NCBI GenBank assembly: GCA_001247695.2
Contig: LGRX02035510.1
Location: 1-64,000 of the forward strand
Direction: 5' to 3'
Origin: Cymbomonas tetramitiformis
Taxonomy: Eukaryota > Chlorophyta > Pyramimonadophyceae > Pyramimonadales > Pyramimonadaceae
DNA length: 64,000 nt
Positions within the stretch are counted from its first letter, which is position 1. The number at the start of each line of letters is the position of its first letter. Positions 1-64,000 of the stretch are shown here, piece by piece. The notes beneath the pieces are model-generated. The model saw nothing but the letters and a program-made list of their open reading frames with translations. It was not told the DNA's origin and searched no databases. A program made the translations under genes and the position numbers.

Positions 1-530
1 CCCTCTACCACTTCCGCACCTCATACCCGTGATGTTCTGTGATGTAGGGGACCGTTTTTGACGTTACGGTTGGGGTTTGCTCGCAGGGTTCGCTCGAAAA
101 CGAGATTTTTGAGCGTTCGCAAAATCTTGTATACAGCTCGGTTGCGTCCGAGGATGGGCGCAAACGAAAGGTATTAACCCCCTCTACCACTTCCGCACCT
201 CATACCCGTGATGTTCTGTGATATAGGGGACCGTTTTTTGACGTTACGGTTGGGGTTTGCTCGCAGGGTTTGCTACAAAACTAGATTTTTGAGCGTTCGC
301 AAAATCTTGTATACAGCTCGGTTGCGTCCGAGGATGGGCGCAAATGAAAGGTATTAACCCCCTCTACCACTTCCGCACCTCATACCCGTGATGTTCTGTG
401 ATGTAGGGGACCGTTTTTGACGTTCCAGTTGGGGTTTGCTCGTAGGGTTTGCTAGAAAACGAGACTTTTGAGCGTCCGCAAAATCTAGTATACAGCTCGG
501 TTGCGGCTGATGATGGGCGCAAATGAAAGG
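1..530. repeat. Satellite, three tandem ~180-bp units
   Basis: Three head-to-tail copies begin at about 1, 180 and 360, each opening CCCTCTACCACTTCCGCA and containing GATGTAGGGGACCGTTTTT and a late GATGGGCGCAAA block. The units differ by scattered substitutions. Related units recur at 14279-14550, so this is a local satellite family. No coding potential is convincing. The window edge cuts the array, so its full length is unknown. Confidence 0.9.
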
Positions 531-625
531 TGACGAACTGATACGGCGAGATAAACAGGCCGTGAATATATTATCAATATACAAGTTAACACTGCGAAGT
601 TGGACAGCAACGCAAGTGAAAGTAA

Positions 626-879
626 TGCTGAAATCTGTATAGGCAGCCCTGACTGGGAGTCCCGGTCAGGCCCCTATGACAGACTCCTAGGACCAACACT
701 GGACTGCTGACTGATCTATAGGTTCGTGCTGTGACACACGCTGTGTCACAGGTAGGCTAGACTCCGAAACCGTCCGAGACCGTTCCGGGTATATCTAGCT
801 TAGGGTTTATTTATCTTAAGAGAGTTTATCCACACAGTTCGGGAGTTTCTGATATCTAGTGAACTAGGATATTCCAGTA
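626..879 (+). repeat. 5' LTR of Gag-type element 1
   Basis: Begins TGCTGAAATC and ends ATTCCAGTA, giving imperfect inverted ends. It contains a perfect hairpin CTGTGACACA-CGC-TGTGTCACAG near 730-752, also present in the 3' copy, and an imperfect CCTGAC...GTCAGG stem near 648-670. Confidence 0.93.
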
Positions 880-899
880 GGTCGTGGCCCCATCCACGC
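880..899 (+). promoter_or_regulatory. Primer-binding site, degenerate half-tRNA(iMet) type
   Basis: GGTCGTGGCCCCATCCACGC directly abuts the 5' LTR. It resembles the GGTTATGGGCCCACCACGC site at 41619-41637, which is complementary to the anticodon arm of initiator tRNA-Met. The match here is imperfect, so the exact primer tRNA is uncertain. Confidence 0.5.
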
Positions 900-1031
900 T
901 TTTATTCCACTTGCTGATTTAGCCATGGTTGGCTAAGCGGCCGCTTGGAGAGGTGGTGCGCGCATGCGCGTTTGGGTGCGACTAGAAATTATGGTATGAA
1001 TTGTTTGCGGTAAGCAACTGCAGTGGCGGCC

Positions 1032-3598
1032 ATGGGGACCGCGCCTCGTTACGGACTAGTCTTAGCAATGTTCGGATCCAGTTTTGCACCGGCACTGGCC
1101 CTGCTGGTTACTGTTTTCTGGGCTGGTGTTCGCGACACCTTCGACTTCGACGACATCTTCGAGTGCCCCTCGCCGCTCCACTCTCTTAGCTCCTCTCCGC
1201 TGCTGACCATTACCATTTTTCCGCTACCACACCCAACCGCGCGACTGCGTACCACCTCCCCTCTGGCTTTTCAGAGTATGGGCATGTTGACCCGAGCGAA
1301 GAAGTCCCTGGACAGGGACAGTGACATCGACGCCTCACTGAGGCTATTAGACGGGGTTCGGAACAGTCCGACGGTGCGTACGCCAACTGTTCCGACCCCC
1401 GCTCCGAATTCCAACGAAGATGCAGACGTGGCGACCAGGAAGTACTTGCAGGAGCAGAGCAAGCTGGTTGACGACGTCTACAAAACGCGGCTGCACCGCC
1501 AATGGGCCAAGGGTGTCCGAGAGGATGTCCTTGGGGACAAAAAGCACCATTTTCGCGGTACGGACGACGCTGGCCTCCTCTCCGAGCTGGTGGTGCAGCT
1601 GCGTACAGAGTTTCATTCGGCTGGGCTGGAGCTGGCATCCTTTGACCTCGACGACCCTCTGGCTCGTGTGGTGACCAAGGTCAACGGCTTGCTCTACGAC
1701 GTTCTGGCTCTGGTTGTCGAGAAACACAGCAACGCCTACGTCTGGCTGACTGGCACCGACGCCTCATCTGACCGTGATGGACGGCGAGCTCTTGTGGACA
1801 TCATCAAGGGCTGCGTACCGGTGGCGCTACGTGAGTCGCACCAGGAGGAGCACGCCGCGTTACGTTATCCCGCAGACACTGACCCGCAGCCCATCTTGGC
1901 TCGGGAACAGCGTCTGGTGCGGGATAACAAAGCTACGGACTGGACGCCCACCGAGGAGACCAGGAAGCTCTCCCTGTACAACCGGCTGGACCCGGTGTTT
2001 TACACCGCGGTCAAGGTGCGGTATCCTCTCGCGGCCGACCTCGCGCATGTCTCCTTGGCATCTCTCCGCTCCCTTGTGGTAGAGATCTATCAGGCTTGGG
2101 CGCAGACGGGGACGGGGAAGGCGGTTTCGGGCAAGAGCGGCATCTCTGCGCAGCTCTCCAGCACGGAGTACGGCGCCCTCCTCAACAAGATCAACGAGCT
2201 TCAAGACTTGCTAAAGCAGCAACGCGGGGCGGACGCGCCGCCGGCGCAGCAGCAGCGGCAGCAGCCGCAGCGTCAGCAGCGGCAGCAGCAGCAGCGCGGT
2301 ACGCAGCGGGGATTCCGTGTCGGCACGCACCCGCTGCCTGCAGTCGGTTTCGACCGTGACGACCAGAAGGCGCAGCCCTTCTGCGGGAGGTGCAAGAAGG
2401 CGGGAAAAGGTGAGCAGTACCACTTCTACCGCGACTGTCCGTTGGGCGGGCGTCAGCATCCCCGCACTCGGCCGCGGCATTCTGCATTCCCATCGACGAG
2501 GAGGACGCGGAGGGGGTGCGTGCATTGGCCATGTGTGCCCTGTTCCAGCAGGCGGCGGATGATGGGGCCGAGGCCTTTGCCACTGCGGCATCCACGTACG
2601 GGCCGCCTGCGGTACTCTGTGCGGGTGCGGTGGGCGGGATCGACGTGTCCGCCTACGGCTTCACGGTAGAGCCGCAGCAGCCTGCTGACGCGCCCGCAGG
2701 TGACGACATTCATCAGCGGCTGGACGATCTCGCCGCGGAGGTCCATGCCGCGGCAAACTGCAAGGTGCACTACACCCGCGCATCCTTCCCACCACCGGCG
2801 GTTCTCGAGCCGCATGCATCGGCTCTGGTGTGCGGCCCCGCGGCAGCGGGGAACATGCCGGAGGAGCAGGTTCCGGCAGGTGGTGCGGCGGCATTGGCAT
2901 CCGCCGTGCCGGCCCCTGCTATACCTGTCTCGCAGGAGGAGGATGTGAAGCCCGTGCCGCTTCAATCGGCGCGGGTGACAGCCACGACGGACGGTGAGTT
3001 CCCTGGGTTCGTTCAGACTGTCAACCACGCCGCCATCGCGCCGGTTGACCTCACCGGCTACGACACCGACGACTACGAGGACTTTGCCGACGGCAGCTTC
3101 CGGCTGGAGCCGCGGGGTTCGCCTCCGTCGGCCAATCATGTTTCCGGGCCGCCCGTGGACGAGCAGAGGACCTACGGTTGTGGGAAGCCGCCCTGGGGCT
3201 TTCCTGCCACGGTTGGACCATGGGGGATTCCTTTCCTCCTTTCCCTCGTTCTTTGCATCTCGATCATGGGGGTGGCAGCCGTGCCCGATGCTCAGTCGGC
3301 TGCGGGATTGCCTTCGCCTGGTGGTGATCTCGATTGGGAGACTCCGTCAATTTTCTCCACGAATGAATTTGTTGGATCTGTGATCCCGGCTCAGGGTTTC
3401 TTTGTGGCTGACAATGTGCCACCGCTTGAGCCGCCTGAGCCCCCTGACATCTTTCAGGATCTTGCTCAGGCAGATTTGAGCTTCGACATGGCCTTCTTCT
3501 ACGGTGTGGCTCTACATGAGAGAGGTCCTTTCGGGAACCCTCCCTTCGGGTCGGACTTGATTGAGACCACGGCTGGCTACTTTGGTACTGTCGATTGA
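1032..3598 (+). pseudogene. Gag-like ORF of element 1, frameshifted
   Basis: The first in-frame ATG is at 1032; a second candidate is the ATG of MGMLTRAKK near 1278, which would drop a hydrophobic leader. Order: hydrophobic N-terminus, a helical capsid-like region including VLGDK and QLRTEF (the counterpart element at 22258 has ILGDK and ELRTQF in the same order), a Gln/Arg-rich tract, then a zinc-knuckle-like CX2CX9HX4C at about 2390-2440. The frame is lost in a CCCC run at about 2460-2463. Homology resumes one frame back and continues to the stop at 3598. The distal part is Pro/Ala-rich and has one membrane segment (FLLSLVLCISIMGVAAV). It is presumed to form virus-like particles. No polymerase domain is present. 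Confidence 0.8.
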
Positions 3599-3905
3599 CT
3601 TCTTGTTCACTCTGGATGCACACCAACATGGTGGTGTGCGGAACTCCGGTGACTTCAACAACTTTTCTGGTTTATGTTTTGCTTTTGACATCTACAAGTT
3701 ACATTCTGGCTTGCTAGCTCGGTGCCTTTCAATTGTTTAGCGGGTGCACAATGCCCGTAGGTTTCTGCACCTGTGCTAGCTAGAGGGTTTCCAATTTGTG
3801 TTTCAGAATTGCACAGTTGGATTAGCAGTTAGGTCTGTCAACCTGGCTCCTGCCCTAACTTATCTTACATTATCTGACTCTCCCAGACAGTCACCACCCA
3901 CAGTG

Positions 3906-3916
3906 TTGGGGTGGTG
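3906..3916 (+). promoter_or_regulatory. Polypurine tract of Gag-type element 1
   Basis: TTGGGGTGGTG lies immediately before the 3' LTR. The GGTGGTG core is repeated before the 3' LTRs of the elements at 21576-41932 and 40363-41814, suggesting all three use the same reverse-transcription machinery. Confidence 0.7.
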
Positions 3917-4167
3917 TGCTGAAATCCGTATAGGCAGCCCTGACTGGGAGTCCCGGTCAGGCCCCTATGACAGACTCCTAGGCCAACACTGGACTGCTGA
4001 CTGATCTATAGGTTCGTGCTGTGACACACGCTGTGTCACAGGTAGGCTAGACTCCGAAACCGTCCGAGACCGTTCCGGGTATATCTAGCTTAGGGTTTAT
4101 TTATCTAGAGAGTTTATCCACACAGTTCGGGAGTTTCTGATATCTAGTGAACTAGGATATTCCAGTA
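3917..4167 (+). repeat. 3' LTR of Gag-type element 1
   Basis: 251 bp, near-identical to 626-879. Differences include CCGTA for CTGTA, one base lost at AGG(A)CCAAC and two lost in the TTATCTTAAGAG tract. Confidence 0.93.
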
Positions 4168-4233
4168 AGTAATAGCGGGTGATGAGTGCAGTCTCTGAAT
4201 GAAGATCTGCTTGAAGCCCAACGCTTCCTCATC

Positions 4234-4455
4234 TTATACCTTACGTCTCCTATCATCATAGATAGTACCGCCATTGGGTTGTGAACCCGAGACGTAGGTT
4301 GAACGACCAGTATTGTGATAACGAATAGTTCGTTCATACTGTGCATGCGTGTTCCGCACATGCTTAAAGCCAAGATGGTTCTTGATGTTCAAGATGTATT
4401 TTGCTTTGCCATCTTCGAGTTCGACATACGAACTCTCGATGACAGGGTCATTCAA
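4234..4455 (-). CDS. Hypothetical 73-residue peptide in the duplicated segment, copy 1
   Basis: I do not recognise this. It starts MNDPVIESSYVELEDGK and ends DDRRRKV. The copy at 13793-14014 encodes the same peptide with a single Lys/Arg change. Overlapping frames are also open in places and the whole segment is a recent duplicate, so conservation of the frame is weak evidence. It may be a chance ORF or the tail of a decayed gene. Confidence 0.2.
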   Translation of the reverse strand: MNDPVIESSYVELEDGKAKYILNIKNHLGFKHVRNTHAQYERTIRYHNTGRSTYVSGSQPNGGTIYDDRRRKV

Positions 4456-4514
4456 GTCTTTCCTTGAATAATGACAGATGATGTGACATTATCATCTGAC
4501 GACAGGTACAGTCA

Positions 4515-4700
4515 TGGTCGACCGTACTGACGACTGTCATAATAATATATGACTCGACCGACTGTCATAATAATATATGACTCGACCGACTGTCATAATA
4601 ATATATGACACGACCGACATGACATGACATGACATGACATGGTATGACATGTCTGACAGGTATGACACGTATGACATGTATGACACATATGCCATCGGTC
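4515..4700. repeat. Tandem GACTGTCATAATAATATATG and GACAT microsatellites
   Basis: Three units of about 30 bp (GACTGTCATAATAATATATG followed by ACTCGACC or ACACGACC), then ACATG repeats and ATGACACGT-like units. The same block follows the duplicate segment at 14090-14260. Confidence 0.85.
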
Positions 4701-5699
4701 ATGACCCTGACAGATCTCCCCTCTTAAAAGAGTTGTGACCTCACAACGGGCATACCTTTGTATATGCCTATGATGTCTTTGTTGTTGTCGCTTCTTGCTG
4801 GTACCAGTCTTCTTACACCGATTTGAGGCGTCCCTCATGGTGTTTTTAGGTTATTGGGGGGAACTGAGTCCACTTTAGTCCCTCACCTTACAGTTCTTAG
4901 GATGTAGCCCACCTTTCTGGAAATCGTATCGTATTTCAGAGTGACGTTTCAAGGTTCAATGAATTGCGTTTCGTGATGCCGATTGACGCTGGATTACTGA
5001 TTGATCCACACGTATCGTGCGTCAGAGTGACGATTCAAAGCATCCGAAGTCTACGTTACGGATATATATTGCGCTTGCCGTCGACGCCTTTGCGAACGAT
5101 GATCGACGTTTTAACGAACGATACTCGGCCTTATATATACAACTGATCGACGAAAACCCTTGGGTACATGTTTCCACAGTTATATATAGTGCACCCAACC
5201 CTTCCTCCCCTCCTGAAGCTACTATGGAGGTTCACAGGCGGCAACGGGGAGCCCGATTTTTGGGGCTTGTTTTTAATGCAAACGGAGTGGCCCTGCTTAA
5301 CGGGATTGGACTATAATCCTTTACCCGGTCTGCTCATCTCCTCAATATTTGGTCCGGTACGCGCGCTTTGACGAACATCTATCGCGATGAGTGAGAATGG
5401 ATTCGCCACGTACTAATGTGAAATTTCTTTAGTTATGTTTGTCAAGCACAACTTAGGATCACAACTCCGTCTACCTCAGTCGATATCTCCGGTAGCTCGG
5501 ATGACTGGCCACAGAATCCGATGACAAACCACGGTCTTGGCAAAGGTAGCATTAGCAGTTTTTCATAGATATTGGTACCCGCATATGCGTATCTGTGTAA
5601 GGGTATGATTTATACAAGGCTCACTACACCTTAGCAAGGAAGGATCAATTCCTGCTCCTGTCATATCAATTTGATGCAGGGTAAAAAATGTTAGGGATA

Positions 5700-5816
5700 T
5701 AACCCTGCAGTTCTCGGGTTGCAGCCCATTGCACCGAAGGTGCATCGCAGTCTTTGGGATGCAGCCCTGCAGTTCTTGGGATGCAGCCCTGCAGTTCTTG
5801 GGATGCAGCCCTGATA
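5700..5816. repeat. GCAGTTCTTGGGATGCAGCCC repeat cluster
   Basis: Four copies in a row of a ~27-bp unit, two of them exactly CTTGGGATGCAGCCCTGCAG. They include a CACCGAAGGTG palindrome. Related copies occur near 4885, 7195, 9319-9373 and 10725-10765. Confidence 0.8.
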
Positions 5817-7638
5817 TATATATATATATGTGACCGATGGACGAAAACCTCTTGGGTACATGTTTCCACGGCCTGATTATTATTTGGTCGGCAATTATTG
5901 GCAAAAGTCATCGGCTATCAGCTTTTGACTCAGAAGCCACAATGTTATAGAAGCTGCGACCTATTGCAACCATATGCGGCAATTATACCTTCAGCATACG
6001 TAGACAATATGATTATGTGGAACTTATAATCCCACTTAAGTTGCATCATGATAAATTTATCCAGGTGTTAACAGATGTTCAGGATTTGATAAGGGGTTGA
6101 CGCCCCACAAGCCAAAGGTCACTGTCTCATAAGGCTCGCCTCAAGTGTGCGGCTTTGAGGATTAGCGTCCTGGCGAGGCACAGTCATGATGCTTCCTAGT
6201 CCAATGGAGCTGGAAATGAGAATGCAAAAGATATCCGAAGACAGGAAGGCTTTTGGTTGGCCAGAGTTGCTGTCTAGATGCTTAACCTCGATGGGGTTGC
6301 ATTCGGATACAAACTGTGCAACTATGCATGTGACTTATGTATTGGTGTATGACTTTGATGAATTGTCTCTTGTCACGAACCTGGAAGGAATGACGGGCCA
6401 ATAGCTAGAGTGGCGGATTTACTCACTCGGCTTTGCTGTTATGGAATTCGATGCCTGATGGCACAACTGGCAATCCTTTGCTCAGATGCTTTCCTTAATA
6501 CATTGGCAACAACTTGTGTGCCAGCTTCTCTAGATTTGGGGAGAAACCATGGATCAACAATTTATGAATCAAAACACATGTATCAAGGTTGATTCAACGA
6601 ATCCTTCAACTCTTGAATTTCGACAATCAGCATCTCAGGCTGTTGACGTCAAAGTGATGGTCGTAAGCTTACAATATAGCTTATTCACCTTTGAAAAACC
6701 ATCGTTCTCCTATGTCAGTGCCCTTCATATAAATGATAGAGCCGGAGAAATATGCATCTATGATTTCCTCATAATGAACTTCATGTGTTAGTAAGTCAAA
6801 TAAGACTTCATTTGATGTTTCAATCGGCATGATGTACCGTGTCACCAACTTTATGGCTGCTATACACAGATGCTGGAACTTTTGATTTTTAATCTTCCAA
6901 GCAAAATCACAATGAAGATGTAAATCAATTTGTGGCAGCTGTATGAAAAATGAATGAATCTATACTCCCCCTCGAAAAAAGAGATGTATCAAACCAATCA
7001 GATGGTGATGGAGGATGTTATTCAATCATTATGTTATGTGAAAAATGGTTTGATAGAGAATCAGACTGAGATTACTCATAGAATGCTTTAGAGGTAACAA
7101 TGTCAATCTGAACATTGATTCTCTCTACGTCATATTGGCAATATGCCTGACGTTTTTGAATGTGGCAAATGCCAGATGATGTCAAATGCAGTCGTTGGGT
7201 TGCAGCCCACATACATACTTTGTCAGTTCAGGGTCACTATAGTGTACCCAACTTAGACAATGGTTCTGGATAATGATTGTCATGATGAACAAAGAAATCA
7301 GTACCGAAGTTAACTTTGGTATCGAAGCTAATGGAAAGTCAATCAAGACAACAACAACAACAACTTACTACGAGTTGTATTTTCGTAGTTGATGGATGGC
7401 TGACATGAATGAATAGAACATGGCATTGCCTAGTGATATGTGTATATTTTTCAGCACATGATCACTTATCTCAATGGTGCCCATTTTATTTTTGGGCAAA
7501 CACTATTCAGAGACTTGTTATGATAAAGAAGTATGAATAATGAATGTGTCATTTCAATCCGATAGAATTGTGACTTGTTTTATGACTATTAAATTTCTGT
7601 CACTTTCCAGAATGAGGATGAACTGCGCTTGGAAATCA

Positions 7639-7704
7639 GCTGCAGATTGCGGGTTCGAGTTCCGCCATGGCTTTTCCCAAGACTTCGTGGCCTAATGGTA
7701 GAGG
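7639..7704 (+). other. tRNA-like T-arm and D-arm in reversed order
   Basis: A T-arm-like block GCGGGTTCGAGTTCCGC (7649-7665 region, good B box and 5-bp stem) is followed by a D-arm-like block GTGGCCTAATGGTAGAGGC (good A box). The order is opposite to a normal tRNA gene and would suit a permuted tRNA. However, the candidate acceptor strands do not pair well and no sound anticodon stem forms. A pair of tRNA fragments or a SINE remnant is as likely. Confidence 0.2.
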
Positions 7705-9318
7705 CAAAAAATTTCTAAACATTCCCGAATGAGTTTTCAAAGAGTCTTTATTCCTCAATGAAGCATGCTTGTCTTATGTGACAAAATGTTATGAAATTAC
7801 AAATATGGTGTCAATCTATATGTGGATGGTTTATACCATTGTATGTTATTCCACAAATAAATAGTGATGTCAGAATAAAACTTTGGACAATTGCAACTTA
7901 GTACAAACCCGAGTGCATTCAAGTCCATTTGTATGCTCAGAATCTGAATCTAATGTGCTTTCTATATGCACATGATAGAACATTTTTCTATGCGATTCTG
8001 GATTCAGGAACTAAAGTCAATGTAAAAGTCTTTTCCTATTTCAGACGATGAAACCCTTATTCCCTTAGGTGCAATACCTTATTGTAAGGAATAGTCATTT
8101 TCAATACAAGTTTCAATCGATTTTTTTAAATCTGTCACTTTTATGATAATCAGATTGGTCAACTTTACAGCATAACCACTTCCCCTCGCTGAAGGAGATG
8201 ACTCCCATCATAGGGCGGTATATTAGCTGTTTTCATATGACACATGAAAAACATGAATAACTCTTGGAGAATTTCGGGATAAACATCCTGGATTGGCTGT
8301 GCTTGAGTGCTCTATGCCCAAGAATGACCGAAGAGATTGCTTGCCATTTTTCAGCCATATAGCGTGGAGGCTGCTTAACAACGGTTGGGTCATAAGCTAA
8401 ATAGCTATGTCAGCTATTTCGGAGGCTGAATAGCCATGATTGCACAGACTCTGTCTTTCATGATGAATAGACCTCTGAGAAATGGTGTCTGAAAAATCAA
8501 TTGACAACAACTCAACCTTTCGGTAGGATGCAGAGCTGATGATCTTTGTTGCACTATAATTGTTTAATGTGCACTAATGAAATGCCTCGTGATATATAAT
8601 CTCACAGAATATGCATTGCTCAATGGCGATATGATCAGATATGTAATGATCAATGAAGACAAGATGGTTGGTATGGCTCATTCAGTAGGCATAATTACCT
8701 CAAAGAGATGCCAATACACGGATACATATCAAGACATAAGGGCAATAGGCTTATTGTATAGTCTTCAAGGCAGCTAGCATTTATGCTGCATTGATCAGCT
8801 CAGTGGCTTTGACCTTTTTAGGTGTTGTACTCAGGCCGTGGCCTGCATATTGCATTGAGTAATCTTGACACCTTTAATGATCCAATCAGATGATATGTAT
8901 GAAATATCAAGAATGGTTGTCCTTTTCAATGATCATTGGTGGCAGAGGCTATAGTGCTTGCACCGTGTCAATATACAATTCTAGTCTGGATACATGCTAG
9001 ACCAGATGTATACAATGTCTAGGTCTTCAAAATCAAGCTCATATGTATGTCATGGCTGAAGTATGTGTCAACTTCATGGAGTTCTGCATGGTTTGACTGT
9101 ATACAGTCAGGCTTACCAAAACAAAAACAATGATGCAACTTACTTGTTTTATCATTTGTCTTTATTATTTATTTGGTTTTTAGTTGTATTTCTAGCTTAT
9201 CATCTTCCCCCCTCAAGGAAGTGTATTGCTAGGCGGTTGTCAAGCGCCGTTCAAATACAACAGAGGTCCGACCTCTATGTGATGACGTGGAAGCTTTCTA
9301 TGAAGCTGGATAGCAGTT

Positions 9319-9373
9319 TTCGGGTTGCAGCCCATTGCACCGAAGGTGCATTGCAGTTATTGGGATGCAGCCC
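9319..9373. repeat. Dispersed GGGATGCAGCCC repeat, second cluster
   Basis: Nearly the same block as 5705-5765: GGGTTGCAGCCCATTGCACC, then GAAGGTGCAT, then TTATTGGGATGCAGCCC. Confidence 0.75.
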
Positions 9374-10889
9374 GAATCCACGTCATCAGCATGGGTCATA
9401 TAGTGCCCAAGCATGTGCTGTATATATACAATACTACCCTCCAGCGGCGAAGTGGCTTGCTATTACCATCATCGTATGCCGTGGGATATCAATATATAAT
9501 CAGAGAGCATGGTAATATATGTACCATGTTTGTCAATATCGGAGAGACTGTGTCTTCTTTAAAATCCTCATGACTATATGTATAGTGGTGCTATACTGAT
9601 GTCAACACCTTCTCTCTGAGTGATTTATTGATTTCAGATGTGATGTCGTGGCATAAAATATGTCCACGACATTGGCACGAGTCATGTTGTGTCCATGCAT
9701 ACACGATCTTAGCGCAGGTCACAATACAGTGCCCGAGCATACGCGATTTTAGCGTAGGTCACATTGTGCCTCTATTTATTACATCTGAGAATATCTGTTA
9801 CTCATCTTTGTGAGCCTAGACAGCATTGTGCTGATTGCAATGCTTTCTCTGGTGACTTATATATCACAGATTATACCAATGTGGTGATCAGTCCAGTGCA
9901 ATATTTTGTCACCGGAATGTACAGGGATTGTGAATGATTGCAATCCAGCCGGAGGAATAATCTCAACAGCTTATTCTGTACTAATGAATTCATCGGAGTT
10001 ATACTTATTTCGACGATTCAAAAACCCATGTCATTGTAGTGATGACAGCTCATATGAATATATAGGGTTTTATCAGAATGCTTTTATGTGATGTCAACAT
10101 ATTATGAACAATTCACTTGCATCTCAGGATCAAAGCAGTTACGCTTGGAAGGTCTTGCATGGTGGTCACCAACAGTTAAGCTGTTATTCGGGTGCCAAAT
10201 TCTGCCTTCAGCACTGGGACTATATCAACCAGTTTTTCAGCGATGCGCTTATCCTTCCCACTCTTATGTACGGCTATAGTGCCAAAGTTTATCAGGTGGG
10301 ATATATATATATATATATACATTATATAACTATCATCTTCTGATCCAGGAAATGCAATTAAGCATGGTATCAGGTTATATGTTATGTATATAGTTCAGCA
10401 TTCCAAACTTACTCGAGAATGTAAATGCTGAGCAAGAGTCAACTTATAGTCATTGGGATATAGTTTCCCATCCGAGTTTACACTTTATTAGTGATGGTGG
10501 ATTTAACGTTGTACAGATTTCAACGTTATTTGTGGATGCAGTGATTTTATCAAAAGCAATCTATCAGAAATCACCAGATCGGAATATGAAATGGATATGT
10601 GTGAATCCTATCCACCTTCTTCCCCCCTTGAGGAAGTGTGAATACATAGGCAGTCAATTGTTTATATAGCTTATAGCTTATAGCTTATAGCTTGCAGTCC
10701 TTATAGGAAGCAGCGCATACAGTTGTAGGGTTGTTGCCTAACAGTTCTTGGGTTGCTGCCCGATATATAATCATGTCTGTGTCGAATACAGCATGATATG
10801 TTAATGCCAAACACGAAGTTTATCGAAATTATAGTGGCATTGTTGGGCATGTCAGGTTACAGTGGCCCATATACCCCATAATATGACTA

Positions 10890-11240
10890 GGGTGTTACAT
10901 GGTATCAGTAACCCTAAAATAGGTAAAAATAAGCAGTATAAATTTTTTGCAAATGTTTTTAAGCAAAACTGCTTTTGATATCAAACTGAATGTTACAGGG
11001 TGTTCAGAAGGTACGTTACACCCCCTGACACTCACATTCAGATTTTAGGGTGTTACAGGGTGTTACACGTGTTATGTCATTCGGGGATTGTTATTTGATA
11101 GCTAAATATTCGTTATAGCAAAAAAAATCAATCCCAAATTTTCAAAAGATTACACGTAGAACATTTTGACCGATTTATTGTTACAGCCAATATGTACACC
11201 CCTACATATTCCACACATATTATCTAGGGTGTTACACGAG
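10890..11240. repeat. AGGGTGTTAC repeat region with an LTR-end-like junction
   Basis: AGGGTGTTAC recurs at least four times. At about 10898-10915 one copy reads GTGTTACA directly followed by TGGTATCAG, which looks like an LTR end plus the start of a tRNA(iMet) 3'-end primer site. No partner LTR or coding remnant is visible, so this is at most an LTR relic. Confidence 0.35.
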
Positions 11241-13792
11241 ATATGACATGTGTCATTATGATTTCTTCATACCTTAATAGGTATAAAATCATAATATCAA
11301 ATAAAACAAGGTCCAATTTTCAATTTTCAAATTAATCGTCAAAGAATTTTACCGATTTTGGCCATTTTTCAACATATATATATATGTTGATATATGTACA
11401 TATCTCTGTGTGTGTGGAATGTAAAGTACAGAATCACTGCAATAAACTTTACTTTTGCACATGACAAATTTCATGGCAAATAAGTAAATTATGCTGTATA
11501 TCAACATCTATGGTTGACAACATTTCTGGGTTTTACTGATTTAAACCCATGGCAGTAAATGTACATTCTGATGATATATAGAGTTATCAACTTAGGTGGG
11601 AACATCCATTTAGGAACATCCACTTTAGTGATATTTGTCAATCTATGATCTGTTCTGAGCATAGGTCTGTGCTCTAAGATTTATCAAAATGATATTTCTT
11701 ATTTAGAACATATCTGGACATTGCTTGATATAATCACAGCAATTTGACACAACACATTTGTATGTGTGTGCTGTCCTCAAAAACTATTATCAGATGTCAT
11801 GTAGATACTGATCTGAGAGTTACATGCATTTAAACTGATCAAATCTGAATCAATTATCAATATGCAATGTAGTTTTTGATGTTGCTCCAGCGATGATATG
11901 TGGAATGACGAGTGGACTGCACCCAACAGTTACCAGCTGTTGCATGGGTGCAGTATCTTGCCTTCGGGTCTGGAGATAACTCCATCCAGCCCTACAGCAT
12001 GTTGATTTATCTGTTCCCATATCTATCACAATCGCTGACACTTTCCACGCACATGTGTTTGGAAAGTGGTATCTACATTATCATATACATGATAGATATT
12101 TAAGTTAATCAATTCACTTTGAATCAGTGAATATTAATACATACAATGCAATGTGTGTGCATGCATGCAGTGCTTACTGATTAGCACTTTTGTCAGTGTG
12201 TGTGTGTGTGTTAACTTTTACACACTTTGCAGTAAGATAACTTGTGGACATTACAACATTTCCAGACAGTTCATCATGCAGGATTATCAGCATACCATGC
12301 ACTGAATACATCTAGCATGATATATTAAGCTTAGGAGTATTGTAATTCCAAAATAATCTCATTTACAAAATGAGTTGCTGGGTATATTTCACATACAGCT
12401 CCGGTGAGTATCCTTTCAGTAATCCACAGTAGAACAATATGTTGTCCGAGGAGTATCTCGACTCCACCGGGTCACATTGAGCTAATTACTGTGTTAAGAT
12501 TACTGAACAGGCACCTTATACTGTATGGGTTCTAATATAGTTAGCATGCACTGCAAATGAATGCTTTGTGTACATCTATTCCAACTGTTACCGTGATCAA
12601 GTTGGATCATATAGAACATCTGTTATCCCAATGCATGCACAACTTACAGTGTGGCAGTCATTCAGTATAAGATGCACATATACTCAGATGCTGCAAGTAA
12701 TATATGCTGTAAGTTAGTGTATGCTCAAATAAACATTTTGCACACTATACTTCAAATAAGTATGAAATGCTGTACTCTAATCATCAGCATTAGAAATATT
12801 GATGCAGTCATCAGAACATAGTGTGAATTGTTGTAGTATGGTGATCATACATTCACAGCAATATAGTGACCATGTGTCCACAGCAGTATGGTGATCATGC
12901 GTCCACAGCAGTATGACGATCATGCGTCCACAGCATCCCTGCATGTATACAATCATTCTGCATAGGATACTGACGCGCGTTCACATTTTATATGTATCGC
13001 TGCATAAAGACGAGTTAGGAATCATGCGCCCTAAAAACGTGCGTCCATTGCATCAGATGAATCATGACATCGCGCTGACGTGCACATCGCGCACACGAGC
13101 ATCACATCAGTGCACATCGCGCTGACGAGCTAAAAAATCATCATACGAGCATTTGCGAAAATCGATTGCTGATGTACGTCGCATACTGATGATCGCTGAT
13201 TTACGTCGCATGAACGAATGCGAGCGCGCTATTAAACGAAATTCTGTGCGTCCAGTCGCAGTTGATGTAAATCATATGTGTTGACGATCATTTTCGTTCG
13301 CGCATCTGAATCTCGCATACTGTGACATTCCTGCGAATTTTGACATTATTTGCATGCGTTCCGTACACTGTGCGCACACCTTGTCGCTTATAAAATCAAG
13401 ACGACTTCTCTGCGGATGCTGTCAGCTGCGAATATGTTCGCGATGAAAAATCTCCTCGCGCAATCCGTGTGCTGACGATATCAAGCGTATATTATTCGAG
13501 TTGCAGATATTCAATATCACTGCGAGCGCTGTCGCTTATGCGCCCACCTGCAAACCTGCGAACAATATGATATATACTATCTCTGACGCTGCACTCACTT
13601 GAGTTCTCTTTTCGTGCCTTGACGAGTTTTAGGAGAATACCATATGATACGGCGAGATATACAGGCCGTGAATATATTATCAATATACAAGTTAACACTG
13701 CGAAGTTGGACAGCAACGCAAGTGAAAGTAATAGCGGGTGATGAGTGCAGTCTCTGAGTGAAGATCTGCTTGAAGCCCAACGCTTCCTCATC

Positions 13793-14014
13793 TTATACCT
13801 TACGTCTCCTATCATCATAGATAGTACCGCCATTGGGTTGTGAACCCGAGACGTAGGTTGAACGACCAGTATTGTGATAACGAATAGTTCGTTCATACTG
13901 TGCATGCGTGTTCCGCACATGCTTAAAGCCAAGATGGTTCTTGATGTTCAAGATGTATCTTGCTTTGCCATCTTCGAGTTCGACATACGAACTCTCGATG
14001 ACAGGGTCATTCAA
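13793..14014 (-). CDS. Hypothetical 73-residue peptide in the duplicated segment, copy 2
   Basis: Same peptide as at 4234-4455 with one Arg for Lys. A longer minus-strand frame in another register (13492-13932) also exists here but is truncated in copy 1. No domain is recognised. Confidence 0.2.
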   Translation of the reverse strand: MNDPVIESSYVELEDGKARYILNIKNHLGFKHVRNTHAQYERTIRYHNTGRSTYVSGSQPNGGTIYDDRRRKV

Positions 14015-14089
14015 GTCTTTCCTTGAATAATGACAGATGATGTGACATTATCATCTGACGACAGGTACAATCATGGTCGACCGTACTGA

Positions 14090-14260
14090 CGACTGTCATA
14101 ATAATATATGACTCGACCGATTGTCATAATAATATATGACACGACCGACTGTCATAATAATATATGACACGACCGACATGACATGACATGACATGGTATG
14201 ACATGTCTGACAGGTATGACACGTATGACATGTATGACATGTATGACACATATGTCATCG
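14090..14260. repeat. Tandem GACTGTCATAATAATATATG and GACAT microsatellites, copy 2
   Basis: Same tandem block as 4515-4700, with slightly different unit numbers. Confidence 0.85.
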
Positions 14261-14278
14261 GTCATGACCCTAACACGA

Positions 14279-14550
14279 ACCCCTCTACCACTTCCGCAAC
14301 TCATACCCGTGATGTTCTGTGATGTAGGGGACCGTTTTTTACGTTACGGTTGGGGTTTGCTCGCAGGGTTTGCTAGCATCCGACATTTATGAGCGTCCGC
14401 AGATTCTCGACTACAGCTTAGTTGCGTCTGATGATGGGCGGGAATGAAAGGTAATAACCCCCTCTACCACTTCCGCACCTCATATTGGTGATGTTCAGTG
14501 ATGTAGGGGACCGTTTTTGACGTTCCTGTTGGGGTTTTCTCGCAGGGATC
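14279..14550. repeat. Satellite, about one and a half ~180-bp units
   Basis: Diverged copies of the 1-530 satellite, starting CCCTCTACCACTTCCGCAAC and restarting at about 14460. Confidence 0.85.
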
Positions 14551-14679
14551 CATGAGTACAATGGTGACATTATTTTGGCATTGTGTATTGGCAAGATTAT
14601 TTAATGGATTTTCTACCGAAGTGGTTTCCATATTATACTTAAGCTCTATTGCGTTATAACGGCGGCAAACCCTCGAAGG

Positions 14680-15430
14680 TCAGTACTCTCCGTGTATTAA
14701 CTCAGGCATAAATGATGTCACCATCAGACTTTCACATGAATGCCATAATTTCTTCACTGATAGAAGTCCCTTCCTGGATCTAGTCTGCACAAAATATTGT
14801 CCATATTTCGTTCATGAAAATATACCGATCAGTTGCACTGTGATGTGTTGGCGAGTGCCGCACTCAGTATGCATAATGTGGCGCTCGCACCAAAATATAA
14901 ATGTTCCGAAGCGAGTTGCGCTGTGAAGTGTTGGCGAGTGCCGCACTCACTGTGTCATCACTATAGTTTATGAGCATTCCCTAACCTATTGTTTTGTTGT
15001 GGCTACGTTTTTGTCATATAGTACTGTCTTTGTGTATTATAAACTCTCACATAAATGATGTCATCATCCCTGCAAATGTATGTCATAATTTCTTGACCCA
15101 TGTAAGTCCCTTCTTGCGTCTAGTCTGCACAACACAGTTTCATATTTCGTTCACAAAAATATACCGAAATAGTGAGGTGAAACTAGAAAAGTAATGAGCC
15201 TCTACATCTTGCACACATAGTACTCTCTGCGTATTATTAAGTCTCACATAAACGATGTCATCTTCCCTGCAAACGTATGTCATAATTTCTTGACGCATGA
15301 AAATCCCTTCTTGCGTCTAGTCCGCACAAAATAACAAAATAGTATTCATATTTCGTTCACCAAAATATAAAAGTTCCGAAGCCAGTTGCACTGCGGTGAT
15401 GTGTTGGCGAGTGCCGCACTCACAGTATGC
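14680..15430. repeat. Three degenerate copies of a ~160-bp repeat
   Basis: Copies at about 14680-14835, 15018-15170 and 15219-15420 share GTACTSTC.GYGTATTA, ATAAAYGATGTCA, GTCATAATTTCTT, AGTCCCTTC and TCATATTTCGTTCA in the same order. Interspersed hairpins GAGTG-CCG-CACTC occur three times, each in GTGTTGGCGAGTGCCGCACT. No gene is seen. Confidence 0.75.
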
Positions 15431-16365
15431 AAAGTGTGGTTGTAGCGTATACGAGCAAATTCGGAAGTTTGTAGCGGAACAAGATGCGAGGTCAGGTGGA
15501 GATACCCGGCCGATAGGTATTGTGTATTGTCTCGTGCGCAGAGATTGTGAGAAGCTAGCTGCATGGTTAACTCCCATGCAGTTATCTCACGCTTAAACGA
15601 CATTTAAATCGATCGATTAACCCTTCCACAAACGCCAATTTGGACCCCTTAGACACCCCCTATCAAGGCACTCGATAGCTCAAAATGTGCCTAACGATGC
15701 CACACAGAACTTGGTTGCAAGCACGAACACGTATGTCTTCATATGCACCTTAACAAGCAACGGTCTAGCCGACCATGCCGTATAAATTCAAAATGCCATA
15801 ACAGCATAGGAGTTAAGCCAAAATGGAATGCGAGCAGAACATTATCACGCTGGAGTTAAATTGACAGAACGTGCAGCCGTGTATGATAGATGGATGCGAG
15901 GGGAGACAACCATCGTTGTGGCAAGGTGGAAAGTACCGTAATACACGGCGTAGACAAAGTGCCTAGATGAGATCATAAGTAATCTCCAAGCGATTGATAT
16001 ATACATGTGAGAGCGGACCCTTACTTCATTTATATAATGACATTGATAGGGTGGGAATGGCATCACTTTCAATAATATTGTTGTCTTATAACGGTTCCTT
16101 GACAAAAACTATTTTGCTTTGCGATTTGAATGGTTGAAAATAAGTGAGTATCGCAAAAGTTGTGTTAATTTGTATCAATTATTCTTGACCACAGTTTTTT
16201 CTGCTGGTTTCTCTGTAATTCTGCGACTTTCGTGGCCAATAAAAGGGAAAGTAAAGCACGAATCCAAAAAGTAACACTTGTGTATACCTTAGAATACATG
16301 TCTAAAGGAACCCTGAATTTTTTAGGCCATTTGAACAACCTTTTTTCGGGGCGTGACATAAAAGT
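15431..16365. other. Intergenic stretch, nothing recognised
   Basis: Short unsupported frames only. No repeat, RNA gene or domain is identified. Confidence 0.6.
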
Positions 16366-16441
16366 CCAGAGCCTTCGGACTCCATGACAGTTACAAACCC
16401 TAAGTCATAACATCTAAATTTAACCGATCCGAAGGCTCTGG
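16366..16441. repeat. Foldback element, 14-bp inverted ends, copy 1
   Basis: 76 bp bounded by CCAGAGCCTTCGGA and its exact reverse complement TCCGAAGGCTCTGG. The interior is AT-rich (GTTACAAACCCTAAGTCATA). Confidence 0.85.
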
Positions 16442-16531
16442 CCCCCAGAGTACCTCGACGATAGCCTAGCGACGATAGCGAGATTCGATTATTCGAGGTT
16501 TGTTACATTTTAGAAGCTCAGAGACTTCGGA

Positions 16532-16601
16532 CCTTCGGACTCCATGACAGTTACAAACCCTAAGTCATAACATCTAAATTTAATCGATCCGAAGGCTCTG
16601 G
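16532..16601. repeat. Foldback element, copy 2
   Basis: Same interior and right end as 16366-16441 with one interior change. The left end is partly altered (GAGACTTCGGACCTTCGGA). Together the pair looks like a local duplication of a small MITE. Confidence 0.8.
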
Positions 16602-16699
16602 CCCCAGAGAAATCGTATCGGTATGTAGAGCCTGTGACAGTATCGAGTATGACCATCATACGGAGCAGATCTGAAACCGACGGAGGTTTTCCAGTATCA

Positions 16700-16708
16700 C
16701 ATGACCGG
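16700..16708. repeat. Left target-site duplication CATGACCGG
   Basis: Nine bases immediately outside the left terminal inverted repeat, repeated exactly at 42726-42734. Confidence 0.9.
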
Positions 16709-16742
16709 ATACTCGTGAAGGTATCGAGCAGATAGACCTACT
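16709..16742 (+). repeat. Left terminal inverted repeat
   Basis: 34 of 34 bases match the reverse complement of 42692-42725. Similarity stops immediately inside. Confidence 0.93.
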
Positions 16743-16755
16743 CTCGCAAGCCAGA

Positions 16756-16829
16756 GGTTACGAGCTTCGGCCGCTGCGCGGCCGATCGCGCGATTCTCGA
16801 CAGAAAGCAATGGAAAGCAGCTCGTAACC
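16756..16829. repeat. Small foldback with GGTTACGAGCT inverted ends
   Basis: GGTTACGAGCT (16756-16766) is inverted exactly as AGCTCGTAACC (16819-16829) around a GGCCGCTGCGCGGCCG palindrome. The core is also seen near 62960-63045. Confidence 0.75.
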
Positions 16830-17133
16830 CTTGGTTCTTTTCGTGTTTTGGCCTGAATTTCGCTACCTTTTCCTTCCAGAAAACCTACGCGAACCGCGGA
16901 AACGCCTGTTTTGTATGCTTACCGTTGTATACTGAAAAAAAAATGTAACTGTTACCGCGCGCAGCATATAATATTCAGCTATTAGGAAAGTTCGTTGACT
17001 AAGCGGTCCACGATATACTGAAACCTCGAGGGTGCTCCTTAACATCCCCATGAAGTTCCTTTCTGGCTCGACTTACTCTGCTTGCTGATGCGACGAGTTG
17101 GGGTCGCTGAGAAATCAAGCGATGGGCATCAAT

Positions 17134-17462
17134 GGAGGTGAGGATTTCTTTCAGCGGTTCCTTAACCTGATTAATTTAAGTTTTTCGAACGTATGGGGGG
17201 ATGTTTGGAGATGTCTGAAAGGTATTTGGGGTGCAATATGGCTACAGGCGCGTCGGTGATACAGTTTTGTCGCATTTCGAACTCGTATAACTTGAGCTGT
17301 GGGACAGGGATGGAGGTGCGGGTTTCTTTCACCTAAATACTATAAGTTTTTCGAACGTATGGGGGGATGTTTGGAGATGTCTGAAAGGTATTTGGGGTGC
17401 AATATGCGTGCAGGCGCGTTGGTGATATAGAATTGTTGAATCTCGAACTCGTATAACTTGAG
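17134..17462. repeat. Two tandem ~155-bp copies upstream of the transposase
   Basis: Copies at 17134-17296 and 17312-17462 share TTTTTCGAACGTATGGGGGG, ATGTCTGAAAGGTATTTGGG and CTCGTATAACTTGAG. Their position between the TIR and the transposase suits subterminal transposase-binding repeats, but that is inference. Confidence 0.8.
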
Positions 17463-17542
17463 GATAAAGCCTATCCAACACCAGGTGGGAAGGATGTCAT
17501 GGCCTGATCGCGTCATGGTGACCTGAAATCGCGACCTATCTG

Positions 17543-20212
17543 ATGGACCCCGCCAACGAATGCACGTGTGGGAGGCGCTGTCTGTCCCAATTCGAGTATC
17601 GTCCCGTGCAGGCGTACTTACGTGAGAAGTCTACGCTAAACGGTCGCCAGTTCAAGGAGAACATCATCGCGGAGCTTACTCGTGCGCGTAGGTTCAAGCC
17701 CGGATCGCAGAAGCTTGAAATAGAGATGTTCGACTCGCTGACGTTCCTGGGCAAGAAAGTCTGCAAGGATGCGTTTCGACGACTGCACTTTATTCCCGAA
17801 AGCACATGGTTCAAGTGGCACGCGCACGTGTGTGGGGGCGGCATGCTGGAGAGCACAAGGAAGAGGAATTTGACGCTGTACAACGACCCGACGAACCTGA
17901 ACTGGACTTATTTCTTGGAGTACGCTGCTCACGAGATTTTGCCGTTGGCGGAGCCACAACCTCAAAACGGCAAACTCCAAATGAATCCGATCCGACCAGC
18001 CGATAGTTATGCCGCATACAAGCTTATGCGTCGCGGCGTTTATCAGGTTAAAATCACGCAGTTTCGCAAGTATCTGCGCGAGTACCTCCGCGCGAAGCAT
18101 ATTACCATGCGCAAGCGGAAGGATTGTGCAGGTAAGTGCACGACATGCGAAATCTTGACGAAGCAGCGCCGTGCTGTAAAGGACTTGGAGGACCTGGAGG
18201 ACTGGAAGACGCTTAACCCCTAAACCGTCATAACTATTTTTGGTTTTGGTTGAAGTCAATGTTTTCCATATACCCGCCGCATACGAAGGCCGATTTGCGT
18301 TTTGAGCATACCACTTGAAACGTATTTCAAAGGCGCATCGTACTGCATTGTTCAAAATTGAGCATCGAGTGAAAGTGCGATGTCACCAATGAATGTATAT
18401 CTCACGCATTGCGGCGCTGAATGCGTATTCACTGCCCCGTGTAAACCCTAATCATGACCCTAGCATGTTTTGCATAACGCCTAGCTATGTGTTGAAGATG
18501 TAACGTGACCTAAATAAGGTTGAACATGCGTATTTATACGCGCAATCCATAACCGTGTGTTGTGTCAAACGATTTTCACACTCTTCATCGTTCGAGCTTG
18601 GAAGCATGCGACAGTTTTGAGGGACATTGGGCACGCAGTTTGATGCGCATAAGGGAGACCTTTTCAAAACTGTTTTCAAAAGCATTTTTGGATTTTAGAC
18701 GGCTTCATAAATCAATTTTAGGTACCCTTGGGTCATATATGACCCAGGAAACGGTTTAAGGGTTAACGACGCGCGCCGGAGTGATTATCGAAATGAGAGA
18801 GCTCAGTACAATAACACCCGTGCTGATAGTTCCAACCAGTTCGGCATCAGTGACTCGTATTGTTTCGACGGGGCGGCAAACAACAACACCGTTTGTCCGC
18901 ACTTCCCCGTGAAGGTCAAGGCGATGAGCGACAAAGCTGGAAGTTTCTTCCACCTTCATCTGCAAGCAGTCGTGATGCACGGCACGGTGTTGTGCATGTG
19001 TTTACTTATGCCATGGGTTCCTGGCAAAGACGTGAACATGTGCCTCACGACGCTCAATATTCTGCTACGGTATGTGGTGGAGAACACGGAGCGGCACTTT
19101 CGGCAAACATGCCACGTGCAAATGGACGGAGGGTCGGAAAACTGGAACCGGCATGTTTTCGCCTTCTTCTGCATCCTGGTTCACCACGGGCTGTACAAAG
19201 AGATCTACCTACACCGTCTGCCCGTAGGCCACTCCCACAACGACGTCGATGGCTTTTTCGGGTTGCTGAAGATGTTGTTGTGGGGTAAGACCGCGGATAA
19301 AAAAGGCCACTGGTTCATATCTTTGGAACAATGGATTGCCTTTCTCTTTGCCTGGACGATAACAACCATCAACAAGCACACGTACGTCGTCGGCTGCAAC
19401 TTGGACTTCAAATCGTGGATCGACCCGCACTTGAACGAAGAGTTTGGTGGCCACGCTGGACGAGACCGCAAGGTGCATACTTGGTGCTTTTACGTCGGAG
19501 AGGAGCTCCACCTGCTGCTCGCAAGAGGTTTTCAGGCGCACAAAGGCAAAACAGGGCGCGCAGAACTTCACCCGCCTCCGAAGGCGACAGCGATGATACT
19601 GATATGGAGATGGATCTTGCCACTCGCAGTCGGAGTCGGCAGGTTGCAGCGCGCAAGAAGAAGCCTGGAAAGCAGCCAAAACAGCAGAAACAGCCCAGCA
19701 GCAGTGAGGGCACGGATGATGGCGACGATGAGCACTCCTCCGGTGTTGACGAGAGTCTATATGACCGTGGGATGCGTTTGGCATCGCAGAAGGAACACTT
19801 GGCAGCCGACTACCGGTTCGAGGACATGACTGTGGGCAGCTATGCCGTGACCGTTGCAGGCGGGGAAGCCAGCGACAAGTGTTGGTTCAACGTTATGCTC
19901 CCGGACGGCGGTAAGTCACTCCCACTCCATTTCGTGGAGGTGGTGGGGCAGCATGCCTCACGGAAGGAGATAACCTGGCAGTTCTGGTTGCCAGCACAGT
20001 CACGGAGAACGTTCGAGACGGTAGAACAACTCTGTGAGGCTGGAGCTTTCGTACGGGGTGCCCGCACCCTTCGCATGAAGTCTACATTTGACGTGAACGA
20101 GGTGTTGACATGCTGGGATGAGACCGCAAAATCTGGTGTTCAAGGCGGAATTCCAGGTTGTGAGGAGAAAGCTGAGCTTTTAAAAGCACTGCTGGAGAAC
20201 TCTGAAGAGTAA
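17543..20212 (+). pseudogene. DDE-like (DUF7869-type) transposase, interrupted by a MITE and frameshifted
   Basis: It starts at ATG 17543 with a cysteine cluster (CTCGRRC). A region with VCKDAFRRLHFIPES follows, then a second cysteine motif (CAGKCTTCEIL). The frame runs into a 546-bp TTAA-flanked insertion at 18217-18762 and reopens in register directly after it. The next part has FDGAANNN, then DGGSENWNRHVFAFF and LPVGHSHNDVDGFFGLLK, the acidic-residue pattern of DUF7869/RNase-H-fold proteins. A second break (one frame to another) lies at about 19530-19590. After it come a Lys/Ser/Asp-rich linker and a C-terminal domain ending ALLENSEE. Without the insertion the coding length would be about 700 residues. 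The assignment rests on motif resemblance only. Confidence 0.65.
18217..18762. mobile_element. piggyBac-like MITE in the transposase gene
   Basis: 546 bp with 12-bp inverted ends (CCCCTAAACCGT left; right end reads CCCTTAAACCGT in reverse complement), flanked by TTAA at 18213-18216 and 18763-18766. TTAA duplication with CCC-type ends is the piggyBac signature. Joining the flanks at one TTAA gives a continuous transposase frame, which confirms the boundaries. It has no coding capacity. Confidence 0.9.
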
Positions 20213-20757
20213 ATAAGTGCAGTCAAGAGTTCGTATGTGCATGCATGTACACATGTGGTTGTGCTTACACCCTAAATTGGTGTTACCACTTAGGGTTTCC
20301 CCCGCTAGAGGGCCATTTGCTCCAGAAATCTGCACGGAGATGCAAGTGCTTGATATTTTATTTGTTCAAATATGTTTTATGGCAAACTACATTATAACAT
20401 AGCACGTGACGGGTCCATTAGCAAGAACCTTTACATATGTTACCCGCCCTTTGTGAATACGCGTGTGATAAAGCATAGGGTTTGAGGGGGGTTTTGGCAA
20501 AATTGTGCTGAAATCGATGAAAATATCAAACATACGATAAATAGGTACATATTTTCCCCTTTTTACTTCCATTTTATAACCTTTAATCTCGATCTAATAC
20601 CATATGTGGATTTTTGGAACACTCCTCAATATGCCTAAGAGTCACGCGTAAGAATTCTGAAAACCCCGCCTCATACGATGAGAAAAACTTCCAAAATTAT
20701 AACCACCCTATTTTTTGGGCATGATATGTTTAAAATAATGTAAAAAACATCAAAACA
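20213..20757. other. Spacer between the two transposon genes
   Basis: AT-rich, no open frame of note. It should hold the 3' end of the transposase gene and the promoter of the CCHC gene, but no element is clear. Confidence 0.5.
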
Positions 20758-21577
20758 ATGACCTTCAAAAAATCTTCCAATTTAGAGCGCATCTTCCAAT
20801 TAAGAGCGATCGTCGTTTTTGGTGAGGGAGAGGAGCTTACGCCTGAGCAGGGGAAGCTGATGGTCCAAATGGGTCGCTTTACCAATCGGTTAGCGCAATT
20901 GTTGGGGGACGCGACTCAAGCGGCTGGAAAGCGTGGGCGCCCTTGGGAAATGCCTGTGGACCTGGAGAACTTTCCAGGGTCTGATCGTGTGGAGCTGACC
21001 AGGGCCACGAACGAAAAGGACAAGGACAAGGGGTTGCGCAAGCAGTATGCTGAGGTCCAGCACCACTACGTCGCTCACGTCACGACGGTGGCAGCGGTGA
21101 AGGACGTTCAGCAATTGGTGGTGGGTTTGGAGCTGCCTGAGGACGCGATTAGGGCCCTTGAGCGTGTAATGGACCTGGCTGAGAAGGGCAGGGAGCGAGC
21201 ACGAGCTCGTGCCAAAATGTTGGCAATGGTCAGCGACAAGGGGCCTGAGTTGGGTTGGCCGATGTGCGAGAAGTTGGAGTTGCGCTCATATGTTGACAAC
21301 GAGGAGGAAGACAAGGCGATGCGAAAAGCCGAGAAGTTGGTGAAGGCGGAGAAGCAGGTGGCTGCTGCTGCAGCAAAACAGCGCGACCAGCCGAGGGGGA
21401 ATTCAGCAGGGGAGCGTTTTTCTTATGAACATCCTGTTGTGAATGTACCTTCTCCTCCTATGCCCCAAGATGGTGTGAGGATCCAGTGCTGGAATTGTCG
21501 CCAATGGGGGCACCACCAGAACGACTGTACCCTGCCTCGCGGTGCTGGTCGTGGCCGTGGACGTGGTGGATTTTGTG
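20758..21577 (+). CDS. CCHC zinc-knuckle protein carried by the DNA transposon
   Basis: Begins MTFKKSSNLERIF. It is mostly charged helix, with a Lys/Ala-rich coiled-coil-like stretch (about residues 185-225) and a canonical retroviral-type knuckle CWNCRQWGHHQNDC (CX2CX4HX4C) near the end, followed by an RGRGRGG tail. A nucleic-acid-binding accessory role for the transposon is inferred from its position between the TIRs. An LTR element is inserted exactly at the stop codon: the host reads GGA TTT TG|A across the 5-bp target TTTTG. As it stands, translation runs six more codons into the LTR to TAG at 21592-21594. It could also be a captured Gag gene. Confidence 0.75.
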
Positions 21578-21817
21578 CTGGACTTCGGGTTTAGGCTTAG
21601 TTATTATGGGCTCTGACTAGCCCCTAGCCTGACCCTGCTTCCGTATCGTGTCCGTGACATCCTAGCACTGTATTGTACAGTAGTACAGTACAGTAGTACA
21701 GTCTTGCTTCACTGTCTGGGTTTCCGAGAGCATAAAGCCTCGGCCAGACACTGTTTATGTGATTATCATTTTGATGTTCAGCGAGCTTAGCCGGACAGCG
21801 GATCTGTCTTTCTCGCA
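21576..21817 (+). repeat. 5' LTR of Gag-type element 2
   Basis: Begins TGCTGGACTTCGGG and ends TTTCTCGCA. It contains a GTACAGTA/TACTGTAC-type palindromic tract near 21670-21700. About five substitutions separate it from the 3' copy. Confidence 0.93.
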
Positions 21818-21836
21818 GGTTATGGCCCGCACCGGC
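21818..21836 (+). promoter_or_regulatory. Primer-binding site, half-tRNA(iMet) type
   Basis: GGTTATGGCCCGCACCGGC starts directly after the 5' LTR. It matches the complement of the initiator tRNA-Met anticodon arm with small changes, as in copia and Ty5. Confidence 0.75.
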
Positions 21837-22257
21837 TTTCCGGTGATTCTGATGATGGCACAGCGCCTTGCTGTTGCCATGTTCGGCTAAGTAGGACGTA
21901 GGAGGGGTTGAGCGCCCACTTGGGCGGTGGTGTATTGTTCTCGCGGTATGGCCTTTTAGCATGACAGTGATGGCGGCACACGTTGTGCTCGCCTTCGCTG
22001 CGCAGGAGATCGGCAGTTGACGGATTTCTTTTTTTATATACGGCAGTATCGTCGCAGCGAGGGTTTATTTGCATCGTGCGCCACTGGCCCTGGCGAGGTC
22101 GCTCCACACGTTGTACAGTTTGGCCGCTCTCATTTTTCCGCTCACGACCTGTGAATTTCGATCTATAGTGCTGAGACTCCTACGGATTATCTGGCCGCTG
22201 TGACAGTTTTATACCACCACCCTTCATTAGCTCAACTCTTTCCGTAGTCTCTCCATC

Positions 22258-25200
22258 ATGATTGCTACAGCAAATAGAATGACGCGGTCTCGCGTCCGTA
22301 GATTAGAAACGATTTTTGATGATGTGGGTGCGCAGCACACTGCGACACCACACACGCCGCGGCTGCCAGCTCCGACCACCGCAGCTGCGAGGGAAATTCT
22401 TGAGAAGTGTCAGCAGTTGGCTCGGGAAAATTTCGACAGGAGAGTTGCTAAAACCGTTGCCACTAAGATTCTTGGAGACAAGTCTGAGCGCTTCGCTGGG
22501 ACCGAGACAGATGCAGTCGACGTTTTTTCACAGGTCATGCATGAGCTACGCACGCAGTTTCTGCTGCAGTCACAGGCATTTGCTCCCCTGTTTGACTTGA
22601 CCGACATGGCTGTTGAGGCTAGGCATGAGGCCAATGAGTTGCTGCTCTCGGCTCTGACGTTTCTGGCTCGCCCTGGATCGCCTGCTCGTGACTGGCTTGA
22701 GGCCTCTGGGTCTGACGTTCCTGGAGATGGCAAGCGCGCTGCCCTTGAGGTGGTGCGCATGCTCCAGGAACGCTCAGAACCCTTTGACTCTTTTGAGTCG
22801 TTGCTGGCGGTTCGCATCCCCAACAGCGAAGATCCTGACCGTGGCATCCGTGAGTTCAATGGCCTGTTGCGGGACGTTCAGCGTTCCCACAACTTGCCAG
22901 AGGACGCGGTGAAGCGGCAGTTTCTCAAGGCTCTCGGCAATTCGGCTTCATACCGTGACTTGGCTAATTCCTTGGCTCGAGCTGACCAGCGGCAGGGCGT
23001 GTCTCTTTTGACTATTCAGGCTCGTGTGCGGGAGCAGTTCCGCCACGGCCTGAAGGTCTCTGGCACCCCTATTTCGGCTCTGTCATTCGGCGATGGCGCG
23101 TCTGACCTAGCTGCGGCGTTGTCCAGTCTGCAGAAGCAGCTGGAGCGCATGCAGCAGGACATTCGTGACCTGAAGCGGCAGAAGCGGGAAGGGGCACCGC
23201 CTGCGGGCAAGCACCTTACCCGCTCTGCTGCTAAGCATCATCGTGCTGGTGTTAAGCCAATTGGCACCGCTCCTCCTGTCTCGTTTGACAAGAAGAGTGG
23301 TGCCTTCGTGCCCCACTGCAGAAATGCGGAGTGTGCACAAAGTGGTTTGAAGCACTGGCATGCTGAATGCCCCAACGGCGGTCCTCACTCTCCCCACTAC
23401 TGTGGTGCAGTTGAGGACTATGAGACTGACTGCCTGGCTGTTCGTTTCCAGCGTTTCTATGACGCTGGGGATGAACATGCCTTCGAGTCGCTGTGCGCGA
23501 TGGAGGGTCGCCCAGAGGTGTGCGAGCTGTCGGCGCAATCTTTTGTGACGGCTGAGCCCACATCTCTGCGGCACTTTCAGGATGCGGCGGCTTCCGCTCA
23601 GGATGCGGCAGCTGACGAGGACGGCATGGCTCAGTTTGGTCTGGCCACATTCCACTTGGGTGCACAGGGCTCGATTCCGCCACCGCCTGCGGTTCGGCAT
23701 CCCTCTGCACTCGTGGCTGGTGGTGTGCCTGCGGCTCATGACCCGCCAGTGGTTATCCCTGGCTCTCTCGGCTTGCCTGGCTCTGTCCCGTCACTCCAGC
23801 TTGGCGACTCTGCACCGGCTCCGCTATTTGCTGGCATGAGGATTGAGACTTCTGACATTGGCTCTGAGGTCTCTGACAATGACCAAGGCTCTGACAATGA
23901 CTCTGACGGCGGGCAGCAAGTGGCTTTTGGCTCCTTCGGCACTCTTGAGCATGACTCTGACAGGGGAGCATCGCCAGCAGCAGCTCCGGTGTACCGTCCG
24001 CGGGCTCCGCCGGGTTTTCTCCGATGTGCTTTGATGTCTTCGGTGCTTTGTTGTTCTCTGCTAGTCAGCGCTACGGCATCTCTGGTTGCCGTGTGCGGTG
24101 GTGACAGGGGCCTGGTTGAGCCCGGAGCCGCCGTCCGTCGGTTTGCTGGAGATTTCTCTGCCTCGATTCCACCACTTGGTACTGCAGGCATCCGTGATTG
24201 GCCGTCAGATGATGGAGTTCTTCTGTCTTCTTCTTCAATGCTCAAACCGCCGTGGGATTCTGCTTATTTGAGTTCTTCGGTGGTTTTGGAATCTTTGCAG
24301 TCTTCGGTTACTTTACATTCTGCTGTGGATCCACCTTGCCCGCTTGGGTCTGATGGTGTGTCACAAACCACGGCTTATCGTGTACCTCAGCCGGGTTGTG
24401 ACACTTGCTGTAGCAGTCTCTGTGACGAACGTATGACACGCGCAGTACGATACGCGCGAGGAGTTATGACAGTGACGAGATACGGAAATACGGATGGGTG
24501 TTACACTTGTTTGGAGATAGCGAGAATATGTAGGGCGGCGTAGCAGGGTGAGCCAGACGCTCATTTTTGTTTTGCCTTCGTAACAGTGATTCCGAAAATA
24601 GCCAGGACTCGCTTAAGACCGCGAAAACAGCAGTGTTATGAGATAATTTGTAAGATACAGTATTCTTCTGCTTGTAAAGACATACATTTGTGGACTTGTC
24701 CTTGTGCGATAGCGTCAGAACTGTAATTAACAGTCTTTTTCAAAACAAAAATGTGCCATATTACAGACATGTCGTCTGTAATGCTGAGAGTTCAACAGCA
24801 GTCCTGAAGAACGAGACCTCTGAATGGTGATGCCAGGGACGGATTTATCCGTACTGGTAAGCCTTGGAAGAGGTTGAGTGAAGCAGGCTGTTGCGACACT
24901 CGAAGTTCACCAGTCTTGCAAAGTACAGCGACAGCGATCACAGCAGAACCGGTTGCTAATTTTGCAACATGATTGCAGCGTTGAGAATTATGTACTGGGC
25001 TATTTCGGGAAGTGACATCCTGATGGAGCAAAGCACCAGACGGTAAAGCCAGGGACGGATTCATCCGTACTGGTACGCCTGAAGGCGTGGAGCGAAACAG
25101 GACTGTCAGTGGACACCATCACGACAGCATTCTTTGTAGCCACTTGACCCATGCTGGCGTTCTGCTGACTTACTGCGTGGACCAGAGACACTGAGGGCAG

Positions 25201-28200
25201 AGGCAACCTTGCTGGACATCTGGAAGAGCCAGTATAAGACAGGGTCACAGATGAAACCTTGCTCACCAGTCATGGACGAGATTATCCTGGCAGTGATTGC
25301 TACTTAGAGCAAAGCACTGAAAGGTGAGGCCAGGGACGGATTCATCCGTACTGGTAAGCTGGGAAGTGTGGAGTGAAAAGAGCCTTCACACCAGTATCTC
25401 TTCTCCACCGGGAAGGTAGCAACGGAATCCAAGACTGACCGTCAGGAGCAGCAAAGGGCAGAGAGGCGTGCCCAGAGAGCGATACGAGTGAGCCAGCACT
25501 TCACAGAGCTGGAAGGAGAGGAAGGGGCTGCCAGTGGCCAGCCTGAGGCCCAAGCACTAGTACAGCCTGAGGCACAAGCACCAGTACAACTGCAAGCCCA
25601 GGCCCAGGAGCCGTTAGTAATCTTTGAGGAAGACATGGAGTACACTGACTCCGCGCGCGTCAACCTTGGTACGCTGCCCAACTACACGGGCACCAAGGAA
25701 GAAGATCGGCCCAAGTTCCTGAGGGAGTTCGCCGACATGTGCGAGAATTTCGTACGGCAGCACAACGCCAACGTCAGGAGGAGGCTCAGGTCCGGGGCTG
25801 GCACTCTCACCGAAGCACAGATGAAGACCCTGAGAGAGACTCCCCCTGACTTTGAGTATCTGTGGGACATCGTCCCTGCGTGTCTGGCTGGAGAGAACTC
25901 ACAAGCTCTCAGCTGGTGGCGCGAGAACTATGAAAAAGGGGGGGTAGTGGCCTCCAACATGGACCGGGTCCTCAAGGACACTAGCGAGCATGGCCCACTC
26001 GAGGGTACCATTCCGTGTGCTAGGCCCCCTTTCAATGAGATGAACACTGGCACCACGTGGGTGATAGCGAGGCCGGTGACGAACCAAGACACCCAAGGGG
26101 AGGTTTCCGACGAATATCTGACTGATGGAACCTCCCTGAAAGGCTTGACGGGACGTGATGGCACCCGTGATACCCAGTACTTCTACGCGCTCAGGGGCTT
26201 CATCGCTGCCCTTGACAAGAAGTTCATGATGAAAGGGACTCAAGAGAAAGTGGATCTGTTGACACAGAAGCCACAGGAGGTGGGGCAGGATGGGCTGACC
26301 TACATGAAGATGTGCCAACGCAGGGAAATGCAGCTCAACACTGGGAAGGTGTTGAGCGATGAAGAGCTGCGTACCTTCATCGAGGACTGCGTGGACAACC
26401 TGCGCATCAAGGTCTTCCAGACGCGGGTGAAGGAGCAACTGAGGGCACAGTTCCCGCCACCCAATCGGGTGACCTGGAAGGACCTGGAGGCCATCGTCGA
26501 GGTTCAAGACAAGCTCAAGGGCGATGCAGAGTCTTGGATCCTCACCTTCCTCCAGGAGATCACCAGACGGTGTGGCTGCCAGTACTCCACCTGGGAGGCG
26601 CGACAGCATGGCCTTGACCTCAAGGCCATAAAGAACTCGATCAAGAAGATTGAGTCCTCTGAGGTGGTGCAGTCAGGCGAACCGGAGAACAGCAAGAAGG
26701 CAGATACACCACCTTCTAAGAAGATGAAGAAGGAGGTGAATGTGGCCGAAAGAGCTAAGAAGGCCTCCTACAACAAGACGCCACCGCCAGCAGAGGGCGT
26801 GCGTACGAACGACAAGCCCAAGTGCTTGCGCTGCTTTGGAGGGGGCTGGCATGAGTCCGATCCCGAGCAGTGCAGGAGTGGTTATAAACACGTCAAGATG
26901 CCTGCTGGATTCCACGAGAGCAGGCTTGGTTCCAGCAAGTGGTGGGACGCGGAGAACGCCGCTCTGCGCATGTACAATCTGAAGAACCGCTTCAAGAACT
27001 CTGACTGGGGCATCCTGGTGACGGACTGGCAGCAGCTGTCCAACGACGAGAAAGACAAGTACAGAGCCAAACAGGCACCGGAGGACAAGCAGAAGAGCGC
27101 CACTGGCAATCCTGAGGCGTTGAAGGCAGAGTACCAGGGCATGGTGGCTGCTAGGAAGACTGCCAGTCGTGCGGGCAGTGTGAAGTCGCAGGTGCTGTCC
27201 GAGGATGAGGGCTCCGACGAGGAACCAGTCGCAGCGCACGTCGCGGAGAGGGAGACCCACACCGTCGATGCACGCGCGCACCACCATGGCAGCGCAGGGG
27301 TAGGAGTGTCGTCTGGCCCTCCAACCGAGTTACTCTCAGCTATGGCCGAGGAGATGGGCGAAGAGGAGCTCTCGAGCGCCCTCAACACCTTGGGTCTGGG
27401 GGCACTCCCCGAGACGCTGTGCAAGAGTGCGGAGTCTGAACTCACGGCGGCTCCAGCAGTAGCCCTGGGAAGTACCCAGCGCATGAGGGGCTTCCCAGTG
27501 AAGACACCCGAGGAGTACGAGGCAGACGCACAGGTGCCCATGGCGCCTGCGGCGGACGAGATGCAGAGGAAGGTGCAGCTCATGGCCTCCGTGATCAAGA
27601 GTCTGGGAGCAGCTTTCCGTAAGCTAGCTGCTGGACTCGTAGCAGAAGGTCGCATAACAGCTCCAAGGGGTGTGGAGACCTTGGTGGAACTGGCTGAGAA
27701 CAACCAGCTCCCCGTGCCGACAGCCTCAGCAGCAGACTGCCAGGACATCAGCGATGAGGATGACGACTGCCCGGGCATGGAGTCGGGCGACGACAGCGAC
27801 GATGATGACGATTGCCCGGGCATGGAGTCGGGCGACGACAGTGACGAAGAAGAGGTTCCTCTGGACGAGATGCCGGAGGACATGGTGGAGCAGCCCAGGA
27901 AGGGGAGGACGACGGTGCATGTAACCGCTGCAGCGGCCACCGTCCAGGAGAGCTACGGGGTGAGAGACTTCAGCGAGAGGGGCGAGCTGCACGCAGGGAC
28001 CATGGAGGCCAAGGCGTACGAGCTATTGAAGAAGAAGATGCTCAGTGGCCTGACAGAGGAACAGCTCACTGCCATGGCACAGGTCCAGCCTGTATGCAAG
28101 CTCCTGAACGAGTCTTTGGCACAAGGAATGGCGCTGATGGCCTCGGGAGGCCTGCTCATGTTGTACAAAGCGCTTCTTCTGGACACGGGAGCCAACTGCA

Positions 28201-31200
28201 ACATTATTCCCATCAGGACAGCCAACAAGTTGGGCTTGACCATCTTTGATGCGGAGACAGGGGCCAGGGTGGCTAGATGTGATGGCAGCCCCGCAGAATT
28301 CACCAAGTACTGCTACGTGGATGTGGTCCTCGCCGCGGGCACGCCGTACATGACCCTGCATCGGCTCCATGCCTTCGTCACTTACACCAACGACACTACG
28401 TGGGACTTCTTGGTGGGCACGGGACCCCTGAAGAACGCCCTCAAGCTGACCATCGACCTCTACAGAGGCATCGCCACTTCTGAGGCCGCGGTGTCACTGG
28501 GCATGAAGGAGAAGGTTACGCTGCCGTTGATCGAGTTGACGCCGCCCGTTGATGCAAGGAGCAAGCGGAACGAAGACCCGAGAGTGTGCCTGGCGACTGA
28601 GATCTTCGACGTCGATGCCACGGCAGCGCGCATTCTTGCCCCCGCTTTTGAGGATTGCGCGCTACCACCACGTGAAGCGGTGTCCCTGGACACAAGGGGA
28701 GAAGACCGTCTGGCCCTCGCAGGGGAGAGGTGTGCGCCTGCACCTTGTGCATTCTCGCGAAACCACCCCGAGCTAATGGACAGCCTGGCGTCATGGCTAG
28801 AGGAGATGAGGCTGAGAAGGTTCAACTCGGAGGAGAGGGAGAGGCTCGAGGCGCGCTGCCAGTCTATGGTGGAGGCGGGCTTCTTGAGACCCAGCTCAAT
28901 GATACAAGGCGAGCTCACTGGGCGAGTCAGCTCACACACCGAAAGCTCAACGTACGAACCTCCGGCGCCTGGCACGTCCTTGACAGACCAGATGTTGGGC
29001 ATGCTACAAGCATCATCACGCAGCCAACGGGAAGCCAATGTGGCGACCAGAGGTGAGTGGTCCAGTGCTGAAGAGCCAGATGCGAGGGGGTCCGTCACGC
29101 CAGCCGGCCTGGCTACGACTCAGTCAGACCCTCGTTATCCAGACCTCACGCTGGAGCAAGAGGCCGCGAGCGAAGCTGACTTCAAGCTGGCCAGCGTACA
29201 GCCATGGGTGGGCATGGCAGTGAACCCGTGGGATTACCAAGACAAGGAGAGCAGCTGGTCTCAGCAGCGCTTGTACATCGACCGCACGGGCTATGCTCGT
29301 CTGTGCACACTCTGCGAAGAGGGCGATGGAGGTGGTGTGGACGCAGGATTTGTGCGGGTCAAGTTCTCGCGTTGTGGAGAATACAAGACCATCTTGGAGA
29401 CGGAGCTACTGTGGCCCGACTTTACGTTGGTGGACCAGAAGGTTGACAAGGAGACGAAGATACCCTCAGAGACCTGGACCACAAGGGCGAGCGGCAGGAA
29501 GGACAACGACCAGGTCCCACTCCCTGACTGTGGTGCCCATCGGGAGGCTGGAAGGTACACGATGGCGAGTGTTCAGGAGATCCTCAACACCCATCAGACT
29601 TACCCAGGGGTCGTGACGGGCAAGCTCATGTGGGACAAGGTGGCGCGCCAGTTCTGTGTGCTCAGCGAGCACACTCGCGCCCAATGGGATCTCATGGAGC
29701 GCATGGTACGTCACACCATGGAAGGTGCCGCCAACATGACCCCCATGGGTAAGATGACTGGCGAGTTCCAGCTGCCTTTTTACTACGAGAAGGACCAGCG
29801 CTGGCAGTACCAGCATCTAAAGTACGTACAGCGAGTGGACATCGCTGACCTTCGGGCTCGTCTGAAGGTGAGGTACGGCATGGAGGTGGCTGGTGTGGAG
29901 GACGAGAGTGTGAAGGTGACCCCGCAGCTCACGCTGTCAGACGCAGCGGACAAGATGGGGAAGTTCTACCCGGTGACAGATGGGGAAGGAGGCAGTGGCG
30001 AGGTGTTCAGCACGAACGCCGCCGCCGTGGAGTACCTACACCTGGGGGACAACGCGAGAGTGATGCTCGGTGCATGCAAGACAGAGGAGCAAGCACATGA
30101 CGCGCTGGACACTTATGGGGCCAGAAGAAACCCTCCAGTACGCACGTCCAAGACTCTCAGGACGCCGAGGACGGTCAGGGGGGATGAGGCAGGGCCATCT
30201 GGCTCCGCACCGCCACCATCCTCAGCCACGCTTCGTTTAAGACATCAAACCTGGCCCAATGGCGTCTTCGACCCTGCCATGTTAGAGTACCACGCTTCAG
30301 TGTTCCAGGGCACCTACGAGCCAGAGTCGCCCACTCGCAGCGAGAACACAGCTGGGGAAGCCGACTGGCTGGATCTGGGAGGGATCTCAGAGTTCACGGC
30401 GCTGCATGGACAGACGGTCTTCCTCATCCAGTACCGTTGTTTCATGGGCGAGATCGAGTTCCAACTTGGGAAGCCCTTCGCGCAGCGAGGAAAGGGGGTG
30501 CACACGCAGCGACTCAGCAGCCAGACCCTGCACCAGTACTCCTCCTCCGCAGGAGTGGGACAAAGGGGAGAGTTTCTGCCTCTGGGTGGGCAGTCGAAAG
30601 GCTGCACGGGAGGACTCCTCGGCACCTTACAGAAACACATGGAGCATCTTGTTGATCGTACTCAACTCTTGGAGATAGCCAGAAGCCATTTGAGCGATGG
30701 CCCGCGGCAGGGCACCCTACGGGTGTTCAAGACCCGTGCCAACGCCCGGTCCAAGGCCGTATACTACCTCTTCGAGGACAATCGCTACTACCGTGAGCGA
30801 GGACCCAGTGACATGGCGTTCACCTTGGAGTACCTCTCCTCAGGAACGCGCAAGTTCGACTGCTGTAGCTGGGAGACCTGGAGAAAGGTGGCAGTGATGC
30901 ACCGAGAACCATTGTCTGCGTTCACATCCTCGGTGGGCCCGGCATTGCTGGCTGAGGCACGTCGGGCAGAGGTGCAGGTGCGTCTTCGAAACGACTTCAT
31001 GAGGTGCCTGGACCCAATCGAGGGAGAGGATGCAGGAAGTGAGGAGGGAGATGGCAGCATCTCGGGATACTCTTCCGACCTCGCGGCTGCTGAGGGTGTG
31101 AGCACTCACACGTGTCGCACCAGAACACCATCGCCGCAGACAGAGGATGAAGACAGCGTGGAGGTCATCAGTGAAAGACTTGTTGGACTGTCTGCCAGTT

Positions 31201-34200
31201 TGGCACAAGGGCAAGCCGAGGTCGCAGCAAACAACCTCACCATGGCGGCTCTCTCGGAATCGATACGGGCACGTCAGGAGATCATCAGGTCGTCGGAGGA
31301 GATCATCAGAGAATATGAAGAACGACCTCGTGCTGCCCGCGCGACTGCGAGGATGAGCACGCTTGGGCCAGACTGCCCTGGGCTTGATGGTCGTGATGGC
31401 GCGCGAGCCGCGCCCACGCAGGCACTCTGCTCTGGCCGAGCTCTCGGCGGGACGCAGACCAGGGGCTTGGAGTGCAACATGGCACAGAGACCTGAGCACC
31501 AGTCAATCCACGACATTCTGAGATCCCCGGCACATTCCGTCTGCACGCAGCAGACTGAAGCCGTGCCTCCAGCTGCACAAGAGCTGGACTCCGTTTCGTA
31601 CGTGCCATCAACCCCGAGCTCTACAGCGCCCAGCAGTCCGGAGCGTTCCAGTGGCCTCGTTGCGCATGTCGACACTCGACCTTCAGGCCATCCTGCGGCG
31701 CGCCCACAGAGTCCAACTGAGGGTGCCGTGCAGCAGCGTTCGCCACGAGCTGGTCAGCGCAGGAGGAGATCACCGAGCCCCAGGGAAGGCGCTCATCGTC
31801 AGGATGCGGCTCGCGGTCGACGTGCCGGCAATGGCGCGTCGCGTGCTCCCCAGAGACGCCAAAGTTATGATGAAATCTGGGAGGAGAGGAGAAGGGAGAG
31901 CGCACTGGGGCCTTTTCAAGGGGGCACCGGGCCGGCTGCAGCCCGGCGTGCCCGTCACTGAGAAGCAGCCCCGGCGAAAAGCCGGGCACGCAGCCCGCCA
32001 ATGATAGGCGGGCGAAGCGCACTCAGGTGTGCTTCCTGCTCGTGGGGGTGTTCGTGCGCTTGCATTGGCCGCAGCTGCCTCATTTTGCAGTAATGGCAGT
32101 ATGGATGGCTATGGAGGTATTCAGATTTCTTGGTGGGGTCGTCGCCTGCTGGGCATTCCACACTGAAGTGCCCCGCAGAGCCATGGCACGCGCATTGTGG
32201 GCCATGCGCGCAGCACCACTCGAGCCATGGGCACATCAACAGGCGCCTCTGCGAGTGCTGTTGGAGCTGGCTAGGCACCTACTGCTGTTGACCAAGGGGG
32301 CCCTTGAGGTAGCTGGGCTCCACCATGCCAGGCGTGGGCTGTGGTACGTGCCATTGCTACGGTTCTGTCTCGCCATGCTCGCCATGCACTTCACGCACAT
32401 GGTCGGCACTCTGGGGTGCGTCTTGACAGTTGGCGCCCACGTTGTCCACCATGGGTTGCCATGCTCCGGCTTGATTTACAATGGTGGCACATTCGCCACG
32501 CTGGAGACTCAGATAGGTCGCGCGCTGGCGGTCGCCCAGCGGATCTTGGCCGCAGGGCCGGCTACGCTGGCCGCTGTTCCTCGGCGCATGCAGAAGCCGC
32601 GCTTTGCCGCCCGACTGCAGCGCCTGCAGTTCACAGCCGCTTGCTACCGAGTGGCGCACTGTGTCTATGTGATATCAGTCTTGGCGCTGGTGGTCTACGT
32701 GTCTGCGGGAGGAGGCCTGGGCCGTATGCAAGGGGGGTGGAGGATGTTGACTTGCATACTGACCCTTCACCCTCCAGTTAAACCAGTGGGTACCAGCAGA
32801 ATTTTAAAACTTTTGCTGCTGCTAGCGGTGGCTGCTTGGGTGGCCGCTGTGGCCCCTAGGGGAGTTTCAGGGCGTGCTGACGATGGGATCGTGCTCGGGC
32901 TCGCCGACCAGATCTGCCAGGACCGCCTGGGAAGACCAGAGGTCTTCGCGCCAATGGGACACCGGATGGGAGGCTATGGTGGCAGAGCAAGACGAGGTGC
33001 TTCCGCACACGGTGCTGGACACGTTACAGCCAGGGGGCACGACCAGGGTCACCAAGGACGAGGCCGCGTGGCTGGACACCGAGCTCAATGCCACCTTTGG
33101 AGGACATCCCGAGTTCACCGAGGAGAATTGGGAGGAGATGCGCAACGTGGTAAGGAGGTGCAGCTACTGCTTCGCCAACAAGCCGCAGGACATCAAAGGC
33201 TACCATGGGGGCGCGGCACATGCGACCTTCGCCATCCCTTTCAAGGACGAGACTAAGGTAGCTTACCAACGACCGAGGAAATACAGCCCGGGAGAGCAGG
33301 AGATCATCGACCTGCACTGCAAGGAACTGCTGGAATATGGCTTCATCGAGCCGGCTTCGCAGCACTGCAGACACGCCAGCAACGTGGTGGTCGCGGGGAA
33401 GAAGGATCACGACACTGGACAGTGGACCTCGACGAGATTCTGCGTCGACCTCCGGTCTACGAACCGGTTGTCGCTGAAGGATAACACGTTACCACATCGT
33501 CCAGAAGAGCTCTACCAGCGCGTGGCCAAGGCCAAGTTCAAGACTACCCTGGACGCGACCAAGGCGTTCCACCAGATTCCCATGACCACTGAGGAGGACA
33601 GGGACAAGACAGCGTTCTGGTGGGGCAACCAGCTTTATCGCTACACATCCATGCCGTTTGGAGCAGCTGGAGCACCGCAGCCTTCATCAGGATCATGGAC
33701 TACGAGCTACGTCACCTGCAACACTGCACGGTGGCGTACGTCGATGACGTGTGCATATACTCAGACACCGCTGAGCAGCACATCAAGGATGTGGAAGCCG
33801 TGCTTCGCACTTTGGGGGATGCAGGGATACGTCTGCATTCGGGCAAGTCGACCTTCGGGTCAGCCACGGTGGACTTCTTGGGCTACCGCATCGGCTATAA
33901 CACCATTGGCGCGCAGGACATCAAGTGCAAGGCCATCCAAGAGCTGCCCAAGCCCGAGGATAAAACTGGAGTACGCTCCATCCTTGGACTCATGAACTAT
34001 TACAAAGGTCTGGTGGGGGAACCCATGGGACCCAACTACTCAGAGATGGCACGACCATTGAACGACTTGCTCAGAAAGGAAGTGTTGGATGTCAAGGAAG
34101 CTTGGGGGAAGGATCAGGACCAGGCATTGCAAGCATTGAAGGACGCCCTATGTTCGGGGAGATGTTTGAAGCCCATTGATTACAGCAAGCCCATCTTCCT

Positions 34201-37200
34201 CTACACAGACTGGAGCAACCATGGCATTGGCGCAGTGCTGGGGCAGAAGGACGAGAATGGCGTAGAGCACATCTGTGTGGTCATCAGCCGCTCGCTGTCG
34301 AAGACCGAGAGACAATACGCGAGCTTCCAGGGTGAGATGCTGGCAGTGGTGTGGGCCATCCGCACATTACGACAGTACCTGCACGGGATCCACTTCACGC
34401 TGATCACCGACCATTCGCCGCTCACAACACTCATGGAGAAGGGGGACCTACAAGGTCAACACCTACGCTGGGCCATCAGCCTCCAGGAGTTTGAGTTCAC
34501 GGTCCAGTACCGACCAGGTCCGAAGAATGAGAACGCGGATGTGCCATCCAGGTACCCACTGCCCAGCACCGCAGACGAGACTGGTGCCCGTTTGGATCGT
34601 GAAGGGGACCGAGCCAGGGAAGCGGGGCGTGCCGAGAGGCCAACGCGCTGCTTCACAGACATCATTTGCTTGGAAGTGACCAGGGAGCCACCACTTGGTC
34701 CCGAAGTAAGCCCAGAAGCCCAGGTGGCCAACTACTGCGAGAACATGGTCAGGGAGCAGCTGGGGACCAGCGCAGTCCATCGACTGTTTGATTTGCACTA
34801 CCAAGAAGAGCTGGAGTGTAACAAGGGGGTCATGTTTGACACCGACCACCCGGAAGTGGCCAGGTGCTCGGGCAGGTTGACTCGAGTCGCCTGGGATGCC
34901 CTCAGCCAGGTCCGGCCAATCAGGGGTATGCATTCCGGAGGCTCACCGGCGATATACGGCGACGAGACCATGGAGGGTGGTAAGCTCAAAGTGCCGAAGA
35001 AGATCGACACGAGAGTGATTGACAAGAGCTTCTTCCGGGAAGCCAGAGAAGAGGGCGTGGTCTGCTATGAGCCGTGTGGGGGCCTGTGTGCTGGACTAGA
35101 GATGCTCTTGCGCTGCGGAGTTAAGGTCAACAAGTACCTCTACCAGGACATCTCGAAGTCCAGCCAGACGGTAGCCAGGGCCAGGTGCATGGCGCTCAGC
35201 CGCCGTCATCCTGACTTGTTCCGTGCCGAGGCAGCCCACTTGGAGCAACTGCCCAGCAACATCGAAGACACCAGCCTCATTGACCTTGTACATGCAGGGG
35301 CATTGAGTGGAGAACAGTGGGTCATGGTGTGTGGATATCCATGCCAGGACCTGTCACCAGCTGGCAAGCTGGCTGGTCTGGAGGGCAGGCACAGCAGACT
35401 GTTCTACCAGGCAGTGCGAGTCCTCTCCACGCTGCAACAGCTGCAGCCTCAGAGACCGCCAGCATATGTGCTAGAAAACGTTTCTCCGCTGTCACACAGG
35501 GAGAACTCGAAGATCAGGAAGGAGGTGTTTCCCATCATCAACAGCGTGGTGGGCCAGCCGGTGTCCTTTGACGCGGCGCGCGCGGGATCATACGCGCATC
35601 GCCTACGAGCATATTGGAGCAATCTGTTTCAAAATCAGCAGTTCAATCTGGTGATGGAGCGGGTGGACAGACCACCAGACAGATACGTGCGTGATATTCT
35701 GCAGCGAGGCTGGAAGCCGCGCAGGGTCGTCACAGGAGACAGGAAGCCTCACTACACCGCCAACGTTGTGGAGGAGCCTATGAGAGTATTGCCAACCATC
35801 TTGGCGACGCAAAACTCTCGTGCTTTTCGCGCGCCTCGCGCAGGCACAGTGGTGACGAAAGGAGATGATGATGAAGTGGGGGAGACCAGAGAGGTTAACC
35901 TGGACGAGAAGGCAGTTGCCATGGGGTACAGCGCAGGTGAGCTGCGCGCGGCACATGGCATGAAAGACGAAGAATTGGCAGGAGTGCTTGGCCTTGCTAT
36001 GGATCGAAGAGCAATGGAGCTATTGTATGCGATTGCCGAGGTCAGCACGACCAAACTGCCGAAGAGTGAGGAGAGTGAGGAGGAGGAGCATGGCACGCTA
36101 GTTGCCATCCCCATCGCGAAATCCACCAAGGTGGCTGCCACCTCCGAGGACACGGCTGAGCCGGTGCGAGCACAACTAGCAGAGTGGATCACCAGTTCCA
36201 GCGGCTACACCCAGCAAGTCGCGCGACGCCTCAGCCATCAGGACTGGGAAGAACGACTGCAACGCATGTGCAGCCAAGGGCAGAAAGGTACACAGGGGCT
36301 AGGCACCGCCGACGCTGTTCCACGCCGCAGACAGTGGAAGATGGCCTCCATGAAGCTCGCGGGCTATGAGGCACGTCACCGGCAGGCCTTTTCAAGACCT
36401 GGAGGCAAGCCAGCAGAGACGAGCTCAGCCCCAGAGTGGGCACCAGTGACAAAGGAGAAAGAGATGAGGCTGCCCAAGCTGCCTGACACTACGAGAATGG
36501 TTGCCATGCTAGCCAGCGTAACCAACCAGGAGTCACTCCGAGAAAGATACCCCGATATACACGAGGACGAGCTATGCCTCGCGTGGGTCAAGACAGGAGG
36601 AAGAGTGGAGGTGCCCAAGGAGGAGTATCACAGGGTAAGGAAGAGAGCAGCGCGTCACCGTTGGGACGAGCTCATGGGCGAGTTATACATGGTCACCGTC
36701 AGTGGTAAGGAGCTGCTGGTGCCCAAGCCCTGTGACAGGATTCAGTTGGTGCGTGAGCACCATGAGAGGACCGGCCATTGGGGCATCAGGCGGACACTGA
36801 ACCTGTTGTGGCAACGCCATTACTGGGCAGGCATGAAACAGGATGTGCAAGCAGTGGTCACTCAGTGCCAGACTTGCCAGAGGGTGAAGACGCACTATGC
36901 ACGGGAGGAGGCGAATCTCACGCCGCTGGAAATCAAGTCCTTCATGTACCGCTGGTCCCTGGATTTAGCGTGGCCTACGAAACGCATCACGAAGGCTGGG
37001 AACCAACGCGTCTTGGTCATGATTGAGCACTACACGCGATTCGTCGTGTGTGTTCCAATCCCCGATAAGGAGGCCGCCACCATCGCCAGCGCATTTCGCT
37101 ATCATGTTCTATCCGTGTTTGGGGCGCCTGCAGAATGTTTGGTGGATGGGGGCACAGAGTTTGAAGGTGAGTTCTCTGCTCTATGCAAGCAGTGTCTCAT

Positions 37201-40048
37201 TGACCGAAGAGTGACTTCACCGAGTTCCCCAGAGAGCAATGGCTTGACGGAACGGGTGGTACGCACCCTCAAGTTTTGCTTCAAGAAGATGGCCCTCGAC
37301 AAGGGCCTGGACTTCGAGTGGGACGAGATGCTCTGGTCACTCGTACTCAGCTACAACGCAGCTAGGCAGCAGTCCACTGGAGTGGCGCCATTCACCTTGC
37401 TTTTCGCTCAGGAAGCCACGGTGCCACCAGATCTTCGTGCTCGACCCGAGTTGGACTTTGGGAAGCAGGAGGAGAAGACACTGGCTGACGATCTGTTACA
37501 GCGAGCCGCCATCGTAAAGAGGCTCATGGTACATGCAGGGTGCAACCTGGAGATCGCTCAGCACCGCGACACTTTACGGTACGAGCACAGGAGGAGTGGC
37601 AGTTACGAGCCAAAGCCGCACCAGTTCAAGGCAGGCGATTTCGTATTATATATACGACAACAACCGCGCTCTGGCATGGAGGTAGCTACCAAGCCAGCCA
37701 TCCTGAAGATAGTCAAGGTGCAAAGAGATGGAGTGGTAGTGTTGGAGGACAGCACGAAGCTGCGGGAGAAGAGCACAGTGCAAAATATTGCACCATGTCA
37801 CCTACAAGTGAAAGACCAGTACGACTGCAGTGCAGCCATTCCCAGCAAGCATCTCGCGTGTGAGGCGTGCATGCGGACAGATGGGGAGGCAGCCATGTTG
37901 CTGTGTGACACCTGTAACCGTGGTTATCACACGTGGTGTCTGAATCCAGCGCTGGATGGAGTACCTGAAGGGGATTGGCAATGTCCCAAGTGCTTAGGTG
38001 GGACCGTGGTGGCAGCTGCCGCCGAGGTGAGCGCGTCAATCGTCGACAAGATGGCGGCCATGGAGCTGCAGCTGAGAGAGAAGCTGGGATCAGATGTGGT
38101 ATTGTTGCCTGCAGACGTGGGTCCGCATCGTGCAGTGAGGCCGGGACGTGAAGACCCATGGCAGGCGCTGACCTCGCGGCAGATGCTCAGAAAAGAAGGG
38201 AGCATGGGGGATCTTCCTGACAGAGTGGCCTGGGGAAACCAGGAGGAGCTCAGCAGAGTGATCACAGAAGTGATGCCAGGATTCTGGCATGAGGGCCATC
38301 GTACCATCTTGAGCAGGAAGTGTGCAGAGCAGCACACTCGCGCGAGAAGTCTCCGCAAGACGTCCACGGTGCAGGCCATGAGCCCCGAGGAAGTGCAGAA
38401 GAGAGGAGATGTGACGCAATTGAGCAGAGCTCAGGTGAAGATTGCCAGTCAACTGGATTGGGGCTTAGAGTTGGTGATGACAGTTCCTCAGGAGGTCAGA
38501 CGTTTGGCGCACGAGGTGACTTGGGAGAAGATCACACAGGTATGGGATCCTTGGGCTGGCACAGGTGTCATTGGCAAGGTTATGTCGCTGGAATGGCCTC
38601 ACCTGAAGGTTATGAACAATGATTGGAACCCGCAGTTGAAATGGCACGAAGCCCTTAATGCTTTACAACCGGGCAATTATCGAGCCTGGAAGGAGAAGTA
38701 TGGGGTGTGTGACGCGGTGGTGACCTCACCCTGGTTCGCAGTGCTGGATATTGCGTTGCCATTGGCAGTACTGGCCAGCCGAGTGGTGGCTTGTATTCAT
38801 GTGCCATCGCACTACATGACAGATATGACAGAAAGCAGGGCACAATACTTTCGTAAGCTGTGTCACGCTGGACGCTTACATGTGATTGGGCATTTGGAGC
38901 ATGGACCTATTGGCAGAAGATGCATGTGGGTCATGGTGTTTCGCAACCCTTTGACAAGAGCCAGGATGTTGCGAGGAGGAGAAGCTTCTGGAGTGGGTAT
39001 GTTTACCTTCAGCATGGGCAAGTTCGCAATGGATGGCGTTACGACAGAAGATGCTGAGCAAGCTCTTGTCTAATGTCTGTGCTACCAGTGGCAGCTACAG
39101 ATGGGGGATGTTGAGAAAAAGAGCTTGCATAAGTTGTGAGAAGAGATAAAGAGATATCAAAAATTTTGAGATTTTGTATAGTTACAATAGCAAGCTAACT
39201 GTGCAGTCATATAAGGAAACATATACCAAGCCGAGCTAGTGTTGTGGAGGCGCTGACAATAAGTAAGACTGTCTAGTAGTAGGGCTAGAGAGTTGTGCTT
39301 TGTGTGGACGCTTCGTGCATAAGTTCGCGACAGCTGTCACAAACCACGGCTTATCGTGTACCTCAGCCGGGTTGTGACACTTGCTGTAGCAGTCTCTGTG
39401 ACGAACGTATGACACGCGCAGTACGATACGCGCGAGGAGTTATGACAGTGACGAGATACGGAAATACGGATGGGTGTTACACTTGTTTGGAGATAGCGAG
39501 AATATGTAGGGCGGCGTAGCAGGGTGAGCCAGACGCTCATTTTTGTTTTGCCTTCGTAACAGTGATTCCGAAAATAGCCAGGACTCGCTTAAGACCGCGA
39601 AAACAGCAGTGTTATGAGATAATTCATAAGATACAATATTCTTCTGCTTGTAAAGACATACATTTGTGGACTTGTCCTTGTGCGATAGCGTCAGAACTGT
39701 AATTAACAGTCTTTTTCAATGTTGAGAAAAAGAGCTTGCATAAGTTGTGAGAAGAGATAAAGAGATATCAAAAATTTTGAGATTTTGTATAGTTACAATA
39801 GCAAGCTAACTGTGCAGTCATATAAGGAAACATATACCAAGCCGAGCTAGTGTTGTGGAGGCGCTGACAATAAGTAAGACTGTCTAGTAGTAGGGCTAGA
39901 GAGTTGTGCTTTGTGTGGACGCTTCGTGCATAAGTTCGCGACAGGTGCTCAATTTACAACAGACAGCTTACAATTCACTTCGGGATTCTTCCGTGCTTGC
40001 ATCCCGACCGCTGAACTCAGCTCTGCTGACCAGCCTCAAAGTGGCTGA
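22258..40048 (+). CDS. Gag-like ORF of element 2, interrupted by the gypsy-like element
   Basis: Coding parts are 22258-24358 and 39948-40048, 733 residues in all. The frame crosses the insertion site exactly when one GGTG copy is kept (GAT GGT G|CT CAA) and ends at TGA 40046-40048. Order: helical capsid-like region with ILGDKSERF and ELRTQF, a coiled coil (SSLQKQLERMQQDI), a Cys/His motif (HCRNAEC...HWHAEC) and an Asp/Ser-rich stretch. A membrane segment (CALMSSVLCCSLLVSATASL) and a Ser-rich tail follow. It is colinear with the ORF at 1032-3598, so this is a conserved Gag-plus-membrane design. As it stands the frame runs from 24359 into the gypsy terminal repeat and stops at 24543. Confidence 0.85.
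24359..24742 (+). repeat. Terminal repeat B, 5' copy
   Basis: 384 bp, TGTCACAAACC to CTTTTTCA. Followed by AAACAAAAATG, not by repeat A and not by an obvious tRNA primer site. Confidence 0.93.
24760..24782 (+). other. Perfect hairpin just inside the 5' repeat
   Basis: ATTACAGAC-ATGTC-GTCTGTAAT, nine paired bases and a 5-base loop, 18 bases after repeat B. It occupies the place where a tRNA primer site is expected, so self-priming or packaging is possible. Confidence 0.6.
24833..25354 (+). repeat. Three leader hairpin repeats (CCAGGGACGGAT...ATCCGTACTGG)
   Basis: Nearly identical 25-base stem-loops at 24833-24857, 25049-25073 and 25330-25354 upstream of the Gag ORF. Each is followed by TACGCC- or TAAGC-like sequence and a GTGGAGTGAA-like block. 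They are remnants of ~215-280-bp tandem units. Repeated stem-loops in a retroelement leader suggest an RNA packaging or translation signal. Confidence 0.75.
25488..31961 (+). CDS. Gag-protease polyprotein of the gypsy-like element
   Basis: The frame is open from about 25377. The first in-frame ATG is 25635 (MEYTDSARVNLG); the earlier start at 25488 would need GTG. Residues below count from 25488. A helical capsid-like region covers about 60-420. A knuckle-like CLRCFGGGWHESDPEQC (CX2CX5HX6C) is at about 446, followed by a WQQLSNDEKDKYRAK stretch that resembles part of an HMG box. An acidic repeat DDCPGMESGDDSD occurs twice at about 760-790. The aspartic protease has LDTGANCNIIP with Asp at about 899, and WDFLVGTG further on. 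The last 1,100 residues are unusual for a Gag-Pro and contain no domain I know. They end in Arg/Pro-rich sequence. Two GC-rich hairpins flank the stop codon. The following frame is open across it, which would allow recoding, but I see no classic slippery heptamer. Confidence 0.85.
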   Translation: MSQHFTELEGEEGAASGQPEAQALVQPEAQAPVQLQAQAQEPLVIFEEDMEYTDSARVNLGTLPNYTGTKEEDRPKFLREFADMCENFVRQHNANVRRRLRSGAGTLTEAQMKTLRETPPDFEYLWDIVPACLAGENSQALSWWRENYEKGGVVASNMDRVLKDTSEHGPLEGTIPCARPPFNEMNTGTTWVIARPVTNQDTQGEVSDEYLTDGTSLKGLTGRDGTRDTQYFYALRGFIAALDKKFMMKGTQEKVDLLTQKPQEVGQDGLTYMKMCQRREMQLNTGKVLSDEELRTFIEDCVDNLRIKVFQTRVKEQLRAQFPPPNRVTWKDLEAIVEVQDKLKGDAESWILTFLQEITRRCGCQYSTWEARQHGLDLKAIKNSIKKIESSEVVQSGEPENSKKADTPPSKKMKKEVNVAERAKKASYNKTPPPAEGVRTNDKPKCLRCFGGGWHESDPEQCRSGYKHVKMPAGFHESRLGSSKWWDAENAALRMYNLKNRFKNSDWGILVTDWQQLSNDEKDKYRAKQAPEDKQKSATGNPEALKAEYQGMVAARKTASRAGSVKSQVLSEDEGSDEEPVAAHVAERETHTVDARAHHHGSAGVGVSSGPPTELLSAMAEEMGEEELSSALNTLGLGALPETLCKSAESELTAAPAVALGSTQRMRGFPVKTPEEYEADAQVPMAPAADEMQRKVQLMASVIKSLGAAFRKLAAGLVAEGRITAPRGVETLVELAENNQLPVPTASAADCQDISDEDDDCPGMESGDDSDDDDDCPGMESGDDSDEEEVPLDEMPEDMVEQPRKGRTTVHVTAAAATVQESYGVRDFSERGELHAGTMEAKAYELLKKKMLSGLTEEQLTAMAQVQPVCKLLNESLAQGMALMASGGLLMLYKALLLDTGANCNIIPIRTANKLGLTIFDAETGARVARCDGSPAEFTKYCYVDVVLAAGTPYMTLHRLHAFVTYTNDTTWDFLVGTGPLKNALKLTIDLYRGIATSEAAVSLGMKEKVTLPLIELTPPVDARSKRNEDPRVCLATEIFDVDATAARILAPAFEDCALPPREAVSLDTRGEDRLALAGERCAPAPCAFSRNHPELMDSLASWLEEMRLRRFNSEERERLEARCQSMVEAGFLRPSSMIQGELTGRVSSHTESSTYEPPAPGTSLTDQMLGMLQASSRSQREANVATRGEWSSAEEPDARGSVTPAGLATTQSDPRYPDLTLEQEAASEADFKLASVQPWVGMAVNPWDYQDKESSWSQQRLYIDRTGYARLCTLCEEGDGGGVDAGFVRVKFSRCGEYKTILETELLWPDFTLVDQKVDKETKIPSETWTTRASGRKDNDQVPLPDCGAHREAGRYTMASVQEILNTHQTYPGVVTGKLMWDKVARQFCVLSEHTRAQWDLMERMVRHTMEGAANMTPMGKMTGEFQLPFYYEKDQRWQYQHLKYVQRVDIADLRARLKVRYGMEVAGVEDESVKVTPQLTLSDAADKMGKFYPVTDGEGGSGEVFSTNAAAVEYLHLGDNARVMLGACKTEEQAHDALDTYGARRNPPVRTSKTLRTPRTVRGDEAGPSGSAPPPSSATLRLRHQTWPNGVFDPAMLEYHASVFQGTYEPESPTRSENTAGEADWLDLGGISEFTALHGQTVFLIQYRCFMGEIEFQLGKPFAQRGKGVHTQRLSSQTLHQYSSSAGVGQRGEFLPLGGQSKGCTGGLLGTLQKHMEHLVDRTQLLEIARSHLSDGPRQGTLRVFKTRANARSKAVYYLFEDNRYYRERGPSDMAFTLEYLSSGTRKFDCCSWETWRKVAVMHREPLSAFTSSVGPALLAEARRAEVQVRLRNDFMRCLDPIEGEDAGSEEGDGSISGYSSDLAAAEGVSTHTCRTRTPSPQTEDEDSVEVISERLVGLSASLAQGQAEVAANNLTMAALSESIRARQEIIRSSEEIIREYEERPRAARATARMSTLGPDCPGLDGRDGARAAPTQALCSGRALGGTQTRGLECNMAQRPEHQSIHDILRSPAHSVCTQQTEAVPPAAQELDSVSYVPSTPSSTAPSSPERSSGLVAHVDTRPSGHPAARPQSPTEGAVQQRSPRAGQRRRRSPSPREGAHRQDAARGRRAGNGASRAPQRRQSYDEIWEERRRESALGPFQGGTGPAAARRARH
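32027..32880 (+). CDS. Hydrophobic multi-membrane segment between protease and reverse transcriptase
   Basis: This frame is open from before the Gag stop and formally runs to 33256, but its meaningful part ends near 32880, where the RT homology appears in another frame. It encodes several hydrophobic segments, including FAVMAVWMAMEVFRFLGGVV, FCLAMLAMHFTHMVGTLGCV, CVYVISVLALVVYV and LKLLLLLAVAAWVAAV. Arg/His-rich loops separate them. The register equals that of the downstream pol ORF at 33620, so it was probably the N-terminus of one long pol polyprotein. An envelope-like role cannot be claimed: the position before RT is wrong for env and no signal or fusion motif is seen. Confidence 0.55.
32826..33676 (+). 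CDS. Reverse transcriptase, N-terminal part (displaced frame)
   Basis: Carries the first RT blocks of Ty3/gypsy type: KYSPGEQEIIDLHCKELL, SNVVVAGKKD, RFCVDLRSTNRL, TTLDATKAFHQIPM (catalytic Asp of block A) and TSMPFGAAGAP. The frame differs from both the hydrophobic segment upstream and the rest of pol downstream. Homology changes frame at 33676/33677, where the Pro codon of the GAP motif is one base short. This fits one indel near 32800-32880 and a second at 33676. Confidence 0.85.
33620..39073 (+). CDS. Pol polyprotein: RT-RNase H-DNMT3-like MTase-integrase-PHD-MTase
   Basis: Residues count from 33620; homology starts at about 20. The RT catalytic block AYVDDVCIYSD has its first Asp at 42. 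RNase H (FLYTDWSNHG, QGEMLAVVWA, LITDHSPL) spans about 190-320. A cytosine-5 methyltransferase covers about 480-820: motif I YEPCGGLCAGLEML, motif IV GYPCQDLS with Cys at 575, motif VI LENV with Glu at 619, motif VIII RLRAYW and a C-terminal VLGLAMDRRAMELL block, closest in feel to DNMT3. Integrase follows with an HHCC finger (HHERTGHWG, CQTCQRV) at about 1041-1090 and a DDE core (SLDLAWP, LVDGGTEF, SNGLTERVV). A PHD finger (CEACMRTDGE, LLCDTCNRGYHTWCL, DWQCPKC) lies at about 1415-1462. The C-terminal class-I methyltransferase-like domain has DPWAGTG at about 1643 and TSPWF at about 1703. The protein ends at TAA 39071-39073, close to the PPT. Confidence 0.9.
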   Translation: MGQPALSLHIHAVWSSWSTAAFIRIMDYELRHLQHCTVAYVDDVCIYSDTAEQHIKDVEAVLRTLGDAGIRLHSGKSTFGSATVDFLGYRIGYNTIGAQDIKCKAIQELPKPEDKTGVRSILGLMNYYKGLVGEPMGPNYSEMARPLNDLLRKEVLDVKEAWGKDQDQALQALKDALCSGRCLKPIDYSKPIFLYTDWSNHGIGAVLGQKDENGVEHICVVISRSLSKTERQYASFQGEMLAVVWAIRTLRQYLHGIHFTLITDHSPLTTLMEKGDLQGQHLRWAISLQEFEFTVQYRPGPKNENADVPSRYPLPSTADETGARLDREGDRAREAGRAERPTRCFTDIICLEVTREPPLGPEVSPEAQVANYCENMVREQLGTSAVHRLFDLHYQEELECNKGVMFDTDHPEVARCSGRLTRVAWDALSQVRPIRGMHSGGSPAIYGDETMEGGKLKVPKKIDTRVIDKSFFREAREEGVVCYEPCGGLCAGLEMLLRCGVKVNKYLYQDISKSSQTVARARCMALSRRHPDLFRAEAAHLEQLPSNIEDTSLIDLVHAGALSGEQWVMVCGYPCQDLSPAGKLAGLEGRHSRLFYQAVRVLSTLQQLQPQRPPAYVLENVSPLSHRENSKIRKEVFPIINSVVGQPVSFDAARAGSYAHRLRAYWSNLFQNQQFNLVMERVDRPPDRYVRDILQRGWKPRRVVTGDRKPHYTANVVEEPMRVLPTILATQNSRAFRAPRAGTVVTKGDDDEVGETREVNLDEKAVAMGYSAGELRAAHGMKDEELAGVLGLAMDRRAMELLYAIAEVSTTKLPKSEESEEEEHGTLVAIPIAKSTKVAATSEDTAEPVRAQLAEWITSSSGYTQQVARRLSHQDWEERLQRMCSQGQKGTQGLGTADAVPRRRQWKMASMKLAGYEARHRQAFSRPGGKPAETSSAPEWAPVTKEKEMRLPKLPDTTRMVAMLASVTNQESLRERYPDIHEDELCLAWVKTGGRVEVPKEEYHRVRKRAARHRWDELMGELYMVTVSGKELLVPKPCDRIQLVREHHERTGHWGIRRTLNLLWQRHYWAGMKQDVQAVVTQCQTCQRVKTHYAREEANLTPLEIKSFMYRWSLDLAWPTKRITKAGNQRVLVMIEHYTRFVVCVPIPDKEAATIASAFRYHVLSVFGAPAECLVDGGTEFEGEFSALCKQCLIDRRVTSPSSPESNGLTERVVRTLKFCFKKMALDKGLDFEWDEMLWSLVLSYNAARQQSTGVAPFTLLFAQEATVPPDLRARPELDFGKQEEKTLADDLLQRAAIVKRLMVHAGCNLEIAQHRDTLRYEHRRSGSYEPKPHQFKAGDFVLYIRQQPRSGMEVATKPAILKIVKVQRDGVVVLEDSTKLREKSTVQNIAPCHLQVKDQYDCSAAIPSKHLACEACMRTDGEAAMLLCDTCNRGYHTWCLNPALDGVPEGDWQCPKCLGGTVVAAAAEVSASIVDKMAAMELQLREKLGSDVVLLPADVGPHRAVRPGREDPWQALTSRQMLRKEGSMGDLPDRVAWGNQEELSRVITEVMPGFWHEGHRTILSRKCAEQHTRARSLRKTSTVQAMSPEEVQKRGDVTQLSRAQVKIASQLDWGLELVMTVPQEVRRLAHEVTWEKITQVWDPWAGTGVIGKVMSLEWPHLKVMNNDWNPQLKWHEALNALQPGNYRAWKEKYGVCDAVVTSPWFAVLDIALPLAVLASRVVACIHVPSHYMTDMTESRAQYFRKLCHAGRLHVIGHLEHGPIGRRCMWVMVFRNPLTRARMLRGGEASGVGMFTFSMGKFAMDGVTTEDAEQALV
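39099..39108 (+). promoter_or_regulatory. Polypurine tract of the gypsy-like element
   Basis: AGATGGGGGA directly precedes TGTTGAG, the start of repeat A, not repeat B. This implies plus-strand DNA synthesis starts at A and is a key reason for treating the repeats as split. Confidence 0.75.
39109..39332 (+). repeat. Terminal repeat A, internal copy
   Basis: 224 bp, TGTTGAGAAAAAG to TTCGCGACA. Two bases (GC) separate it from repeat B, creating the palindrome GACAGCTGTC. Confidence 0.93.
39335..39718 (+). repeat. Terminal repeat B, 3' copy
   Basis: 384 bp, matching 24359-24742 except three transitions near 39625-39642. No polypurine tract precedes it. Confidence 0.93.
39720..39943 (+). repeat. 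Terminal repeat A, 3' terminal copy
   Basis: 224 bp, identical by eye to 39109-39332. One base (A) joins it to repeat B. Its end GCGACA is the right end of the whole insertion, followed by GGTG. Confidence 0.93.
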
Positions 40049-40222
40049 GTTTACTTCAATTGTCTTGGCAGCTTGATTAGCTTTAGCCCAGTAGTGGGAT
40101 GACCGGGTCAAGACCCCGGCACCCAGCTAGAAGTGATCGGTTTCCACCGAAGTGAATGTTAGGTGTTTGTTTATTATCTCGTGGCTGTATATCCTGTACC
40201 TGCTTTGCTAGGTGGTCACACC

Positions 40223-40233
40223 CACGGGTGGTG
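40223..40233 (+). promoter_or_regulatory. Polypurine tract of Gag-type element 2
   Basis: CACGGGTGGTG immediately before the 3' LTR start TGTTGGACTT. Confidence 0.65.
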
Positions 40234-40362
40234 TGTTGGACTTCGGGTTTAGGCTTAGTTATTATGGGCTCTGACTAGCCCCTAGCCTGACCCTGCTTCC
40301 GTATCGTGTCCGTGACATCCTAGCACTGTACTGTACAGTAGTACAGTACAGTAGTACAGTCT

Positions 40363-40539
40363 TGCTGGAAACAGCAGCTCAGGCAGTGAGGACCCGCTGC
40401 CGACGGTGAAACAACGGATCACTAAACTCGGATATACAAACGATATATACCCGAGATGAGTGACACAGGCTGACCACCGAAGATGACATACAGGAATGAC
40501 ACTAGACTGTACGAACTAGTCGTAGTGTCAATTCCAGCA
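40363..40539 (-). repeat. 3' LTR of the small minus-strand element
   Basis: 177 bp, identical by eye to 41638-41814. Confidence 0.94.
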
Positions 40540-40551
40540 CACCACCTCATC
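40540..40551 (-). promoter_or_regulatory. Polypurine tract of the small element
   Basis: GATGAGGTGGTG on the minus strand abuts the 3' LTR and shares GGTGGTG with the two larger Gag-type elements. Confidence 0.7.
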
Positions 40552-40989
40552 TGAGGTGGACCAGCTAGTGACACTCACCACCCTAGCTACTAGAGTTTAC
40601 AGAGAAATGTCAAGATGTTAACTCTAGGGAGCTAGTCAAAGTCACAGGTGGCAAGATGAATGTACAGGCTAGCAAAATAATACTGCTAAGCCTAGGAAAT
40701 TGCTAGGACCATTCTGGTCTGCTAAAATTAATGCTCTGCCAGCTAGTGGTGGGTGAACACACAATCCTCGCCTGTCTGCATGTGATGGAGAATGTAAAAA
40801 ATAAGTCTGCCTGTCGGTTTAGCTTTTAGCATGCTGCGAACTGAAAAGGCCTCTTGCCTGTAAATTGCTCGTCTTAATTGTGAAAGGCTGCCCGCAAGTG
40901 GTGAGACATAAAACAGCATCCTTCAGCCCAAAACTACAGCAAGTGGTGGAGAATTCAAAAAGGGAACACCGCCTGTCTGTTTAAAGAAA

Positions 40990-41517
40990 TCAATAGAAGC
41001 CATCACCAGAATCGTAACTAGCATCATCCTCATAATAAGAATCTCCATCATAAAATGCTGCACCACCAGTTTCAACGGAATCGTGGGCTCCTGCCTTCCA
41101 GGCAGCCCACTCCTCTGCGGTGTACTCGATCTCATCGTCCGTAGTAGACTCATCTTCAAAAGAAACTGCGTCTACATGAAACTCGCTTTGCGGTAAAAAT
41201 TCCTCCCCAAGTGGGGGCTCCAAAACTCCGCCATAAGAGTCGCCCTGGAAACCTGTGTCCAGGGTTTCATCCTGTTCCAATCGATCGGACGAAAAATGCG
41301 GAGCGGCCAAGTGGCCATCTTGCTCCTCCTCTACTTCCTCACAACTGTCGTTGGAATCATCGAAGTACCCAAGTGGATACTCCGATTCATCTTCTTCTTC
41401 ACTACTTAAATACTCCTCAAAACTGTGAACAACCCCAGAGCCCATATAGGGAGGTACAATGGGAGGCGCATGGACATAGTGAACTTCGGTTACCACAGGA
41501 GGGGCCTGTGGCACCAT
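40990..41517 (-). CDS. Acidic protein of the small LTR element
   Basis: From the first in-frame ATG (41517) it has about 175 residues. The open frame continues upstream through the primer site into the LTR without ATG. It is strongly acidic and Tyr/Ser-rich (EEYLSSEEEDESEY, EEVEEEQDG, DGDSYYEDDASYDSGD) and has no known domain. It is compositionally like acidic tails of structural proteins. It could be a truncated Gag remnant kept in frame. Confidence 0.5.
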   Translation of the reverse strand: MVPQAPPVVTEVHYVHAPPIVPPYMGSGVVHSFEEYLSSEEEDESEYPLGYFDDSNDSCEEVEEEQDGHLAAPHFSSDRLEQDETLDTGFQGDSYGGVLEPPLGEEFLPQSEFHVDAVSFEDESTTDDEIEYTAEEWAAWKAGAHDSVETGGAAFYDGDSYYEDDASYDSGDGFY

Positions 41518-41618
41518 CTCGCTTGCCCTAGTGGCACTAGGCAAGGGTCTAGTGGTGGAAACTTGAGTAGAAATTGATCGGACGCCCAAAACTGCATCGC
41601 CATCGCCAACGCCTTTCT

Positions 41619-41637
41619 GCGTGGTGGGCCCATAACC
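41619..41637 (-). promoter_or_regulatory. Primer-binding site, half-tRNA(iMet)
   Basis: GGTTATGGGCCCACCACGC on the minus strand directly follows the 5' LTR. Its complement GCGTGGTGGGCCCATAACC is the anticodon arm of eukaryotic initiator tRNA-Met, the half-tRNA primer known from Drosophila copia and yeast Ty5. Confidence 0.88.
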
Positions 41638-41814
41638 TGCTGGAAACAGCAGCTCAGGCAGTGAGGACCCGCTGCCGACGGTGAAACAACGGATCACTAA
41701 ACTCGGATATACAAACGATATATACCCGAGATGAGTGACACAGGCTGACCACCGAAGATGACATACAGGAATGACACTAGACTGTACGAACTAGTCGTAG
41801 TGTCAATTCCAGCA
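41638..41814 (-). repeat. 5' LTR of the small minus-strand element
   Basis: 177 bp with TGCTGGAA...TTCCAGCA ends. Confidence 0.94.
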
Positions 41815-41937
41815 AGTCTTGCTTCACTGTCTGGGTTTCCGAGAGCATAAAGCCTCGGCCAGACACTGTTTATGTGATTATCAGTTTGATGTGCAGCGAG
41901 CTTAGCCGGAGAGCGGATCTGTCTTTCTCGCATTTTG

Positions 41938-42691
41938 ACCGTGTGGCCATGAGTGCCGTTGGCCATGAGTGCCGTTGCCGTACGTCGGCGTGTGTTCACA
42001 ATGAACTTTGGTCTGTGCGGAATTGCCAGACGTAGGAATGCATTTTGAAGAACCCTAATTTGTATGGCGTGATGCCGTTGTAAGCGAGCACGAGTCTCGC
42101 GTGGTGTGAATTGTGCGAGTTTTTGTTTGAGTGCTTTTCAAGTTTCTTAATTGTGCCTTCTTCGATGCGTAGATGCTTTCTTGGGGCGATGTGTCTCGTG
42201 GACGCGTTTTGGCGTCGTTGCCCGGCGTTGCCGCGATTGTGAGTCTTGATGTTTTGACGGAGTGTCGATGTGAGTGCTTAACTCCGATTGTTTTTTGCTG
42301 TGTTGTCTTAATGTTGTCGGTAAATTTTGCAGGTTTGGGCTTCTGGGTTCGGCAGGCAGCAGGGCGGTCTTGCTGAGTTGCAATGCTGGTTGAGTTTCTT
42401 TGCCCCTTTTCCGCACTGCTTTGTGGTGATCTTTGTGGGCTTGCAGCGGCCGAGTTTCCATTACAAATGTGTCATTTGTCGGCTCTGTAGCCGTAGCCGA
42501 TTAGAAAACTATGAATGTCGTGAACCTGTCCGCTCGGCCGCCGGCAAAACCGTGCGTATAATTTTCTACAGGCGTATGCGTCAAGCGATCATTTGTGTCA
42601 TAGTTTTCTGAATTAGTTCGATCTGCTTGCTCGGTGACATGAGCCGCGTTCACAGTTTCAGGTCGTGACACGCCAACTCATCTACTGCTAC
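41938..42691. other. Right subterminal region of the DNA transposon
   Basis: Begins with the last base of the CCHC gene's stop codon and is probably its 3' UTR. It holds a small GGCCATGAGTGCCGTT tandem at about 41946-41980. No gene is seen. Confidence 0.6.
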
Positions 42692-42725
42692 AGTAGGTCT
42701 ATCTGCTCGATACCTTCACGAGTAT
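42692..42725 (-). repeat. Right terminal inverted repeat
   Basis: Exact 34-bp reverse complement of 16709-16742, ending CACGAGTAT and followed by the CATGACCGG duplication at 42726-42734. Confidence 0.93.
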
Positions 42726-42938
42726 CATGACCGGACGCGGAGTTCGAGCTCCCGAAAGGGAACTGAAAACATTATTTTTCACGCGAAATCAACAGATTGC
42801 AGCCGAGACTTCGGGTTTCTCCTCCTGCAACAACTGCGTCAGACGAGTGAAATTTGTGAACTTCTCGCGCTTTTGAGCGACCCCTGAATTCATCCTGAGA
42901 GCTGCAGCTATCTAAGAACCGCTCCGGGATATACATTC

Positions 42939-45900
42939 ATGGGGAAAAAGGGGAAAGATATAGACGTTGTGAGTGAAGTGGCCGAGATGTCCGAATCAAA
43001 TCCAGAAGAAAAAGAAAAGGATAGGACTATGAATTGGGTATATCTTACGGGAAACCAGCAAGATGGCCGTAGCCTGCGCGAAAGAGGCGAGTATGAGAGT
43101 ACGGAAATCCATCATCACACAAGGGATGCTTTCGGGTTCAAAGTCAACACCAGTGGTAATCATTTATATCCGGTGGTGCCAGAGCATGGATCTAAAGGCG
43201 CTGGCCCTATTCCATGGAGGTCGCCGTTGGGTGACCTGATAGCGCACACTGCAGAGGAAGGTATTTTACGGGTGTATGACAGCGCCACAGGGTAAGGGAA
43301 ATACCATCCACTTGTTTTCGAGCCACTATTCATTCTTATTTCTGTAACATTTTTGGCTTTGTTTCTTGGCCAAACACCGACATTGTCTCCTTTGTAAATG
43401 CTTTCGCTGCGTGATTCGCGCTCCATTGCACTGTCGCAGGTTGGAAAAGTGCTCATTTGGCGAGCACTATGGAACCATTTGGTGCTGCGCCTTTTCCACC
43501 GATGGGCTCCGCATAGTCACCGGCGCCTCCGATGGCGTTCTCAAAGTGTGTGACCCGTACTTGGGCATCTGCCTGCACGACCTTCACGGGCACACTGGAT
43601 ATGTTCTAAACTGTGTGTTCTCCAAGGAAGGCAGGTGCGTCTTATCAACCCCCTCAATAAGTCGTCCGTATACAGGTTTCCACCTCTGAAAGTTTTGCGA
43701 GTTACTGTGACGACTGTTGATTCCTGGCGACTGCCACGCAGATTCCTCGCCTCCACAAGCAGCGACAAGACGGTCAAGGTCTGGGACGTGTCAACCTTCG
43801 AGCTGTTGAAGACACTGGATACGCATAGGGTAAGACACTGGCTGAGAAGTTCAACTCAGAGCTGACCAGCTGTAGGATTTCAAATTTCGAACTTCGATGT
43901 CCTAGTGCGAGACTTATCGGCAAAAGGTGAGCGGACAGGCAGTTTTTCGGGGCAAAAGTGGGAAATGTGTTGGAATCGCACATACCAGCGGCAATAGGGT
44001 CCGGTTCATAATGTATGCAGACAGCGTACGGGGCTGCCGGAGCGTAAGGCCTCGCTCCTGCACCTGGGAGGCGGTGCACGGGCAGGAAACAGGCTGAGGA
44101 GCTCTGCGTGGTAGTAGCCCACTGCTGCACCTGGGAGGCACGGTGCACGGGCAGGAAACAGGCTGAGGAGCTCTGCGTGGTAGTAGCCCACTGCTGCACC
44201 TGGGAGGCACGGTGCACGGGCAGGAAACAGGCAGAGGAGCTCTGCGTGGTAGTAGCCCACTGCTGCACCAGCAAGTGTCTCGCCTTGTGGAACATCGGTC
44301 TCTTGCCAAGGGTAAGATGATGTCATAGTGTCTGCATGGGAATAGACACGAGTATACAGGGGTTTCTCCCTTCTATCCCAGGCAAATTTGGTAGAGTGGT
44401 CGACTGTCATCTTAAAGACAGCCACTCGACCCATCGTTTTTATCCTCCCGGCTCCCCTACGCGTTTCCCTTTTAAAACATAGCTTCATCGCATGGGTTCA
44501 GCAAGCAGCGGTCTGCGGTTCCCTTGTTTCGAAGGGTGCAGGTTAATGTTCGGTGGGTATGGACAGGCTGCTGTGAAGCTCTGTGACTTCAGCCAAGATG
44601 GAAGATTCTTAGTCACGGTCGATACGTATGGTACTCTAAAGATTTGGGACACCCAGCACTTCACAGAGCTGTGCTCTTTGCGCTCGCAGCTGAACGAGGT
44701 CAACCACTGCTCAGCAACTCAGGTGCTTTCATGTGCCTGCAACTCATACGGTCATCGAGACATCCGATACGGTAGAGGTGTAGAGAGTACATATTTCCGG
44801 TTGTGGGTGGCTGCCATGTAGGGTGCATGGGAGGTCAGGGGAGTGCAAGCTGCTGGAGAAAGGCCTTCACGTAGGGTGCATGCGACGTCTAATACCTGAG
44901 AGGTGTAGGGCGTATGTGTAGACAGGTGAGTGGGTGCCTGCCCCGTAAGGCGCTGTGACGTGTGGTACACGACGGATCAAGGGAGTGTGTTTTACCGTAT
45001 GGGCGGGGACCTGCTATGAGGGTGCGTGTGACATTCGATACAGGAGAGGTCAAGGGAGTGCATAGTGCCAAATGGGTCAGTGCTTGCAACGTACGGTTAA
45101 TGTAAAGTCCGATATAGGAGGCGGCTAGTGGATGTTTATTACTGGGTGGTCGGATGCCTGCCATGTATGGTGTTGAGACTTCTGATACCGGACAGGTTTA
45201 GGGAGAATGTAATGCCGATGTAATGCCGGATTGTTGGGTCCCTGCCATCTAGGGTGAAGGTGACGTCCGATAAAGGAGGCGGCAAGTGGATGTTTTGTCA
45301 CTGGGTGGTTGGGTGCCTGCCATGTGAAGTATGTATGACGCCCGATACAGGACAGGTTTAGGGAGAATGTAGTGCCGGATTGTTTGGTGCCTGCCGTCTA
45401 GGGTGAAGGTGACGTCCAATAAAGGACAGGTCATAAGGTCGTAGGAGTGGGTGCCTGCTACGAAGGGTGCACGTGACGCCCGATACAGAAGAGGTCAAGA
45501 AAGTCTGCCATGCAGGATGGACGGGTACCTGGCACGTAGGGTGCATCCGACGTCCGATACAGAAGACGTCAAGCGAGTGCATCGGGCCAGATCTGTGGAT
45601 ATCTGCTATGCTGGGTGCACGCAAAATCCGACACAGCAGGGGGCAAGGGTGTGTTTATTCTTGGTTGATTGGGTACCTTCCACGTAAAGTCTGTGTGACA
45701 AATTATACAGCAGAGGTTACTGGGTTAGTTCACTGGTTCTGGGGACCTGCCTCATAAGGTACATATGATATCCGATACAGGACAGCCATCGGATCGGAGG
45801 AAGGGCAGGTGCTTGCTACACAGGGTGCTTATTGCGCTTGATGCAGGACAGGTTAAGGGAGTGTGTTGCCGGACAGGTAGGCACATGTTACGCAGACTTG

Positions 45901-46805
45901 TGGCGTCCCATACAGGAGGGGTCAAGGGAGTGCATAGCGTTGGGTGGGTGGGTGCCTGCTACCTAGGGTGCATGGGAAATCTGGTGTAGGAGTGATCAGG
46001 GTGCGTGAAATATTTGCGCCAGGGAGTGTGTAGGGTCGGATGGGTGGATACTTGCTGTGTAGGGTGCAGTACCGATACAGGAGGTATCAACGGACTATGT
46101 AGTGCCGGATGGGTGGGAGCCTGCTACGTAAGGGAATGGAGCGTCTGTTGCAGGAGCGGTCATTGGAGTGCGTATTACCACCTGGGTGCCCGTCACGTAG
46201 GGTGCATGGAAAGTCCAATGCACGAGAGCTCAAGGGAGTGCTTAGTGCGGGATGGGTGTCTGGCACGTAGGGTACATGTGGTGTCCAATGTAGGAAAGGT
46301 CAAGGTGGTCGGTAGAGCCGGATGGTTGCCTGCCATGCAGACTTCATGGACTGTGTGATGCAGGAGAGGTCAAGGGAGTGTGTACTACCGCATAGGCGCC
46401 TGCCACGCTGGGTGTATGGAACTGTTGATGCAGGGACAGTTTATGGGGTGCGCATTGTTGCTTGGATGACTTGGGTATGCAGTACAGAAGAGATCCAGGG
46501 CATGGTGCTTCGGGCATGTATGTGTTAGGCCGGCTGAGTGGATGCGTGCCACGTAAAGTGCGTGGAACATCCGATGCAGCAGATGCACTGAGATATCAAT
46601 TCTTGTTGGCAAACTGTACTTTGGGCCTGATGTAATTTGGCATGGTTTTGGGGGGCAATTGTCCCAGGATGGGCGCTTCATTGCGTCTAAGCATTGGAAC
46701 ACCCTCAAGGTGTGGGAAGTGGCAAATGTCACGGTTGTGAATAGCTTTACGCAGCGAACTGTGCCAGTCAGTGATAAATTTGAGATTGTGCGCTTCGAGG
46801 TGTAG
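42939..46805 (+). CDS. WD40-repeat protein, five exons
   Basis: Likely exons are 42939-43291, 43440-43634, 43742-43829, 44567-44698 (or 44722) and 46593-46805, all with GT-AG introns that keep the frame, giving about 326-334 residues. The Lys/Glu-rich N-terminus starts MGKKGKDIDVV. At least four WD repeats are visible: GVLKVCDPYLG, FLASTSSDKTVKVWDV, DGRFLVTVDTYGTLKIWD and DGRFIASKHWNTLKVWEV. The gene ends with FEIVRFEV. The exon 2/3 junction rebuilds a textbook SKEG-R-FLAS strand. A beta-propeller scaffold is expected, but the partner is unknown. Introns 3 and 4 are filled with tandem repeats. The exon 4 end and exon 5 start are the least certain. It starts only 205 bp beyond the DNA transposon. 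Confidence 0.75.
44060..44270. repeat. 69-bp tandem repeat in intron 3
   Basis: Units at 44060-44126 (67 bp), 44127-44195 and 44196-44264, then a fragment. Each starts GCACCTGGGAGG and ends GTAGTAGCCCACTGCT. Units are nearly identical, so the array is recent. Confidence 0.92.
44800..46560. repeat. Degenerate minisatellite in intron 4
   Basis: About twenty diverged units of roughly 75-100 bp built on GGGTGCCTGCCAYGTAGGGT, GYCCGATACAGGAGAGGT and CAAGGGAGTG. It makes up almost the whole ~1.87-kb intron. Confidence 0.85.
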
Positions 46806-47005
46806 GTTTTGCTAAGCCTAATGCTTTAGTTCCTGAAACTGGGGTTGAAAGGACAGATTCGCATTGACAATATCAACTGAAAATATTCTTGAAATCTCTT
46901 AGCCTTCTTCCAGAGGGAGAGAGAGATCCTTCAGAGAAGGAAATGTAGTCAGGTCTGATCACAATAAGACGGATCGAAGCTCTTGAGATAAATGTCGTCG
47001 TGGCT

Positions 47006-47010
47006 TAGGC
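47006..47010. repeat. Left target-site duplication TAGGC of the copia element
   Basis: Matches 53437-53441 exactly. Confidence 0.9.
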
Positions 47011-47416
47011 TAGGAAAACTGTAGACTCTGAGACAGTGTTAAAGACAGAGAGCTCAAAAGTACAAATTCAATGACAGTATGACTGTATGACAGTATGACT
47101 GTATGACAGTATGACAGAGTACAGTACTGTGTGTAAAGGTGAACAGAACAATGATGACAATGAGATTACAAGAGACAGAAGATCAATTCAAAAGTATAAA
47201 GTATCTGTCACAGAACACAAGAGTACTAGTACGAGTATAGAAGTAGCTATGACTGAGTAACAGTGAGCACTTGAACAGTGCTATGTGATATAAGCACTGT
47301 GTGTAACGAACAAACACTCTTATCAGTTTAAATCAATCAACAGTGTGTGTGTGTATGAGTGTGTGTTCGTACACTTTCTACTAGATATATGAAGTTAGTA
47401 GAAGTTGATTATCCTA
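47011..47416 (+). repeat. 5' LTR of the copia element
   Basis: 406 bp. Contains a (TGACAGTATGACTGTA) mini-array and a GTGTGTGTGTG tract. The LTR starts TAGG, not the usual TG. Confidence 0.95.
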
Positions 47417-47436
47417 GGTTATGGGCCTGATATAGG
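47417..47436 (+). promoter_or_regulatory. Primer-binding site, half-tRNA(iMet)
   Basis: GGTTATGGGCCTGATATAGG abuts the LTR. The first 11 bases match the complement of the initiator tRNA anticodon arm. Confidence 0.8.
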
Positions 47437-47460
47437 TCTGATAGTGTAGATACAGCCGTC

Positions 47461-50400
47461 ATGGCGGACGCGGGGAAAGGAAAGTATCCTACGCGGGAAT
47501 CGCAGCTTCAGGAATTGGTAGAGCAGCAGGCTAGTTTTATGAAATCTATGGAAGCAACAATTCAGGCTTTGATTTCAGAGAAGAAGGAGCCTGGGAAATC
47601 GACAGAGAATGAAGAAGCTGCGTCGGGTGCAATGAGCACTGCCAACGCACAGAAGACAGTTCAGTGCGTTGTGAAGTTGTTGGGTACGACGAAGTACACG
47701 GGTACAGAGAGGAATCAGTATGAGTCCTGGGTACAATTTAAGACACAGTTAGAGTCAGCAGTCACGTTTTATCCTGAGCTGCTGGAACTAGTGTGCGACT
47801 ATCAAGTGTCAGATATTGCAGATATCAAAGGACTGGACTTGTATATGCCTAAATCGAGAGGATATGGCAACACGGCTGCGAAGGAGAAGTCGTCATCATG
47901 GGCAGAAGACAAGCCTGCGTCACAGGCAGAGGACGAGGACGTTTTTGAAGAGGTCTTTGACGACAGCGGCAGTTATATTACTGTGCCTGGTTCTGCGAGT
48001 ATGGCCAGTACAATTTTGTCAGCTATTTTGAAGCAGGTGACAGCTGGGGACGCCTTTGACGTTGTACGACGCTGTGGTAATGACGGGTTGAAGGCGTTCA
48101 GGAAGCTGAAGTGCAAAGTGGAGCCGCAGCTGTTTGGTCAACTCGCGGGCTCAATGAAGAAGCTATGCAAGCTGTCGGTGAACGCCAATGAGGACCCGGT
48201 GAAGCAGTTGGGATATTTTGGTGACGTTATGTGCTCAGTGGCCAACTATGGGGGTGCGAAGCTTGACCCGACAACTGTCGAGGTGCTGGTGACTGCTCTG
48301 GCTGTTGCGGCTATGCCTATAGAGTATTCGCAGGTGGTTGCGGATATCAGTAAGGAACGACGTCCTTCGTTTGATATGCTTATGCAGAGGTCTGAGTATT
48401 TTTATGTGAATGTCGTACAGCAATCGGCGGTTCATTCATCGAGTATTGTGGGAGCTACTGTGGACGAGGAGACTGTTGCAGTGGCAAGAGCACTGGTTGC
48501 GGACAGAAGGAGGCAGAGCGAGGAGAAGAGGTTCAATGACGGGAAGAAATTGATATGTCCTACGTGCTCTGGTGTACACTCTGCAGAGAAGTGCTGGATA
48601 AGCAACCCGGCAGGTATGGAGGAGTTCATCAAGCTCAATCCTGCTAAGGAGAAAGGGGTTCGTGAGAACTATGCGCGGAGGCTGAAGAAAATCGCGGCGA
48701 AGAAGTCACCTGACGCGGTAGCAGCGACGGTGGAGAAACCTTCATCGAGTTCAGCGAGGTCGCGTCGTACGGAAGTTTCTGCGGAGGAGCTGTGGAGCTT
48801 GGAGAATCATGAAGAAGTTCATGTTGCCTGTCCGGTGGTCGCTACAGTGGCAAACCAGAAGGTAGTATACACTGGTGAGGTATTGGAGGACACCTGGGTG
48901 TACGGTGTGTACGACAGAGACAAGGAGAATGACGCACTGGTGCAGAATGAGTACTATGAGGACTCGGTGCATGAGGAAGACCTGTGTGCAGCAACTGTGG
49001 TGGACTCTGAGAGAGAGCTGTATTTTGATAGCATGGCCACGAGGTCGATTTTTAATGACCTGTCTATGTTTGAGGGCGCTCAGGTGAACGCGTCATCAGC
49101 GGTGGCGTTCAAGGTCATGGCTGGAGAGGTGACGACGTCTCGTGGGGGAGGCCGTGGGTATATTACCTTGTGGAATCGGGTGACGAAGAAGGCTGACGTG
49201 CTGCTGGTGGAGGCGCAGTATGTGCCTGAGTCCCCCTTCAATCTGGTATCCGCGGTGAGCCTGGAGGACAAGTACGGTCTGTATGCACAGTTTGGGGACC
49301 GTGTACTGAAGGACAAGAAGAATCTGTGCGAGTACGACGTCTGCAGGAAGGGGAACGTGTATGTTTTACCTGAGGTTGTCGTACAGGAGGCTGCGCTGCC
49401 GGGGGTGGAGTGCGGCAAGAAGAAGAGTAGTCCGGTGAGGGACAAATGCAACTGGAAGTTCACCGAGTTCCAGAGGTGGAACATTGAGAAGGGGCCCTTT
49501 CATCTGGATATGTGTGCTGACGAGCACAATCGGCAGGTGAGCGAGTACTACTCGTTGGTGAACTCGGTGTTTCTTCATTGTCTGACGGGACGAAGCTTCT
49601 GGGGTAATCCACCGTACGACGATATGTTCATTGAGAGACTGCTGACCAAGATACTCATGGACTTTCCTAAGGACCCCGTGAACACGAAGTTTATGCTTGT
49701 GGTGCCGTACAAGCCAAATGCTGCGTGGTGGAGTCTGACGACGAAGTTTGAGGAGTTGCATGTATACTCGAAGGGCAGCGTGATATTCTCAGCGAGAACG
49801 GATCAGTGCTATAACGTGTCTGAGCTGGAGGAGTCCGAGCCTGGTCGTGTGTTTATCCAGGGGACTCCGTGGCCAGTGGTTGTGCTGTATCTTGATCAGT
49901 ATGTGGTCCCGAGGGTGGACGTGAAGGTTGTTGCACATCTCAGACTTGGTCATGCTTGTGACAAGTATGTGGAGGTCATGGACCTTCAGGGGTTGGACCT
50001 TGGGGTCAACTCTGAGGAATTGAGGAACAGCAATGTACTGAGCTGTTCGGTGAACTGTATGGCGTGCCAGGTGGCGGCGCCGAAGAGGCCATCACAGACG
50101 ACAGATAGGGGAAGGGTCCCGAAGTCTGTACGGAAGGTGGTGGACAAGAGGGAGGTGTCTGTCAAGATGGGGCAGCTGACGTTCACTGACCATGGTGGAC
50201 CATTCGTGGCATCTACAAAAGGTTATCGTGGGTACACTATCCACGTGGATGACTTTTCAGACGTGTGTCACTTCTATGTATGGAGACAAAAGCTGGAGTA
50301 TGTCGACGCTCTGGAGGACTATCGCAAAATGGTGAGGGCGACTGGGCGAGTGTTCCTTCAGGAGGAGACTCGTGTTGAGCAGGTGGTGTACGACTTGGAC

Positions 50401-53019
50401 GTGCTGGTGTTGCACTCCGACAATGACTCTACTATCGTGTCTGGAAAGACCAAGAAGTACTGTGAGGACAATGCTATTGTGCAGAGGACGACGTCACCGT
50501 ACTTGCACGAGAACAATGCCAGGGCGGAGACCATGAACAAGTTTCTGCAGACGAAGGCGAGGGCTATGTTGGCGACTGCTGGTTTGCCCGCGACTATGTG
50601 GCCTTTGGCAATGAGGCACGCTGTGTACCTTATCAATCGACTTTGCAAGGCTGGGCTGGGTATGCAGTCCAGCTTGCAGGTGCTGAACCAGAAGTACGAT
50701 CTGTCTGTGCTACGAGTGTTTGGTTGTCGTGCGTATGCTTTCATCGACGCGAGCCTGCGTTCCAAACTGGCTGATCGGGCTACTCCCTTGATCTACGTGG
50801 GACACGAAGAGCGATCTACGGCTTATCTGCTATACAGCCAGGACAAGGAGAAGGTGGTCAGAAGTGGTATGGTCCGGTTTGACGAGCGCGTCGATCTGTA
50901 TGGAAAGCTGGTGATGTCTTGGGATCCCTCTATGCTGACACCGTTGAGATCGTTGTACGACTGCGAGGCTCTGGATGGAAACTTCGTTACAGCGTTTGGG
51001 GGTACAGCGACAGTGATACTGGAACTGCGTGCCTATGTGGAGCCAAAGGGTGATGAGTTCACTGGTGTAGTGAAGTTGAAAAGTGCTGGTGGAAGAACAT
51101 TTTGGACACCGGTGAGTGTGTTTCTGGAAGCACGGGTGGAGCATCTTGAGCTGCTGTTTGAGTTTCGTGTGAAGTTGTCAGTGAACTCATTCTATCCTTT
51201 GTTTGAGAAGGTGGTATTGCAGCAGTCAGGAGGAGGTGAATGGGAGGCAGCAGTGGTGTGTGCTACGGCACGAGAGGATCACGTGTTGCCGTATCAGGTG
51301 ATACTGGAACGTCATGCTGGAGTGAGTGGCTCGGCAGTTGATGTGTGTGAGGCTCGAGTGAGGTTTGAGAATCGTCATGTTGCTTTGGCAGCTCGTGAGG
51401 AGAAATTGACGGGGTTGCCAGTTGGAGTGACTGAGCCGAAAGGATGGGTTCAGTTGTTGAAGGGACCTGACGCAGTGCAGTGGCAGGAGTCAGATCACAA
51501 GGAGGAGTGTGCTCTTATTGACGTGAAGAAGGCAATCGAGCCGGTGGAGTCGGTACCGGTTGGTGAGAAGGTAATGCGCATGACAGCTGTGTACAAAGTG
51601 AAGCTGGACTCTGCTGGAGAGGTGACTGAGAGGAAGACCAGATGGGTGGTGTGTGGTAATGGTCAGCAGCATGGGGTGCACTATGAGGACGTGTATGCCC
51701 CGTGTACACAGTTGTCAACGTTGAGAATTCTTATTCAGCTCAGTCTGGTGTTGGGACTATTGGTGTTTGCTCTGGACGTCATCACCTGCTTTTTGAACGG
51801 CGAGCTGGACGTGGATACTCCTATGTATGTCAGCTGGCCTAATGCACGGACAGTACGGGGAGTACTGTATGGAATTTTGCAGAAGAGTGTGTACGGCTTG
51901 AAACAGGCACCACGCATTTGGTACAAGACGAGCAAGAACTTTCTGCTGGCTTATGACAGCAGGCTCCGGGTGTCCAACATTGACCCGTGTCTCTTTTACA
52001 TCTGGCAGCATGGTACACTGGTGGTGTTTGTGTACGTACATGTGGACGACTACACTGTGTTCACTTCATCAGTGGAGTGGAAGGTGGAATTCTTCAGAGC
52101 ATTTAGTGAGAAGTATCCGAGTAAGGACAAGGGCCCGTTGGTGGAGTTGCTGGGCATGAGTATGACTTTCAGTGACTATGGTCTTGTCAGGGAGTGTCAA
52201 ATCAGTCAGGTTGGGCTGATACAGCGTATGCTGGAGAGGTATTCTATGCAGGACTGCAATCCGTGTTTGACACCTATGGAGCCCAGACTGTCTTTGTTGC
52301 CTGTGGACTCGGAGGAGAAGTTGGAGAAGCTTCCTTATATCAACCTGGTGATGGAACTGATGTGGCTGGCACGTTGCTCACGGCCTGATATTCTGACAGC
52401 AGTCTGTTATTTGGCCAGGTTCTCTCACTGCTATGGGCAAGAGCATTGGCAGCATTTGAAACGTGTGCTGAGATATTTGAAAGGAACTGTTCATGTTTGC
52501 TTGACTTTGCAGTGCAGTTCGCCAGCTTCACTGACTGCTGAGTTGATAGTGACAGCTTATACAGACGCGGACCATGCTGCAGATAAAGTGACCAGGCGCT
52601 CTGTTACAGGTTCATTGGTGCGTCTGAATGGGAGCACTGTCATGTATTCGTCAAAGTTGCAGAAGACAGTTGCAGTGAGCACAGCAGAGGCAGAATTGAT
52701 AGCGCTGTCAGAATGTGCACGGGACGTAGAGTATGTTGTCAATCTGTTGGCAGAATTTTCGCCTGTCAAGCAACCTGTCACAATTCATGGAGATAATCAT
52801 GCTTCGGTGGCACAGGCAGAGAATGTTCTGAACAATGCAGCGACACGTCACGTGGCAGTGAGAAATCGATATGTGGCAAAGTTGGTAGAGCTGGGCAGAG
52901 TTGTTATTGCAAAAGTGCCTACGAAGGAGAATTTGGCAGACTTCTTTACCAAAAGTCTAGCTTTGGACCGTTTTCAGATACTCAGTGCTGTGGTATTGAG
53001 ATATTTTCGAAGAGCATGA
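47461..53019 (+). CDS. Copia Gag-Pol polyprotein with embedded adenine-methyltransferase-like domain
   Basis: Start ATG is in good context (GTCATGG). Gag covers about 1-360. The knuckle-like CPTCSGVHSAEKC starts at residue 366 (CX2CX3HX4C, one residue short). The protease has YFDSMATRSI with Asp at 523, where copia proteases have DSG, then YVPESPFNLVSAVSL. At about 661-785 there is an extra domain with FHLDMCADEHN, WGNPPYDD (Asn716) and VVPYKPNAAWW, the pattern of phage Dam-type N6-adenine methyltransferases. Pre-integrase zinc motif (HLRLGHA, CSVNCMAC) and integrase follow, with D910 (TDHGGP), D987 (HSDND) and E1023 (NNARAE). The RT has RTAVYKVK-like and FVYVHVDDYTV blocks, Asp 1529-1530, and RNase H (YTDADHA, STAEAELIALS, HGDNHASVA, ATRHVAV). 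The stop at 53017-53019 is just upstream of the PPT. Confidence 0.93.
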   Translation: MADAGKGKYPTRESQLQELVEQQASFMKSMEATIQALISEKKEPGKSTENEEAASGAMSTANAQKTVQCVVKLLGTTKYTGTERNQYESWVQFKTQLESAVTFYPELLELVCDYQVSDIADIKGLDLYMPKSRGYGNTAAKEKSSSWAEDKPASQAEDEDVFEEVFDDSGSYITVPGSASMASTILSAILKQVTAGDAFDVVRRCGNDGLKAFRKLKCKVEPQLFGQLAGSMKKLCKLSVNANEDPVKQLGYFGDVMCSVANYGGAKLDPTTVEVLVTALAVAAMPIEYSQVVADISKERRPSFDMLMQRSEYFYVNVVQQSAVHSSSIVGATVDEETVAVARALVADRRRQSEEKRFNDGKKLICPTCSGVHSAEKCWISNPAGMEEFIKLNPAKEKGVRENYARRLKKIAAKKSPDAVAATVEKPSSSSARSRRTEVSAEELWSLENHEEVHVACPVVATVANQKVVYTGEVLEDTWVYGVYDRDKENDALVQNEYYEDSVHEEDLCAATVVDSERELYFDSMATRSIFNDLSMFEGAQVNASSAVAFKVMAGEVTTSRGGGRGYITLWNRVTKKADVLLVEAQYVPESPFNLVSAVSLEDKYGLYAQFGDRVLKDKKNLCEYDVCRKGNVYVLPEVVVQEAALPGVECGKKKSSPVRDKCNWKFTEFQRWNIEKGPFHLDMCADEHNRQVSEYYSLVNSVFLHCLTGRSFWGNPPYDDMFIERLLTKILMDFPKDPVNTKFMLVVPYKPNAAWWSLTTKFEELHVYSKGSVIFSARTDQCYNVSELEESEPGRVFIQGTPWPVVVLYLDQYVVPRVDVKVVAHLRLGHACDKYVEVMDLQGLDLGVNSEELRNSNVLSCSVNCMACQVAAPKRPSQTTDRGRVPKSVRKVVDKREVSVKMGQLTFTDHGGPFVASTKGYRGYTIHVDDFSDVCHFYVWRQKLEYVDALEDYRKMVRATGRVFLQEETRVEQVVYDLDVLVLHSDNDSTIVSGKTKKYCEDNAIVQRTTSPYLHENNARAETMNKFLQTKARAMLATAGLPATMWPLAMRHAVYLINRLCKAGLGMQSSLQVLNQKYDLSVLRVFGCRAYAFIDASLRSKLADRATPLIYVGHEERSTAYLLYSQDKEKVVRSGMVRFDERVDLYGKLVMSWDPSMLTPLRSLYDCEALDGNFVTAFGGTATVILELRAYVEPKGDEFTGVVKLKSAGGRTFWTPVSVFLEARVEHLELLFEFRVKLSVNSFYPLFEKVVLQQSGGGEWEAAVVCATAREDHVLPYQVILERHAGVSGSAVDVCEARVRFENRHVALAAREEKLTGLPVGVTEPKGWVQLLKGPDAVQWQESDHKEECALIDVKKAIEPVESVPVGEKVMRMTAVYKVKLDSAGEVTERKTRWVVCGNGQQHGVHYEDVYAPCTQLSTLRILIQLSLVLGLLVFALDVITCFLNGELDVDTPMYVSWPNARTVRGVLYGILQKSVYGLKQAPRIWYKTSKNFLLAYDSRLRVSNIDPCLFYIWQHGTLVVFVYVHVDDYTVFTSSVEWKVEFFRAFSEKYPSKDKGPLVELLGMSMTFSDYGLVRECQISQVGLIQRMLERYSMQDCNPCLTPMEPRLSLLPVDSEEKLEKLPYINLVMELMWLARCSRPDILTAVCYLARFSHCYGQEHWQHLKRVLRYLKGTVHVCLTLQCSSPASLTAELIVTAYTDADHAADKVTRRSVTGSLVRLNGSTVMYSSKLQKTVAVSTAEAELIALSECARDVEYVVNLLAEFSPVKQPVTIHGDNHASVAQAENVLNNAATRHVAVRNRYVAKLVELGRVVIAKVPTKENLADFFTKSLALDRFQILSAVVLRYFRRA

Positions 53020-53021
53020 GT

Positions 53022-53030
53022 AAGGAGGAG
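53022..53030 (+). promoter_or_regulatory. Polypurine tract of the copia element
   Basis: AAGGAGGAG immediately before the 3' LTR. Confidence 0.8.
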
Positions 53031-53436
53031 TAGGAAAACTGTAGACTCTGAGACAGTGTTAAAGACAGAGAGCTCAAAAGTACAAATTCAATGACAGTAT
53101 GACTGTATGACAGTATGACTGTATGACAGTATGACAGAGTACAGTACTGTGTGTAAAGGTGAACAGAACAATGATGACAATGAGATTACAAGAGACAGAA
53201 GATCAATTCAAAAGTATAAAGTATCTGTCACAGAACACAAGAGTACTAGTACGAGTATAGAAGTAGCTATGACTGAGTAACAGTGAGCACTTGAACAGTG
53301 CTATGTGATATAAGCACTGTGTGTAACGAACAAACACTCTTATCAGTTTAAATCAATCAACAGTGTGTGTGTGTATGAGTGTGTGTTCGTACACTTTCTA
53401 CTAGATATATGAAGTTAGTAGAAGTTGATTATCCTA
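53031..53436 (+). repeat. 3' LTR of the copia element
   Basis: 406 bp, identical by eye to 47011-47416; followed by TAGGC. Confidence 0.95.
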
Positions 53437-53441
53437 TAGGC

Positions 53442-54006
53442 TATGTGATGTGTAACATGTAGACAAGAGCATATGACTCAAAATATACTTGCGCCCCGTT
53501 ACAATCAGAGAAAGAGGAAATGGACTATTCAGTGTTACACGCGAATGAACGTGTGCGCGTGGATCAGGTTTTCAACAACCCCACACACCATACACTTTTT
53601 TATTGCAAATTATTCGTCGACATTTGGAGCTGTGGATGTTTGGGACCAAAATGCATAATGTTGTGAACGTATCGATCATAGCACTCAGCAATGAGCGTCA
53701 TGTGTTGGTGGCACTGAATTCTGTGCTCCTCTGTTCTCATAATTTTGGACAAGGCGACTTGAGAGGCAATACCACAATCATCTGATGCATGATATATACT
53801 TTATGTGTGTGTGTATACGTAATTTGAGTGTTGAGGGAATTATTCCACAAAGAGTTTTCCGAGACTTCCATTACTATACAGTAAAACTATCATCAATCAT
53901 TCTCGCGATGACTCGATGGGCTGTATAGGATGCAACTGTACGGGATTTATCAACGACCATTTCTACACTCAACTGCGCACATGCCACAGTGTACCTGCAG
54001 GTACAG
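53442..54006. other. Convergent intergenic spacer
   Basis: Lies between the copia element and the 3' end of the minus-strand transporter gene. No feature is seen beyond a short TGTGTGTGTG tract near 53802. Confidence 0.6.
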
Positions 54007-57000
54007 TCAACAGGCTTCATCACTTGTTTTTTGCTCTGCTTTACTTCTTGCGCGCGTCTCCTGCGCGACTTCTGCCGTCCTCGCATCTTCGCTACTTTTC
54101 CCGAGTGCTTTCAAAAGAGAAGCAGGTGCGTAGCATGGCTCATTATTTCTTGACACATCGTCCAGATAAGACATGAGAATGGTGTCAATCATGAATTCGT
54201 AAACACTAAGTATCTGGTCAGCGATAATATATGAGAATGCGGCAACCAGAGCCGTAGGGAGAATGGGACTCGAAATGTATCGAGAAGAATCCGGATCAAC
54301 GTAATCAGGGAGGCTTAAGAAGGCAAGTGCGACGATTCCCGAGGCCCCAGCCACCACAAGTTTCCCCAGGAAGAGCAAAAAGTCCCCCAAGCTGTTGACA
54401 GCTGCGATTTCCAGTGGGTTTGCGGTGATGAGGGCGGCTGCACGGCATGTTGACTTAACGTATCCAGTACCCTCCACTGCAATCATGATATACGCATGTC
54501 GGCTTATGAACGATACGATCCCATCCAATAACCATAGAAGCGATGAACAAGAACACTGGCAACACGGTGACGTGCGACTATTGGTTTCATGCTCTGCCTG
54601 CGAAGATTTTCTTTTTCTGGCCCATTGGTTCAAAATCTCAAGAAGCCACCGTCCTGCAAAAAATATGCTCTCAATGAAACTTGCAAGAGATATGGATCCC
54701 ACGTGATAACGCCAAGCATTGCGCAACGAGCGGCTTAATGTACGTGGATGAAGTGTTCCGTCACTTGGCAGCCAATAATAGTGTGCAACTGCGCCAGCTA
54801 TTGCCACATTAGAGTATCCACGAATGAAAAAGTGCGTCCAGATGAGAGCGAATGCGTTGTATATTTCGTACAGCTTGATGGTGTTGTTCCACTCTGTGGT
54901 ATATGTGTCATCATCGGAATCTTTTACGATATGACCGGCACTCCACAGTAGCGCACTGATCACGATGAACCACGCCACGAGTGCCGCAGTCAGCAAAAAT
55001 GGTACAAGGGGGACCAGGAGTATCGATGGCATCAGCACAAGCGCATTGGCAGCAGCCTCCAAGCATCCAACGGTTACTGCCACAGTTTTCCTAAGCATCA
55101 GAATGCTGCAGACGAGGATTACTGCACTCACGGCGGTCATAACATAAGCAGCATACTCAAACACCTGCAACACAAGCAAACCGCTTATGAACGTACCGCT
55201 CTCAATATCCATACATTTCCGCTATTGAAATACACGCTGGCTTACGACAAAGCCAGTGGCATGCACCAAGCAACAGAGGCATAATATATTTTCAGCAATC
55301 ATATACAACGTTATATTTATTTTTGTCAACATTTGGTCATGGAATAAAGTGACATAATAAGTGTAAAAACCACCATTGACAATAACACTTGTCTTGATTT
55401 CCTTCTACTACATGTAAGCAATTATGATGCACAAAATGTCATGTTTAAACAGTTTCATTACTCAGCTTAGTCAATCTGGGGATCTCCGGTAACTGCTTTG
55501 TACAATCGAGATGCCGCGCACAATTTCGACGCTCCACGGAATTGCGATGCTGTGAAAAATCGACTCCGCTAAATGTTGAGACGTTTCATTTCCCCTCGGG
55601 TCGTGTTTGGCATCGTACATCACCACAATACAAACTTATGTATTGTAAATTACTGTGCAGCTCAAATGCTGCATACAGCACAAACAAACGTTTTCCCAGG
55701 GAAATGCTTTACACCCCATACAGGCAGTCAGCGCTCACCATCGTTGATAATTGATCGTTGAATTTTGGTTATGCAGTGCAATTTGTGCTAGCCTCCTGCA
55801 ATACATAAGAAGCTTGGGCTACAATTTGATTATATTACTACATCTGATAACACCTCATTCGGGCAACGCAATTATATAGGAGCGCCTGTGATAAGCAAAT
55901 AGGTCCTGAAAACACAACAGGATGGTATCGCCACCACGGGGGATGCAATGATAACGTATACTGATTAGGCATAAATGATACAGCCCGACACACAGGTAGA
56001 TGGCACATACACACACACACACGCACACAGGTAAGCACTGAGCTACAGCTGCACTGGTTCACGCGACTGCTTTGCTTGGGATTCGAAGCCGTCTGAGCCA
56101 AGATAGTGGATGGACAACGTGAAACTGAATATTGTTGCTTCACGCTCTCCCTGGCAACCAGAGTTCTTTTCTCGCATCAATAAGAAGGTAGCACGGTGGT
56201 GGCGAGTGGGGGGGCACGTTAGGGGCGAAGGCCATTTCACCGCTTGCCAGTGAGTTCATGATGCTTGGCGAGGTTGAATGGTCCTAGTAAGTATACTAGG
56301 GTTGACGTTAATCATATATGGGAATATCCTGCTGTCATTCATCCGTGTTCACAAGTATCGAGGGTGCTGATGATGCATCGTTTACTCTGTGATGGTGGAA
56401 CGTGCGATATAGCACGCGCTACACAAGCTATTAGCGCGTCGTTGTTATGAAAGTATAGCAATGCGCACGGAACATCACCGGACTTGGACTTACTTGCAGC
56501 CTCGTCAACGAAACGCCAACAATAGGCGGTATTCAGTTCATACGCATACATATATTATCCTCCATCGATCACTACATCGGATTTGAATATGGCAATATAT
56601 CAGCAGCTCGTGAATTTATAAGGGGGTCATGAAGCGACTCACCTTTTCATCTGAACCCGATGGGTTTTTAGCGCTAGGGTCGTAGATGTCCACGTGCGAA
56701 CCTAATGCCAAATGGCCTAGAAACCCTGCTTTCACGTAACAAAATATAGTGCCTCCAATGGAAATACAATTGATGAACAGCACGGTGCCGTACAACAGCA
56801 TTCCAGAGAACCGTCGCAAGAAGTAAACCCATACTAGACTCAAAAGTGCGGACAAAAGCAATCCACAGCATAACGTCACAGGCAACGTCTTCCAGACGTC
56901 CGATATGTAACGGCGAGCTGTATTCGAAGCCGATGCTGACCGATGAAAAACGAAGCTGACAAAGTCTGGGAGCTCTGGCGCGGGACTGTTGTCAGCTTGA

Positions 57001-57656
57001 GCAGATGACTTACTGATCTCCGATGGAATGCACCAATTGAGCAACCCTGATGTAGGTGCAAGAACCGGATAGCACGGTCCCTTAAATTCTAGCGATTCTA
57101 CTTTATCTGGACATCGAAGTTGATCGAAGTAGTTGCATTCGTGCTTGGGGTTATACTCGCACACAAAGGCCCGCGAAGGGAGCGCATCAAGCACCTCTTG
57201 CACGTGCTCGTCTTCACAAGAAATGTTAAGAGAAATGGATCGATCGGCCCAACCAGAATAATTGGATGGAGTCACCAAATCAGTGAAATCAAACACAGTT
57301 TTCGAAGGACACCCATCCACGCACACTCGCCTCTCATAAATATCATTGCCATCGCGGTTGTCCAACAGAAAATACGCCTGTTTGCGCGATGAAAAATCCA
57401 CTCCACTTTGAGGATGCTTCTGGCCGCAACGAAGTCCATCGTAATCGGTGCCATATAGTAGGCGATCTGGATTGCCTAGAGTAAACGCTTGATAACCGAT
57501 GTAAAACTCGAAAGCCCAGAAACCGACGAATATTAGTGCGAAAAGAACATCTCGCGATTGGCGCTGCTCATCGCTGCGTATGGGATTATATTCAGATGTC
57601 GGTACCAGTGGTGCTTCCAGAGTCCGCGCATCATTTTCGCCGTCAGAACCCGCCAT
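54007..57656 (-). CDS. Choline transporter-like protein (SLC44/CTL family), two exons
   Basis: Exon 1 is 57656-56643 and exon 2 is 55221-54007, 742 residues. The intron (56642-55222) has AAG|GTGAGT and TTTCAATAG borders in phase 0. The start MAGSDGEND (57656) is preferred over the longer open frame because TM1 and the acidic tail follow at the usual distance. Visible features are TM1 (VLFALIFVGFWAFEFYIGY), the family's YGTDYDGLRCG motif, a Cys-rich outer loop (CVDGCPS), and then paired helices. The conserved block FIRGYSNVAIAGAVAHYYW precedes the C-terminal SRHAYIMIAVEGTGY and LSVYEFMIDTILMSYLDD. CTL proteins carry choline or ethanolamine across plasma or organelle membranes. The length is close to the family norm. 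A CT-rich tract precedes the start. Confidence 0.9.
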
Positions 57657-57674
57657 AATTATTATTACCGTGTA

Positions 57675-57731
57675 TGCGAGAGAGAGAGAGGAAACGAAGA
57701 AGAAGACGCGAGGAGGAGGAGGGAGAGGAAG
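57675..57731 (-). promoter_or_regulatory. Pyrimidine-rich tract upstream of the CTL gene
   Basis: On the minus strand this is a run of CTTCCTCTCCC, CTCCTCC and CTCTCTCTCTC units just 5' of the start codon. It may be the initiator or 5' UTR. No TATA box is evident. Confidence 0.4.
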
Positions 57732-60700
57732 ACTATCGAAACGCTTTGGCTCTTTTGGCGATTCATATAAGTTATGCAATACGTGTATTGAAGGTCGCTG
57801 GTATGTTCGCCCTACACCTGCAGGCACCCAACGACAACGTATACAAAAATATGTGCGCGTGCGATGTATCAATAATGTGTAGCGATGTTGCGTATTATAA
57901 TCCGGTAGGCGTAACTATCAATCTCTCGAAAGGTCCGCAACATTTTGCTCGCTTGACCCTGTATTATTCGGTAACTGACTATTATTATGTCAATTTCCAC
58001 GCACCTGACCTGGCGTGAATCGATAGGATATCGTCGTATAGTGAGCAAGGGAGATCCATCCTGCGTTTTCCTTACACCGCGAGATGATAGCAGCGCGGTC
58101 GAGGTGGCAAAAACGGCAACGTTCCGTCGTTCAGTTGCTGACGCACGCACGGTCACCGAATCTGCTAGCTTTCGACCTCCCATAACATGATTCCTATAAT
58201 CATTTTAAAATACCATATTATGATCGGATTCATAACCGGACTCGTCGATATTAGTCTTTTGGTATAATTACAGGTTTGCATTCTTCCGATATTAGTCGTC
58301 TTTATTACCGCCTCTGATAGCTCCACATTTCCTGAGCGACTATACAATTGAAATCTGCATTCTCGTTTCTGTATTGATCTGTAATCACACGCAGTATTTT
58401 GGAATAATGCGAACGAGGATAACGATCTTTGATGGCGATGGTGATGAGTGATGATGTGGCGTGGCTATTGCGTGATGGAGATTTTACTGCTCTCGCTCCC
58501 TGTCCCGTTCCCGCGTCATCCATGCCAAACAGCCGCGACAAGAGCCGAAAATTGTGCGCATCGGTCTCACGGTGACACGATTCATGCGCGTCGTATATTT
58601 GAGCGCACGCCAAGTCAATCAGTGCTGGGACCCGGGATGGCCGTTTTGATTCGATTTGAATGGCATGGGGTCAAAACAAACGTTAGCAGAAAGATCCTAA
58701 CGTTGGATTCGACACGGAGATCCCAGCATCCCGCGACGGATCCGTTGAGATCCCAGCGATGATCTCAGCGATGGTGGCGGACTCGGAACGGAGATCCCAG
58801 TAGCGGTCATCGACTCGAAACGTAAATCCAAACGGTTAATTCCCGTCGACACCGTCATATATTCCTGCGATGGATTCGACACGGATATCCGGGAGCCGCA
58901 AGTGGGCGGACTGCGGTGTACCACCGCTGGGCAGGGCTACGGCCACACTTTGTCATGCTGGCATGTTTCATTACTCTGGCAGGTTTTGACATTGCGGGGG
59001 TTGCTTGCTGTGGACTGCGGCGACATCACGGATCAACACCGACACCGCCTCTATCCCCGAAGCCCGCCGCCGCTGTATATGCAAAGTCTGCATGATTTGC
59101 AATTGGGTGTGAATTCACTCGATCCTGAGGTACGGCAGCAGGTGCTACCGAATTTTCAGAGGGTAGCTGCACGAGCACCTGTTGGTGCGGAATTGACTAC
59201 ATACGGTAGTGCACCCTGCGGGCGGTGGTGCATTTGATTTTCTTTTGGCATCGGGCACGGTCCTTTGGTCTGGCGGTGAGGACATCCCCGCCGACGGCGT
59301 GCCTTAACCCTACACTGATTACAGCGCCACTCGCCACTGGTGTACTGGATCTTCCACAATGACTTTATGCGCTCTTATGTCTGTTGAATCTTTACATTAC
59401 AATCACACAGCTCGAATTTTCTCGCTGCACTGCATGTTTTGTGCTTTGGGTTTCAGTTCCAAGAGCATATGAGTTGTCTTGGTTATCATATTTGCTCAGT
59501 AGTAACTGAATGTTTTGATATGCTTCGTGTCGATGGCGCATATCACGTCGAGTCCTCGACCTAAGTTCATGTGCAGAGTAATTTTGCCCTCCGCTTACAG
59601 GTTTTAATAATGATGATGATGATGATGATGATGATAATAAAACATTTACGCTGAGAATAATGACAAAGTCACGAGTCCCCTGTACTTCTGCAAGCAGGCA
59701 ACTGAAGGACAGAGGTAGCTGGAATCATCCTCATAGCGCGCCCCGAAGGGCTCATCCAGGCCAAATCGACCTAGGAAACCGCGGCAAGGCAAAACTACAC
59801 TGAGCGCTAAAAAGGTCATGCCGGCGGAGAAGCAGCAGAGGAAGTGGAGGTGGAGCGTGGCTGCATCTGTGATGGGGAAAGAGGTGGTTTGAAACCCTGT
59901 GCGGATTCCTGACGCTCCTGGGAGGTAATACGCACTTGGTCAACGATGTAACGCAACAAAACTATATACGACACAGTAGTAACTGAATGTTTTGGCATTC
60001 GATACATCGTTGCCCAAGTGATACAGATAGACGTCGGAAGTTAAATGAATTTGTTGTTGGGCAATGCAAGCACAATATGTACACGACGAAATGCGATTCG
60101 GATGCATCCGTGCCTAAATGTTTCCGCATGTCAATATTATTTGCTGAGACTGCAATTAAATCATTTGCCTAGGCATATACTACTAGCAAATCGTTTGCCT
60201 ATGTGCAGACTGCAATATTCGGCATTTGCCTACGCACACACTAAATTAAGCCCATCACAATTAAATGCTACTAATGGCTTATGACGGATATATAACAGTA
60301 CATGCAATGTGATTACATTGACGACCTAAACATCCAGGCGCTATCCTTTTTAAGGTCTGGACACATACACACATATACACACCGATGACTCAGGCAGCTC
60401 GGGGGTCAGAGGTGAACCGGCGTCTGGCGCATAGCAAGAGTGTGTAGGCAGTGCAGTTGCAGAGGCGCTTGAGTGGCCCAGCGAGGCTTAGGGGGTCCGT
60501 TCTTCACAAGTGAGCTCCGGAGAATCCGGATAAGTGTCCCGAAGTGTGTGTGTGTTGGATCCTTTGATCCCCGGTGTGGGTACATTGTTCAGCCGATCTC
60601 CCGTGCCAAAGGAATCGGTCCAAAGATAATCCACACACAGCAACATGAGAATATATCATATCAGTTAACAGGGCTCGCTCACTTCATCTCTCCACAAAGC

Positions 60701-61069
60701 TTTACCAGCAGTGACTGTGCGAAGTCTTCTTCAGGTGCATACACCTACCATAAATTTGATAATCGACACATGTGAAGCTTAATATACTGACGGCCCTTAC
60801 TGTTTGCGACAAGAACTAGTTCTGGATATACCCTTAAATTATCATCCAAGCACCCGTGTTGACATCAACGGGTGGAAGGAAGGAGCATGCTCTTCAAAAC
60901 TGTAACAAGGACACGGCGGCGTCACCCTGAAAGAGGTACAGGAGAGAGGCGTAGAATCTAAAACGGGGAACTGAGCCGGATTGACACGATGAAGAAAGCC
61001 CGTCGCTAAGAGTCAGCCACTTGCGACAGCACCTTAAGGTGTTATCGCTTTGTCAACGAATCAATAGGA
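57732..61069. other. Intergenic stretch with no credible gene
   Basis: Frames are short and lack domains. A GGAYTCGAMACGGAGATCCCAG-like motif repeats at 58700-58890. The frame at 58902-59237 has mixed composition and no recognised domain. A GAT trinucleotide run is at about 59609-59635. Confidence 0.5.
59609..59640. repeat. GAT trinucleotide microsatellite
   Basis: About nine ATG/GAT repeats followed by ATAATAA. Confidence 0.9.
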
Positions 61070-62187
61070 TCACTGAGGCCGCGTAAACTCTTGCAACGAG
61101 CGTGTCAGGTGCGTCACTTGATACTTGAGCTTTTCATTTTCCTCTTTAAGCTTCGCCGCTTCGGCCAACGCCTATGTCAGCAACCCGATCCCTTCAGAAG
61201 CTGCTGTCCCTTATCGCTCTCATAGGGTTGCATAGTATTTGTCGGTTAGAACGGCAGCCCCTGTGGGATCCAGCAGCGTGCACTGTGTCTGTACAGGCTC
61301 TTTTATCCTGCAAGGTCGCCTTGCGAGACTCTGTACTAGCTTAGCACGTTTACCTTGCCAAGGCTAAAGTCATTCAAGGGAGGCAGCGCGCCAGCTTAGA
61401 AAAAAGTGGCGGGCTAGTTGCGAATACTGAATTTAAGGGGTTTTGGCACTGTGCTTTTAAATGGCTATTACCCTCCAGGCCTTAGTACACGTCGTTCTAC
61501 TGTCCCCGACTTGCAGGCGACTTGCAACAACTGACTTACAGACGTCGGGGAAACGGTGCGTAGACGTACCGCTGAGTTTTCAGCAGCAAGTTCCTTTTGC
61601 TCGCAACGCGCCGTGCCAAGTTGAGTCCGGAGCGTCAAGAGTGAAGCCATCACGGTCTTCCGGAATTCGAGATCGTTGCCACCGGTTCCGCCGCCGCCTG
61701 TAAAGACTCAGGGGATGTAAGGTCAAGCGCACTCGGGGCAATTTCTCGCGCCAGTCTTGTGCTGACCGCGAACATCGCGTTCGGGGTCCTCTTTAACGGG
61801 ATCGGTTTGCACACGTGTCTCGTCTAAAACTACCTTGACGCGGTGCTGACCATCCTTTGCAGAGGCAGCTTTACAGTACCCCAAACTGATCACAAAATCA
61901 CAAGCGAATCACAAGCGAATTTCACTGGTTGCGACAATTGAGAGAGGCTTCGAAGACTCTCGAAACTCACACACACATATAAAAGGGCCCACAACTCAAC
62001 AATAGACAGCAGTGGACACAAACAACGTGGACATTCCTTCGTTGAGGATATGCCGTCGGGATCAGTTGAGCTACATTACTAAGAATAGCCGAGGCTGAGA
62101 TACACCTAAAGCCTGTTCGAGCGCTACAAGACGTTGCTCAGCCTCCGCGGCACGTGCTTCGTAAGCGGCAAGGGTTTCGCTATCCAT
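61070..62187 (-). pseudogene. Decayed coiled-coil (Gag-like) gene fragments
   Basis: Three minus-strand pieces read as acidic coiled coil. The first starts at 62187 with MDSETLAAYEARAAEAEQRL and runs to about 62070. The second, at about 61690-61500, has RKTVMASLLTLRTQLG and EQKELAAENSAV. The third ends at TGA 61070 with LKEENEKLKYQVTHLTRSL. Frames differ and stops intervene, so this is a broken gene or an unresolved spliced one. The composition resembles N-terminal parts of retroelement Gag proteins, but no zinc knuckle or enzyme domain is seen. Confidence 0.4.
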
Positions 62188-64000
62188 GCCGAAAGAGCCT
62201 GAAGACCCAGGAAGCGATCGTCTGGTAAGCTATAAGAAAACCCAGGGTTGTCTCGATCAGGTATCGCGGTTGGGCAGACTCGAAGGTCCTGCTTGCGCAT
62301 AGCAAAAAATAACAATCAAATTGAAAACGACACGCGGCGAACCGGTTTTAGGGTGAGCCGTACAATACTGTCTACAATCATAAGGAAAACAAACTAAACG
62401 TCAATCAGCCTCTTCCGCTCACATGGCCCTGTCTGTTTGCAAACCCTTCACGCATTTCCGGACAACCCACAGCCCAGCCCGAAGAAAGCAGCGAAAAATA
62501 ATAATATATGGGACTCCAGGTAGCATATCGACACGCGCAAGGAAACTTTCGTGGAAGATGATAGCTGGGCCAAGCGCGAGTTAACCCTAGCCCTCAAGGA
62601 GAATTGAGATATCAAAGATGGGTCCATTTTCGTCATTCCGCATGGTGGCACCTCCTGGGAAGAATTCCTACCGTTTGTGTAGAGTTTGGGAGCGTGCAAT
62701 AGACCTCAATGCCTGCCCTTTACGTTTGAGTGATGCAGTTACGTTTGAGTGATGTAGGAGAAGCGTCGGGAGGACTGGAGGGGAGGCAGGGGACACAACG
62801 ACAGGTACTTGTAGATTCAAGCGAAGGTTGGACAGTTGGACACTCCAGATCGTGAGATCGATATCCATGTCGCAGTGGGAGTAGCGCACCGGTAGCGCAC
62901 GGCAGTGGCGATCTTGGTTTCTACCGCTCGGTTCTACCAGTGTTCTTACGTTCTTGGCTGAGGCCGCTGCGCGGCCGGTCGCGATTTTCGATGCGACAAG
63001 GATACAGTATCGATCTAGCGTCACAGGATGGAAAGCAGCTCGTCCGGTGCTCCGGTCTAGTGTCACAGGAAAATAAAAAGGTTTTTAAAAATTGGGAAAA
63101 AAATCGCTTCTGGAGGCTCTCTCTGGTCTCACGTCAGCACTCGACTGTCTCAGCCAGACGAGAGTTGAGAGAATCAGTTGATCAGTATGATTATTATCAC
63201 ACTCGAGTATCAGAATGTATGCAGCAGTATCATACTCCAGTATCAGAATCACGAATCAGATAAACCATGATAATGATGTTTTAGTTCAGTAAAGCTGTGT
63301 CACTCGACTGTAACGTGTATAAAGCTCTGGTTTAAAGCGCCTCATCATAACGCAACCCTCTTCGCAGCAAGTGGAATAAGGTACCTTATTGGTGAGACTT
63401 TGCCGCCTGTTTGAGATCGAGTTTGACATCTCGAGACCCTGAGCGAGGATACAAACCTGAGCAAAATAACCTAGCGGTCTGCGCGATAACCCCCCCACAC
63501 AGACCCAGGTCCAAAGCTTTCCAACCTCCAGCTAGGTACGCCTTGCCAATTTGTACCGGAGGGAGCGAGGGGAGCTGCCTGGACGGAGTTTTCAGCGTCA
63601 TGGCGTTTTTCCCGCTTCAACAGAAGTTGTTCGCAGAGCTGCATGTGCGCATGGTGTAGATCTCATAGCAGCAGCAAACTGTCGTGTCAAGACTATTTAT
63701 GAGATGTCTGGAAAACTCCAACTGAAGAGACTGGAGTTCGATCTGAAGAGACTGGATTTCAAGAGATGATCAGATTTCATATCGTTGTGTATATTGTGTA
63801 GTAGGCCAAGGTCATCGACGGGGTCGTTGATTACATGTGAGCAAGGGGTCGCATCGAACCGCCCTCAACCTTCCAAGTCCGATACTGACCAAAATATTTG
63901 GATGTGATTTTTGTGTGTGAGACTGACAGATCCTGAGCAAGCCGTAGAAAGGTGCAACGTACCGCCTGATCTTTGAAAGAGGTCAAGCAGTACTCCTCTA
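62188..64000. other. Terminal stretch, nothing firmly recognised
   Basis: No credible gene. A GGCCGCTGCGCGGCCGGTCG palindromic block with ATGGAAAGCAGCTCG (about 62960-63045) is related to the foldback at 16756-16829. CGAGTATCAGAATG-like short repeats lie near 63200-63255. Confidence 0.5.

Follow-up and report, generated by a model that had tools for sequence, protein, structure and literature searches.

Split direct repeats in an integrase-bearing Ty3/Gypsy-type family of Cymbomonas tetramitiformis, and a possible offset between its copying and insertion frames

In ordinary Gypsy elements, the LTR defined by reverse transcription is also the unit with which they integrate and, in elements of the Tf1 type, the priming site beside the LTR is complementary to the 5' end of the RNA. 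Split direct repeats, in the order A1-body-B1-A2-B2, have been described for the tyrosine-recombinase retrotransposons PAT, Ngaro, TOC and VIPER (PMC4157794, PMC6681497). The closest precedent for the element considered here is KnitGypsy-Dnmt3, a DNMT-bearing Gypsy element of Klebsormidium nitens, to which one sentence in a 2018 figure legend (Fig. 4) attributes "the structure of repeats ... the same as that of a DIRS retrotransposon" (PMC5890265). From that description, both elements combine Gypsy domains, a cytosine methyltransferase in Pol and a DIRS-type repeat order. However, they belong to different algal lineages, and the legend is silent on target-site duplications, joints, the priming site and mechanism; relative to that legend, what is new here is the duplications and the joint scars, together with the proposed shifted frame and mechanism. 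The Cymbomonas element shares its split direct repeats with PAT, Ngaro, TOC and VIPER but, in contrast to these elements, which are described with a tyrosine recombinase and no target-site duplication, it carries a DDE integrase and 4-bp duplications. The closest mechanistic analogy is found in the circles of IS30 and IS3, with their junction of abutted ends, although these are bacterial DNA elements devoid of reverse transcription (PMC9333248, PMC3299598). A literature search, outside which most subscription journals lay, found no title on the mechanism of an integrase-bearing split-repeat element.

The window, that is, the whole 64,000-nucleotide stretch analysed (contig C25320, positions 1-64000), belongs to an assembly of 851.7 Mb in 25,745 contigs, which was the genome searched. 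It contains an element in the order B1-internal-A1-gc-B2-(A)-A2 (24359..39943), with outer ends TGTCAC...GCGACA and GGTG on either side. The left copy of this 4-bp target-site duplication (24355..24358) precedes repeat B1, the left terminal repeat, which begins TGTCAC (24359..24742, plus strand, as are all the stranded features below). At the other end of the internal region, the polypurine tract ACAGATGGGGGA (39097..39108) lies immediately 5' of repeat A1 (39109..39332), which is followed by a GC spacer (39333..39334) within GCGACA-GC-TGTCAC, the proposed integrase-cut junction, by repeat B2 (39335..39718), by an extra A at the B2|A2 joint (39719..39719), by repeat A2, the right terminal repeat, ending GCGACA (39720..39943), and by the right copy of GGTG (39944..39947). 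B1 and B2 differ at 3 of 384 positions, and A1 and A2 at none of 224. An earlier sequence-only reading had described this repeat order, these ends, the flanking GGTG and a polypurine tract before A1, and all of them were confirmed in the sequence. It had also stated that removal of the element restores a host reading frame, for which the sequence gives weaker grounds: the frame continues past the joined flanks for just 33 codons, and the empty site yields a frame of 733 aa, against 761 aa with the insert. The first 46 bases of B1 form a strong hairpin (-19.7 kcal/mol; none of 200 shuffles folded equally well), and a leader hairpin at 24826..24870, recognized from a repeat family and its folds, is the first of three similar units, the others being located at 25042-25084 and 25323-25366. 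Scans of the window for tRNAs and Rfam families gave no matches.

The encoded proteins are those of a Ty3/Gypsy-type element. The gag-protease ORF (25488..31961) carries a Cys/His-rich motif at 26823 and a DTGAN protease motif at 28182, its matches to aspartyl protease profiles being under the curated cut-off. The reverse transcriptase of the window copy is split over two frames, its N-terminal part lying at 32874..33995 and its C-terminal part in the pol ORF (33620..39073), with the frame change between these two ORFs. Pol continues with RNase H, a C5-cytosine methyltransferase, the integrase, a PHD finger and a methyltransferase-like C-terminus, and it presents the Ty3/Gypsy order reverse transcriptase-RNase H-integrase, with HHCC and D,D(35)E. 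The DNA methyltransferase segment (35078..35527), placed between RNase H and integrase, is a partial match to profile PF00145 (5.8e-10) and contains GGLCAG, PCQDLS and ENV, which we take to be C5-cytosine methyltransferase motifs. The integrase (36734..37252) matches PF17921 (2.9e-16) and PF00665 (5e-7; at 30.3 bits, slightly below the curated cut-off), and PFV integrase chains match it as well. The HHCC-DDE integrase of the sequence-only reading was borne out, since both domains were found with the signature residues: H1048, H1053, C1083 and C1086 in the H2C2 domain, and D1115, D1176 and E1211 in the rve domain. Conversely, the four element ORFs scanned gave no Pfam match to a tyrosine recombinase, and the integrase, the duplications and this absence together rule out a PAT or Ngaro identity. 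C-terminal to the integrase lie the PHD finger (37859..37993; PF00628, 2.9e-10) and a final domain (38150..39070) with a predicted SAM-methyltransferase-like fold (AF2 mean pLDDT 72.5). Foldseek comparison of its model gave SAM methyltransferases as the best matches (E 6e-5), with low TM-scores (0.34 and 0.56), and sequence searches with this domain yielded no match.

The layout of the window copy is that of the family. When the assembly was searched with the A repeat, 30 loci extracted from the 40 scored hits represented 23 places: 15 full right ends of the form internal-A1-gc-B2-A2 (one with a shortened A2), one rearranged right end, four internal-A-host, one solo B-A, one internal-A-gc-B-internal and one contig edge. 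The best 40 hits of a search with the right end, whose ranking by score favours complete ends, all spanned the 1044 bases of internal-A1-gc-B2-A2. At the opposite side, the best 40 hits to B1 joined to the beginning of the internal region were all full-length, and every one of them read host|B1-internal, with DNA other than A-gc before B1 and no case of host-A-gc-B-internal. Four left ends from outside that list (C10637, C5703, C3279 and C12751) gave the same reading; thus, 44 left ends in total, with 42 distinct flanks (C17172, C17173 and C17174 have one in common), included none preceded by A-gc. Genome-wide, an exact 22-mer across the A-gc-B junction occurs 638 times, and the exact gapped patterns A-gc-B-A and A-gc-B-internal occur 308 and 12 times, with 0 occurrences of the reversed controls in each case. 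About half of the 638 junctions match neither gapped pattern, which require exact letters, and the 12 A-gc-B-internal places may represent tandem copies, LTR elements of the ordinary kind or the missing alternative arrangement. In eight of 20 stretches extracted (L031-L034, L040, L042, L044 and L046), the sought features were absent, the predicted position being off or the element interrupted.

Duplications of 4 bp were present at all 13 split-layout elements in which both flanks were read: GGTG at C25320, TCTC at C22105, TATG at C13813, TATA at C3279, CGCA at C12751, TGTT at C10637 (internally rearranged), AGCA at C148, CACA at C23482, TACA at C23270, GATG at C19161, TGCT at C718, CCTA at C4334 and CAAT at C994. 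In five of these elements the paired flanks are separated by 20-39 kb, presumably owing to other insertions inside the elements, and their distant ends were paired as one element by contig, strand and matching duplication. When C5703 (TACA) and C10141 (GCTG), both of the B-internal-A type, and the solo B-A of C25434 (AATT) are included, a 4-bp duplication was seen at 16 of 16 insertions of all types, within the 4-6 bp of Ty3/Gypsy elements. The usual integrated form is thus B1-internal-A1-gc-B2-A2, and not an LTR-internal-LTR form bounded on each side by one and the same complete LTR.

The same joints were seen in a second family, at the one complete right end read. Its protein (P0004), related to that of the first family with 68% identity over 98% of the query, matches 21 contigs, and one copy of this family, C14073, shows a GATGGGGGA|TGTTG boundary as in the first family, followed by an A-like repeat identical to A at 125 of 211 aligned positions (59%; none of 300 shuffles did as well). 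GCGACA closes that repeat, and no other repeat follows in the sequence read, which makes C14073 an internal-A-host copy. A search with this A-like repeat returned five pairs 687-751 bases apart among its 40 scored hits, and the right end read, C19044, showed GCGACA-GC-TGTAACAAAC (GCGACA-GC-TGTAAC), CTTTTTCA|TGTTGG and, finally, GCGACA|other DNA. Both families thus share the GC spacer and the CA|TG joint, despite widely diverged repeats. The order and flanks of the copies had been proposed as the means of telling a heritable layout from an accident, and the outcome (40 of 40 left ends, 40 of 40 right ends in split order and 13 of 13 duplications) speaks for heritability: B-internal-A-gc-B-A is the real, heritable and usual integrated form. 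Of the suggested new class of integrase-using split-repeat elements, the heritable, integrase-using layout holds, but "new class" is too strong given the KnitGypsy-Dnmt3 legend (PMC5890265).

The signals for reverse transcription bear on the origin of this layout. Directly 3' of B1, at its boundary with the internal region, lies CAAAACAAAAATG (24741..24753), whose exact 13-nt complement, CATTTTTGTTTTG, is found in B at position 204 (24562..24574 in B1), and when B was shuffled with its dinucleotides preserved, a complement of 13 nt arose in just 2 of 5000 trials. The same B1-internal boundary was present in 10 of 10 left ends inspected. Judging from this complementarity, CAAAACAAAAATG is a probable candidate for a (self-)priming site for the minus strand, and CATTTTTGTTTTG is proposed as the RNA 5' end and self-primer, in the manner of Tf1. 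Positions 291, 315 and 364 of B carry TGTAA, the polyadenylation signal of green algae. A point against transcription starting in B is that the sole TATAA of A-gc-B is located in A, which in the integrated form is not upstream of the genes. Since the polypurine tract abuts A and the probable priming site abuts B, reverse transcription should define A-gc-B as the LTR. These two signals are thus found at the boundaries of A-gc-B and not at the integrated ends, which, unlike those of ordinary Gypsy elements, fall inside the LTR so defined, at the near-palindrome GCGACA-GC-TGTCAC. From this we infer an insertion frame that is offset from the copying frame.

These observations could be integrated in a model to which we assign a probability of roughly 0.55: a Ty3/Gypsy-type family in which the two frames are offset by part of the LTR, because the integrase would act on a circle of joined cDNA ends and open it within the left LTR. 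Briefly, an RNA starting in B1 around position 204 would use its own 5' end as the primer at the site that follows B1, as Tf1 does. Reverse transcription would produce an ordinary linear cDNA with A-gc-B as its LTR and ends TG(A)...(B)CA, and these two ends would be joined, mostly exactly, as CA|TG. The integrase would then cut CA^GC^TG inside an A-gc-B unit, the 2-nt stagger leaving two CA-OH ends, each recessed by a 5' GC overhang. A recessed CA-OH with a two-base 5' overhang is the usual retroviral 3'-processed end. Insertion of these processed ends with a 4-bp stagger would follow. A cut in the left (5') LTR would generate exactly B1-internal-A1-gc-B2|A2, and cuts in both A-gc-B units would generate B-internal-A. 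The restriction to the left LTR might reflect, as a conjecture, that this LTR would be double-stranded long before the plus strand crosses the 15 kb body to complete the right one. A point against the circle is that a two-LTR circle has two identical A-gc-B units, and a free choice between them should also yield B-A-gc-B-internal-A. This reverse arrangement was found in none of the 44 left ends read, and cutting of either LTR at random in a double-stranded two-LTR circle was consequently rejected as a general explanation. The more demanding version of the model, in which the whole lineage inserts obligately from the end-joined circle, its integrase using CA-GC-TG as an "active junction", cut only in the left LTR, with a permanently shifted frame, is put forward tentatively, at somewhat less than an even chance.

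The sequence of the joints bears on whether such end joining takes place. In 44 right ends (15 whole and 29 partial), nine indels were observed in 20,296 aligned bases, and three of the nine fell exactly at B2|A2, where a hand estimate would expect about 0.02; these were of three kinds (+1, -1 and -6). Indel sites can recur, as another two of the nine (L106 and L107) share one site elsewhere. Meanwhile, A1-gc-B2 had no indel in the 15 whole right ends, and the polypurine tract|A1 boundary, GGGGGA|TGTTGAG, was unchanged in 21 of 21 internal-A junctions. The concentration of indels at B2|A2 suggests that this joint is remade in each cycle by the end joining of cDNA ends, and that the circle may be a regular intermediate instead of an accident. 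The rest of the joints (43 of 46) read CA|TG without any indel, and it is possible that B2|A2 is a templated joint with rare errors. This possibility is at the core of a rival explanation, templated copying similar to that of PAT and DIRS elements, in which the RNA would extend from B1 into A2, the internal A1-gc-B2 acting as a splint would bridge the ends, a DDE integrase in place of a tyrosine recombinase would carry out the insertion and B2|A2 would be copied from RNA. Such a scheme could give the one-sided layout without any argument on timing, and it fits the published PAT repeat arrangement (PMC4157794). It would also accommodate the incomplete homogenization of B1 and B2, which showed 2-4 differences in about 384 positions in the four elements compared, some of them at sites variable between elements; in two of the four (C22105 and C13813), B1 was nearer to the B2 of another element than to its own. 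This B1/B2 pattern is not predicted by simple LTR-type copying, and polishing errors could be its source. However, simple copying leads one to expect almost none of the indels seen at B2|A2, and both the polypurine tract and the priming-site candidate lie exactly at the outer boundaries of A and B. Moreover, A1 and A2 are homogenized together, differing by 0.64% within an element (15 elements) and by 1.25% between elements, with none of 20,000 permutations as low. On balance, we regard templated copying as the less likely of the two, with well under an even chance.

Returning to the end-joined circle, a further proposal concerns the B-internal-A copies, which account for 4 of the 23 places. 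These might be primary products of a one-LTR circle opened at its single A-gc-B, with the split copies arising from end-joined forms in the same pathway. The 4-bp duplications in both copies with the two ends read (C5703 and C10141) agree with this notion, but A1xA2 recombination in a split copy would yield an identical product with its duplication, and the bases after A in C10141 (GCTGTCACC) resemble gc-B, which makes the class itself less sure; we consider the proposal rather improbable. The other option contemplated by the sequence-only reading was that a permuted two-LTR circle had integrated once by accident, in a family whose other members have plain A-gc-B LTRs. Such an event would produce exactly the layout of the window copy, but it is refuted by a right-end order common to hundreds of places, by independent flanks and duplications at both ends and by the lack of host-A-gc-B-internal among the best 40 left ends. 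Equally negligible is an order created by misassembly or by recombination after insertion: a published C. tetramitiformis assembly, reported as a long/short-read hybrid, differs in size from the one searched (PMC10675990), repeats can be mis-joined, and B-internal-A and solo B-A resemble A1xA2 and B1xB2 products, respectively, but the same order is accompanied by 4-bp duplications wherever both flanks were read (13 of 13 sites) and the same joints recur in a second family with an A repeat only 59% identical.

A split order that is inherited together with a DDE integrase and target-site duplications implies that repeat order alone does not reveal the type of recombinase. Whether an integrase can make productive use of the circle junction has been debated for retroviruses for decades and, if the shifted frame is true, this family would be a natural system in which to ask that question of a retroviral-type integrase. 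Should insertion from the circle prove obligate, the two-LTR circle, usually deemed a dead end, would instead be the form that gives rise to insertions, in a natural system of high copy number. In practical terms, such families should leave solo repeats in the order B-A, as in the one seen, and not A-B, and annotation tools that seek LTR-internal-LTR may misplace the ends of these elements. The best protein match to the pol ORF belongs to C. tetramitiformis itself (97% identity over 99% of the query), with many further proteins of this species among the matches, and scans of viral contigs revealed no relatives. A K. nitens protein with a PHD finger was also hit (P0068, 32%), which may or may not belong to KnitGypsy-Dnmt3. 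Finally, Ty3/Gypsy proteins of two other green algae, Haematococcus and Chlamydomonas eustigma, compared by their domains, have reverse transcriptase, RNase H, integrase and PHD finger in common with the Cymbomonas element.

The hairpin that opens repeat B of the Gypsy-type element (window 24359-24404, + strand; TGTCACAA...TTGTGACA) folds strongly, with a stability that was equalled by none of 200 shuffles, and it could be an inverted repeat that integrase binds at the end used for insertion. Further downstream, between the left terminal repeat and gag, a conserved RNA hairpin with the sequence GCCAGGGACGGATTyATCCGTACTGGT occurs three times in the leader on the + strand (24826-24870, 25042-25084 and 25323-25366) and possibly acts as a packaging or translation signal.

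At the other end of the coding region, the C-terminal domain of the Gypsy pol (38150-39070, +), which contains DPWAGTG and TSPWF motifs, yielded no match in sequence searches; its predicted fold is SAM-methyltransferase-like, so that it may be a second methyltransferase within the same polyprotein. Two retroelements in the window thus each include a DNA methyltransferase domain. In the Copia-type polyprotein (RVT_2; 47461-53019, +), a Dam-like N6-adenine methyltransferase domain, with profile matches to PF05869 (3.2e-7) and TIGR01712 (2.8e-5, under the TIGR01712 cut-off), precedes the integrase core.

The ORF broken by the insertion of the Gypsy-type element (22258-24543, +) had no Pfam match at an E threshold of 0.01. 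Closely downstream of the element, a direct repeat of roughly 180 bases (CTGCTGGAAACAGCAGCTCAGG...) was spotted by eye at about 40366-40560 and 41637-41815, the copies being separated by about 1.27 kb; an Rfam scan of the window gave no match at the gathering score.

Layout variants were observed in other contigs of the assembly, namely a tandem internal-A-gc-B-internal arrangement in C25615 (loci L015/L049) and doubled A-gc-B units spaced by 611 bases (C2249:18539/19150) or 634 bases (C2407:17570/18204).
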